NCBI GenBank assembly: GCA_015501055.1
Contig: JADNYV010000009.1
Coordinates: 124,001-188,000 of the forward strand
Length of the DNA: 64,000 nucleotides
Origin: Mucidula mucida
Lineage: Eukaryota > Basidiomycota > Agaricomycetes > Agaricales > Physalacriaceae
Direction: 5' to 3'
The position numbers and the translations under genes are program-made. Below the pieces are notes generated by a model. It saw only the letters and a program-made list of their open reading frames with translations, was not told the origin of the DNA and made no database searches. Positions 1 through 64,000 of the stretch are shown here, one piece after another. Within the stretch, counting starts at the first letter, position 1. Each line of letters opens with the position of its first letter.

Positions 1-726
1 GGTCCATAAGGCGGTCGCGTTCGCGTTCGGCGCGCTCTCGTTCAATCATTTCTCTTTCTTGCGCATCACGCGTCGTGGGCGGCTCTCTGCGAGAGAAAAA
101 GGGATCGCCGCCAAATGGTGCTGCTAATGGTGGTGGACGGCTGGTACCTGGACCCGGAAGACCGGCCATTGGAGGGCCTGACGACGAGAGCGGGGGATGT
201 GGTGTCGGAGCGTGAGGCATATTTTGGCGTAACGCGTGCAGCTCGGCACGGGTACGGGCGAGTTCCTCTTCATACTGTTTACGGATTTTCGTATGTTGCG
301 CTTCAAGTTCGTACAACGACTGGCGGATAATGTTCAATTCGTTGACTTGACCGGAAACTGTATAAACCTAAGTAAAGGATGAAGGCTAATCAAGTTCAAA
401 CGGACCTTTATTCTCGAAATCGTCTCGTTGACTGCGAGCAAGACCAAGCTCATTGCTGGCGGCATCGAATTCTTGTCGGATAACCTCGAACGCTTCGTTG
501 AGCCTGGCCGGCGCTGTCTGCTGGCTGGTTCCCTGCGCTGGCGGGCCAGACGGTTGCAGACTTCGGTGCTGGAAAGCGTTATTAAAGTTGTACAACCACG
601 TGTCCGGCGTAAATCAGGCTCAATTACAAACGCGGCGCAGACGACTCCCCGCCGCCGTCGCCGCCGTTCCACAGCCATTCAAGGCACGGACAGGAGAGCA
701 CTCACATTGTAAATGGTCGACGACAT
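1..726 (-). CDS. TUP1: Tup1/TupA-type transcriptional corepressor, N-terminal part (runs off the window)
   Basis: Three exons are visible: 726-706, 568-406 and 357-1, with introns 569-705 (GTGAGT donor) and 358-405. The ATG at 726 gives a start MSSTIYNHRSL, then the Tup_N tetramerisation helix (RLNEAFEVIRQEFDAASNEL, then VNELNIIRQSLYELEAQHTK and IRKQYEEELARTRAEL). A Pro-rich linker and a Glu/Arg-rich stretch follow up to the window edge; the WD40 propeller lies outside. In the family this helix tetramerises and binds Ssn6/Cyc8, giving a nuclear corepressor without DNA binding of its own. The start was chosen because the first intron joins Tyr-Asn to His-Arg in frame, as in other mushroom Tup1 N-termini known to me. 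No frame damage is seen. Confidence 0.92.
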
Positions 727-1893
727 ACAGAAGGGGCCGCCGTCGTTGTCGGTGTTGGGCGCGGACGATCGCGTCGATGGCAAAGGCGGCGGGGGAGCGC
801 ACAGAGCGGCGCCAAAAGTAACAAGGCAAAAAGTGGTCGTTGATGTGCAGCCCCTCGTTTTATACCGAAATGTGCCGGACTCCTGAACCGGAATAACGTT
901 CCCACAGTTAGGTTGCCGGCGGTAGCCATTTTGGGATGCTCGTCCCCTGATAAACTACGTGTCATCTTTGACGCCGTTGATGCATGGTTACGCCACTTGT
1001 ATCTTCAACGAATCCGAATACCAGAACACCCAGAAGCCTTGTATTTGTACCACGAGCTCTTACATTGCATTCCGCCTTTCAGGGAGTCTTCGTATTCGGA
1101 CATCTCCCTTCCTGGATACTCACCCTCGAATCACCTGGTGTTGCCTTCGATTCCCAGGCATGGAAGGCGTGGAACGCCTGCTTCCTTACCTCGCGCTTGT
1201 CATTTCGCCCATCCGGGGGAAAATAAGCATAACATTGATCGCCCCCGGCATCTATCCCGTCTTCCGGTCCAGACTCCAGTACAATGGTCGGCTCCGTGAT
1301 TGGCGGGAATTCAATAGCAAGGAAGCAGATCTCGGAGTCTCTGAACAGAATCCTTTGAACGTTCAACGTTATCAGCGGTGAGCCGAGTGGGATTGTGGCG
1401 CATATACTACGCCTCAAACAACACTCCGTTCTCACAACTCGGAGTCAACGTATGTGTTAAGCACGATAAATTGATTGAGGATTTAGGTTCTTTCAAAGAT
1501 CCCCACGACTCGGGCAATGACCTCAGTGCTTTTGACATTCGCTAGACTTTCTGTAGATGTCCACATGGTTCGCCTAGAGGTCATGATGCTCTAAATTGCG
1601 ACCACGGTGTGCATCCCTTGTATGGCCTTATCTACCTGAGATCACGAGACGGGGTTCCTGTCCTTGCTCTCACTCCGTCAAGATCACCAAGTCCTCGAGC
1701 CTGGTTGGTGCGTCCAACAATAGATATATGCATATTCCGCCACCAACATATGACGCAACTTTGGGTGCCGACGCTTGAGAGTAATGAATTCAAGGAGAAT
1801 TCAATTGAGTGTGTTCAATCAAATTCGCCGATACAGATACGATGTTACATACAACAACACTTCAATTCCTCTTATACTTCTCTGGTGGGCAAC
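727..1893. other. intergenic stretch between TUP1 and the MIF homologue, no supportable gene
   Basis: This stretch holds the TUP1 promoter side and the downstream side of the MIF gene. The longest open frame on the minus strand (1435-1079, about 118 codons, no ATG start) has a protein-like composition and a possible donor near 1240, but I could not extend it into a gene or recognise a family. No tRNA, repeat or transposon signature was seen. Confidence 0.4.
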
Positions 1894-2627
1894 CTACTTG
1901 CCAAAGATGGTCGCAAACGTCGTGCCTTGGTACCTACAAAGACAGAATTAGGTATCTTTCTCTGTGAAGAATACGGCAAATGTCCCACATACCCGAGATA
2001 CGCCCTGCCCGGGTCAAAGAACGTACTGCACATCACACCAATCAGCGTGTTAAACACTCAGAGCGGCTAACGAACATGTATCCTCGGTCCGACTTCAAAC
2101 CAAGCTTCTCGTTCAAGAACTGGGCTAGTTCCTTGCTGTAAACATCGTTCTTCTCGGGGGTAATGTTGTCGAGGCTCGTCTAAGTAGCTTCTCGTTAGTC
2201 GAAAAGGAATAGAAGCTGAGGATGGAGACAGGGAAGAGGAAGAAGAAGTAGGGGACGGGCACGAGGAACAAGTGAAGAGGAAGAAGAAGCGGTGAGGAGG
2301 CCGAAAGTGTGAAGCGAAGGACGGACGAGGACAGGAAACTGACCACGATCAAAGTAAACGCAGGCTCCATGGTCCCAGCAAACGTCATGATCGGCACAGG
2401 GACCACGCTCACTGTGATGTACCCTTCGGGCTTGCCCAAGATCTCTGCGCTCCTCTAAAGTGCGGCGTAAACCCCGGAACTGTAGAGAAGGTTTGAAGTT
2501 CACGCGCCTTGGAGAATTCGAGCGCAAATGTGTTCAGATCGGAGATCTACAAACATCATTAGACACCTGTTTGATGACAGTGAGGCTGTCATACGGTGGC
2601 ATTGGTCTTCAATTCAAGAGAAGGCAT
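1894..2627 (-). CDS. macrophage migration inhibitory factor (MIF) / tautomerase-superfamily homologue
   Basis: Six small exons join in phase: 2627-2595, 2546-2508, 2454-2344, 2179-2076, 2025-1993 and 1933-1894. They encode 119 residues, the normal size of a MIF subunit. The start MPSLELKTNAT leaves Pro1 for the tautomerase active site after Met removal. LGKPEGYITVSVVP matches the MIF core strand and its conserved Lys. MEPAFTL, the segment TSLDNITPEKN, and the end DRGYITFFDPGRAYLGYQG...TTFATIF fit the C-terminal half. MIF proteins are trimeric tautomerases; the fungal role is unknown. Intron 2 (2455-2507) has a GC donor (AAG|GCGCGT), and intron 3 (2180-2343, 164 nt) is unusually long for this window. 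Frame continuity across five introns is strong support. Confidence 0.86.
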
Positions 2628-2770
2628 GGTGGTGGTTCGAGGCCAAGTGGTGCTCTTAAATGCCGAGACGAGCCGATCGACGCGTGACCTCGAGACTGTT
2701 TATATCTACAACAGTGAAAGGTAGGTCTCTCTACAACGTCGTACATCGCACAATCTGAGTCCATCTATAG

Positions 2771-4305
2771 ATGAACTGTCCTCACTGTGGCGCGAATCCC
2801 CTCACCCTCGCTCCTCCTATCAAATGCGTCACTGATCGCACACCGCGACTTGATGCTTTATTCGCGTCCAACGAGCCACCTCTGGATACAGATGCGCCAA
2901 TGTTGCAGCAAAAGCTTGCCCAAGCGCGCGCAGAGTCTGCCGCTCTGGATATCTGCATCGCGGCTGCGCGCACCGCATTAGAAGGGCTTTTAGCCCAGAA
3001 GGCTACAGTTGACGGATACGCGGAGCAGATAAAGAACATTTCCCGCACCATGCGCACTCTCCCTACAGACATCCTCGGAGAGATCTTTTCCTCCTTTGTT
3101 GGAGAGGTCATGTCCGCGACCTTTGACGACTTCTCCGGCGGTTTATTCGTTGATAGCCTTGATGTGCGAGAAGGTCCTTGTGTGCTCACTCACATATCTT
3201 CTCGATGGAGACGCACTGCGCTGGATTTACCCGCCTGTGGTCCCGCATCCAGTTGAATCTTGATCGCTACGATCATCACAGTGCTAGAGCCTCGTTCCTC
3301 CAGAACATTCTCTCTAGGTGCTCGAACGTCCCGCTCCATATCACCCTCTATATGTCATACGATATCTCAGACTACGAAGAATTGTCCGTTCTTCTACGGA
3401 CATCCAACAGATGGCAGTTTGCCGCTCTGTCTTTATCATATAGCACTTTCGTTGCGTTGAATTCACGCATCACACTTGACACCGTGCAGACTGTTTGGAT
3501 CGCTGTGGATGACGATCATGCATCTAAGGGCCAGATTCGTATTCTGGAGCATGCGCTCCACCTTCGAACCCTTGCCGTTCTGAATGTTTCTGAAATCCTT
3601 TCTGACTTTACCGTTGCGTGGAGCCAGATTACACATTTTACTGGCCATTGAATAAAGTCTCTGAACACCTTTTATACACTCTTCTCAAAAGCTGTCAACC
3701 TTCGGCACGCAAGCTTTCCAGAGGAGTTCCATTCCTATATCGGCATTGAACACGATGCGCAAAGGAGCATGTCGAATATCACACGTCTGGACGTGGGGTA
3801 TGATGAGGTGGGACAAAAAATTCTGAATAATGTAGACTTTCCTCGGCTCGAGGTTCTCCATTTCGCGAACGAGCACGTCGAGTTTCCTAAGGCTTTACGC
3901 CCTGCGACACGTTCAGCCATCCAGAAACTATCAGCTTACGCGACTTTTCGCAACTCCGAAGCTCTCATTGCTTTCCTTTCTACAGTACCAAACCTCGGTA
4001 CTCTCGAACTTCATGGATGGGATTATGAAGTTGGCCTTGTCTGCATGGCGGTACTTGCGATTGATAGCCCGGTGCTGGCTCCCCAGCTACACACACTCAG
4101 AATTTGGGATGTGCAAGTGACGGAAAGATTGGTGGAAATGATTAAGGCTCGACGTTCGAGTTCTTCAACACTGGGCATAGCGATGTTGCGCAGGATCGTC
4201 ATTGATTGTCAGCCATCTAAGGTCATATGTTCTGATGCTACGAATGGCCTTGAAGAGCTAGTCAGAGAAGGATTGGAGGTTCAATGGTGCGATCGTGGAT
4301 CCTGA
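2771..4305 (+). pseudogene. F-box protein gene with one frameshift and one in-frame stop
   Basis: The ORF starts MNCPHCGANP, has a helical region and then an F-box (LPTDILGEIFSSF, about residues 99-111), followed by the usual THISSRWRRTALDLP element. At about 3236 one base is missing (ACCCGCC-TGTGG), so the reading moves to the frame that continues LWSRIQLNLD. A TGA at 3649-3651 then interrupts that frame, which otherwise runs open to 4305 with leucine-rich-repeat-like sequence (ITRLDVGY, PNLGTLELHGWDYEV). The family supplies substrate adaptors for SCF ubiquitin ligases and is hugely expanded in mushrooms. With two lesions it is most simply a pseudogene; an intron removing the stop is possible but has no good signals. 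Confidence 0.8.
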
Positions 4306-4866
4306 CGGGATTTCACACAGACACGCGGTGTCTTCCGGTCTATCCAAGCGTACATATTCTGTTCCTCCTCGTTGAAATCTTTATCTTCCACCACGCGATG
4401 TTCGATACAGCTCACTGGGTGGAGATGAATTTAAATTGCGTACATAATACATAGCACGTTCGACGCGTCTCTTCGTGTAGCGCAATACGCGTGTAAATGG
4501 TCTTTTGAGATCCTCCTTCAACTATCCCAATGCATCGCGACTTGACTTGTCAATAACTGGTGCTGCTTACCCTTCGTTACGCCTCAATTGGACGGCTGCG
4601 GACAGAAATTGGTGCATGGACATAAGAACGCGTCAAAAAATAGGTCCATTCGTGATGTGAGCCACCTTACTCATGTCCATCCTCGCTCTCATCGTCGACA
4701 AGACCAATCTGCCCGACGCTGAGCTCAGAAACAGCGCGGACTCTCAATGGGCACCGTATATCCAAGCATCGCCTGTTCTCCCGTGATCGCTGTCTGTAAG
4801 CGAGTAGCCCTAACCTAACTCTTCTGCTCCTGCTCTACTCTTACCACCATCATTTGTATTTCGACC
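4306..4866. other. intergenic, upstream of TSR3 copy 1
   Basis: No gene is seen. From about 4490 the sequence is homologous, inverted, to the region ending near 46670, so it forms the outer end of a segmental duplication arm and carries the TSR3 promoter side. Confidence 0.5.
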
Positions 4867-5972
4867 ATGGCAAAGAAAGGCTCAGATCAGACATCGTTTA
4901 ACCGCCCAAAGCGAGGAAGAACAGCGACCTGTGGACGCGGCGGTAGAGGTGGTGGTTCACGTCTGAAAGAGCGGGCTTTGGCATCCGACATTCGTCCAGA
5001 CAGCGCCGTGGACAGCGTAGAGGAAGATTCGGACTCGGAAGATGAAAACAACGTCAAAATCGAGGTGCCAGTCGCGATGTGGGTAGGCTGCCTTTGACCA
5101 CCGCCATATTCGCCAACTTACGCTTGGGAGAGATAGGACTTTGACCACTGCGATCCGCGTCGCTGTTCTGGGAAGAAACTGTCTAGGCTGGGTCTAATCA
5201 AGGAACTCAAAGTTGGTGCAAGATTTAGAGGCATTGTGGTTTCGTGCGTTCGTTTTCATCTGTTGCAATCTGGACTAATTCGCTGCCAGGCCGAAGGGAA
5301 ATGCAGTAATATCGCCTGCCGACAGAGACATTATATTGCAAGGTGGACTGGCAGTTGTGGAATGCTCCTGGGCGCGCCTGGACGATGTACCTTTTTCCAA
5401 GATTGCGAGTCCCCATGAGCGATTACGCACGTTGAACCATTATGTGCATTCTATTTGTATAATCAGCCCATAGTGCCCTATCTCATAGCAACCAATCCTA
5501 CAAACTACGGCAAACCGTGGCGTCTAAACTGCGTCGAGGCTTTGGCAGCCGCGTTTTATATCACTGGCTTTGATTCATATTCCGAGAAGCTGCTTTCTGG
5601 ATTCGGCTGGGGAGGATCGTTTTGGAATGTGAACAAGTACGTCTACTATGCTCTACCACGGGCTATTATAAATTGTTTGCAAGGGCATACTTTGAACAGT
5701 ACAAGACGTGCAAGTCATCAGAGGAGATCAGCGCTATGCAGGAAACGATCATTGCCGAGTTGGAGAAGAGCTACGAAGATTCAAGAAGAGAAAAAGGTAT
5801 TTTCGCGGCGTCTAGGCAACGTCGGTTTGCTTACATTGGGATAGATGAACAGCGCGAGGATGGAGAAGACTTGTTGTTTCGGAATCCAAATCACGCGTCT
5901 TTCTACGATGAGGATGAGCCAGCTCCTGAGACAAGTGACGATGAAGACGACAAAAAGCCGACATATGTGTAG
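4867..5972 (+). CDS. TSR3: 18S rRNA aminocarboxypropyltransferase Tsr3 (copy 1, intact)
   Basis: Six exons (4867-5082, 5137-5243, 5290-5426, 5474-5636, 5684-5796, 5845-5972) give 287 residues in phase. After a basic, acidic N-terminal tail come [25 protein letters not shown] split into its RLI-like metal-binding motif, then the DUF367 core: VSPADRDIILQGGLAVVECS, PHERLLPYLIATNP, NYGKPWRLNCVEALAAAFYI and GFGWGGSFWNVNK. The C-terminus is acidic. Tsr3 transfers the 3-amino-3-carboxypropyl group of SAM to a hypermodified uridine of 18S rRNA during late 40S maturation in the cytoplasm. Intron 3 (5427-5473) uses a GC donor (TTAC|GCACGT). The gene is normally single-copy; here it heads a duplicated unit. 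Confidence 0.92.
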
Positions 5973-6741
5973 CTTCACGTTGGTCAATAATACTGTCTTG
6001 CTCTGCGCTTGAAGGTCCGGTTCAATGTTCAATCAATTCTTGAACGATTTCCTATTCCAAACTTTTGTTCAACGGACCGACGTTAGCGACGTCTACACTT
6101 TTGTTCACATTCTCATTTGCTACTTCAGACAGACGACTACGCGTCCTTATCCTGCAGAAGTCTTGAGGTGCCACCAGTTTATCTACTAATTTCATCCTTG
6201 GTCGCTTTCTTCAGGAGATAGGTGTAAGCCAAAGCTAGTGAGTAGGCTCCGGTCCTGATTCGGAGCAGTTCCACCTCGGACTGACTGCAGCGTTCCAGAC
6301 TTTTGAACATCTCGAGCAACGCGCCCGACATCTGTCTCACACTTGTCGCTACGGATGCATTATCAACTCGGAGTCATCGAGGAAGGCACGACGTCGACAT
6401 GATTCTACGGAGTATTGTTCAAAACACAGTTTGTTTGAATCTTGGACCTTTCATACAAGCGATATGATTCGCTTGGCGACTGTTTCCTGCTGCATCTCTG
6501 CTTTTCGGCGGAACATGACGGGTGTTCATTCTGCTTCTGCCAAGGTCGCCGATAGTCCTTCAGTCGGTGGACGTCCAACAAAGGTCTACACACGTGTTTA
6601 GAAGTACGACGGTTTGCCACGCTCGCTATCGAACATGTACTGCCGTCGTCCGAAGCTGATTTTGTTTTCTCTGAGTGATAACGGACAGTACAAAAGGACC
6701 CCGAAGGCTTTGTCCGTTGTTCAATAACACCAGGCTCAACA
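5973..6741. other. spacer between TSR3 copy 1 and the GH45 pseudogene
   Basis: No ORF or RNA gene is supportable. The spacer is homologous to 44311-45088 (inverted) and partly to 9833-10539, and contains the decayed GH45 upstream region, including TACAAAAGGACC at 6690-6701. Confidence 0.5.
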
Positions 6742-7445
6742 TGATCAACTGGTCCGTACCTTGGATTACGTGAAGGCTGGTTATGCCCACACTGGACAGA
6801 ACACACGATACTGGTTTGCTTCCACCCAGTCCTCGCTAACTATGGTACAACTCTAATCTGCTAGGGATTGATGCAAGCCTCGTGTGCTTGGAGCAGAAAG
6901 GTGCGTATCTCCACTCCTCTCACTATAATCAATGCGATTTGATCCAACCTAGGAATCAGAACACCTTGACCGACTCGAACATCGAGCCCGGCTGTGGCGG
7001 CTGACAAGCAACACGCAGTGGGCGGGTGGCGACACGGATGCGCAGCGATGACCGAACGAGCGGGAGACACGTCGGTAAGAGAAATGAGGGACACATGAGC
7101 AATGATGGGGTGCTATGAGCAGACTTTCATGACCTGTGCGATTGCTGGAAAGAAGATGGCGAGGGCTTGGTGTATCTGCGTTGCTGAACGGAATACCGGC
7201 GAGACTTGGGCGGAAACCAATTCGATCTGATGAGAAGGCGGAGCCTCACATTTTGCGTCGGATGCAGAATACTTCGATTTTGACCACTACTGCCTAGCTG
7301 ACTATGTATGCAGAATATTCGCAAACATCAGCTGACAACTACGCTAACTATGTGGCGAGAGACTCATGTCATGTCATAGATTGGTTTCGAAGTGCCCCGC
7401 GTTTCGCTAGACAATCACTGGTCTCAGCGACCGTACCGACCTTGT
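6742..7445 (+). pseudogene. GH45 endoglucanase pseudogene (copy 1)
   Basis: The sequence aligns along its length with the intact GH45 gene at 10540-11539. The ATG and signal region are shortened, with in-frame stops. The exon starting GGATTGATGCAAGCC keeps a GT donor (AAAG|GTGCGT). The block coding for the ANN-SPWAV region is rearranged, and the last recognisable piece (GATTGGTTTCGAAGTGC) equals the DWF exon. No reading frame survives. Its partner in the inverted arm (43630-44310) is decayed too. Confidence 0.82.
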
Positions 7446-7588
7446 CACGGAAAAGGATAATGCATATCATTATGAATAATCGCTGGGCCATTTATTAACA
7501 ACGAGTCTGCCTCTTTTCATATAACTGCCAAGGCTACGTCGACGCGTACGGGAACGTCGCCCACAACCTAGATATTATCACCAGAAAG

Positions 7589-8564
7589 CTATTCCGTCAC
7601 ATTGAGGTGTACGCGGCGCAGCCGTTTAGAGATGGTGATAAATGCCGTCTCTGTTTCCAAAACATCGCCGCTGCGTTTTCTCGTCGTAATATGCGAAGGG
7701 GAGATAGTTGGAGAGAAACCAGTTCTTGGCGATAAGTAAGAAAACGGAGAGTTCGGAACTTTAGTTTGTGACGGATACATCGTCATGAATTCGCCTGTGT
7801 GCGACCGGTAAGTCGCCTCCGCTATGCGGTACAAGACGTTAGCACAAGAAGGCACTGGTTTGATCCAAATAGTAGCACAAGATGATGCATGATATGCCGC
7901 GAACACAGGATGGATATGGAGGCGGATCTTAGGTAGATTAGGGTGCGGGCATTCGTGCTTGCTCACGACACCGGTTAAAGGATGGCGCGTATAGATGGGT
8001 GCATGAACTCTATGAGAGAGTGGTGTATAGTCGAATTGAGAGGCCATTTTTATCTAAGCAGGATGGGTCAGCAGCGGTAACTTCACGTTGTCGTAGTGTG
8101 AAGGTGCCGACCTCGCGATCAAATCGAAAGCGTACGGATTCTGTAGGCCACTTTTCATTGTGCTCGTACAGAGACAAGATCTTCTCAAGATCATCCATGG
8201 ACGGAGCGAACGAGAACTGATGGTTTGTGATGGCCTTCAGCAGACTCTTTTGAACTAAATCCATACTCAACGGCCGCGTTTGTGACGGCATTGTGGTAAT
8301 AACCACGCAAGTCACAGACTCCCTGGTCATAGAGTTTCTGAAGTTCTCCTGGTTCGAGACCATTGGTGAGCTCGAAGCGTTTTCCCTGATGTGATGCTTG
8401 AACTAGATGAATTGCGCTTTCATAGGTGAAGGACTTACATATCCAATATGCACTTCCGACTCATCAAATATGCGGTAGATTACAGGCGGTTCAAATGAAG
8501 ACGATAACGAGAAACAATCGAGGGGATGTGGGATATCGGGTTGGATGGCAGCGGATATAGACAT
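7589..8564 (-). CDS. protein X, unknown function (copy 1, intact)
   Basis: Exons 8564-8439, 8396-8112 and 8053-7589 join in phase (introns 42 and 58 nt, GTAAGT and GTCGGC donors) into 291 residues. Visible pieces are QPDIPHPLDCFSL near the start, an acidic helix SMDDLEKILSLYEHNEKWPT, a tract PHPNLPKIRLHIHPVFAAYHA, and a basic tail (TISKRLRRVHLN). No signal peptide or membrane segment is seen. I do not recognise the family with confidence; the RLHIHPVFAAYHA tract recalls uncharacterised mushroom proteins sometimes annotated as HNH-nuclease-like, but no HNH motif can be pointed out. It lies tail-to-tail with the GH45 pseudogene. Its inverted copy at 42470-43482 is broken. Confidence 0.72.
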
Positions 8565-8904
8565 GACTGAAAGCGCTCGGTGATGTCAGAGAGCAAGATC
8601 AGCGTAATCCTTTATTTGGTGTCTAAATCTAAAGCTTTATAGGACAAGAACAGTCAACAGATCTCAGTCTCACATGATACAGACACGTCTTATGCCCATG
8701 CTTGTCCTCAAGCAGTCAGCTGCGTCAGAGACTGCCCGACGAATGTCTGTCTATGGTTAATCATAAAGGCCCGTCGGTCTCAGCATCTGCGCTGCTACTT
8801 GGCGCGTATTAGCCGCGGTTGTTCTCACGTGATCGCTGTCTGGTTCAAAGTAGCCCTAACCTTACTCTGCTCTTGCTCTACTTGTTACTTATCACATCGA
8901 ACAG

Positions 8905-9832
8905 CGACCCGCGGCCATGGGAGCGTGCTCTGGTATCCGACATTTGTCCAGACAGCGCCGACGACAGTATATCTCACAACGACATTCAAAAAACGAAATC
9001 AAAATCGAGGTGCCAGTCGCGATGTGGGTAGGCGACCGCCATATTCGCCGACTTACGCTTGGGAGAGATAGGACTTTTTGACTACTGCGATCCGTGCCGC
9101 TGTTCTGGGAAGAAACTGCCGAGGCTGGGTCTAATCAAGGAGCTCACAGTCGGCGCCGGATCCGGAGGCATTGTCGTTTCGTGCGTCTGTTTTCATTTAT
9201 TGGAATCTCTCGACTAATTCGCTACCAGGCCGAAGGGAATATCGCTTGCCGTCAGGGACCTTATATTGCAAGGCGGACTAGCAGTTGTGGAGTGCTCCTG
9301 GGCACGCCTGGATGATGTACCGTTTTCCAAGATTGCGAGTCCCCATGACCGGTTATGCACGTTATGCATAATATATGTCTAATCCGCTCGTAGTGCCCTA
9401 TCTCATCGCCACCAATCCTACAAACTGCGGCAAATCGTGGCGTCTAAACTGTGTCGAGGCTCTGGCAGCCTGGCTTTGATTCTTTTGCCGAAAAACTGCT
9501 TTCTGGATTCGGCTGGGCAGGTTCGTTCTGGAATGTCAACAAGTACGTCTCCTATATCCTGTCACAAGCTATTATTGGTTGCTTCCAAGGGCATACTTCG
9601 AACAGTACAAGTCGTGCAAGTCGTCAATCAGCGCTATGCAGGAAACGATCATTGCCGAGTTGGAGAAGAGCTACGAAGATTCAAGAAGAAAAAGGTATCT
9701 TCATCACATCTATGCATCGTCGGTTCGCTTCTATCGCATCAGATGAACAGCACGAGGATGGAGAAGACCTGTACTTTCGGAATTCCTTTCTCAGACGAGG
9801 ATGAAGACGCCGAAAAATCGACAAATGTATAA
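8905..9832 (+). pseudogene. TSR3 pseudogene (copy 2)
   Basis: All six TSR3 exons and their introns can be aligned to copies 1 and 3, but the initiator ATG and most of exon 1 are missing or scrambled. Exon 3 lacks 9 bases. Exon 4 has lost 14 bases (in copy 1: GCGTTTTATATCAC after GCAGCC), which shifts the frame just before the GFDS..EKLLSGFGW motif. The GC donor of intron 3 (TTAT|GCACGT) is kept. It sits directly upstream of an intact GH45 gene. Confidence 0.88.
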
Positions 9833-10539
9833 TTTTTCGTTGATCAGTCGAGTTTATTACCTCTGGACTCGATTGTTCTGTTCACGTTGAACCAATATGA
9901 TATAGCTGAACAGCTTTGCCTGTCTCAAGGTCCGTTTTCTAAGGGCACTACCACAGTCAAGTATCTGCGTCCGGGACGTCACCTTTCGCACACAGTAACG
10001 CCAACTTCTGGGAGACACTTACGCGCAGGCCACCACTAGTCAGTCATGGTTCGGGGCATATGAGTTTATGTGCATCTATCCCGTGCTTGTACGGACACGA
10101 TCATTAAGTTCGGAGTCATCGAGGAGGAGACGCGACGGCGACATGATTCCGTAAACTTGCCTTCAAAACGCCGACTACTCCTTCGCGTGCTCCTGTACCA
10201 GTTTCTTTGAAGCTGTTGGTCTCGGACTTTTCATGCAAGGTTTTCGAAAAGTCAATATGATACGCTTGGCGACTCCTTGCTGCGGCACGCTTAATTGTCG
10301 GCGGAACATGACGATTTTGTGTTCATTTCGCTTCTGACTTGAACGGCGGCCCTCTCCATCAGTCGGCGGTCGACGTCCCAACAGAAAGGCCTGCACATGT
10401 GCTCAAAAGTACGTCCTCAGTCTGTCACTCTCGCTATCGAAGATGTACCGCCGTCATGTCATGTTCTTTTTGTTATCCCGGAGTGTTAACGGGAAGTACA
10501 AAAGGACCTCGTCCATCCTTCAGCACTCCTCGTTTCAAC

Positions 10540-11539
10540 ATGATCAACCTAGTCCGTGCCCTTGGAATTGCATTTCTTTTCGCGAAGGCTGGCTATGCCC
10601 AGACTGGACAAACTACGCGATACTGGTTGGCTTCCATGCACTATTGAATGCCAACTCCCATTACTCTGATCTGCTAGGGACTGTTGCAAGCCCTCGTGCG
10701 CTTGGAGTGGAAAGGCACGTAGCGTCATCTTTCTCATTCTGATTAACGCGATATAACCTTGAGTAGGCCTCCGTCTCGCAACCTGTCCTCACCTGCGACA
10801 GGAACCAGAACGCCCTGACGGACCCAAACGTCAAGTCCGGTTGTGACGGCGGCACAGCTTTTGCTTGTGCAAACAACTCGCCATGGGCGGTGGACGATAA
10901 CACCGCGTACGGATTCGCTGCTGTGCGTATTAACGGCGGCACAGAGTCGTCATGGTGTTGCGCGTGCTACGAGTTGACTTTTACGAGCTCGGCGATTGCT
11001 GGAAAGAAGATGGTGAGTAGCGGACTTGGTGTATCTGCACTGAATGACGAGTTTTTTTAAAAAACGAATAGATTGTGCAAGCTACGAACACGGGCGGAGA
11101 CTTGGGCCAGAACCACTTTGATCTGATGATTCCTGGTGGAGGTGTAGGTGCCTTTGCTCAAGGTTGTCCGGCGCAATACGGAAGCTGGAATGGCGTACGT
11201 TCTTGATTGTTTGCTTATCGTGCGATTTGTCTTGATGTCATGCATAGGGCGCCACCTACGGAGGAGTCTCGTCTCGTGCGGGGTGCGATAGCCTTCCAGC
11301 AGGTCTGTGATTGCCTCTGATCTATTCCTATGCCGTCTAGCTAACAGAATTTGATATATACAGCTGTCCGTGAAGGATGCTACTTCCGCTTCGGTACGTA
11401 GATTAAAATTCTTTACACGGCGAAAGACTCATGTTGTGATGTAGACTGGTTCCAAGGTGCAGACAACCCGAGTGTTTCGTTCCAGACGGTCACTTGTCCC
11501 AGCCAGCTTACCGCCATTTCTGGATGTACTCGTCATTAA
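10540..11539 (+). CDS. GH45 endoglucanase, secreted (copy 2, intact)
   Basis: Seven exons (10540-10625, 10678-10714, 10767-11012, 11072-11194, 11248-11302, 11364-11393, 11445-11539) give 223 residues. A signal peptide ([20 protein letters not shown]) precedes [17 protein letters not shown], which carries the first catalytic Asp of subfamily A. Then come [46 protein letters not shown] (assisting and second catalytic Asp) and CYFRFDWF. No CBM1 is present. GH45 enzymes cut internal beta-1,4 bonds of cellulose outside the cell. Intron 2 (10715-10766) has a GC donor (AAAG|GCACGT). The position matching copy 3's TATA box reads TACAAAAGG (10496-10504), so promoter strength may differ. Confidence 0.9.
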
Positions 11540-12467
11540 ACATCAAGTGAAGGTTTTTCGTCTTTCGAATCAATCATGTTTTGCATAGGAAAAGCCATCC
11601 AGCTCGCTCAGTCAAGACAGCAAAGATGTCTACAACGCGACGCTGTTATGTCACGTGATGATACCTTTATCCTCTCTTTCAAGTGTCATAAGAGCAAGCA
11701 ACTGCGAAAACGATAGGGCGCTTAGCTATCTTCTTTACGTGTCTCGGGACAAACCATTAAGGGAGTCAGCTTTGATGGTCTGCTCATCCCAAGAGTGAGA
11801 CTGAATATCATAATAGTAAGCGTTTGCTTGTTCTGAGACGTTCTCAGTACTCACCTTGCGCTATTCCTCTTCTGAATTAACGAGGTTGGCATATCACAAT
11901 ATACGTTCTGAGCTCAAAATCATCCGATCAGCATCCGAAGAAAAAATGAAGGACTTGACCAGTACAGAGACGCCTCCCCTTCACTGACTATTTGAGTCGG
12001 CCGAAGGTCTCCCTAGGCTCAGGACTTCATTTTGCACAGGTTCATTGATCAATAGGTCTGATTCTGTAAGTATTACAGTGTTGTACTCTTGCACTCGTGC
12101 CTTCCTGCCTCCGAGGTAGCCTAGTTTCAAGACGGAAACTCCACTTTCTTTGACAGCTCGCAGCCCTCGCCGAATTGTCGGAAGCGTGGAACGCGCGAAA
12201 TGACAGACCTTCGTCTACCCCAATATCGCGGTCATATCCATTTCAAGCGTATGATGGCCGCCTTCGGATAGAGGTCGGATGCAAAGGCCTCGACGCGCCC
12301 TCCGTGAGCTATTGTTGTCAGACGCGGGCCCCACAGCTGTACGTACTCTCACAACGGAAAAAACCCGTCGGGATCCCATGATGTTGTTTCCCCGAGAATA
12401 GTAGTGACCGGTACGAAATAGTATAAAAGGAGGACACCAACAGCCTGACTTCTCCAGCAGTCTAACC
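11540..12467. other. intergenic between two GH45 genes, with promoter of copy 3
   Basis: No gene is supportable on either strand. The last part is the promoter of the GH45 gene at 12468. Confidence 0.5.
12422..12430 (+). promoter_or_regulatory. TATA box of GH45 copy 3
   Basis: TATAAAAGG lies 38-46 bases before the ATG at 12468. The aligned site in copy 2 and in the copy 1 pseudogene is TACAAAAGG at nearly the same distance, so this element differs by one transition between paralogues. Confidence 0.65.
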
Positions 12468-13468
12468 ATGTTCACTCCCATGCGTACACTCGGAGTTGTA
12501 TCGCTCTTCGCGGCAACAAGTTACGCGCAGTCCACAGGATCAACTACCCGTTACTGGTTGGTTTCTTGGACGACATGTTAGCGTTTGCTTATTGTCTGTC
12601 ATCACTCCACAGGGACTGCTGCAAGACTTCATGTGCTTGGAGCGGAAAGGCGCGCTGCCTCGTACCACGTTCCGTAACCTACGCGACCTAACTGTTTTGC
12701 TAGGCTTCTGTAACCGCGCCTGTCCTCACTTGCGACGCGAACCAAAATACATTAACCGACCCCAACGTTACATCTGGTTGCGACGGCGGCACAGCGTTCG
12801 CGTGTGCAAACAATTCGCCCTGGGCGGTCGACGACAATACCGCGTACGGATTTGCGGCCGTGTCTATTGCTGGCGGCTCAGAATCGTCGTGGTGCTGTGC
12901 GTGCTACGAGCTCACATTTACCAGCACGGCTATCTCTGGCAAGAAAATGGTGAGTATGCAGATTGTCTATGCGTAGTGAAAGTGTTCAAAGTGGTGGTTA
13001 GATCGTGCAAGCCACGAACACTGGCGGTGATTTGGGCTCTAACCAATTCGACCTGATGATTCCCGGTGGCGGTGTCGGAATCTTTACCCAAGGATGCCCT
13101 GCGCAATACGGAAGTTGGAATGGTGTACGTTTAAGTTTGTCTTCTTTCCAACTATTGTCTGAGTGTTGTCAAAGGGCGCGGCATATGGCGGTGTCTCCTC
13201 CCGCGCCGAGTGCGATAATCTTCCCGAAGGTTTGAAGGTTCCTTCCTCCTTGTTCACGAAACTGACCTTGTTTGGACCTTTTGATATAGCTGTTCGCGAA
13301 GGATGTTACTTCCGATTCGGTACGTAGAGTTCTACTGTTTGCCACGATACAAAGCGCTAATTCTACGATACAGATTGGTTCGAGGGCGCCGACAACCCGA
13401 GCGTGTCTTTCCAAGAGGTCACTTGCCCAAGCGAGCTCACGTCCATCACTGGATGCACGCGTGTTTGA
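12468..13468 (+). CDS. GH45 endoglucanase, secreted (copy 3, intact)
   Basis: Seven exons (12468-12556, 12613-12649, 12704-12949, 13002-13124, 13175-13229, 13290-13319, 13374-13468) encode 224 residues, with the same intron positions and exon sizes as copy 2. The signal peptide ends near SYAQS. Catalytic motifs are [17 protein letters not shown] and [32 protein letters not shown] and [15 protein letters not shown] are present. It has no CBM1. Intron 2 (12650-12703) would need a weak GC donor (AAAG|GCGCGC); if it is not spliced, the frame breaks, so this is the one doubtful point. It is not accompanied by TSR3 and may be the oldest GH45 of the array or a further tandem copy. Confidence 0.87.
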
Positions 13469-13713
13469 TTCAAAGTCTACGACTTATGATACCATTTATC
13501 TTGTGAAATCAACACCTTCGTTCTCCTACCCAATACCGGATTTCTGCACAGAGACAGACTTGTCTGAGTCTCTTTCTTAGAGGCTGTTTACAAAGACTAT
13601 CCCAGTCGCGTTCTTGGATTGAATAAGAGCCTGGAAGACAATCAAGTGATTGAATGGATGCTATGTAACCTTTGTTCAACGGCTCCCAATCGTCCACTCC
13701 AGTTCCTTTCTGG

Positions 13714-13753
13714 TATGGAGCAGTTGGGCTAGTCACTGCGAGTTTGTGACAGC
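13714..13753 (+). repeat. left terminal inverted repeat (with TA) of the DDE transposon
   Basis: 40 bases identical to the reverse complement of 35035-35074; the outermost TA (13714-13715) is the putative target duplication. Confidence 0.88.
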
Positions 13754-15511
13754 AATTTCGGCACCATCAGATGTGACTCAAATTCTTATTTGTCTGACCA
13801 AACAGCTCCTTTTCATGAGTAGAACAAATGCCTGAGACAGATTTTTATTTGGGTCAAAATTGAGTGAGCTGAGATTTCGACGCGGCGCCGGATTCCATCA
13901 CCTTCCTAATATGGTAATGCCTCGGCACGTGCCTGCGCCTAAGCATCCATCTGACGCGCCACAGTCTCCGGAATACGGCGATGAGACTTGTACTGACGAG
14001 AACCATAATCCAGAACCTTCTTCTGAGCATCTTTCGCATCCAGACCATCATGATATGCCTCGCACCAACAAACAGTGCGCTGCTCCCATCTCCAGATCGT
14101 CTCGAGTTTAACACTGGCGAGCGCTTTCGGCATATTAACCCTAAGCCCATCAAATGTGTAATCACAGTTCTCTCAAAGATACCGCCTCACGGCACCCCAA
14201 AAGTACTCTATGAAGTTAAGTTCACAGTGATACTTTGGGAGAAACTCGCACAGATGTCCGGCTGCCTTGATGGTCTCCTGAACAAGAGAGTGTTGCTCTT
14301 TGAAGTCCGGCTGCTCTGTAAGAATGGTGGTTGCACAGCATGTCTTTGAAGTGCATCCTTTTTTGCACTTCATTGTGAGTTTATTCCGCCAAAGTCCACG
14401 CTCTTCAAGTACGGCACGCATCCCCTTTGGTTCATTCGGGAACTCACAATGATCTGAGCCAAAAACCATGGGCTGGGAGACACGTACACCATCTTTGATG
14501 AACCATCCATCACGCATGAAGGCCTGTTTCCCACCGGGACAAAGATTCATCCTCGAAACAACCAGGGCATCGTCTCCATATGCAGAATGTCCTTGGGAGT
14601 TATCGATGAGGAACAGAGCTTGATAACCGGCGCCATGAGCATTCTCAAACGCGGGAATGATACGTTCTTTGAGCTGGGAACAGAACACGGCATAAGTATC
14701 ATGGAGTGATCTGTCAACTGAAAGATGAAGATCATACCTGCTTAATAAAGAGCTCCCCGTTCCAATAGCCCTCGTAATTCTTGCCATACTCGAGAGTTTG
14801 GGAGGCCTCGGGGATCCATCCAACCATTGGAGTGACAATATCACTTTGGTGAAGACCACACCCAACACCCTTCTTGCGAAGCGGTTGTTCTCCTTTGAAA
14901 ATCCAACTGGCCTTCAGACCATCATTAGCCTGGGCGGTCATCTCGTCATGTGCTGTTGGGACGAGTCGGCGGGTGACAAAGGTGCCAACGGGATAATCAA
15001 GATAATTGGATGAGCCAACCTTCTCCTGCTCAACATTCCCAATCCTGTACCGAACAAGGTGTGGTCCATGCTTTAAAAGCATATTGGGCACATATCGTTC
15101 ATTCCGATCCTCAACAACATCCGGCCGTTCATGCCCATCGTAATAAACAGCCTTCTTATGCTCCGTAAACTTGAACCCTTCCTCCTGCATGATTTTCCGA
15201 CAGGCCGAATAACTGATCTGCTTCTTAACCTTATAATGAACTCGAGGGAAGAGTTCAAGCTAGAGTCGGACGCGAGTATAGAATAAAAAAAGTACTCACG
15301 AATAAACTCATACTCATCATGCAAGCCAAGAGTATACTCGCACGTGAGTAGAGTAGAGTCTAGAGTCTATGGTGAGTCTAGAGTTTCAGTTTGGGGCCAC
15401 GAATACTCGATAGACTCATACTCATAAATATTCGTGAATACTCATGAGTATTCTTATATTCGTGAGTATTCGTGAGTATTCAGCTCCTAATATATATTTT
15501 TTGAACAAAAT

Positions 15512-15590
15512 GAACCCCGTGAGCATTGAACCCACGGAGCTCAGCCATTTCTGTGCATCAGCACAACAACGAGTATAACCACTGCGCCAA
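15512..15590 (-). repeat. tRNA-like sequence inside the hAT relic
   Basis: On the minus strand TGGCGCAGTGG (15589-15579) matches a polymerase III A box, and GGTTCAATGCT (15532-15522) resembles a B box at roughly the tRNA distance. The acceptor stem does not pair, so it is not a functional tRNA; it may be a tRNA-derived remnant at the internal deletion point. This is weak evidence. Confidence 0.35.
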
Positions 15591-16832
15591 AAGTACTCCA
15601 CGCTGCACGAAGTCATTCCCGTGTTCGACCTGCTCACCAAGGGTCTCGAGAAGCAGCTGCTTCGAACGGACATCCCCGTCGTGGTCCGCAAGGCTGTCCA
15701 GCGCGGCCTCATCGTTCTGGACAAGTATTACTCCAAAACGGATGATTCCGTGATGTGGAAGACTGCGATGCGTGAGTTTTCTCTCTTTTGGTTCAACCGC
15801 TTGTTAATTTTTGGTTTAGTGCTACACCCGAAGCATCGCGGGCACTACTTCACGAATCAGAAGTGGGAGCAGGCGTGGATCGATACCGCTGTCAGCGCCG
15901 CTCGCAAAGTCTGGCAAGAGGATTACAAGCCACTCATCAAGGCAGTCCCACCTCCGCCCGAGGTTGATTCGGACGACGACGCCTACGATATCTATGCTGC
16001 AGTTCATTCCTTCCCAGCCGTGTCTCAGACAGATCCATTCGATGCTTTTATTTCAGCGGACGCCACGGATGACGATGGAATCGATTACTGGGTTTCGAAG
16101 TCCGCACCGCACAATGCGGAGTTTATCACCCCACAACAAGCCCTTGCCCGGATGGCTCTCGACTTCTTGAGCTGTCCCGCCACTAGTACTGATGTCGAAC
16201 GACTCTTCTCGCACAGTGGTCTTGTCGTCTCCAAACGACGACACAATCTCGCTGCGGACTCAATTCGAGAGACCACGATACTTGGACAGTGGCTTGCCAT
16301 TGAGGATCTTGTCCCCGAGCAGAAGATTGCGAAGTTCTTGCACAATCGGAAGTTACGGAAGAAGGATTTGAATGAGGACCTCTCGACCGACTGGACGGAT
16401 TCGGATGCAGACGCAGACGGAGGTGACGATTCCTCGGAGGATGCTGCACCGATGGATGTTTCCGATTCAGAGGTGGAGGTTGTCGAGGAGGTTGTCGAGG
16501 AGGATGAGGTTGTCGAGGAGGACGAGGTGGTTGACGAGGATGAGGTGGTTGACGAGGATGGGGATGATGTTGAGGAGAACTTGTGGACCAAGAGGAAGGG
16601 GAAGGGCAAGGCTGTTGCACAGTCGGAGGAGATGGACTTTTCTGATTTCCGCGATGGTATGGATCCTGTCTCAGAGTTTGACACGGGTCATGATGGTGAT
16701 GTTGAGATTGACGATGATGACGATGATCTCTATGAAACGATTGAGCAGGTAGTTTTGGTTCGACGGCGCAAGCCTGCTTCTTCACCTCAGGATACTACTG
16801 ATATGGATGCTACTGATATGGATATAACTTGA
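15591..16832 (+). pseudogene. hAT transposase, C-terminal fragment
   Basis: The reading starts abruptly with YSTLHEVIPVFDLLTKGLEK, passes a likely 52-nt intron (15772-15823, GTGAGT...TTTAG) and continues LHPKHRGHYFTNQKWEQAW. The diagnostic hAT dimerisation domain follows: ALARMALDFLSCPATSTDVERLFS and SKRRHNLAADSIRET. A long Asp/Glu-rich repeat tail ends at 16832. The BED zinc finger and the first catalytic Asp region are missing upstream, so the protein cannot be a full transposase. Direct repeats (GTTGTCGAGGAGGAT-type) build the acidic tail. Confidence 0.82.
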
Positions 16833-17892
16833 TACACTTACGACCTACTTACTTTAATCTTCACTGTCTTTATGTTTGAATTTGCTTGCTGATACGTGAG
16901 TATACTCGAGTATACTCGGATCGTACTCGAGTACTCGAATACTCGAGACTTATGAAGTACTCTCGAGTAGAGTAGATATTCGAGTAGAGTCTCGAGTGAA
17001 GACTCGAGTCTTGAGTATTGGGTTTGAGGTAAGAGTTACTCATACGATGAGTCCGAATATACTCGAGTATGGACTCGTGTCCATCTCTAGTTCAAGCTCG
17101 ATATACTTCTTGAGTCCCTCGGGCATCTCTTTGTCAACAACTCCATGGCCGTACTCCCGAGCTTGATCAGGGATCATTGTACCATTCATGAAAGACTGCA
17201 GCTTTCCGGGGCTGGATGACCACTTGTTCGATCGAAGATAGTCTCGGATTTGAGCACAAATGGTGGGGTTGGAAAGAAAGGACCATGTTTTCCCATGCAT
17301 TCCGCGGCGTGAAGTGGGAATTTCACAATTTGCAAGCCATGCTCGCACCCACAAGCGAACCAAACGACCGCCCGAGTTTTTTGACCATCCATTGGCCTGA
17401 GCGGCAATCTCCCATGCTTCAGTATGACTTTTGCTCTTCAGAACGAGACAAAGGTGGCCTTTGATTGCGCGCGCATGTTGCGCTTGAAGCCCGTTCTGAT
17501 TATCGCTGCCCTGCCATACAGTTTTCTTTGATTTGATAAGGTTAGAGATGGTGGTGAGTGCATGCTCCATCTCCTTGCGGCGTGCATCTTTCTCCTGTGC
17601 ACGTTGTTCGCATATGGGAACATTGTGCTTGATGCGTTTCGGGGGAGGAGGGGGGCGAACACAAAATGATGCCTCCGTAGAGGTTGTGGGAGATGCGGGA
17701 CGACTGGGAAGGGGACTTTTCCGCACTCGCGTATCCTCAACATCTGAGCCTTCGATATCAGACAGCAGATCAAAGGAATGTAACGGATTTTCATTAATGA
17801 TGTCAGAAATATTGGAATTGTAACCAGTAAATGGTGATACTGGGCGAGATGGAGAAGGGGATGGAAGTCGCGATGAAGATAACGAAGGAGAA

Positions 17893-18420
17893 TGTTATGA
17901 ATCGCCATATTTTCACATTTTCAATCTTATCATATCTTATCGGGGGCTTGTCTTATCAACCAACGGACTGTTTCATCATCTGTTTCGTCACCGATCATAC
18001 TCCTTTTCATTACCAAAGCCGTACTCATGTTGGACACACACCCAACACATGGATGACATCATACATGCCAATACCTCATGGACTACCTATTGTATACACA
18101 CCACCGACACTCGTAGCACACATGGTTGTTTCAGTATTATTACTTACATGCAGTTACCACTCGTATTTAATGGTTTCATGGACTAGTAGCATACAACACT
18201 GGGTCAAGGGCGTGGAGTTATCCCTAGCGGAAACACGTATGGACAAGGAGTCCCAAACACAGGCTTACTAGTATATAAGCAGTAGTATAGTATCATTGTA
18301 CTCTAGTTCCGATCTCGTTTATACACCTGGCCTAGCCTAGTCTTACGAACACGAACATTTTCTTCCTTAGTTCTTACTGTGGTACCTGGTTGAGTCTCGT
18401 GGCTTAGTCAGTCGCTAACA
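17893..18420 (+). repeat. 5' LTR of gypsy A
   Basis: 528 bp with TGTTA...TAACA ends; a TATATAAGCAG motif at 18271 may be the TATA element. Long open frames inside it are not genes. Confidence 0.92.
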
Positions 18421-19019
18421 GAAGATCGGAACTACTTTCTACCACCTACCACACATCCCTGATCGTCGATCAGCACTTCGCTGTTTGATCATCGCACATT
18501 CCCCTATTCCCTTTCCCTGTTTACAGATCGACGGATTCCTAATTCCAGCGCACGTCCACATACGTGTGTATTGGTCCCAGTAGCGCCGGCTAACAGTTAG
18601 AGATAACTGCCTCGGGTGCTGGAAGTAGCCGCTCTCACGAGAACGAACTTTTGGCAGCTGCACTTCAGTGGGCGCTGTTTACGGGTCAACCCCCGTTCCC
18701 AGGAAAACTTCGGCTTACCTCACACCAGAGGGACGTCGGCTGGGCAATTGCAAACTTGTGACGAGCTCTTGGGCTCCGTAGATACGTAGTCAGTAGTCGG
18801 TAAAATAGTGTAGACAGTTATAATACCTACCTACTTTACTTACATTACGATACACACCATCATTCCCCAACCTACCAAGTCCTGGATTCTATCTCAGATC
18901 TAGGCGATTCCTCCTTATTCATCCAAACCTCTATTCCCTCACCCGTTTCATCCAAATCCGCATCACCCATATCCCCACTTTCACCCTTTCACTCTCCAAT
19001 CCTATCACCTCGATTCATC

Positions 19020-19949
19020 ATGTCCAACGAAGCACCCGAAACCGCTCCTCACACACCCGCTCATCATGCCGATGTCGAAATCAAAGGCCGATCCCTTGTC
19101 AACAAACCTTACGACTATGACGGGGACAAGTCCAAGTACAAGAGCTGGTGGCGATCGATGTTCACATATATACGTGACAAGAAGAACAACCTCACATTGG
19201 ACTCCGAAAGGATCGATGTTGTTCTTTCCTATATCCGAGGAGATCACGTAGATGCATGGGTCCAGAACTACTCGGACCAGAACTTCGATGAGGAAGAAGA
19301 GGAATGGACAGTCTCTTGGACGGAGTTCAAGGAAGACTTGAAGGAGCGATTTGTGGATTCCAACCTCGCGCGAGACGCGCAAGACCAGATCGAGCAGTTG
19401 CGCCAGGGGCAAGACACCGCTCAAGATTTCTTCCAGAAGTTTGAGGTCCTGCTTACTCAGGCAGGATACTCGAAGGATGACGCATTCGTTGTGCGACTTC
19501 TCAAGACCAATGTCAACGAGAAGATCATCGACCAGATCTATGGCAGCCAAGACGGGTTGCCAGAGAAGTACAAGGATTGGAAGGCACAGATCCTTCAGAT
19601 CGATCAGCTGTGGAGAAGGCGGGCGGCGAGCAAGAGGTCCGGAATGCAGTCCCGGCCTCAAGCTCCGCAGGTGGCTACATCAAGAGCCAATCCTACGAAC
19701 CCACCCCCGACGCCGATCACACGACGAGATGCCACCGGCGTTACCTATGGAGGAGCCGGCAGGCCGATGGACATTGACAATGCACGTCGAAGGGGACTCT
19801 GCTTCAGCTGTGGCGAACATGGCCACGTTAGCAGGTTCTGTCCGAAGAAGGGTCGACCTCAGACAATTCGGGGTTTATGGACCAAAATGAACGACAAGGA
19901 GAAGAAGAAGTTGGCCGAAGAGCTGGGTTTTGCGAAGCTCCCGCAGTAG
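19020..19949 (+). CDS. gypsy A Gag (capsid and nucleocapsid)
   Basis: 309 residues. The capsid-like region ([59 protein letters not shown]) is followed by a basic linker and one zinc knuckle [14 protein letters not shown] (CX2CX4HX4C). The ORF is complete. It overlaps the pol frame, which lies at -1, with a slippery heptamer G GGT TTT at 19925-19931. Gag builds the cytoplasmic particle in which the element is reverse transcribed. Confidence 0.9.
19925..19931 (+). promoter_or_regulatory. putative -1 ribosomal frameshift site of gypsy A
   Basis: GGGTTTT is in the required X XXY YYZ phase relative to Gag, six codons before the Gag stop. Pol is open in the -1 frame. GCTCC (19936-19940) and GGAGC (about 19965) could pair downstream. 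Confidence 0.6.
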
Positions 19950-22900
19950 ACGCAGTCCTGCCGGAGCAGTCATCAAGGAAAGGGTCGTCAGATGCAGAAT
20001 CTATTTACAGTACGGGTACTGAAACATCTAAAATATCATCGACGACTTTACCACCAAAACCTGCGAAAGAAAGATTTGAGCCAAATACGCCCGAGTGGAT
20101 CGCACAACGGCTAAGAGAGGATGACGTGCCGAGAGCAGTGGGAATTTTGAGAGCATGGATGCCGGAGCGGAGAGAGAGAGAAGCGACGAAGGAGAAGGTG
20201 ATGGCGATCAGAGCGTTGACAAAGGAAGCTGCGGTGGAAGTTGTGACGGAGTTGAAAAAGTCGAGGAAGTACATCCGGGGAACAAAGGGGCAGAACATGA
20301 AACTCCGAGTAACCATAGAGAGCGTACACACAGGCTCTGAATGGGAAACAAGTGCCCTTCTTGACAGTGGAGCAACGGGTTCTTGTGTCAATAAAGAATT
20401 TGTCGAGAAGAACGGACTCCCGATCAAGGAGTTACCGGTCAAGCTCCCTGTCTACAATGCAGATGGAACCCTAAACAAGGGAGGAGCAATCAAAGGTTTT
20501 GTGGAGGTCCGGATGAAGATCGGCGATCACGCAGAAAAGATTGAGTTGGCTGTCACCAATCTTGGCAAAACAAGCATCTTTTTGGGGCTAGATTGGTTAC
20601 GATATCACAACCCCATGATCAACTGGACGGAATCCATGTTGACTTTTGATAGATGCCCAGACCGTTGCGGCTACCTACCCGAGTATAACTCGCCGGAAGA
20701 TGAAGGAGAAGATGTAGAAGAGAAGTTGGAAGAGGGAGAGCGCTTGTTCTGGATGGACTGGGACAACTATCGCAAAAGCGGTAAAAAGCTGAGATCACAA
20801 CAGCCTTCATCTGCTGCTGCACCTTACATTGAGGAATTCTCCGATGTATTTAGCAAGGCGGACTTTGACAAGTTACCAGAGCGAAGACCCTGGGATCACG
20901 CGATAGAACTTACGCCTGGTTCCAAACCGGTTGACTGTAAGGTTTATCCCCTTAGCCCATCCGAGCAGAAGGCGTTAGACGAGTTCTTGGAGGAAAACAT
21001 ACGCACGGGACGCATACGGCCATCAATCTCACCCATGGCGTCACCATTCTTCTTTGTCAAGAAGAAGGACGGAAGCCTTCGGCCAGTGCAGGATTATCGG
21101 AAGTTGAACGACATAACAATCAAGAACCAATACCCCTTGCCGTTGATTCAGGAGCTTATCGACAAGTTGAAGGGAGCAAAGGTTTTCACGAAGATGGATG
21201 TCCGATGGGGTTACAATAACATCCGGATCAAAGAAGGTGATGAGTGGAAAGCGGTGTTTAGAACAAACCGAGGGCTGTTTGAGCCATTAGTAATGTTTTT
21301 CGGACTCACAAACTCGCCGGCAACGTTTCAATCGTTCATGAATCACATCTGAAGGAGTTGATTGACGGCGGACATGTTATAGTTTACCTGGATGATATAC
21401 TTATCTTTACGAACACTCTCGAGGAGCATAGACAGATTGTACGAAAGGTATTGGAGATATTACGAGTAAATAAGCTGTATTTAAAACCCGAGAAATGTAG
21501 TTTTGAGGCACAAACTGTAGATTATTAGGAGTCATTGTTGGAGGAGGAGAAGTGAAGATGGATCCGGCAAAAGTGGCCGTAGTGAAGGAATGGAAGGAAC
21601 CGACGAAGAAGAAGGAAGTACAGTCATTCCTGGGCTTCTGCAACTTCTACCGACGTTTCATCCGGGGATTTGCGGGAGTAGCGAAGCCATTGACATCGCT
21701 AACCGGGAAGGGCAAGTGGGTCTGGGGCATGGAGCAGCACGAGGCGTTTGAGGAGTTGAAACGGAGGATGACGGAAGAACCTGTTCTGATCGTACCACGC
21801 GACGACGGCAAGTTTGAGTTGAGGCAGACTCCTCAAACTATGCGAACGGGGCGGTTCTTTCCCAGTTGGTTGACGGAAAATGGAGACCAGTAGCCTTTTG
21901 GTCTCGCGCGCTGAACGAAGTAGAGCGCAATTATGAGATCTATGACAAAGAGATGATGGCTATTATGGACTCAATTGACGATTGGAGACAATATCTCCTT
22001 GGAGCAAAGGAAACGGTGGAGGTGTTTACCGATCATCAAAACCTCCAGTACTTCCGGAAGCCACAGAAGTTGAATCGGAGGCAGGCGAGATGGGTTACGG
22101 AGTTGGCGGAGTATGACATACAGATGATTCACAAGCCGGGCAAGACGATGGGGAAAGCTGATGCCTTGTCAAGGATGACAGGCCTTGAGAAGGGGGAAAA
22201 AGATAACAAAAACGTTGTTTTGCTCAAGCCGGAGTTTTTTATTTCACAAATTCAATTCTCTTTACATACAGTAGATACACCGGAGGACGAATTACTTAAC
22301 AAAATCAAACAAAGAAAAGGAAACAAAGACAGATACGTACAAAAAGCATTAGAAAACAAAGAAAAAGGATGGGAAGAGAAGGAAAATGGACTTATTATGT
22401 GGAAGGATCGTATTTACATACCGAAGGACAAGGAATTGCGGGGAAAAGTTATTGGAATGCATCACGATGCACAGCTTGCAGGGCATCCCGGACGATACAA
22501 GACCCTCGAGCTGATCACACGTACCTATTGATGGCCAGGAATCAGCCGAGACGTCCGTGAATACGTAGAAGGGTGTCAAAAATGCCAGGTCACAAAGTCA
22601 CATCGCACGAAGCCGGCTGCACCTCTTCATCCTATTGATGTGCCAAGCAAGCCATGGGAGATAGTAGGGACGGACATGATTGGAGAACTGCCGGAATCAG
22701 GAGGATACAACGCGATCAGCACATTTGTGGACCATTTCACAAAGCGATTACGCATCATACCGACACACACCACTCTGACGTTGGAAGGCATGGCTCGCAT
22801 TTACCGTGATCGCATTTTCCCCATACATGGGATGCCACGACAGATGATACATGATCGAGGTCTGCAATACCACTTGCGTTTCATGAAGGAGTTGTACTGG

Positions 22901-23796
22901 TTGTTGGGCATACAAGGAAACTTTACAACGGCGTATCATCCACAAGCAAACGGGCAAACAGAACGGTTGAACCAAGAGATAGAACATTTCTTACGGTTAT
23001 TCGTCAATTACCATCAGAACAACTGGCACGAATGGCTAGCCCCTACAAAGGCACCGGTCCAAAAACGGCATTGAGAAATGAGACTGCGCAGGAGTTTGGC
23101 GACGGCATGAGGAAAACATGGGACAAAGTAGGGTTGGCATTGAAGATGGCAAAGGAGGACATGAAACGGTTTTATGACAGGAAGCGAACAGAGGCAGTAG
23201 AGTACAAGGAAGGCGACAAAGTATGGCTGGAAGGGACGAATCTCAGCACGGACCGACCAATGAAGAAGCTCAATGACAAACGCTTCGGGCCGTTCAAAGT
23301 GATCAAGAAAGTTGGGACGAGCTCTTACAAGCTCCAGATTCCTCACACGTGGAAAAGCATTCATCCCGTGTTCAATGAGGCCCTGTTGACGCCTTACCAC
23401 GAGCCCCAATTTCCGACACAACCCCGAGACACGCGTCCACCACCCGTGCTGGAAGGAGCCGAACCGGAATGGGAGGTTGAGAAAGTGGTTAATTCCCGAA
23501 AGTACCGTGGGGGTTTTCAATACAAGGTTCACTGGAAGGGTTATGGCACACATGAGCAGACATGGGAACCGGCATGCAATCTCAAAAATGCCGACGAAGC
23601 TATCAGCGATTTTCACCAACAATATCCGAACAAGCCTAAGCCACCCACGCTTGCTCGCATTGAAGTCCCCATGTCGCAATTTCCATCACATCTATTCCAA
23701 CCCATGCCACCGCCTGATACCGAACCCCTTGACGTCATGTTACCCTCTGCAGTCCTTATGGAGCGACTCTGGTGCAGAATGGAACTTGCGCCTTAA
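19932..23796 (+). pseudogene. gypsy A Pol: protease, RT, RNase H, integrase, chromodomain (broken)
   Basis: The aspartic protease ([12 protein letters not shown]) and RT ([34 protein letters not shown]) are open up to 21352. A one-base loss there moves the frame to IVYLDDILIF. Further one-base losses occur near 21523 (after QTVDY) and 21828 (before ADSSNYA). RNase H (VEVFTDHQNLQYF) and integrase (GHPGRYKTLELI) follow, with TGA instead of Trp at 22529-22531. The integrase core (DMIGELPESGGYNAISTFVDH, YHPQANGQTERLNQEIEHF) is joined by a deletion near 23045 to a C-terminal region with a chromodomain (EWEVEKVVNSRKYRG, YKVHWKGYGTHEQTWEPACN). It is not functional. Confidence 0.88.
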
Positions 23797-23807
23797 GGAG
23801 GGGGTGA
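23795..23807 (+). other. polypurine tract of gypsy A
   Basis: AAGGAGGGGGTGA directly precedes the 3' LTR start TGTTATG. Confidence 0.75.
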
Positions 23808-24335
23808 TGTTATGAATCGCCATATTTTCACATTTTCAATCTTATCATATCTTATCGGGGGCTTGTCTTATCAACCAACGGACTGTTTCATCATCTGTTT
23901 CGTCACCGATCATACTCCTTTTCATTACCAAAGCCGTACTCATGTTGGACACACACCCAACACATGGATGACATCATACATGCCAATACCTCATGGACTA
24001 CCTATTGTATACACACCACCGACACTCGTAGCACACATGGTTGTTTCAGTATTATTACTTACATGCAGTTACCACTCGTATTTAATGGTTTCATGGACTA
24101 GTAGCATACAACACTGGGTCAAGGGCGTGGAGTTATCCCTAGCGGAAACACATATGGACAAGGAGTCCCAAACACAGGCTTACTAGTATATAAGCAGTAG
24201 TATAGTATCATTGTACTTTAGTTCCGATCTCGTTTATACACCTGGCCTAGCCTAGTCTTACGAACACGAACATTTTCTTCCTTAGTTCTTGCTGTGGTAC
24301 CTGGTTGAGTCTCGTGGCTTAGTCAGTCGCTAACA
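23808..24335 (+). repeat. 3' LTR of gypsy A
   Basis: Same length as the 5' LTR, differing at three positions by eye, and followed by the GAGAA target copy. Confidence 0.92.
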
Positions 24336-25070
24336 GAGAACAAGTCAATGGTACAGGAGACGGTGCCGGAGATGGCGCAGCGGACATGGTTGCCTTTGGT
24401 GCAAAGAAAGATCTCATCATACTTGCTTGAGAGCTGATTGCGCATTAGCCATGAGATGAGAAAGATAATTAAAACTCACCCTTTACGTGTCTTTGCATCC
24501 TGCTCCTCCTGCTTCCTGGCCTTTCTTGCCTTCTCCCTCTGCCAACTTGCAGATTGGCCATTATACCCAAGGCTCCGCTTCGCAGTCGCCTTCTTCCAAT
24601 CCTTCGAGGACATACCACTCGCAGTATCCGTCAAGGCCTCGTTCACCGTGAGTGGTTTCGCGATTGTTGCCAGCTCCTTCGTCATTGCTTGTTCCGCGGC
24701 TGCCAACACTTCATGTGGCATAATCTCTGCATAATCGTCGTCAGAGACATCCGAGTCTGTCTCATCATCCGTGTCCGAGTAATCACTGTCATCGGAGTCA
24801 TCATCGCCAAGGTCAACAAGGCCAGGTGGGTTGTTGTTAACCGTTCCATCCCAGGTACAAACACCGTCATCGATGGCGCGATCGAGGGCTGCACACAGCT
24901 TCTCATATTCAGCAAGGCGGCAAGCTTCTCTGCAAGCTGCTTTTACTACACGGGCTGCCTCAAGCTTCTCCTTTTCCCGGATTGTTAATTGTTTGCATGG
25001 TTTCTTGTTTTTCGGGGCCATGGAGATGATGTATGGAAGCAAAATGGGTGTATTCTAGGGTTAGGGTCTA

Positions 25071-25500
25071 TGTTAAGAATGTCGGGAATTCTGTGCGTCG
25101 CGTTCGTAGCGACAAATGAAGATAAGCTTTAGGGTTCAATTACCGTGGAGAACGACAGTAAACTTATGTTCGAAGAGAAGAGTAGAACGAAAATAGAATG
25201 AGATTGTGAGCGAAGCGTGTCGTACGAGAGAGAGAAATAGCATGAGATAAGAAACAGATATCGAAAATATGTGTATGGTTGTGCGCAATAGGCAAGGTAA
25301 AGTTGAATCTACATACCGAGCTACTTAAATAGTATGAAGCCTCGTTGCGGAGGCTATGAAACATAGCATACATAAGGCTGTGAGGTACAGCATGATAAAT
25401 AAGGGAGTGAAGGCAGTGAGAGATAGGAAAAGCGAAACACTACGCGTGAGGAGAGGATCACGTCACGTGTATCGCGAAGATCTTCGCGATATCCATAACA
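25071..25500 (-). repeat. 3' LTR of gypsy B
   Basis: 430 bp, with the same palindrome at 25471-25490; seven differences from the other LTR by eye. Confidence 0.9.
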
Positions 25501-25515
25501 GAGCCCCCCTTGCCT
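25501..25515 (-). other. polypurine tract of gypsy B
   Basis: The minus strand reads AGGCAAGGGGGGCTC immediately before the 3' LTR, the expected second-strand primer position. Confidence 0.7.
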
Positions 25516-25529
25516 GAAGTCGCGAATTT

Positions 25530-27179
25530 TTAGGCTAAAAGGAAAGGCTGATTACGATAGCAAGCGGCGTCCAAATCGTCATCCGGATTACGGCGAGTAA
25601 AAGGGTTAAGAGATAGAACGAGGGCGTCCTGTGAGTCGTTGGTGTATATGGAAGCCGAAGAACTGGCGCTCGAACTGCAGGATGGGCCATGACCGTGAGG
25701 GACGTCTGAAAAGTACCCTTCATCGTCTTCCCACTCCGAGAGGTACTCCATGTCGCTGCCGTCTGTGCCGAGGAGGTACGACGGCCGAGGAGGTGGCACA
25801 TTATCGTCCAGTCGAAGGAAGTAGTTGAATTGAGTAACAAGCCCAAGGGCGGTCGCTTCTTCGTCTTCAATAGACCGCTCTATAGCTGGTTGACTAATTC
25901 AGATCGCAAGTAAGAAATAAGAACGTGAGGATCATACCGGTCAAGTATGCCAAATCCTCAACGCTGGCAACGTGCTGCCAGGAATCCGTATGATCTTCTA
26001 GTTCCTTCTCGTCAAAAATCATAGTCTCTACCGCTTCCAAGTCTGAGTGCCTCTCGGTGTCCGGGCTCCATTCCGCGAGTACCTCTAATTTGTCATCGGA
26101 ATCCTTGTAGAACTGCGGTGCTCGTTGAAATCGCTTGGGATGATAAAATAAAGGATCCTCGAAGCTAACCTGATCGGTAGTTTCAGCAGGTTCGTTCTGC
26201 GTCGACCAAGCATCACCGTCCTCTGAACCGTTCGATTCCCACCGTTCATAATCCCAGAAGAAAAGGGGACTGTCTTCGTCATAGTGCCAGCCGTACATCT
26301 GCCTGAGTGCCGAAATGGATAGACCGCGTCGTTCAGCCTCCAGTTGAACAAACCCTGGTGATACGGCTTCGAGGAAATCATAGCAACTCCAACCGTCACA
26401 AGCCCCAAAGTTCCATCTGTCCGCAATACCCTCCTCCAACAAAACTTTGAGCAACGCGCCAAGAATGGTGATGAGGCGCCGTAAATATAGTTGGATCCTG
26501 CGTTCATGCGCAAGAGCCTCTGCGCAAGTTGCCCAAGTGGCGCGGTAGAATCCTGGAATATAGGAGATACAATGATACAGCTGAGAAGGAGTATGAGGCG
26601 CGACAAGTCTTCGGAAGTGATTGGAATGACTGACTGTTTCGGCTAGCACACTTCCTTCGGCCGTAAATTGTAGGACCTCTAACATCATTTCATCGGAAAG
26701 ACGAGGTGATCGGACGTCTTCTGTGAGTACGTTGTTGAAACCGTAGTAGATAGAATCACCTGTATTCCAACAAGTCAGACTCGTTTACCCACCTGAGTGG
26801 TAGTGAACTTACGCAACACAAGAAAGGCCATTAAGGTCTGAAATTTGAATTCGTCGGGACCTGCGAATGAACCGTCCGCGAGCTCAATGATGTCTGCGGC
26901 GTCGAGCGCGTGAATACCTGGAACAACCAGTATTTCGATGACCGTGAGGAGCAAAGAGCTGAGAAGCACAGAGAGGATTGGAAAAAGGGGATCGCGATCG
27001 TCGAGGAGAAGTGGTTTGAGCATGACATTTTCAGAGACGAAGTCGATGGGGGAAGTTGATTGAGATATGGGGAATACTTTGGTGAACAATGGACCTTTTA
27101 TTCTGCGCAGAATCGATTTGGTCGGCGCTCGAAAGATAATATGCTCGTCTTGTGGGAGTAGAAGTCTAGGATGAATCAT
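25530..27179 (-). CDS. unknown 512-residue protein encoded inside gypsy B, downstream of integrase
   Basis: Exons 27179-26813, 26759-25938 and 25879-25530 join in phase (introns 53 and 58 nt with GTAAGT and GTATGA donors) into 512 residues with no frame damage. The N-terminal part has one hydrophobic stretch (LFPILSVLLSSLLLTVIEIL). The middle is helical (HERRIQLYLRRLITILGALL, GWSCYDFLEAVSPGF). The C-terminal part is acidic and Ser-rich (WEDDEGYFSDV, SCSSSASSSASIY). No signal peptide, zinc site or envelope feature is visible, and I do not recognise the family. It lies between the integrase stop and the purine tract, on the genomic-RNA strand. Either it is a captured host gene or an accessory gene of this lineage. 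Confidence 0.72.
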
Positions 27180-27482
27180 TGGAAATCGTCAGAACGTGTG
27201 TCGCGACGCGTGTTAAGGATTAAGAAATGAAATCCAGGTTAAGATGAAGGGAGAGATAGGGATGCTTATAGCTTCCGTGATCGGTGTTTGATTCCGGAGT
27301 GTTACGCGGTCGAATTGGTTTGGTTTATTCGCTGTGGACTGTCCTAGCAGCCGAACCGGAGAGGAATGATACTTGGGATAAATTTATGTCCCTCGAGTTG
27401 CGGAATTGTGAGTTCTATACCGGTACGCCGTTACTATTCCAATTTTGTGCAGCCTCGGCTTAATACTGAAGTCACGGTCACA

Positions 27483-29573
27483 TCACTCTGACGTGTTCTG
27501 CTTCGATCGCGCTTCCTTCCACTCCTCCAAGATGTATGGTGCGTTTTTGAGTTCCTTCGCAGTTTTCCACCTGTCTTGGCTAGGATCCTGATCCTTCCAA
27601 CGGATCTTGTACTTCTTAACCCTCTTGTGCTTGCCTTTGCCTCGAAAAAACCTTTCCTGGACAATTTTCTCGATTTCGATTTCTTTGTCTAGGACATCCA
27701 AGTCCGTTGGATCGAATCGCTTAGTTGGTTGTACGCCAAACTCTGGCGGGGACTGCTCGTACTTCTCAAGGTGAGCTGTATTCAATACTGGATGTATCTG
27801 GCTGTCTGATGGCATTCTCAACCGGTATGTCACAGGACTTAGTTTCTGAACGATCTCAAATGGCCCATCGTAGCGTGGTAGTAGTTTCCGACCGCGTCCC
27901 TTTTTGTCTTTCTTAAGAAGTTCCAGACTGTGAGGGTTCAGCACAACGAGATCTCCTTCCTCGAATTCGGTAAGTAGACGCCCGTTGTTGTAAGCTTTCT
28001 CCTGAAATGCTTTGCTGATCATTAACGCGTCTTTAGCTCGCAACCGCTCAGCCTCGAACTGTTTGATCATGTCTACGGCGCTGTCCTCTTCGTGGGCTAA
28101 ATGAATCTTGTCTGGTATACCCCCCGATGTCACCAAGTCGCCGATAGGACGTACAACATAGTCCGGATCGCTCAAGATGGCGGCTTCGGTAACAGGATGA
28201 AAACCATACAAAAGGAATGCAGGTGAGTATCCGGTACTCGAGTGAGGAGTAGTGTTGTATGATAGTGCTAACTTGTCAAGCCATTTATCCCAGTCGTTTC
28301 GCTTGGATCCTACATAGGCTCTAAGAGCTATCTCTAGAGTCTGGTTCATTATCTCGGTTTGTCCGTCAGCCTGTGGATGATGCAACGTCGTTAGAGCTCT
28401 TCTCATTCCCATCAGCTCACAGGCTTCTTTCCAGAATGCGTTCCTCCATCGCGTATCACGGTCAGTGATAACCTGCTTTGGTATACCATACTTACAGATA
28501 ATCTCCTTCATGAAGATTTCCGCGGTCTCTTTCGAGTCGATGTGCACCGAGCACGGCACGAAGATCGCAAATTTGGTGAGTTTGTCAACTAATACTAGGA
28601 TGTTATCGAATTTACCTGATGACAGCGGTAATTCGGGAATGAAATCCATGGAGACTACCTCGAATGGCTTCGTAGGAATCGGAATTGGTTGTAAGAGTCC
28701 AACTGGGCCATGCCGCCGTGGTTTGATTTTCTGGCAGATATCGCAGGTGCTGATATATTTCTTAAGATCTCGCGACATTCCGGGCCAATAGTGTGTGGTC
28801 GCCAGGCAATTGTATCCGCGATGATATCCTGCGTGAGCCGACTCTTATAGGTGAGTTATGTATTAGATCCATAACTTCTACTCGCATTGACAACGGCACG
28901 CAGAGTCTGTTGTTTCCGTTGGCGTCCTCAAAGAATATCAGTCCGTTATCGGCATAGAAGTACTGCGGGAATTTGGCGTTCGTATGATATGACGGCTCCT
29001 GAATCGAACTAATTACTTCGCGAAATAGTGGATCTTCAAGGTAAGCGTCTCTCCATCTTGCTATCTCTTCCTGTATTATGCTGACTTGTACGTTGAAGCT
29101 TCGACTACACGCTACGTTTAGCGGATGCTTCTCGAACTTGGTGATTTCGACTTCGATTGCGCTCATGACATCCTCTTGTCCGGAGAAACTTTCCGCGTAC
29201 AGCGTGGCTACCGAAAGTAATTTCTGCTCGAACCTCTCGCCTAACTCACTGTACATGCTACGCAGGGCATCTTCATTGGACCGTGTGAGATCTACGGCTA
29301 AAGATACGTTGGATTTGGACCAGACTCGGGTGGTAATCGACGTCATAGTTGCGAGATTGGGTCCACGTTGGAGTGTACTCGTCCGGCGCGATGGACGATC
29401 CGAAGATTAGGGAAAGCCAAAAATACTGTTCCCCAGGTAAGTAATCGTCTATTCACATTCTGAAAGGTGCGGCTCCATGTTAACGCTGCGTGATCTGTGA
29501 TTGCTAGAATAACTTCGCCTTCCACAAAGGGTTGGAACTTGATTAGGGCCTCTCTAGTCCAAATGCTAGACAA
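27483..29573 (-). pseudogene. gypsy B RNase H remnant and integrase (frameshifted)
   Basis: The RNase H end (FQPFVEGEVILAITDHAALT, RIVHRAGRVHSNVDPISQL) is followed by a stop. The spacer and integrase N-terminus run to about 28850, where one base is missing (after VMDLIHNSPI). The frame then gives HAGYHRGYNCLATTHYWPGM and the core (VVSMDFIPELPLSSGKFDNI, LHHPQADGQTEIMNQTLE). The C-terminus (28778-27483) includes a chromodomain-like end (IEKIVQERFFRGKGKHK, YKIRWKDQDPSQDRWK). The integrase core itself has no stop. Confidence 0.85.
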
Positions 29574-30751
29574 TTACGGTCCAAAATTTGCAGGAGAGAC
29601 GCTCGTTGATCTACAGATAGATTTGGTGAAAGATTAACAGCGGTACTGAAGTCGTTCGAAGGTGTTGGTTCCGGTGGAGTATCAGCCGTCTTTGGTCCGC
29701 CTTTGATTGGACCAACCGAAGCTGGGTCATTGGGTTCAGTAGCGTTCCTCTGGGCTTTTGAAGTGACATCGGAGGTACTTTGGATCACATGAGATCGTGT
29801 CTCGGATCTCGGTCCGATCTCCGTTACTCTCTTCTGTTCTATGACTTGTCGTAAAAACAACGCATGTCTTTCTTGCTGACGACGTGTCTCTTCGTTCCTT
29901 GGTCTCCGGTTGAGCCAGTTTCGTGGATTGAAAGATTTGGCAAGAACTTCTCCTGCGGAGATAACCACGCGTTGATCGGAAAAGTTAGATACATGCAGGA
30001 AAGGATTGTCGCGCTGGATGAGGGAATCAGGTGAGCCCCAGAAGGCTCGTCCGTTATTGTCTTGTTTGATTGATCTTTCGACAAATAGACTATTAGACTT
30101 TGCCGGGAAATGTGCATCAATAGGGATTCTGACGCACATCTCGGGACCTAAAACCACTCGACTTTGAGATCGGACCTTGCCATTAATTTGTCTTCTTCTG
30201 TCGCGTCTTTTTTGCTTCTGCATCTTCTTGTATGCTTGGCTGATTGTCAGTCCTGCTGACACGGCTAGAAGAGTTTTAACAGCAAATGTCTTTCCGTTAT
30301 CCATCATACGGGAATTGTTCAGTGAGTTTCTTACTTCCACCTCTCGTCCGGTGTCTGAAAAGTTGATGAAGGTCTTTCCGTCTCGTCTGATGGTCGATAA
30401 CTGGTACTGATCGGCAAAATCATGCCCAAGGATGAAAGGTGAACTCATTCCCTTGACAATGTAGGCATCTACGGTCATCTGAATTGGTCCTTTCTCCGTT
30501 TCGAAGTATAGGTCTAGCTTTACAAACTTGTTGATGATAGTCGTTCCGATGACCTGAATGAGGTTGATTCGCTGTCCTTGATGCGATTTCGGGTGAGTTG
30601 AAAGCTGTTTCCACGCTTTTTCTGAGATTAACGTGATGTCCGAACCCGAGTCAACAATTACTGGCATAACGTCAAGTCCTATCCCGTTGATACCCGCCTT
30701 CGTCTCCGTAGCCTTACTTCCGAGGAACGTGCATCTCGGGGGTTGTGCCAT
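29543..30751 (-). CDS. gypsy B aspartic protease region, open up to the RT deletion
   Basis: The ATG at 30751 begins MAQPPRCTFLGS. VIVDSGSDITLISEKAW is the retropepsin active site, and PFILGHDFADQY fits the second half. The frame stays open through a basic linker to the usual pre-RT segment (LSVDQRASLLQILDRNCLAF) and then runs into RNase H sequence in another frame. The whole reverse transcriptase domain, roughly 1 kb in related elements, is therefore missing at about 29570. Confidence 0.8.
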   Translation of the reverse strand: MAQPPRCTFLGSKATETKAGINGIGLDVMPVIVDSGSDITLISEKAWKQLSTHPKSHQGQRINLIQVIGTTIINKFVKLDLYFETEKGPIQMTVDAYIVKGMSSPFILGHDFADQYQLSTIRRDGKTFINFSDTGREVEVRNSLNNSRMMDNGKTFAVKTLLAVSAGLTISQAYKKMQKQKRRDRRRQINGKVRSQSRVVLGPEMCVRIPIDAHFPAKSNSLFVERSIKQDNNGRAFWGSPDSLIQRDNPFLHVSNFSDQRVVISAGEVLAKSFNPRNWLNRRPRNEETRRQQERHALFLRQVIEQKRVTEIGPRSETRSHVIQSTSDVTSKAQRNATEPNDPASVGPIKGGPKTADTPPEPTPSNDFSTAVNLSPNLSVDQRASLLQILDRNCLAFGLERP

Positions 30752-31030
30752 AATCTTCCTCAGTTCCAGTAATGGTCGACTAGGGTGAGCAACTCAATAG
30801 CTTACCTTTTCAATGTCTTTTGCTAGTCGTCTTCTTGACCTTCGATTGAGCGCAGGTTTTTCGTAGTACGCTGTGCATGCTCGAGCACTACGCGCTGGCG
30901 ATGAGTACTGTAGCGTTTTGACCGCAAATTCACATAACGGGTCACGGGGGTCTTTGAAGTGAAGCTATATATACATCATAACGGGTCACAGACCACTTTG
31001 GTCAGGCACGAGCCTCCAAATAAGGAAATT

Positions 31031-34000
31031 TCAGGTCCCGCTATAAGCGGAACTGTCCAAAAAAGGCAATTTAAGGGTCTGTGAAGCTATTCGCTGTAAC
31101 TTCAGACCATAATGGGTCACAGGCTGTGAAGTTACAGTTGAAACGCTACAGTATGCTGAGGATGCTGAAAGGTCCGTTAATTCTGAGTCCTGACTATAAC
31201 TGTCACTCATACCCCCCGGGGCTCTTTCAGCAGAGTCGCTGCCTGCTAATGGAGTAGTCCGAAGGGTTCTATCAAAATTCGACGCTTCGCTTTCGGATTC
31301 TGATTCCTCGTTGAGTTCATCCAGGACGTTGCAATAGAGGTCTTCATAATCGTCAAGGGCCTCTCGTAGGTCGTTGTCCGCTTGTGCTAATCGAGTACGT
31401 GCCGTTCTGAATGCTTTCTTTGAATACTTACATTCACAATCCCAATGCATAGCGCTACCACAATGACGACATGGTCGCGCACCCTTAGCCTTGGGAGTCA
31501 AACCTTTCTTCGTAACGTTTGCGTCGTCCTTAGGGAACGCAGGTGGTGGAAGCTTCTCTGATGCTCCAACTAAATTTACCCGGGCGGTATGTTCTCGCTC
31601 TCTTGGAAACCGTTCCTCATAACGATAACGTTGTGGTAGACAGTCGATCAAAGCCTCCTCGTGAAACCGCATAGCGTGCTGAAGATCGACTACGCTTTGG
31701 TAAAGATGCGTGGTAAGAATCATGTTCCATTGACTCGGGGCTCCTTGCATGATTTCGCTAATCATCTCAGAGTTGTTGAAGTTGTACGCGGTGTTTAACA
31801 GGTCTGCTTTCCGAATGAAATATTCACTTGAAGTTTCCTTGGTATGTCCCGATTCTCTAAACCTCGCATCTCCTGCTCGCTTTCTGAGCTTCTCCCACCA
31901 TCTTTTAGTCATGTAATATCCAGTGATTTCCTCGCGCAGAGTTGCCCACTCGACTTTGATTTGTCGGCGGTATGCGAACGGAAGAGACCAATACCATTCA
32001 CTGGCAGCACCGGTGAGTCGTTTTGGCACAATACGTCCTAGCTGCTGCCGCATTCTGAAGCTCATACTAGCTAGATCATCCATTTTTCGAAACCAATGAA
32101 TGATCTTGTCCGTATCGCCATCCCATGGTTCGACATCACTCAATTTTAGTTTCATATCGAAATGAGCTTTGAAAGGACGATTTCCATCGCCACCACCACC
32201 CTGAGCTGGACCGCCGTTACCACCGCCTCCACCAGGATTCCCTCCACCGCCGGGAAGACCTCCTGGGTTGCCATGAGGAGGATTTCCGCCACTGCCTCCA
32301 AATACGGGACCGCCTCCCCCCCCAGGGTGACCGCCGCCTCCTCCAGGGTGACCGCCACCTCCCGGGTGACCGCCTCCTCCTCCAGGGTGACCGCCGCCTC
32401 CAGGGTGACCGCCGTTACTGCCGCCTCCACCAGGATGACCGCCGCCTGTCGGGCCGCCACTGCCACTGCCAGAAGGACCACCAGATCCTCCTGAGGGAGT
32501 GCCTCCGAAAGGTGCTCCTCCTCCATAGCTGCCGCCACCAAAACCACCGCCACCGAAGGGAGGTTGTCCTCCTGTTCCGTAATTAGGTGGATTTAGGTTA
32601 GCCAGTGGACGATTTCCTTGAGAAGGTATGTTACCTTTGCTCAATGGTGACCCGTTTCTGCTGTTCGAGACGTTCAGTACTGGTGCCGTCCTCATTGGTT
32701 CGTCCTCTCTTGTTATCTGCGTTGGTTTGGCTTGGCCTGATTGTGACGGGTAAGCCAGAGACGTTCCACTATTAACAGGCAGTGTATAACTAGCTGATGA
32801 TACGTAGGGTGGAGCTTGGCTATACGGGAAGGGATTAATTTGGGCTGGTAAGCTTCCTGAAGCGGGTGTGTTCGCGGGATTACCTCCTTCGGTATGTTCT
32901 GCAATTGCCGTAGTAGGCATGGTGAAAGGTGGGGACACTGAATGTAACCCTGATTGTTCCTGCATTCGTGCTGTCGATTGAGCAAACCGTATGCTACTGG
33001 GATCACCGTCCGCTGATTTTTCCGGCTTATTTACGGGATTAATCAAGGAATTACGCAAGCCGTCTGCCTCTGACGCAACAAACGCCCCGCTTTGATTATC
33101 AGATGTTGAAGGATTAGGGCCACTTTGAAGAGATGGGTGGATCAATGAGGCTTGACTTGTTCGAGTCTTTGATGGCGGGTTGATATTTCCGATTGAAGTT
33201 AGTATCTCTGTCGGCTGTGATGAATGTTCCTGCCTTGCTGCATTGTCAAATGGGCCTTTTCCTATCATTGGACCGCCTTGTGTAGGGTACTGAGCTGAGG
33301 GAAACGAAGCAGAAATCGATTCGAAAGGATCTTGGGCTGATACTTTCGGTTCTAGCTCTTCTGGAATTGTATTCGCGCGTCGTTGGTGACCCATGAACTG
33401 TGATACTGACGAATACCTTGGTTTGTTTGCCGTACTCACTGGTTTGTCAGATATCCATGGTGTTGCGCCATAGCTGTTGGGATTACTTGTTGCCTGAATC
33501 ACTCGCTCCTGTTCTGCACGAGTCTCCTGATCAAGGTCTCCCCTCCGAATTGTTCCAGCCTCCCAATCATGGTACTCGTCAAGTTCTGACAGTAAGTGTT
33601 CTGTTTGTACGATAAGTCCGAGTACGTATACTTCGTAGTCGTAGTTGTAGAGCCAAAGGTCAATGTTGTTGTCCGGGCCCCATTGTGGCAATGCAACTAG
33701 CTTTCGACCAAAAATTGACATTGACCTAGCGGCCGTGTCGATTTTATTCTGTAATGCTTGAAGGAATTTCCGAAAGAGAGCTTTGTCTAGGCGATAGCCA
33801 TGAACTGTCCCTGACTTCTCGCGAATGACCGTGGGATGATAGATCAGTTTGTACATGAAATCAAGTTCATGTCTGAATGTGACGTTGATTTGAGGGATGG
33901 TAAGAGTGTCCAACGTAGGATAATGTATGTGTTCCTCTACATCAGCTAAGAGTTCTAGAGCTGCAATCCGTCGATCCTGCCATCTCCGGATATCTCCTTC

Positions 34001-34480
34001 CGCCCGTTCTGAATCATTCTTGTATACCTCCCCCACCAATCGACTGATTCCAGCTCGCGGTTGAAAGTGAGGCAGGGCTAAAAGCCTTACGCCTTCCTCC
34101 ATCAAGTCGGGTCCTTCTTCGTTGTCGAGAGAAACAAACTGCCCTATCAGTTCCTCCCCAATAGGATACATATCATCAAAGTGACCTCTGTGCAAGGCGC
34201 CCCAGTGACTCTCCAGATCTACGGGCTGGATGCAATCCTTACCTTTCTGTCGTCGCGTTTTGTCGACATACTCGTTGTTCATGCCTCCAGATCTTGGTGA
34301 CTGACCTCCGGATGCATGCGTATCGGGGACCTCTGCCTGCTGTGGCTGTGAGGAGGTTCCTCCGGCTGTGTCCTCTGTGAGCACAGGATTGGCTCTAGGG
34401 ATTGGGGTATTCTGAGACGTTGCACGGCCACTAGCTGGCGATGCGGTGCAGTGCTGTCCGGCACCCAATGTCTCAGCCAT
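31031..34480 (-). CDS. gypsy B Gag-like polyprotein, unusually long
   Basis: The frame is open from the LTR edge; the first ATG is at 34480, giving about 1149 residues. A long Ser/Pro/Thr/Asn-rich N-terminal half leads to a Gly-rich block (about 32170-32560) built of [12 protein letters not shown] repeats. Next comes the Gag core ([54 protein letters not shown]) and one knuckle [14 protein letters not shown]. An acidic C-terminus ends at 31031. It is intact although Pol is not. Domain assignment rests on the retroelement context and the Gag-like core. Confidence 0.85.
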
Positions 34481-34570
34481 GCGAGCTAAGATTTCTCGTG
34501 CTTCGCGTACTAAGACCTGTAGAGGTATTCGGGTTGTTCTCGCTGGCAACAAAGACAATGTGTCCACCAG

Positions 34571-35000
34571 TGTTAAGAATGTCGGGAATTCTGCGCGTCG
34601 CGTTCGTAGCGACGAATGAAGATAAGCTTTAGGGTTCGATTACCGTGGAGAACGACAGTAAACTTATGTTCGAAGAGAAGAGTAGAACAAAAATAGAATG
34701 AGATTGTGAGCGAAGCGTGTCGCACGAGAGAGAGAAATAGAATGAGATAAGAAACAGATATCGAAAATATGTGTATGGTTGTGCGCAATAGGTAAGGTAA
34801 AGTTGAATCTACATACCGAGCTACTTAAATAGTATGAAGCCTCGTTGCGGAGGCTATGAAACATAGCATACATAAGGCTGTGAGGTACAGCATGATAAAT
34901 AAGGGAGTGAAGGCAGTGAGAGATAGGAAAAGCGAAACACTACGCGTGAGGAGAGGATCACGTCACGTGTATCGCGAAGATCTTCGCGATATCCATAACA
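34571..35000 (-). repeat. 5' LTR of gypsy B
   Basis: 430 bp. It contains the perfect 20-bp palindrome ATCGCGAAGATCTTCGCGAT (34971-34990) next to one end and ACTTAAATAG-type promoter-like AT-rich sequence. Confidence 0.9.
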
Positions 35001-35034
35001 GTTTACAACTTGTTTTTCGCCCACGGATTCCATC

Positions 35035-35074
35035 GCTGTCACAAACTCGCAGTGACTAGCCCAACTGCTCCATA
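35035..35074 (-). repeat. right terminal inverted repeat (with TA) of the DDE transposon
   Basis: Reverse complement of 13714-13753 over all 40 bases. It is separated from its own transposase by the 9.9 kb gypsy B insertion. Confidence 0.88.
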
Positions 35075-35295
35075 GTAATTTACCTTTTGAGAAGCCGGAC
35101 AAACATGCGCAAACTATCTTGACGCGGTGTCTGACTCTTTTGATTCTCAGTTCTGTAACACCACGAGCTCAACACTAATTCATTAGTGCACAATGCATTC
35201 ATTTTTTTTTAGCTCTCGGCGCAGCATCATCATGCATAGCAAGACATCTTTTACAACAAATACATAGTTTATCATTCGGTGAGCCCCCGTCAACC

Positions 35296-36405
35296 TCATG
35301 CTTTGATTCTCTCTTCCATGTCCGTGTAGGCATTGAGAGCGAGCTGACCTCCCAAATGCGCGTACAGGACATTTCCTCCTTTGATTTCGCCTTTCTTGAT
35401 CATGTCAACCATACCAGCCAAACTTTTGCCCTCGTAGACTGGGTCAGTAATAAACGCATCCATACGTGCCCCGTATTTGATCGCCTCTATCGTCTGTTCG
35501 TCGGGAATACCATAGCAGCCTGCATGGTATCGCTCATCCAGAATGACATCTGCTTCCGTGATATCCTCCGCGGCCAGTCCAATTTTTTCGCCCGTGTTCT
35601 TCGCAATGCGTAGGACCTGCGCTCTCGTCTCGGCGGGCTTCGCTGAGGCGTCAATACCAATGACGCGACGTGGCGCGTCGTTGGGGTTGAGTTTGGCCAG
35701 CAGCTTAAACCCTGCAATCATGCCAGCGAAAGTGGAACCTGTGACGGCGCAGACAATGATGGTGTCGAAAAATACGCCGAGGTCTTTCTCTTGGGCCGCG
35801 ACCTCAAATGCCCAACGCGCGAAGCCAAGTCCGCCAAGCGGATGGTCCGATGCACCGGCAGGGATATAGTAGGGCTTCCCGCCTTCGGCTTTGACCTCAT
35901 CAGTGAGCGACGCGGCGGTGGGTTTGTGCTCAATTCCGAAGGTGGAGGCATCAAGACGAGGCTCGGCGCCCATCAAGCGCGAGAGCTGGAGGTTGCCGAC
36001 TTTATCATACACAGGATCGTTCCATTCTACCCAGTGCTCTTGCACCAATTTGGCCTGTACACGGCCATTGATCAGTGATATCGAACAAGACACAGCTCAC
36101 CGCACCTTTAAGCCAGATTTTGCTGCGACGGCAGCTACTTGACGCGTGTGGTTGCTCTGCACGCCTCCGATACTGACGAGCGTGTCTGCCCCTTGCGCTA
36201 GAGCCTCGGACAGGAGGTATTCTAGCTTGCGCGTCTTATTACCGCCAAAAGCTAATCCGGAGTTGCAATCGTCGCGCTTTGCCCAGATCCCGACATTACC
36301 ACCGAGGTCCTTCGTCATACGATCGAGCTTGTGGATGGGAGATGGCCCAAAGAGGAGGGACTCCCTCGGGATTTCGGCGAATGGGGACGGAAGGGTGAAG
36401 CTCAT
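35296..36405 (-). CDS. 1-aminocyclopropane-1-carboxylate (ACC) deaminase
   Basis: Exons 36405-36106 and 36054-35296 (51-nt intron) give 352 residues, the family length. The PLP lysine lies in [28 protein letters not shown] and [12 protein letters not shown] follow. The residues said to separate true ACC deaminases from D-cysteine desulfhydrases are of the deaminase kind: Glu in [12 protein letters not shown] and Leu in LYAHLGG. The enzyme opens ACC to 2-oxobutanoate and ammonia in the cytosol. In a plant-associated fungus it could use or remove the plant ethylene precursor. The start [21 protein letters not shown] is the only good one. No targeting signal is seen. Confidence 0.93.
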
Positions 36406-37100
36406 GATAGTAGGGCACGAAGAGGCAGATCAGATACGTTTCGACATTTGAAGACTTCTTTTAAGCAGGTGACGGACCCTCTGCGATACTTTCGGCCTCT
36501 GCATATGGGAGAGCGTTAGCCTACGGGGAACGGTATCATCTTAAAGGCTACGCTTGATCTATGACTCATTGATAAGATACCGCCGGGATAGGTTATCACC
36601 TCCTCAAATTGGACCCACTCCTGTCAGTGTTGCCGTTGTCCTCCGCCTGACAGGAAAAATCACTCGCAAGAGCTGTACAGTCGCGACGATCAATCATGAT
36701 TCTCGCGGACCACTACTAGTACATCAGCCCCTCACGACAATCCACATGGACCATGATCACGTACAATCACGGATGCCTTGTCCCATCAGCCGCCATCCAT
36801 ATCTGATACATAGACCAGTCTGTGTACCTCTGCGTACGCAAGGTTTTCATCAAACTGGAAGAGGAAGAAAGTGCCAAGCGCGTTGCATGTGAAGTCACGC
36901 CGGGTCTCAACGTTGGTAATATTAATAGCTGGAGGCTGGAGCATATGCTTTAGCCTTTGCCCATCATCTACACCCCAGAGACGCCCACGGAGGCTCTTCT
37001 CTCTCTTCTAGCTCAGCTTCAGTCCCTTGGTGGATTTTGACGCGCTCATAAACGCCTTCCTATCTTTTCGTCTCCAAGTCACTCCCTCGCCGGTACTATC
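36406..37100. other. divergent intergenic region between ACC deaminase and App1-like gene
   Basis: No supportable gene. It must hold the promoters of both divergently transcribed neighbours. Confidence 0.5.
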
Positions 37101-38294
37101 ATGCGTTCCGCAGCCTTCATTCTTTCCCTTCTCGCTGGCGTTTATACCCTACCCACCAACACTCCCCGAGCCTCCAATAGTGTTCTGTTATTCGACGCGC
37201 CCGCTTTCATTGATCCCGCAGACGGCACCAGCACCCTCATCAGCCAGGAAGTGTTTGTCTTCCAAGACCCAGTTGGAGATGCTCTAACAGAACTGACAAA
37301 CATCATAAAAACTGGTCTGGCTCTATTCGGTATCAGCGGAGAAGACCTCTCTACTGCAATCGAGCGGACCAAGCTCTTCGTCGCGGGTGGCATTAGTGAC
37401 CAGTCGGTATCGGTGGCTATATCCGGTTGTAGCGGGGCAGGTGTTTTGGCGGATACAGCCGACTCCGGGCTGGCGCTGCAGAACGTCTCTGTGGGGACGT
37501 GCGACACAGCGACACAGTTTTCTGGACAGTTGGTGGACGATGCCGCCACGACATCAATCGTATTCGCGTCCCCCGACAACGGTTTTGGCGTTATCTCTGG
37601 TATGCCATTCTCGAGCACCGCAAACTGAGTTTTGAGCTTACAATTCATAGATATTGACGATACCGTCAAAATCAGTCATGTTCTCGACAAGATAGCATTG
37701 GCGAAGGCTACGCTCTTTGATGATCCCACGCCCGTGGCCGGCATGCCCGACCTCTACGCCACGCTTTCCCAAACGCTGAATGATCCCAACTTCATATACA
37801 TAACTGGTTCTCCATTTCAACTATACCCCTTCCTTCGCGACTTTTTGGAGACATCTTTCCCAGAGACGCGTGGGCCCATCTTCGCCAAAAATCTCACCTT
37901 GTCCGACCCGGCGGGTATATTCGATCTCCTATTCGATGACAACGACACGTTCGACTTCAAACTATCTCAGATTTCTCGCGTGCAGGGTATGTTCCCGAAC
38001 AAGAAGTTCTTGACAGTCGGGGACTCCACCGAGAAGGATCCCGAGACGTATGGAGAGGCGTAAGGTTCTTTCCTCGCAACATTTCTTTGCAAGGTTGACG
38101 CGTTTCTCAGGTTCCGTCTGTTCGGAGATTTCATTCAGTGCATCTGGATTCGCAAGGTTGATGATGCGGACAACTCTGATGAACGGTTTGCGGCCGCATT
38201 TGAAGGTGTACCGGAAACGAAATTCAGAGTTTATACGGACGACGATATTGTCAACGTTCTACCTACGATTGATGTTGCCGGTGGGTCATGTTAA
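37101..38294 (+). CDS. secreted App1-type (DUF2183) phosphatidate phosphatase-like protein
   Basis: Exons 37101-37599, 37651-38059 and 38111-38294 give 363 residues in phase. A clear signal peptide (MRSAAFILSLLAGVYT) comes first. A beta-rich N-terminal domain follows, then the catalytic DUF2183 domain beginning DIDDTVKISHV (DXDXT), with FIYITGSPFQLYPFLRDFL and KKFLTVGDSTEKDPETYGE as the other conserved blocks. Yeast App1 is a cytosolic Mg2+-dependent phosphatidate phosphatase of actin patches; the signal peptide here suggests a secreted or wall-associated relative, which is inference. It is divergent from ACC deaminase and convergent with the monooxygenase. Confidence 0.88.
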
Positions 38295-38368
38295 TCTGTT
38301 TTAAGGCAGGAAATTTGGCACTATGTAATACACTCGTTCATACCTATTGACCTGGCCGATCTCGAAGC

Positions 38369-39737
38369 TCACGCCAAAGTTTTGAATAGCTGAGTGAATT
38401 TCTCCCTCGCATCTTGCATGCAGTCATGTCCGTTGATCATCTTCTGCACATCCGCATCCGCCCACTTATCCGGAACCTCCCCACGCTGCTTCTCCATAAA
38501 CGCCGCAAACTGTTTGTCACGCTCTTCTCTCGCGGCCCCTTCGCCAAGATGTAAACGCCTTCCGGATGCTGCAGCAAGAGCCACCAGGGTGTCAGTTCGC
38601 TCTTTCCGCAGCATCTGGTACACCCGTAGCGTCTTGTTGATAGTCTCAGGAGAACAATCCGGCATCATTGATAGGACGACGCTGAGTACCGCCGCATCTT
38701 CAATGGCTTGGGCAGCACCCTGCGCCAGATGGGGTAGTGTGGGATGGCAGGCATCACCGACAAGTGTCACTTGATGGTGTACCCAGGTTGGAAGGGGAGC
38801 GTGGACGCGCATCTTCCACTCGCATACTTCGCCCTCCGGAACGAAATCCAACATGCGCTGGATCATAGGACAAAAGTCGGAGAAGACCTTGAGCATTTGC
38901 TTCTTTGATCCCTTGGTGGTATAAGTGGCGGAAGGAGCTTCGGCGAAATTAACGTCGGGTTGACTGGTGGAAATGTTGTAGAGCTGCTTCGATGACATGG
39001 AATATGCGATGATATGGCGCTTTTCGCCTATCCATCTCGTTGCCGAGTCGGAGTCCATGAGCGCGAGCAGCTCCGGATCGTGCTGGAGGTCCTCGCGCCT
39101 GAGGATAATACGGTAAGACGCCTGACCTGAATCCTCTACCGAAGCCTCAACGCCTAGAACCTCCAAGAGTTTCACTCGCGTAGAGCTTTTAATTCCATCA
39201 CACGCGATTACCACATCAGTCTCCACTTCATAAGGTTTTCCGCTTCGAGGAACAACCTTTATCTTGGGTCTGGGTCCGAACGAGAGGACCTCGACCGTGG
39301 TGGAGAAGTGGATCTGGATGCCGGGGTGCTTCTTACAGCCTGCGTACAGCGCGCCCGCAAGCGACGCTCGGTGACCGACCACATGCGGGAATCCATATCT
39401 TTCGCGAACGTAGCTGAGGTCAATGTGCGCCAGTTCTGCGTTCGTAGAGCCTTGCCGGATGCTCGTCGCCCTCATATCCACTGCCTCCGGCTCTATGTCT
39501 CCCCACACACCCAGGTGATCCAAGATTCGGGCCATATTGGGCGCCATTTGAATGCCAGCACCAACAAAGCCGAGGTCGGAAGCAACTTCGTATACAGAGA
39601 TTCGTTTGAAACCGGCTTTCGCGAGCGCCAAGGCGGTGCTCAGACCAGCCATACCTAATGAACGGTCAGATATACACTTTGTCCATAAAACCTGAATACA
39701 GACCAGCCCCGATAATGGCGACGTGCAAATTCTCCAT
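38369..39737 (-). CDS. FAD-dependent monooxygenase (salicylate hydroxylase-like)
   Basis: Exons 39737-39704 and 39654-38369 (49-nt intron) encode 439 residues. The dinucleotide fold is completed only by splicing: VAIIGAGMAGLSTALALAKA. Other class A flavin hydroxylase motifs are VIACDGIKSSTR (DG motif) and LVGDACHPTLPHLAQGAAQA (GD motif). No membrane segment or signal peptide is seen, so a cytosolic enzyme hydroxylating an aromatic acid is likely; the substrate cannot be told from sequence. It is convergent with the App1-like gene (stops 74 bp apart). Confidence 0.92.
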
Positions 39738-40956
39738 GGCTGCGAAACGAAAGATGATGGATCACAAAGAAGTATACACCCCCTGGCTACGCCTGAACTT
39801 TTATAGAACCCTCACCCCACCCTGGCAGTTGGAAGACGGTCACGAGAGTACTTACTCTAACGACATGAGGACGGCAGGAATCAAAATTATCTAACTATAG
39901 AACGAATTCGAAGTTGATGTTGAACAAAGCTGCCACGATGGCTCGCAATTATATTGATGCGACGTTTAAAGTGTCGCATGTGACTAGCAAGCTAGGTCAA
40001 GAAGTGCGGGATATCGGGTGGGGAGTGGTAGGAAAGACTGGGTGATACTCTTGGGGAGGAACGAGGTGGCCAGACTGGATCTTAACGATCAACAGGATGC
40101 GGGTCCACGGACATGGTAAGGCCATATCAATGTGTATCTACCTGAAGAAATGTGTGTGAGCACGCAAGGACTGTTTCAAATTTCAAGGCTAAGACACAGA
40201 TTCGATTCCCTCTTACAACCAAGAACATGACGTCTTCGAAGAAGGAAAGAAGAATCTGAAAAGCGTCTTTGTACGCCTAGCTTTCAGGTATTGAAGAACT
40301 CAGAGCCTCAGACGCGGCCGTAAAACTTCAACAGGTAGGATTTGAACTCCGCCTACATTGAAGATCGAGCCTTAAGCTTATACTCGACATGTCACCCTCA
40401 TTCGAACTCGACATCCTAGTACTCCCCAAGGAGCCGACACAGAGCAATGCTGCGAACCTTACTATGATCTTCATTATAGTCAAAGTTTCTGGTCCCCCTG
40501 CAAAGTGTTGCAAGAATGTCCGTGCTGCCGTGAAAGCTCAATTCAAGAACCATGTGCCTCTCTTATACCGAGTGTGCATTCTATTGTACCCTTGGAAAAC
40601 AAACCTCATCTACTTCAGGCTCGCGATAAAGGCTTGATGACCACACAAGCGTTCCGGAACAAGTTGGCAGCTCAGGCTCGCCTCGCATGAGGAATTATTC
40701 ACTACTAAGCCAAATGAGCCACTGCCCGCGTGTTCTTCATCGCTGTCCTGGGTCCACGAGTGGACGTCGCCTTTGACGAGGACGACCAGATGCCGCCGGA
40801 AGTACACTTCCTCCATAAAAGTTCGTCATCCTCTGCCAATTCTACTGATCGCATTGTAGTACTCATTGGGCCAATGTTAGCATCAAAGACCATCAGGTCA
40901 CCGTTCGCAAAGACAGGTGGCCCTCTGTTGCTGCCGAATCCCACAATTACTTCAGA
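39738..40956. other. intergenic with fragmentary open frames
   Basis: Short frames at 40389-40637 and 40505-40690 (ending LMTTQAFRNKLAAQARLA) precede the kinase-like pseudogene. They could be remnants of its N-terminal region, but I cannot join them into a gene. Confidence 0.35.
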
Positions 40957-42193
40957 ATGCAGGCCTCGGCCGATGCTCTCCTCGATAGACGTTTTACCTC
41001 GCTTGGGCCATCCACTGCGGCGCCACCCATAGAGCTCTTCCATCCCGCATTTGCTTCCTACAAGAGAGATTCTGAAGATCTTAGCTGGACGTCCCTCCAG
41101 ATGTCGTTCGCAACGTCGCAGCGCTTCTGCGAAAGCTCTCCGCCGTCGCCAACGATGAGTATTCTCGCGACTGTGACTGTCTACAGTTGCTGGACCGCAT
41201 ACTCAAGACCGACCTCGAGGAGCTGGCCAACTCGAACAGAACGAGTGTGTCGCTCACCCGGACGCCCATCGATTCTAGTTGTGGGACGCCTGTCTTTCTC
41301 CAGCTCAAGATTGAGCTTGACAGTGACGAGCCGGAGCCGTCCTTACAGCTCTCATTCTCTTATGCACAATACCACTGTGCGCGAGAGGTGAGCGTTCAAT
41401 TCAACCACTTGCAATGTCTACTCATATATACCTTAGCGTGATGCCCTTTTCAGCCAGTCCAAATGCCCTGCGTTCGGCATGCGTGTAGCCGCATAGGCGG
41501 CGACACATCAGTATTTGCTGTCGCGCGTCGGTTTTTCGCCCTTCGGCGCGCCATCGCCGAGTTGGCTGCATACTACAAAACGATACATCCCTCCACCACT
41601 CCCGATCGCTACTTCCCGTCGTTCAAGTCGTACACTGATGAAAACGGTAACAGCGTCGCGTTCAGATACGTCAAACCTCTTGAGATGGACCTTTCGTGTA
41701 TGATATTTCTGGCTAAGAGGCTTGACAGTGAGGAACAGTTCGTTGTCAAGTTTGTTAGTCGCTGTGGTGCTGCTGCTCACAGGCATATGGCTTCGGCGGA
41801 TTTACACCTCAGCTTTTGTGCCATCAGCTACTGGATTCAGGGTACGACGGCTGGGTGCTTGTCGCCATGGACTATGTCGCTGGTAAGACTATTTTCGACG
41901 AGTACGGGGAAGGCCCACTTCCTGAAGAGCTACTTGGAGCCATACGGGAGGCGTTGGACCATCTGCGATCCAAAGATTAACCTCTACCTGATCTGCGGCG
42001 GCAAAATGTCATGCTTACAGGCCAGAAGGACCTACCCATGCGCGGACGCATCAGAATCATCGACATTGATTGGGTCTGTGTGGAGGGAGGTGGCGCTCGG
42101 TGGCTTTTTCGCGAGATCCGGGCGTTGGCCGATGCTGAGGAGTACGATGTGATTACGAGAACACATGAGGAGAATATGTTCGCAAGATTCTAG
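40957..42193 (+). pseudogene. protein kinase-like gene of the expanded mushroom family, broken
   Basis: From ATG 40957 the reading gives PPIELFHPAFASYKRD. It shifts frame near 41090 to LDVPPDVVRNVAALLRKLSA and continues to SFSYAQYHCARE, then an intron (41389-41437) follows. A deletion near 41480 joins to GGDTSVFAVARRFFALRRAI. Kinase-like signatures follow: EQFVVKFVSR (ATP-binding Lys), after another shift VLVAMDYVAGKTIF, then DLRRQNVML (catalytic loop) and IRIIDIDWV (DFG-equivalent). A TAA at 41978-41980 interrupts the frame just before the catalytic loop. There are at least four lesions. Confidence 0.75.
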
Positions 42194-42469
42194 CGATGGT
42201 TTACACTGTCAATCGATAACATCGCAATTTACCTTCAGACTGCCCTCCCGTGAGAAGCAGTGAAAATGACTGAGACCGGCGGGACTTCATGATCCCATAG
42301 ATAGACATTCGTCGGGCAGTCGCTGCCGCAGCTGGCTCTTCGAGGACAAGCATGGGCGCGCCTGTATCATGTGAGACTGAGATTTGTTCTACTGTTCTTG
42401 TCCTATAAAGCGTTAGGTTCGAATGACAGCCTTACGCTGACTCTTTCTCATTAACATCACGCTACGACC

Positions 42470-43482
42470 ATGTCTATGCATCAACCCGATATCCCACAAC
42501 CCCTCGATTGCTTCTCGTTATCGCCTTCATTTGGACCGCCTGTAATCTACCACATACTATTCTCGGAGTGGAAATTGTCTAATGGTTTTGTAAGTCTTCA
42601 CTATGATGGCGCAGTTCAACCAATTCAAGCATCACATCAAGGAAAGTGCTTCGAGCTCATCAATGGTCTCGAACCAGGAGAACTTGGGAAATTCTATGAC
42701 CTGGGAGTCTGTGACTTGCGTGTTGAGTACCACAGTGCCGTCACAAATGATTGGTCGACGGTCGTTGACTAGTAGTAGGATCTTAGTTCAATATAGTATG
42801 CTGAAGGCCATCAGCAACCATCAATTTTCGTTTTCTCCGTCTATGGATGATCTTGAGAAGATCTTGTCCCTGTACGAGCACAATGCAAAGTGGCCTACAG
42901 AATCTGTACGCTTTCGATTTGATCGCAAGGTCAGTACTGACACTTTGATCGCAAGGTCAGTACTGACACTTTATGACAAATTACCGCTGTTGACGCACCC
43001 TGCTTTACATAAAAAATGGCCTCTCAATTCGACTATACACCACTTTCTCATAGAGTCCATGAACCCATCTATACGCGCCATCCTTTGACCGGTGTCGTGA
43101 GCAAGCACGAATACCCTCACCCTAATCTACCCAAGATCCGCCTCCATATCCATCCTGTGTTCGCGGCATACCATGCCACATTTTGTGCTGCTATTTGGAT
43201 ATGGAACCAGTGCCATCTTGTGCTAGTATCCTGTACCGAATAGACCAGACAACTTACAAGTCAAAGACTAGGGTATTCATGACCATGTATCCGTCGCAAG
43301 CTCGATTTCCGGACCCGTACACTCCGTTTTCCTACTCATCGCCAAGAACTGGTTTGTCTCCAAACATTTCCTCTCCGCATTGTACGATGAGAAAACGCAG
43401 CGGCGATGTTTTGGAAACAGAGACGGCATTTATCACCATCGCTAAACGGCTGCGCCGCGTACACTTCGATGTGACGAAATAG
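42470..43482 (+). pseudogene. protein X pseudogene (copy 2, inverted arm)
   Basis: Exon 1 (42470-42589), the first intron and exon 2 (from 42630) match copy 1 and are open. At the second donor a 26-base exact tandem duplication (42921-42946 / 42947-42972) repeats the exon end and the GTCAGT donor. The matching acceptor TTAG of copy 1 is TTACAT here, so it is lost. In exon 3 (from 43010) one extra base near 43201 (TTGGATATGGAACCAG) shifts the frame. The rest of exon 3 continues to TAG at 43480-43482. Confidence 0.78.
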
Positions 43483-43629
43483 CTTTGTGGTGATAATATT
43501 TAGGCTGTGGGCGACGTTCCGGACGCGCCGATGTAGCTTGGTGTTGACTTGGCATTTATATGAAAAAAGGCCTCGTTGTTGGCAAATGTCCCAGCGTGTT
43601 ACTCATGATAATATGCGTTGTCCTTTTCC

Positions 43630-44310
43630 GTGACGACGACGGTAAGGTCTCTGAGTCGCCGCATAGTCAGCGTAGTTATCAGCTGGTGTCGCATCCTTTG
43701 CGAATAGTCTGCATACATAGTCAGCTAGGCGTACTGGTCAAAATCAAAGTAAATCGCATCCGACGCGAAATGTGAGGCTCCGCCCTATCATCAATTCGAA
43801 ACTTGCACAATCTAGTCGTTCAGCATCGCAGATACACGAAGCCCTCACCATCTTCTTTGCAGCAATCGCCAAGGTCATAAGAGTCAGCCCATAGCATGAG
43901 CACCACTACGACGCCTCTGCGCCCCCATCATTGGACATGCGTCCCTCATTTCTCTTATCGACGCGTCTCCCGCTCTTTCGGACGTTCAAACATTGCTGCG
44001 CATTCGTGTCGTCACCCGCACACTGTGCGTTGCTTGTCTGTACGAAAGCCGCCACAGCCGGGCTCGATGTGCGAGTCGGTCAAGGTGTTCTGATTCCTGT
44101 CAGAGATTGGATCAGATGGCATTGACTATAAGTGAGAGGAGTGGAGGTACGCACCTTTACGCTCCAAGCACACGAGGCATGCAACAATCCCTAGCAGATT
44201 AGAGTTGTACCATAGTCAGCCAGGAGGAAAGTGTACCAGTCTCGCATAGTTTGTCCAGTCTGGGCATAGCCAGCATTCGCAAAATCCAAGATGCGAACCA
44301 GATTGATTAT
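43630..44310 (-). pseudogene. GH45 endoglucanase pseudogene (copy 4, inverted arm)
   Basis: It aligns with GH45 copy 2 from the signal peptide onward, but the start codon is ATA (44310-44308) and stops interrupt the frame. The GACTGT..AAG exon keeps a GT donor (AAAG|GTGCGT), unlike the GC donor in the intact genes. Downstream exons are scrambled in the same way as in copy 1, showing that decay began before arms A and B separated or by conversion between them. Confidence 0.8.
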
Positions 44311-45088
44311 GCTGAGACGAGCGCTGCTGAAGGATGGACGAGGTCCTTCTTTACTTCCCGGTATCACTCCGAGATAACAAAAACAATATCGGACGACGGC
44401 AGTACACCTTCGATAGCGACAGTAACAGTGTCAGTGCTAGTAACAGACCGAGGTCGTACTTCTAAACGCGTGTGTCGACCTTTGTTGAACGTCCACCGAC
44501 TGATGGACTATCGGGCGACCTTCAAGGTAGAAGCGAAATGAACACAAAATCGATCTGCCAACAATCAAGCGTGCAGCAGAAAAACAGTCGCCAAGGAAAT
44601 CATATCGCTTGCATGGAAGCTCCGAGACCCACTGCTTTCAAACAAACTGGTTCGGGAGCAGCGTGAAGAAGTAGTCGGTGATTTCGCGCCTTCCTCATAC
44701 GTAGAGACACGCACGAGAGAGATGTCCGGCGCGTTCCTCGAGATGTTTGAGAGTCTGGAACGCTGCAGTCAGGCCGTGCTCCGTATCATGATTGTAAACT
44801 ACTCACTAGATTTGGCGCACGCCTATCTCCTCAAGAAAGCGACCAAGAATGAGCTTGTAGACAGTCATTAAATGAAACCGAGGAGGCAAAAAGTAGCGCC
44901 TCGAGGCTTCTTCCCAGTAAGGACGCGGAGTCGATGAGAATGTGAACAAAGGTGTAGACGTCAATGTTAGATAAACGCGTCGCTAACGTTGAGAAGAAGT
45001 TAGGAATAGGAAATCGTGCAAGGATCGATTGAACGTTGGACCGGACCTTCGAGCGCAGAGCAATACAGTGTGATTAATCAACGTGAAG

Positions 45089-46202
45089 CTACACATTAGT
45101 CGATTTTTTGTCGTCTTCATCGTCACTTGACTCGGGACCTGGCTCATCCTCGTCTGAAAACGCATGATTGGGATTCCGAAACAACAGGTCCTCTCCGTCC
45201 TCGCGCTGTTCATCTGAAACAGTATAAGCAAACCGACGTTGCACAGATGTGATGAAGATACCTTTTTCTCTTCTTGAATCTTCGTAGCTCTTCTCCAACT
45301 CGGCAATGATCGTTTCCTGCATAGCGCTGATCTCCTCTGATGACTTGCACGTCTTGTACTGTTCAAAGTATGCCCTTGCAAACAATTTATAATAGCCCGT
45401 GGTAGAGCATAGTAGACGTACTTGTTCACATTCCAAAACGATCCTCCCCAGCCGAATCCAGAAAGCAGCTTCTCGGAATATGAATCAAAGCCAGTGATAT
45501 AAAACGCGGCTGCCAAAGCCTCGACGCAGTTTAGACGCCACGGTTTGCCGTAGTTTGTAGGATTGGTTGCTATGAGATAGGGCACTATGGGCTGATTAGA
45601 CAAATAGAATGTACATAATGGTTCAACGTGCGTAATCGCTCATGGGGACTCGCAATCTTGGAAAACGGCACGTCGTCCAAGCGTGCCCAGGAGCACTCCA
45701 CAACTGCCAATCCGCCTTGCAATATAATGTCTCTGTCGGCAGGCGATATTACCGCAATTCCCTTCGGCCTGGCAGCGAGTTAGTCGAGAAATTGCAATAA
45801 CTGAAAACAGACGCACGAAACGACAATGCCTCTAAATCTTGCACCGACTTTGAGCTCCTTTATTAGACCCAGCCTAGACAGTTTCTTCCCAGAACAGCGA
45901 CGCGGATCGCAGTGGTCAAAGTCCTATCTCTCCCAAGCGTAAGTTGGCGAAAATGGCGGTCGTCAAAGGCAGCCTACCCACATCGCGACAGGCACCTCGA
46001 TTTTAACGTCATTTTCACCTTCCGAGCCCGATTCACCGTCGTTGTCAGACACATTGTCGACGGCGCTTTCTGGACGAACGTCCGATGCCATGGCGCGGTC
46101 TTTCGGGTGTAAACCGCGACCTCTACCGCCGCGTCCACGGGTCGCTGTTCTTCCTCGCTTTGGGCGACTAGATGATGCCTGATCTGAGCCTTTCTTTGCC
46201 AT
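45089..46202 (-). CDS. TSR3: 18S rRNA aminocarboxypropyltransferase Tsr3 (copy 3, intact)
   Basis: The six-exon structure is the same as at 4867-5972, read on the minus strand from ATG 46202 to TAG at 45089. The protein is nearly the same from IEVPVAMW onward, with VVECSWARLDDVPFSKI, PYLIATNP and LLSGFGWGGSFWNV all kept; most differences are in the basic N-terminal tail and acidic C-terminus. Intron 3 (45585-45631) again needs a GC donor (TTAC|GCACGT). No stop or frameshift is seen, so the genome carries at least two apparently functional TSR3 genes 40 kb apart. Confidence 0.9.
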
Positions 46203-47830
46203 GGTCGAACTATAAATGATGGGGGTAAGAGTAGAGTAGGAGCAGAGGAGCAGGGTTAGGGCTACTCGTATAGACAGCGATCACGTGAGGACGAGCAGTC
46301 TTACGCGCCACGCTTCATGTAATCTTGGCAAGTTAGTGGCCTTTAAGAGTCCGGTTCACTACCAACGTCTCGCTGCTTTTCATCTGTCTCTGAGCTCAGT
46401 GTCCTGCAGAACAGATGATACTCTTGCTGGTATCATTGCGGGCCTGTACTTCAAGGTCGAAGATGAGAGCGAGAATGGACATGAGTGAGGTGGCTCACAT
46501 CGCGATTTGACCTCTATTCTAATATATCCTTATGTTTGCAGACCGATTGTAGTCGCGCAGCCGCCAAATTGAGGCGTACCAACTTAAGGGGGAGCAGTTC
46601 TCATTGACAAGACAAATCGCGATGCATTGGGATACTTAGTCGACGCAGCAAATCAAAAGACCATATATGCGTGGTGTTGACATTTGCTATGCTACATGCA
46701 GCTTCGCAACAGAGATGCGTTCAACATGCTACATTTCATGTACCCAATGATTGAAATTCATCCCCATAACCTTGGATGATCGTCTACCTCTGTACCACCA
46801 CCATGTTTTTCGGTGAATCAATGCTCAATCGCCAGTTGGACAACGCGCTACAGGTATTGTCCACAAATGGTGTTCAGTTTCAAAACAAAGTCTTTGAGTA
46901 TCAGCCAATGCGTCTACAAATACTGCCCAGCATTTTTCCCGATCAATGGTGATTTACACTGATAGTATGTTTTGCGATCATCTGACAGTCACTCTCCAAG
47001 TTTGAAGGACGGACGAGCATGGGAGTGTTGTGGGAGTGCAACAAGATGCGCCCACATCACGTGAGATTGAGATCCATCTTACCTGAGCCTCGAGTTGTCA
47101 ATGTTTATCTACAATTTGAATCACCATCATTTGTTTTCGCCTGTGGTGTCAATGCGAACTCCTGGTACCGCCGTGCTTGTGACTTGACCACCTCCCTCGG
47201 CCGTATAACTTGGCTGGACGCCTGGACCAGTGCGAGTCTCTGAGTACGAAGTACAGCTGATGCACCTGTGACCCCTCGCATGTCTCGGAGTATAACTTGA
47301 TAGGTCGTTGGACAGCCACCAAAACAGCTGGACAAAGCGTCAGTCCGAAGACTCGCCATAGGTCTGTCATTGTCATTGTCAACGACATGTCGTAGAAGAA
47401 CAGTTGATCCTACTTAAGAGATAGACACTTCGAGAATAGAACGAGGTACGCCAATTGGCTCTTTGCTGATGATGCCGATGTGCGTACCGACATCATCTGA
47501 TTCCTGCCAGTTCATTAACCGCGTTTCGTCAACACTGTTGACTTCACACCAACAAGCCTCATATACCGATTCTCTTTAAATGAAGAACTGTATAAATACG
47601 AGTCCACACTCGGCCTCCTGATCAGATACCACGATCACTGTCGGGAAGTTCGCTCGCAACTGTCGAATCTTCATTTCATAAGATGCGCACCTGATTCTCG
47701 TCGCTCCGAGTTTGTCCCCTTAGACTCTGTTCACGCGTTTGTTTATCCGAAAACAGCATGGGTTCGACTCTTAAGCAGCTTGGTATTTATACCATCAAGG
47801 TCTTTGTCCTCTGCAGACTGCTTCCCCGCG
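46203..47830. other. intergenic; end of duplication arm B and promoter side of the esterase gene
   Basis: No gene is supportable. Homology to arm A ends near 46670. A TATAAATA at 47591-47598 lies 233 bp before the CE3 start. Short frames near 47019-47388 on both strands show no protein features. Confidence 0.45.
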
Positions 47831-48937
47831 ATGAAGCCCTTTCAATTCATTTACGCGCTCTTCGCCATTTTCCATGTTGGACAGTGCGCTGTCGTCGGCT
47901 CTATTACAGCGCGCCAGACCGGCAGAAACCTGACGATCTTGCCCTTCGGGGGTACGTGCTCTTTCGTTCCTTGGACGTTGGCCTGATTTCTGGTAGATTC
48001 GATTACATTCGGCATCGGGAGTTCCGACGGTAATGGCTACCGTAGTGTCCTCCATAGTCTCCTCGACGCGCGCGCCAACACAGTTAACATGATTGGCTCC
48101 ATCAAGGCTGGAACTATGGCGGACAACGACAACGAAGGCCATAGTGGCTTCACCATTTCCCAGCTTGCCAATGATCCGGGTACCAGATCGTCGCTGGCCC
48201 AACGCCCCAACGTCGTGCTGCTCCATATTGGAACGAACGACATGAATCTGAATTCTGACACGGCGAATGCGCCTACCAGGCTTGGGAGTCTTATCGACCA
48301 GGTCTTCACCGCGAGTCCGGATGCTGTCCTCATTGTGGCGCAAATTATTGCTTCGACGCTGGCTTCCACGCAGTCGCTCATTGCAACCTATAACGCCGCG
48401 TTCCGGCGTTGTAGCGACGCGACGGAATGCTGGGAAGAAGGTGCTGGTAGTGGATATGGGAAGCCTACTAACCAGCTCGGACATGTCGGATTTCTTGCAT
48501 CCCAATAATCAGGGCTATTCGAAGATGGCGAACGCGTGGTCGACCGCGTTGGAAGTGCTGATGCCCTGGGGTTTTTCGATTCCACCCCAGGGCAAACAAC
48601 GTCAGCCGCGACCACATCTGCCGCCACTACGACGTCCCAAGCTTCGACTACAACCTCGGCCCGGCGGCCGCTCAGACACATTACGGACAGTGTGGGGGTG
48701 AGTTCTTTCGGGGGTTTCGCCCTGAGCAGTTACTAACTTGCTCTGTTCGTAACAGGTCAAGGATGGATGGTAACTTGTTCTTATATCGCTTCCGACTTGA
48801 ATTTAGTTTGATTTTCAGGGACTGACGACATGTCAATCTCCGTTCACATGTGTGGTCAGCAACCCATGTACGAGTTCTTTATGTTTGACAATCGCTAACG
48901 AGCTTACGATTGATAAGGGTATTCGCAATGTTTGTAG
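47831..48937 (+). pseudogene. CE3/SGNH-type carbohydrate esterase with C-terminal CBM1, frameshifted
   Basis: Signal peptide MKPFQFIYALFAIFHVGQ. After intron 47952-47996 comes GDSITFGIGSSDGNGYRS (block I Ser), then LLHIGTNDMN. After a frame change near 48400 follow GKKVLVVDMGS and DFLHPNNQGYSKMAN (catalytic Asp/His). A second shift (about 48570) leads to the Thr/Ser linker TTSAATTSAATTTSQAS, and a third to the CBM1. That CBM1 is complete once three introns are removed: HYGQCGGQGW, TTCQSPFTCVVSNPWYSQC, stop at 48937. The enzyme would deacetylate plant polysaccharides outside the cell. Three shifts suggest a recent pseudogene; unrecognised introns at two of them cannot be excluded. Confidence 0.75.
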
Positions 48938-49290
48938 TCAGCTGTAGTGTACACCCCAAAAACGCTTCAATTTTTTATGGAACTCCCTCAGTCTTAAGGT
49001 CTGGTAGGTCCAAGCTTCCAAAATGTGGCGCCACTTTGTGCGTCACTGGATAACCGAGAGCGGTCACTATTTCATGCGCTAAGCAAGCAATAAATCTGAC
49101 TACTCAATCTTCGCTCGCACTTTTGAGCCGAGTCAGCCAGGCCAGCGGCTTTCACGGACTCGGATTCGAACAAATTTGATGCTTTGATTGAGAAAACCTG
49201 TTTACTGTCCAGTCTGGTCGCCTACTGTGTTCCAAAACCTACAGACGTCAGTAAGCTTACAGCTTCATAGTTGCCAGCTATGACAAGGGC
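48938..49290. other. short intergenic between CE3 gene and carboxylesterase
   Basis: Both neighbours converge here. Nothing recognisable is present. Confidence 0.5.
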
Positions 49291-51504
49291 TTACGCGCAT
49301 CTCTCTAAAAAGGAGGAAGGTGTGGAAAATTCCTGGACCACAGGTTCTCCGCCTTCCGTTCTGTTGAACAGCATCTCTGTTTTACTTCCATTGAACGTGT
49401 AGGGGTCCCACGCAGGCGTTATTGTCGGCTCAAAGGTATCCTTCGGATCCTGGCTTGAGACAAACGCAGTGAAAGACTCCGAGAATGCTTTGATGAAATC
49501 CGTGTTGCTAAAGCCTGGCGTTCCGATCCTGATGATGCATGAAACCGCCGTGCTATGTGAGCATGAATCCACGAGACGTACGATGGAAAGTAGTAAACAA
49601 CATCACTCCCATGTGTTGCGGGAGGTATAGCGAATTGCCCCTAAACACGAAGGCAAATTAGGAGCGTCTGCAAGGAGAGATATCGCTAACGTACTTTGAA
49701 GGCACGACCGTCGAATGATTCCAGGAGGTAATATGTAGGACACACAAAGATAGCTGCAAGGCGCTGAGCATCAATGTTGTTACATCCGGGTCGCGAGATC
49801 TTACTGTCATTCATGATGGCTATGACTTGATCGATTGGGCTACCCAGATTCGAGTAAAGAAGTGACGCCGCTTCGACGTTCTCCGGACTCAACCTAGGGA
49901 AAAGCTCAGAAATATAATCTGATACAACTACGGTGTCTGCCGTGCTGGCGTTCACGAAAGGTCCTCCTTCGTCGGTGTTCGTGACGGCGAGTAATGTTTT
50001 CTGTAATGTCGCTCAATGATACTTGTGCATCAACCGAAACCAAGAACTCACCGCATTGAGTTTACGTTGCCTCAGAGCTTCGATTGGACGCTGCGTGATG
50101 AAGGTTCCGTCAACCACCGGTACAAAGACAAACGTGCCAAAGAAACCGGCGAGGTTGAGGGCCGAGTTAATATTCTCAAGGCTTGTGGAGTCAACCTGTC
50201 GCAGACATTCCAAGCTATCTTCAGAAGACGAGCAGCTTCGGGTGTCGAAATTAGCAAACACATCATGATACCGACAATGAACGTACTTAGCACTGTCAAC
50301 GACGTCTTTATATAGTTGCTATGCTGGCATCAGTGATGAACATCGTCTCACACGAGACTGTGGGCTCACCTCAGGGATCACATCGTTGTAGAAGTATTGC
50401 GATGGAAGGAATGTTGAACTCGTGATCGCTCCTCTGAACAAGGGCGGAGACGTTTTCCCGTCATTAGCGATCACCTGTTGTAGCACAGACCCCGCGCCTG
50501 TACTAACGTGTGACACCACAACAAAGGTCTGCCGCAAATAGAGTGCATACCTGCTGATTCACCCCAAATTGTAACACGCGTAGGATCTCCGCCGAGTTTA
50601 CTAATCTGCAATACAATGAACGCACTTCAATCTAGATAGAGGGCGGTCACTGACATGGGCATTGGTCCATTGCAACGCGAAGTTTTGGTCGACTGTCGAT
50701 ACGAGGCGATCAGTAAATGCATACTTCCACAAAGGATGCGACCCAACGCACGTAAACCAGAATTGAGTGCCCCGCCGTCCTTGACAGCTTGACCAGCAAG
50801 GAAACCAAAAAGGCCGAGTCGATATTGTATAGTAACAGCGACGATGTTGAATCCAGACTCGCGAACAAGGTCGTCACCGGGGTCGCTTCCGCTTCCGGCA
50901 ACATAACTAATCAACTGAAGTGATTAGCCAGCGTTGTAGGTATACTCAGACGCGCCTTACCCTCCACCGTGGATCCAAACGACGACAGGCAAGGGCTCCG
51001 TTATGTTCTCTGGGTCCAAAAGACCCGGTGTGAAAACACTGTCCAAGTCTCATCGCATCGTACCTTCTTTCCAAGAATCAAGCCATATATACCTGAGAAA
51101 GAGGCAGTCTTCCGAGTTTGCGTCGGCAGCACGCCGGTCAACGTTCTCGTTGAATATAGTTCCTGAGCCAACGACGCCAGTGAAGGGGTTGGTGGCGGCC
51201 CTGCCACTGCTCGCTTGTAAACACGCAGGTCCCAACGCGGTTGCGTTCTGGACTTCTAGCACGGTCTCCGGAAACTGTGGTTCTCGCCACCTCAAAGGAC
51301 CTACGGAACGCGCATAAACGCAACGGTATGGGCTGGAATCTACTTACCTACAGGTGGGGCAGCGTAGCGCATACCACGGAACGCGGAAATATTGGAAGCG
51401 AATGCACCCTGATATTTCGCATATCCCAGGTCTACAATCGGAGCGGTAGATTGCCCCAAAGAAGAGGGAAAGAGGGAGAATGACAATAACAGACAATACA
51501 ACAT
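49291..51504 (-). CDS. secreted type-B carboxylesterase/lipase
   Basis: About twelve exons on the minus strand. Signal peptide MLYCLLLSFSLFPSSLG, then GAFASNISAFRGMRYAAPPV, SEDCLFL, PVVVWIHGGGYVAGSG (oxyanion hole) and IVAVTIQYRLGLFGFLAG. The nucleophile elbow GESAGAGSVLQQ sits at about 50551, directly at an exon junction. The acid residue lies in TNTDEGGPFV and the His in THGSDVVYYFPS, so the Ser-Glu-His triad is complete. Frame is kept across all junctions I could place. Such enzymes hydrolyse esters of lipids or plant-wall compounds outside the cell. It is convergent with the CE3 pseudogene. Exact borders of a few small exons are uncertain. Confidence 0.88.
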
Positions 51505-51785
51505 AATAGTCTGAGCAGGTGGGTACGTCGTCTACAAATCTGATGAGTATCTGGTATTTAAACACTTGAACGCGAACTTTACCTCATTTCACGCTGTCAA
51601 CTGACTGGTCTGGTGAGCGGTCCGGGGGAAAGAATACGGAACAGCTGCCGTTCGTTTCGTATGGACAACAGCAAACCTTTGCAAAAATAAACGTTGCATC
51701 GAGTGCGAGTGCACAGCAGTTTCTCGACGCCGCAATCAACAAAAATCAAGTGAGAACGCCGAGTATAATCGAATATATGTTGATG

Positions 51786-52447
51786 TCAGAGGACTGGACT
51801 CCAGTAGAGCCGCGAAAAGAGCCGCGAAAAGTAGAGAATTATGGACGCCAGCATCCGCGGATCCTCATACAACTGGCATTCTTCCAACGCTAGATGAATA
51901 TCTTCTTGCGAGGAGAGAGGGTAGGGTGCAGCGCTGAGAAGCGCCATTTTCTGATGAAGATACACTCTTGTTCCACGAGCTTCTGTAAGCGTTGGTTGAC
52001 ATGCAAAATTCAACAAGCCTTGGTACAAATGAGGATAAGCCATAATCAGGAACTCCGACCAAACTCCGACTGCCGAGTAACCGATCGAACGGCTGCTTGT
52101 TTTCAACGGTCACAGGATGCAGACATTCAACGTCCATGTCGCTGGATGTTGGAATGGCGACGACTCTCGAGGGGGCGTCGGCGTGTATTGGGGCCAAAAC
52201 GACGCGAGGTACGCGTCAGATCATCTCTCGGAACCGTAAATAAAATTTTCATCCATTCCAGGAATATATCTGCTAGATGCGGAAATGCAGTGACAGATAC
52301 AGATTCTGCAGGGCTCGATGTGGGCATTCCTCCCAGCTCCGTATCCCAGGCGTAACTTCTGTAATAGGGTGTCATACGGTTCCTAGAGCAATTAGGCGCG
52401 AATAGTGACTGCAGCGCGGCACCACATGACGGGAACCACTTCACCAT
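51786..52447 (-). CDS. possible small gene, unknown
   Basis: An ATG at 52447 opens a frame MVKWFPSCGAALQSLFAP...FLEWMKILFTVPR to about 52215. A second protein-like frame (YPHLYQGLLNFACQPTLTEA, EDIHLALEECQLYEDPRMLA) runs to 51786. I could not find splice sites joining them convincingly. Its start overlaps, on the other strand, exon 1 of the Pop3-like gene at 52426. It may be a decayed or mis-modelled gene. Confidence 0.3.
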
Positions 52448-53903
52448 CAGGACGGACAACCCCAATATTGCACTGTGTATGTTGCTTCTACGAATGTTTT
52501 GAAGGCGTTATCAACCACAATCAACCGTAGGGCTCACCGTCAACCTTCCAAGTTGGAAGGAGTATGACTGGGAGGGGGATATTGAGCATAAATCCTTGCT
52601 TCGTTACATCGACGCACTCATTGAGAATGCGCGAACTCAGGCATCTATTGAAATTGCCGTTCTTCTAGTACCTTCTCACCGAGAAGTCGCTGGCCAAAGT
52701 GGCGCAATGTCACTTGCGGGCTGGGCTAGTACGAGCGACAAGGTGCCGCTGGGACCCGAGCTGAAATCATTCGATGAGCGCGTTTATGCCGTCACACTGC
52801 TAGAACTATACACGCTTTCGCTTCAAGGGGTTTCTCCCACTTCTCCACGCGTGGACGTAGCTGTGAAGCGTTTACGGAAATCGCGGCGCTGTCTTAAAGC
52901 ATCAGACAGGGATAAAGATGCTACGACTCTGGACGATGTTACATCTGCCCCCACGGAGCATGACGAGGTGGAAATGTTGCCGGTCGCAAACGACCACGAT
53001 CGACCACCACTAAAGGGTACATATCCACTTTGTGATTCTACTCGTCTCATGTATTCGTAGATGCACCACAGGGGAAGAACATTCAAGCACGAGCAGGAAG
53101 CTCAGTCTCCGATTTTTCTGCTCCTGTGCGATCGTCTGAGTATTACGCTTCTCATACGGCGATTGCTTGGTCCCGCAACCTAAAAGAACTAGCGGAGATC
53201 TGCGAAACGTTAATCCCAGCTTTCGAAGAGAGTAGCTTCAGGTGGTAAGAACTTGGCTTTTGCATTGAACAAGGCCAATCTGAGTCGTACGCAGGCCAGA
53301 CACCACCAGTGCCCTGGGAAATCGTGTCTTGAAGGAGCTTATTGCCCTTCTTCGCAGACACGAGCCACGTAGAGTGGCAAAGGGTGGTAAACGGAAGGCG
53401 TCTGACGAGCCTGCGGCATCGAATCACGATGACAAAAAGAAGAAAGTGTCCAATCTCAAGTCGACACCGACCACTAGTGATCAAAAGGACAACATTTTCG
53501 ACCATCTCCTCCTAACTCCTAGAGCCATTGCACGACGCTTATGCGGTCAAGCTACGGGAAGAAAAGTTGTGCCACTGACGCTTGTTTTTGTGTTCTGTAA
53601 AAGTGAAATCATTAGAAGTGCTGCGCTGCTAAATCATCTTCCTCACCTCATCGGCGAGTTCAACGCGCGATCCGAGGAGCCAGTGGTGGTGAAGCTAGTC
53701 CGGCTTCCTGAAGGCGCTAGAAACGCACTGAGTGAGTTTGGGGAGGTTGGAACTTACGATGCATTTGCTGTCCAGGTATGTCTGGCCCCACCGTACTTGA
53801 TGTCTGTTTTCTTTAAAACTTATTATTCCGGCAGCAAAATGAATGCGAAATGGAGCGACTATGGAGTGTTCTGAGCTCCGTACCACTGGTAAAACGCACT
53901 TGA
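52426..53903 (+). CDS. protein with RNase P/MRP Pop3-like C-terminal domain
   Basis: Exons 52426-52474, 52531-53016, 53061-53241, 53295-53775 and 53835-53903 join in phase to 421 residues. The C-terminal half shows an N-terminal helix (ALGNRVLKELIALLRRHEP), a basic insert (KGGKRKASDE, DDKKKKV), and an L7Ae-like core: VPLTLVFVFCKSE, LLNHLPHLIGEFN, VVVKLVRLPEGARNALSEFG, YDAFAVQQNE. This fits the Pop3/Rpp38 protein of RNase P and MRP, which process tRNA and rRNA in the nucleus. The first ~240 residues (LPSWKEYDWEGDIEHKSLL, SLQGVSPTSPRVDVAVKRL) are not part of known Pop3 proteins. Family assignment is from pattern only. Confidence 0.62.
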
Positions 53904-54181
53904 TGAAGTGCCGCATATCCTGTCGATTCTTGAATTCCTGCAGTATCGCTCTGAAATTGTTTTCGGTTGCCCACTAGCATATCTATCCCATAATTTTCTG
54001 GTACATATGTCGAAATCTAATCCGGTTATGGTCCAATCCGCACCTTGCAGGCATTTCGACAAAGAAATTCATGCTCCTGAAGAGGCCTTAACACGAGGAG
54101 AACAGGAAGACAGCAACATATCGACGTTGTGATACGGAGGTTTGATGTGTACTTGCTGATACTGATGCAATTCCTGTTGTT

Positions 54182-55186
54182 CTAATGCGATGGCGGCGGT
54201 GAACTAGCACTGTCCAGCACAGATACCGCTCCTTCAGCAATGACCCTGCCTAAATGTTCCTCCAATTCTCTCACTCTCCATTCCGCCCTCTCCCGCCACA
54301 TTCTCCCATCTGCCATTTCTGCCCGCAACACCTGCATCTCCGCCTCCCGAACACCGAGTAAGTTTGCCCTCTTCCTCACATCGTCATTCGTCAGCCTGTC
54401 CTTCTCCCTAAGGAACTCGGCAGTCTGGCGCCACGATTTCGCGTCATCCTCCAACCACGCGACGCGTTTCTCGAACGTGTTACGGATGAGAGTCAGGCCG
54501 GCAGATACTTGGGACTGGAGAGTAGCGTTGGAAGCGGCGAGTTGAGCGTTTTCGGAACGCAGCTCGCCGACGTAGGTGGATGCCGCTTTGTACTGATCCT
54601 GGAGGAAGTTTATTTGGGCGTCCTTCTCGGTGAGCTGGTGCCGTAAGTTATCAGTGGTTTGCGTAAGAATCTGGATCGTGCGTTCGACTTCAGTCAAAGG
54701 GACAACAGATTCCTAAATCAATACTCATAAGTGACCATGTATTGAGGCGGAAAAGACAATAGTACGTACTTGAGCGTCCAAATTGTGGTTTGTTTCCTAC
54801 AAAGCGTTTAATCTAGTAAAGAACACAAGGTGACATATACTACCTCTTGTGCTTGGTTTTTCTCAAGATATTGGACATCCTACCAAGCATCATTGCTCCT
54901 CGCCCCTCTCATACCGAAATACGTACTATATTCATTTCCTCCTTCTCTTTTGATGCATCCAGCTCTACTAAGATGAGGATTCCATGTGTTTGCTGTTAGT
55001 CACGTAGAGGGGACAGCGGGGGATGGGAAAAGCGCGTTGATGGACGTTCAAGTTTAACATGATACGTGATGTGACTGTAACACTTACCGCCTTGGCTGCC
55101 TCCTCCGTAACCTCAGAGGCCTCAGCGCTCAACACTAAAAGGCTAGTGAAGATCAAGGGGAATACTGGTACCCGTGGCTCACGCAT
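54182..55186 (-). CDS. coiled-coil protein with signal-like N-terminus, unknown function
   Basis: Exons 55186-55088, 54992-54927, 54879-54844, 54796-54770 and 54712-54182 all join in phase 0, giving 252 residues. Intron 1 ends with a textbook branch site (TGACTAACAG). The N-terminus (PVFPLIFTSLLVLSAEAS) looks like a signal peptide. The rest is a long heptad-rich coiled coil (TIQILTQTTDNLRHQLTEKD, ENAQLAASNATLQSQV, RELEEHLGRVIAEGA) with a short SSPPPSH tail. Several exons are only 27-66 nt. No family is recognised; a secreted or ER coiled-coil protein is inference. Confidence 0.66.
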
Positions 55187-55615
55187 TCAGCGCCTTGTTC
55201 CACAAACCGGGAGCTTTGATGGATAAAAACAACCGTGAATATCTTGAACAAGAGCTAGTCAGCAAGCTCTGATGTTATCTGGTTTAGCCCCAGTCTATTG
55301 TTTTTCCCGGCGACTATGACTTGTTACGCTTTCGCCCGACTGTTGTTCTAGCTTGTTCTTTGGATGGTAACAAGGCCTGGGAAAATCAGTGCGCTTGTTT
55401 TACAGAGGACTTTTTTGTTCAAGACAAGGGCTTGTTCTCTAGATATCAGTATGGATCCAACGCGTCTATTGTGCTCTTATATTGTACAAGGCACTGCTTT
55501 GTATAAAGGTGAAGGATTCGCGAATGGATTCTCGGTATCCTACTAGACTTCCCCGCCTTTCACCACTCTCAGCCTGCTCTACGACACCTCTCATCATCGA
55601 AACTAGACTACAATC
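55187..55615. other. divergent promoter region
   Basis: No gene is seen; it lies between divergently transcribed neighbours. Confidence 0.5.
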
Positions 55616-56380
55616 ATGGCATACTGCGCAGCTCCTTCATCTTATACCACTTCTGCCAATCCTTTCTTTGCTGGGTGTTCGTCACGACCGAGCACACCGT
55701 GCGGAAGATATCCCCAGGCGGGACTTTCCTCCTACACAAGGGCGCCTACACAAGTCGACTTTTCGTTAGGCTACAGCAAGCCGCTGACGTCTACGGAGCT
55801 ACATCACTTGAAGTGCCAGCTCCACGCTCGTTTGAATGGCTATAGAGTCTCGAATATGCCCAGCGGATTCCCCTTTGTATACGCTATGCGCTCACGAGGC
55901 GATTACTCGAGGTCGAGGTCTGCACCATACGAATTCGAGGAGCACTTTAACGTTCCGACTGCATCTGGTTACTCGATACGCCGCTCTGTCATCATCCGAT
56001 TTTCGGGTCCCAAAGTATCGAATGGGCCCTCGTTCTGGCGGATACTCCACGTCAACGCTGATCGCAAACTTCATCCTCGTAGGTCCCCATTGCCGTCTAT
56101 TCTTGGCTACCAACTGACGGAACATCCATTAGAACAAAATGTTCCCTTCGCCGAAGTGCAACTTCATCCTGAAGTGATGGCGACACGTTATGGACGCTAC
56201 ATCGAACGAGATTCGAAAATAATACTGCGCGCTCTGGCCTTGTCTGTGGAGCTCGGTGTTCTGGTGGCCATCACCACTCAAGCAGCGCTAGAGAGACGAC
56301 CTACGATTCGCGATAATATTCTCTACGTCGGCACAACTGCCAAAGGCTCAGCAAGTGTTATATATTCCACCCTCTGCTAA
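55616..56380 (+). CDS. hypothetical protein, single exon
   Basis: ATG at 55616, 254 residues to TAA at 56378-56380. The N-terminal ~45 residues are Ser/Pro/Tyr-rich and probably disordered. A more ordered part follows (TSTELHHLKCQLHARLNGYR, YSIRRSVIIRFSGPKV, PSILGYQLTEHPLEQN, IILRALALSVELGVLVAITT). No signal peptide, membrane segment or known motif is visible. Intron-free structure and lack of family resemblance suggest a lineage-restricted gene. Confidence 0.6.
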   Translation: MAYCAAPSSYTTSANPFFAGCSSRPSTPCGRYPQAGLSSYTRAPTQVDFSLGYSKPLTSTELHHLKCQLHARLNGYRVSNMPSGFPFVYAMRSRGDYSRSRSAPYEFEEHFNVPTASGYSIRRSVIIRFSGPKVSNGPSFWRILHVNADRKLHPRRSPLPSILGYQLTEHPLEQNVPFAEVQLHPEVMATRYGRYIERDSKIILRALALSVELGVLVAITTQAALERRPTIRDNILYVGTTAKGSASVIYSTLC

Positions 56381-56737
56381 GTGAGTACCGCACACAATAT
56401 GAAGGGAGTCAGAAACTGATTTAGTTCCTCCATTAGTTAAAATTAAAGACGGCCTAATCTCACGACTTATCGACGCCACATTTTTTGCATAATTCACGTT
56501 CTTTCTTCTGCAACAATTTACACGCTAGACATTCCTCGCACGACTCAATGTTACACAATTTCTATCCTAGACGCATTATTTTACGACCACACTAGTCACG
56601 CTCTTATGCTTTACGATACATGTATCTATCACGAATATCACGCATCTTATCGCTAAGTCGGTATTGTGGCGCACACCATCGGCGAAATTGTTCAAAGAGA
56701 TGCCGAGGCCAAACAATGTACCCGCTGATGGCAAACA
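56381..56737. other. AT-rich intergenic upstream of SFB3
   Basis: Stop-rich in all frames; no gene is supportable. If the SFB3 start lies further upstream, its missing disordered N-terminus would have to come from here. Confidence 0.45.
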
Positions 56738-59700
56738 ATGTATCCTATCCCGCAACCACCACATACAGCCGGGACCGCATATACAGGTCATTTTCCACGA
56801 CATTTTTCTCGTTATTGCTGACGGCGACGAGCAGGATTACGACCACGTATTGAAGCGCATCAGATACCATGTCCGGTCGAGGTGCAGGAAGAGGATCGCC
56901 GCAAATGGGAGCACCAGCCGTTCATGACGTTGCCGGGCCACCATACGCCGCTGTCGACGACGGACTACTATGCATTGGATCAAGGTGCGCATTGTGCGCG
57001 ACCATCGATGTTGGTGCTAATGAAGAGCAGGGAACTCGTCGCCTAAATTTATTCGCGCATCGACTTGGGCGTTTCCGTACACGTCGCGTCTCGCATCGGA
57101 CTGCAAGATTCCTTTGGCCGCCGTGTTTCAGCCATTCGCTGAGCTCGATCCACGAGAAGATCCCGTGCCGCTCGTGGAATCTGTGCCAGCGCGCTGTGAA
57201 CGGTGTCGGGCGTATGTCAATCCATGGTGTCAATGGTTGGCTGGCGGCGGCAAATGGAGGTGCAATCTCTGCGAACACGATACAGACGGTCAGCACGGCC
57301 TTATTGTTGGGATTTCTTCTCATGCTTTCTCAGTGTTACCGGAGTATTTCTGCGGACTCGACGGTGGCGGACATCGACTAGATCTTATGCAGCGCCCAGA
57401 GTTGCTCAAAGGAACCGTCGACTTCAAAGTATCAGACGAGTACTGGGCCTCGAATCCTCCTGCACACTTGACGAGATCCTACTTCTCCATAGAGCCTCCG
57501 CCTACGGGTGCAAGGGAACCAAAGCCAATGTATTACATCTTTGCTTTCGACGTCTCGCACGGCGCCGTTGCATCTGGTACACTTTCCGCAGCCTGCGGTG
57601 AGCTCATGGACATTCTGTACGGCAACGACGCGTGTTTTCCACCGGAAAGCCAGCTTGCTATATTCACGTACGATCGCGCCATCCACTTTTACGATCTCAT
57701 GTCGGACCAGGACGCCATGATGGTCGTGTCCGACCTCGAAGAGGTCTTCGTCCCATTCCACCACGGACTCTTCGTGTCACCAATAGACCGCGCAGATGCC
57801 ATCACAACGCTGCTGCGCAGTCTTCCCACACGGTTCGCTGACACGTATGTACCAGAATCAGCACTGGGATCGGCCATACGTGTTTGTCAAGCATCTTTGG
57901 TGAGAGATTTTGGGTATACTGCAATCATACCGTGTTCACCCATCACAAGGCAGGGCGTGGCGGGCAGGTCGTGATCTTTCAAAATGTCATTCCGCAGATA
58001 GGCGATGGTTCTCTCGCTGGTCGGCCAGCAGAGGTAGACATGTACGAAACGGATAAGGAAAAGAATCTCTATAGACCTCGTGATCCGGCATGGACGCGTA
58101 TGGGTGAAGAGTGCGCCGAAGAGGGTATTGGAGTCAGCATGTTCTTGACTATGGACAAGTTCATCGATGTGGGATCCATTGGTGATTATGCTTTTTTAAA
58201 TATACGAATCTGATATTGATCCTTTTGAAAGGAATTGTTCCTTCTCTTACTGGCGGCCAAATCTACTATCTTCCTCGCTTTGACGCTGTTCGAGATCGCA
58301 TCGTTTTCCGATCACATTTGCAGCGCCTGATGCGCCGTATGGTCGGATATAACTGTACTGCCCGTGTTCGTACCTCAAAAGGTAGGCTTACCTTACACGC
58401 GTCAGAGTCTTATTGAATTCCTTCCTGACAGGTATCCGAGTGTCTGAATACTATGGCAACTTCCATCAAATATCACCGACAGACATGGAGTTTGCTGTCT
58501 TGGATTCGGACAAAACATTCACTGTTACGCTGGAGCACTCAGGTTCTCTTAGCACTCGAGAGTCGGCCTATCTGCAGTCAGCAGTACTATACACGACGGT
58601 ATCAGGCGAACGCCGTGTGCGGGTATGCAATCTGGCCCTTCAAGTCGTGGAATTGGCTGCGAACGTCTTCAACTATGCTGATGCAGAGACTGTAGTCTGC
58701 CATATCATGAGGAAAGGTGAGCGAAATAGTCTCGTTGTACACGTCTGCCAGATTAATCTATCAATCTCATAAGCTCTTGCGCACACCAAAATCACCAAGA
58801 TGCACGAAATACGGGAAGATCTGACTGAAAACGTGTCCGCTATACTGTTAGGATACCGAAACAAATGTGCTGCGTCAACAGCTGTATCACAGGCATGTAG
58901 TCGACCGATATCAGTATTCCTTGGACTATTTTCTAACGCTCTCGCAGTTAATTCTCCCAGACTCCTTCCGCACAATGCCTGTCTTGACTTTAGGTATCCT
59001 CAAGTCGAAGCCCATCAAAGGTTGGCATTATGTGACAACTCCTTAAGCTTGCTGATGGGTAACCTAGTTGGCAACGTCAACTCGGATGTGCGAAATTACT
59101 ACTCACATCGACTCATGTCTACAAGCGTGCGGCAAGTGATAGAATACCTGTATCCACCACTTATAGCGCTACACGATCTGGACGCGACGGCAGCTGTACC
59201 GGATCCTGTAACGGCAAACCTTACAATACCTTCACCGATGAAGAACACGTATCAGCAGATGAACGCAGGAGGGGTATACCTAATAGGTGATGTGTATTCC
59301 TATCTCCAATGTTTGTTAACCTAATCGTATGCAAGATAATGGGGAGTGTATGATTATATGGGTAGGATCTAGCGTGTCGCCGCAGCTTCTTCTGGACTTG
59401 TTTGGTGTGGATGATATACACCAGCTGAACACTGATATTGTTCGTTGTTTTATGCTATCGTGCTGGACATCCTGGCTGACTTGGTTCGAGACGGAGCTCC
59501 CGGTACTCGAGACTCTACTTTCGACGCAAGTACGCAACATTATAATGTACCGCCAGATGAAACGTGGTTATACACCCAAACTTTTCATCGCACGGCAAAA
59601 TCTGGACGGGATAGAGCTGGAGTTCAGCGATATGTTGGTAGAGGACCAGAATAACGGGACGATGCCATACATTGACTGTGAGCCCATCCGGTTCCGTCGT

Positions 59701-59812
59701 TAGGTGTCTTCTCTAATATGAAGCAGTCTTGATTGTGGTGCATAAGCAGATAATGCATGCGGTGAGTTCTAGACCTTCTCGGAGATTTTATGTGACTGAC
59801 CATAGGTGTTGA
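56738..59812 (+). CDS. SFB3: Sec24C/D-class COPII cargo adaptor (Sfb3/Lst1)
   Basis: Thirteen exons join in phase (first 56738-56786, last 59727-59812) to 825 residues. [10 protein letters not shown] and the [34 protein letters not shown] blocks mark the Sec24C/D class. Next is the zinc finger [20 protein letters not shown]...CNLC, the trunk domain ([15 protein letters not shown]), beta-sandwich, helical region ([13 protein letters not shown]) and the gelsolin-like end ([20 protein letters not shown]). Sec24 paralogues select cargo for ER-to-Golgi vesicles; Lst1 favours large cargoes such as Pma1 in yeast. Intron 8 (58893-58947) has a GC donor (ACAG|GCATGT). The long disordered N-terminus of relatives is absent or unmodelled. 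The last splice (after HKQIMHA) is uncertain. Confidence 0.9.
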
Positions 59813-61540
59813 TAGCTCAATCAAGGCGACATGTACGAGCCTCGAAGTATGCGATCAGCGTGGTGATCGTGTTGTTATGGGCAGTGTATTCTCATGTTGT
59901 ATCCATGTTGGGTTGGCTATCCTACAGAATTATGCTCAATCTGAAGGTGTAGAGCGGGAGTTCTACTGCAGGTCCGGTACCTGTTGGCTGTGGACGACAA
60001 CTTCGTGAGCACCTGTGAAGGCCATTACCAGACCATTACAGCATTTATATACGGTCACGCGCTGCCAAAAGAATAGCGCAAAACTTCAGTACAGGTTTAT
60101 GGCTCCCCGCTGTTGTCGACTTTGAACAAGAACCACCATTTGTCGTTCATCTTCTGGACTTCGTGATGACCCCATTTGAATTCCAGGTCATTCGCGAAGT
60201 CCCATCTGACGCGCGCTAAGGGTGTAAATCAGGAGCCAGTTGCAGATGCCATACGGAGAATACTGACTGGCGGTCAACGTGAAGCCCTTCCCTTCTATGA
60301 CGACCTTCTTCGGCAGCGGTAGTACAGCGTGGCCGACGATTATGCTTTCGACGACCTTCTAGGGTACGTGGTGAAGACTGCAGCGGTTATTTGGCGCGTA
60401 CTAACCTCGATATCTTGCTGCGCGCCATTGAAAACGTACTGCTCTTCGTCAGACGCGTCTCTGCATATGTAGGTGATGAGATCGTGGGCGTCATCGACGA
60501 AGCGACTCGCCTCGTTTCCGTCTTGACCCATACCTGGGCTACGTGTGGGCGCTCGAATGCTTCCTGGGGTGGGAAGAAGATGAGCATAGAGCGGTTGAGC
60601 TGAAGCATGGTGGTTGATGCCGAGGTGCGATTCGCCGTTTATGGACATGACCGCCGATCCTTCGTTGACATATGATCAAGTTCCCCGGAATCGATGCAAG
60701 TCTTCTCTACGTTGACGTGATTCATATACTTTTTGACCCGGACCGTGGTGAGAAGATCTAAGCGACATTCATTTACTGACATAAATCGCAGACTACACCA
60801 AGTAGCCATCGATTGTGTCTCTTCCCTAATGAGTGCAGAATGTACGGTCTGGACTTCATCGTAAAGTTTGGAGACAACACGAGCGCTCGACATCAAACCT
60901 TGACGTTTCGCTATCCCACGCAATAACAAGAGGTGAAGAGTGGTGGGACATCTGTCATGAGGGCCTTCAACGTTCCTTCCTTTTACCAACGTCTTCCGCA
61001 CCCTTGGGTTCTCGTGCTCCCCAAAGGGGACGTATCCAACTACGCAGGAGGTTAGGATGGTGGCGCATTGTTGATAAGTTCACACTTTTCACAGGAACTA
61101 CCCGCGCATTCAAGACACGAGGCAGTAGAGATGGCAAAAGCAGAAAATGGTATCGCAGTAGTGGTGTTTGGACGCTACTTCTTGCTATTCAAGAGGCCTG
61201 TCCAATCCAGCATTGGAGAACTTTCGCTCTTGAGGTGACGTCATCCGCTGCTCACAGTGACGAGGAGGTTCAGAAGAAGACTGCTGCAACAAATTCATGT
61301 CGTTCTCTGCGACAATTTTGACCTTTGACCGTTCTATATTAATAGGTGCATTTGCCAAACATCCAGCGCCAGTCAATTGCTTCTTTTTCCGCCAAAATTT
61401 CCCCATCTCTGTTGGGCTGGGACATAAATCTAGACACTGCGCTCTCAATATCTTAGCAAGCAAAGTCCTCGTGTTGAAAAGCTTGGGGTGTGGTAATAAT
61501 ACCGCTTCTCACGTCGCTCACCCCAGCCCCAACACCAGCC
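59813..61540. other. region with unresolved open frames on both strands
   Basis: Protein-like fragments occur on the minus strand (60648-60340, VFTTYPRRSSKA end; about 60330-60200 IIVGHAVLPLPKKVVIEG; 61001-60639). They also occur on the plus strand (about 60960-61230, LPHPWVLVLPKGDVSNYAGG and AENGIAVVVFGRYFLLFKR). I could not join either set into a phase-consistent gene and recognise no family. A small multi-exon gene or a decayed one is likely here. Confidence 0.35.
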
Positions 61541-62372
61541 ATGGCCGTATCAGGGACATTTCATGCCAACGCAGACCATAATCGAACGCTCGGTCAACCA
61601 GACATCGTGCTTTCGTCGCGGGATCACGTCCTGTTCTACGCCCACACCCGTGTTCTGAACGGGGCCTTCTCATCCATTCCCGCGTCTTCGCCCGTACCCA
61701 TCCCCGAGTCTTCGGACTGTGTCAATATTTTGCTGCACACAATCTACAATCTTCCTGCCGAGCAGTACAATTACCCGCTTCCGCCGCTTTTTGATGCGAT
61801 ACAAAAAATGTCGCGCTATGGCATCGATCCCAAGGCCATCGTCGTGCCATCTAATGCGCTGTATCGGCTGCTCACTCTGCACGTGCCGTATCAGCCTCTC
61901 TTCGTGTACGCCGTGGCGGGGTACTTCGGTTTAGAGAACCTCGCGGTACAGACATCTGGCCATCTTCTGACGATCGAGCTTGAGAGCATTTCGGAAGAGT
62001 TGGCCGAGCTTATGGGGACCAGTTACTATCGCCGCTTGTTCCTCCTACATGAGAAAGGATGGAGACGCTCCAGCGTATTCTAACGAATATCCAGAACCGC
62101 CACGTCATAATCCGTGCCATGGATTACCGGTCTCTGAGGGGAAAACGGCGTGGATAGACGCTGGGCTGGACATGATTACGAACGACGTGAAGCCGAGTCA
62201 GTGTTATCGCGATTTTTGGGGCTGCTGATTGTTAAACGATCGCATAGGTCTTTCTCCGCATTATATGAGAGGATGTATTATTCCTTTCGCCCGAAGCATT
62301 ACTTGTCCGACTTGTGCCGCAGTGTTTGAAAGTCGCCTCACGGCTGCTTGTCAAGAATGGTCTCAGATTAAG
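61541..62372 (+). pseudogene. BTB/POZ-domain protein of the mushroom-expanded family, frameshifted
   Basis: From ATG 61541 the BTB-type fold is seen: LGQPDIVLSSRDHVLFYAHT, PIPESSDCVNILLHTIYNLP, MSRYGIDPKAIV, LTLHVPYQPLFVYAVAGYFG, MGTSYYRRLFLLH. After about 62055 the family sequence continues only by changing frame: METLQRILTN, then GKTAWIDAGLDM, then PFARSITCPTCAAVFESRL ending with QEWSQIK near 62372. So two or three one-base shifts disrupt the C-terminal third. As annotated directly, the ORF would stop at 62083 with 181 residues and could still give a truncated BTB protein. Confidence 0.7.
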
Positions 62373-62873
62373 GTGAGGACTTACACGTTTTCTCACGAGT
62401 TCTGATCAGATTACTGACGATCAAACAGTGCACTATTTGAGAGCTCGTACAAGCAGCTGGAATGGATGTTAATGACGGATCATCCACATGAACGATGAGG
62501 TACTTAAAAGCATCCGATGACCGTGACTGGGCCCAGTCTTCTTTCTGCATGTTTCTCGTTTATCCTCTTCTTCAGGTGCTCATGTAACTTGCGAGATTTT
62601 GTCTTTTTCCACTTGTTCACTGGTCCAGTACTGAAGTTACTTGTACCGTTTAATGAACAGTGACTGTCAGCCTCAGTGTTTGATCATGTGCTTTGCTCGG
62701 ACATGTAACAATTGAGGGATTATGGAACACTCCGCACAACTCGGTACGGATCTAGATTAAGTAGCAGACTATAGAATAACACCGAACATCAGATGCGAAT
62801 CGCGCCACGTCCATATTATCTTGAAAGTTCTATTCTGGGAACGAGGATAGCACTCTCCAAAGCCATGCTCTGT
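62373..62873. other. intergenic, no gene seen
   Basis: Stop-rich on both strands; separates the BTB pseudogene from the convergent kinase-like gene. Confidence 0.5.
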
Positions 62874-64000
62874 TTATGCCTTAATAACCGGGTCTGGCTG
62901 CGCCTCAATGACATCTAGAACGTTGTAGTCCCTCCAGGAGGCAACGGTACGCTCGCAAAGGGCCTTAACAAAGTCCTCGGGATGCAGGTCGTACGGGCAT
63001 ATAAGCCAGACGCAGTTGGCAATAAACGACCTCTTGAACTCGATCAACACATCCTCGTCAGTATTTTCAAACTGGGGCGCGCCGAAGCGATGCAAGGCGT
63101 CAAGGTAGTGCTGCAGGATTCGCATATCGTGCTTGCGGCGGTCGTCGATACTCAGAGCAACACCCATGAAGTAGGACACGTCGTGGAAGCATGAGCCGAC
63201 GTGGTACGCCGACCAGTCGAGCCAGCGGGGGTGCCCGTCAGCCGTGAAGTAGTTGTTTCCGACGTGGGTGTCGCCGTGGAGTAGTGTCTGGAATTTGGGG
63301 TTGCGCGTCAAAAAGTACTTGTCGTGCAGGCGGTTGAAGCGGTCGCCGTCCTTAAACTCGGCGGGCACCCAGGACCGCTCTGCTGTGATTGCGTTCCACG
63401 GAACGCACAGGAACTGGATGGCAGGGTCATAAGAATTGTTTTCATCTATTTCAAGAGAGTCAGTACTGTGTCAGTAAGACATGACATCGAGGCTGTGTCT
63501 TACATGGTGCTGTAGGACCGGAACCCCAGTATTGAGCGTGCAAGCCGGCCAGCTGCTCAACGCCTTCTAAGACTTGGTCCACTGTCAAGGTGTCTGTCAT
63601 GTTCTTGAAGACGCAGCCCTCGGTCGTCAAGTCATCCATAATGACGATACCCTGCTTCTCGCTGGTACCCGACCACCAGGCTTTAGGGTATCCCATACGC
63701 GTGATTTTCGGTGCCAATCTTGAGAAGAAAAGTGCCTCTTGCTGAACGAGAGAGACAGTCCAGGGCTGATCAGTCGCCATAGCCGGGTCGAACATGCCCT
63801 TCACACAGACGTGTGTTGGTTTGTTCTTGGTCACATCCTCGTCGTCGTGGTATGTGAATGTGAAGAACAACTTGGTCCCCGTACCCCAGATGGCACGAGT
63901 CTGCTCGACCGACTTAATTTTCAGCCCCAGAACGGACGAAAACCAGGCGACCGTGAGGTCTAATGGCACGGCCGGGAGCCAGTCGTGTTCATGCTGCCTG
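62874..64000 (-). CDS. CHK/aminoglycoside phosphotransferase-like kinase, 5' end outside window
   Basis: Exons 64000-63504 (partial) and 63445-62874 (58-nt intron) are in frame. Kinase-like features are THVCVKGMF (ATP-binding Lys), EALFFSRLAPKI, KQGIVIMDDLT (hinge), LLHGDTHVGNNYF (catalytic Asp and Asn) and PRWLDWSAYH (metal-binding Asp). This is the choline-kinase-like fold of the phosphotransferase-enzyme/ecdysteroid-kinase-like group, which phosphorylates small molecules in the cytosol; the substrate is unknown. The stop is TAA at 62874. Reading upstream of 63969 stays open (HEHDWLPAVPLDL), so the true start is beyond the window. Confidence 0.87.

Follow-up and report, generated by a model that had tools for sequence, protein, structure and literature searches.

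LTR elements arise by reverse transcription of RNA, a passage for which introns are the classic test, since those that are spliced are lost. Among plant elements, the intron of Ogre lies within pol, and that of EVADE concerns gag. Both Ogre and EVADE are described as using introns to make subgenomic RNAs (PMC12786077). The locus reported here resembles them in that its introns run in the same sense as the genomic RNA of an LTR element, functional in those elements and predicted here, but it differs in that they are plant elements and its own introns lie in a separate 3' gene. Cer1, an LTR retrotransposon of C. elegans, encodes in the env position the 517-residue protein CERV, which is made from a spliced mRNA and is described as having no obvious homology outside nematodes; CERV is nuclear and needed for export of unspliced Cer1 genomic RNA, and its mRNA has five exons, exons 1-3 being in the gag frame (PMC10309623). 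Our locus likewise has an accessory protein of similar size in the env position, with splicing predicted from sequence, whereas its predicted exons lie wholly after the integrase, and the likeness is one of description, not of sequence. LTR elements of bdelloid rotifers carry various unrelated ORF3s after pol, several of them with transmembrane segments, and are described as expressing these ORF3s from spliced messages; introns inside ORF3 are not mentioned in the main text of that report (PMC5408684). Published fungal and spikemoss elements belong to the same superfamily and, for the fungal ones, the same host kingdom; the labels of a figure legend include an additional ORF and note no intron in it, a comparison made by description only. 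Cer1/CERV and plant Ogre appear to be the nearest precedents by analogy. The literature searched, which mostly excludes subscription papers, yielded no description of a fungal LTR element with an additional ORF that contains introns.

The window is a stretch of 64,000 nucleotides of contig C937 of Mucidula mucida, and the genome searched is the 59.9-Mb assembly of the same fungus (1047 contigs), in which protein searches scored the best candidates only. The element under study, gypsy B, has LTRs that end in TG...CA and differ from each other at seven of 430 sites (six transitions and one transversion). Its target-site duplication has one mismatch in five, and its flanks recur in a second haplotype, the left in C388 and the right in C1030. 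In RNA order, gypsy B consists of an ORF in the gag position, a protease, a deletion that removed the reverse transcriptase (RT) and part of the RNase H, and an integrase in a shifted frame; the 1982 bases from the integrase stop to the LTR contain the accessory gene. The ORF in the gag position matched no Pfam family above the cut-off. In the integrase, Integrase_H2C2, SH3_Tf2-1 and Chromo scored above their cut-offs (Chromo, 30.3 bits against 25.1), and rve scored just below (31.5 bits against 32.6). The original prediction that gypsy B had lost RT and carries a frameshifted integrase was borne out: no RT family was detected among the eight ORFs scanned with Pfam, a protease-RT query from the element gypsy A at E 1 found no RT match in gypsy B and matched the RNase H alone, which is partial, and the integrase is out of frame with the sequence upstream. 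We read gypsy B as a chromodomain Ty3/gypsy element (chromovirus), a deleted member without RT, placed by its integrase and LTR.

Features of gypsy B and its accessory gene (positions in the window; sequence motifs on the sense strand of the element for the gene)
Feature	Position	Strand	Remark
Left flank GTCTA	25066..25070	.	Imperfect 5-bp target-site duplication with 35001-35005 GTTTA
3' LTR	25071..25500	-	98.4% identical to 34571-35000
Polypurine tract AAGGGGGGCTC	25501..25511	-	Identical tract and LTR start at C349
Exon 3, acidic serine-rich tail	25530..25885	-	Stop at 25530
Predicted intron 2, 52 nt, phase 1	25886..25937	-	58 nt with acceptor 25880
Exon 2, conserved core	25938..26759	-	47-53% identity to C349/C535 over 80-95 residues, E ~1e-18
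Predicted intron 1, 53 nt, phase 1	26760..26812	-	GTAAGT...CTGAC...ATACAG
Exon 1	26813..27179	-	ATG at 27179; strongly hydrophobic segment at about residues 63-90
Integrase with H2C2 zinc-binding, SH3 and chromodomain	27483..28844	-	Frame shifted relative to upstream ORF
Open frame 5' of integrase frame	28762..29406	-	Start overlaps RNase H remnant
RNase H remnant adjoining RT deletion	29301..29570	-	57% identity to C192 pol over 90 residues
Protease region	29543..30793	-	RVP 21.7 bits against cut-off 20.7
Long ORF, gag position	31031..34639	-	1202 codons, stop to stop
5' LTR	34571..35000	-	Pairs with 25071-25500

The accessory gene lies on the minus strand, from 27179 to 25530, which is the sense strand of the element, between the integrase stop and the polypurine tract. 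It had been predicted as a three-exon frame of 512 residues with two phase-correct introns. We confirmed the frame but revised the length. Intron 1 is one of two possible GT-AG joins of 35-90 nt. For intron 2 there are five such joins, all in phase 1 from a single donor at 25937: acceptor 25880 yields 512 residues, acceptor 25886 yields 514, and three further acceptors lie downstream. By manual count, the spacing between a 'DL' and an 'LGL' motif is 17 residues in the 514-residue version, as in the relative on C349 described below, and 15 in the 512-residue version. The 514-residue model seems the better splice choice, because the alignment to C349 then has no length difference. Each of the two introns holds an in-frame stop; the complete protein can be made only if both are spliced out, and unspliced RNA would yield truncated proteins only.

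The DNA of the accessory gene recurred once in the genome, on C388. This contig, which we read from 17000 to 31346, parallels the window over 14075-30269 minus a 1.8-kb segment at 15262-17088, and C1030 parallels it from 31121. The missing segment is hAT-derived (Dimer_Tnp_hAT in 15579-16832), present in the window and absent from this haplotig. We considered C388 as an independent copy and rejected this; C388, like C1030, is the other haplotype of the same locus, running parallel to the window. Searches of the genome with the integrase DNA and the LTR found this locus in its two haplotypes and nothing else. Exon 1 of C388 lacks one base at 27136, which breaks the frame, and the earlier description of the gene as free of lesions therefore holds for the window copy only. 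Between C388 and the window there are six indels and two substitutions over 24338-30269, and C1030 compared with window 31121-42663 shows 157 gap openings and 12 mismatches in 11.6 kb. The C1030 haplotig probably carries many sequencing indels, which is a warning for frame-based claims in this assembly. Because haplotig differences are mostly indels (six against two in C388, 157 against 12 in C1030), the base loss at 27136 is possibly a sequencing or assembly error.

A diverged relative of the gene was found at one other locus. With exon 2 as query and E up to 1, the genome gave six matches, namely the window locus, C388, and two stretches each on C349 and C535; the last two contigs are 99.9% identical over 8 kb, C535 being the haplotig of C349. 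The relative extends on C349 from 137948 to about 139080 and lies directly 5' of an identical polypurine tract and LTR start. It is 5'-truncated in the middle of exon 2 by a gypsy A-type element, has one break within exon 2 and continues through exon 3. The C349 LTR is 375 bp long, with the same start and nearly the same end as the window LTR and a diverged body. Its other copy was found on C535 only, and a second LTR copy of the C349 element was not found within the 50 kb examined. The 19-base junction of tract and LTR, with two or fewer mismatches, occurs at four places in the genome, that is, two loci in two haplotypes. The C349 core as query (E up to 1) returned the same four places and nothing else. 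The exon 1 query returned the window, C388 and two further matches at E 0.26 and 0.40, which we took as chance level. The proteins of the window and C349 are about 49% identical in the core and 38% identical over 255 aligned codons, and the local alignment scores of 192 and 158 compare with shuffled maxima of 45 and 65 (300 shuffles each). The gene is more than a chance arrangement of open segments, given a relative in which the frame and intron 2 are conserved. Since this sole relative found also ends at the same polypurine tract and LTR start, in a diverged element, the suggestion that the gene belongs to the accessory or envelope position of the element lineage gains support. The position of the gene, the LTR frame around it and the diverged relative at the same place can all be read from the DNA itself, as can the common position and phase of intron 2 and the constraint on the protein.

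Over the 255 aligned codons, identity between the window and C349 at codon positions 1, 2 and 3 was 49, 61 and 31%, respectively. Third positions are near saturation and the first two are kept, a pattern that points to long-standing constraint on the protein while the two element families separated.

We consider it probable that this is an old accessory gene ('ORF3') of a chromodomain Ty3/gypsy lineage, with predicted spliced expression and with introns kept because the RNA that is copied stays unspliced. One alternative, which we regard as unlikely, is that the gaps are not introns at all, and that an intronless ORF was broken by indels or its frames are joined by ribosomal frameshifting. Gypsy B does have another frameshift, at each of the two breaks the window frames share a few overlapping bases, and splicing is only predicted. 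However, two diverged elements agree in both the position and the phase of the exon 2/3 break. On C349 the two frames are non-overlapping, and the 11 nt between them exclude a join by ribosomal frameshifting; exactly one GT-AG join of 35-90 nt links them (138650, 50 nt), in phase 1 at a site homologous to intron 2, albeit with a weak donor, GTACAA; the frames there can be joined by GT-AG removal only. The GTAAGT donor, CAG acceptor and branch-like CTGAC of predicted intron 1, which is seen at one locus, also speak against chance breaks. We take intron 2 to be common to the window gene and C349 by descent.

Capture of a host gene, as the original prediction also proposed, would mean that an adjacent host gene, introns included, was picked up by a recent element, either through read-through or as DNA. 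Introns are typical of host genes, and the accessory gene has no known retroelement domain. Nevertheless, searches of the 60-Mb assembly, among the best candidates scored, found no host copy outside the two element loci, and the sole relative found likewise precedes this polypurine tract and LTR start. A capture older than the separation of the two element families would be required. We find this proposal quite improbable, and the genome searches turned against it. More improbable still is that the locus is a domesticated gene, kept by selection for the fungus and not for the element. The window frame is intact though RT is lost, and its retention had been taken to suggest selection or recent capture. 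However, at half the LTR divergence the coding sequence would have gained about 12 substitutions, with a probability of ~0.59 that none is a nonsense change, so that an intact frame is likely by chance. We therefore rejected the intact frame as evidence that this locus is under selection; selection is visible in the C349 comparison instead. In addition, the C388 frame is broken and the C349 copy is degenerate. The intact frame alone would thus be weak evidence, and the codon pattern appears silent on selection at the present locus.

If the gene is an old accessory gene of the element, the full-length RNA that is packaged and reverse transcribed would stay unspliced and so keep both introns. 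The ~514-residue protein, which would serve the element, would be made from another, spliced RNA that starts either at the LTR or at an internal promoter within 27180-27482. The splicing of the introns, the packaging of unspliced RNA and the action of the protein in the element's own cycle are what we infer from the sequences. The window element would have been copied from RNA that still contained both introns, because it has a matching LTR pair and LTR elements are known to be made in this way. The same presumably applies to the C349 element, whose 5' part is missing, because the tract and LTR start at its end are of the same type. On this sequence evidence, unspliced RNA must be the template of reverse transcription in this lineage. 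The earlier argument that same-strand introns imply unspliced packaged RNA was sound, and the shared intron 2 strengthens it. An intron held in two diverged families of one LTR lineage would mean that packaged RNA must normally escape splicing. If this is true in a fungus, it would offer a system for asking how an element balances spliced against unspliced RNA.

The protein itself gave few clues to function. Simple hydropathy analysis showed one strong segment at about residues 63-90 (a 19-residue mean of up to 2.65, beginning at residue 68), weaker segments at 211-236, and none at either end. After residue 290 the protein is acidic, with net charges of -21 and -16 in two stretches, and it has two N-glycosylation motifs and six cysteines. 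Nothing in Pfam or NCBIfam scored above the cut-off; below it were Kringle (E 0.14), BALF1 (E 0.049) and DUF6760 (E 0.07-0.3). No relative of the accessory protein was found among PDB sequences, and viral contigs gave seven pattern stretches and no relatives. An AlphaFold model of exon 2 made without an alignment (pLDDT 38.6, pTM 0.27) was unusable, and no fold search was made from it. The protein did not resemble a retroviral or errantiviral Env: there was no homology in Pfam or PDB, and neither an N-terminal signal peptide nor a C-terminal membrane anchor was seen by simple hydropathy, so the predicted layout is not that of Env. A membrane-associated accessory role is our guess, because of the strongly hydrophobic segment in exon 1. 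The main alternative, by analogy with CERV for Cer1, would be regulation or export of unspliced RNA.

We compared the 3' ends of related elements in the genome. The nearest elements by integrase query form two clades, one on C192, C870, C1004 and C243 and the other on C582, C137 and C227 (best 93 of 1130 candidates scored), and the protease query returned C243, C582, C137, C227 and C192 besides its own locus. In a tree of 16 integrases, gypsy A and its kin were separated with support of 1.0 from both clades and from the window element. The DNA after the integrase was examined in 14 of the 28 relatives with loci, over a stretch that stops short of the 3' LTRs. In five of the seven members of the two clades, 316-485 codons are open in the sense direction, up to the end of the DNA examined; the frames of the other two, C1004 and C243, are broken (211 and 121 codons). 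All seven gypsy A-type elements examined have at most 130 open codons in the 1059-1629 bases after the integrase. The ORF3 of C192 (C192:47794-51576) has 1244 residues, directly follows the integrase and contains an arginine-serine-rich stretch, which by eye we presume to resemble splicing factors. The ORF3 frames of C582 and C137 are 560 codons long; in front of each is a frame that opens with ATG and closes at a TGA found in both copies, and the frame continues past the TGA. We considered an intron around this TGA and dropped it, as the aligned DNA, inspected by eye, had no convincing GT-AG join. Third positions account for 96 of 137 differences between C192 and C870 (467 codons) and for 105 of 145 between C582 and C137 (364 codons).

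When the accessory protein and the ORF3s of the two sister clades were compared by profile, probabilities were 0.1-0.3%, with no relation seen among the three kinds of ORF3, and the best match of the accessory protein in 12 related integrase loci had an E of 0.92. The sister-clade ORF3s showed no relation to the accessory gene in these comparisons and therefore support the position, not the gene. A constrained 3' gene appears to be common in this group, with a gene identity that varies, and gypsy clades of one fungal genome would thus carry different, constrained 3' genes. A broader reading, which we hold to be doubtful, is that of a fungal chromovirus clade with a retrovirus-like plan, in which unspliced genomic RNA would coexist with spliced RNA for unrelated ORF3s; some of these would control the splicing or export of their element's RNA, the 1244-residue ORF3 of the C192 clade being one such regulator.

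In the window, a perfect 40-bp inverted repeat (13714-13753 and 35035-35074) brackets a region that includes gypsy B. The enclosed DNA also contains a nested gypsy element (17892-24337) with 531-bp LTRs and a transposase-like frame at 14173-14913, which scored 21.4 bits for DDE_3, short of the 28.6-bit cut-off. We read the bracketed region as one DNA transposon with nested insertions. A frame of 192 codons, stop to stop (24476-25054), with the start MAPKNKKP, had no Pfam match. Since it shares the strand of gypsy B and follows immediately after the 3' LTR, that LTR could drive it.
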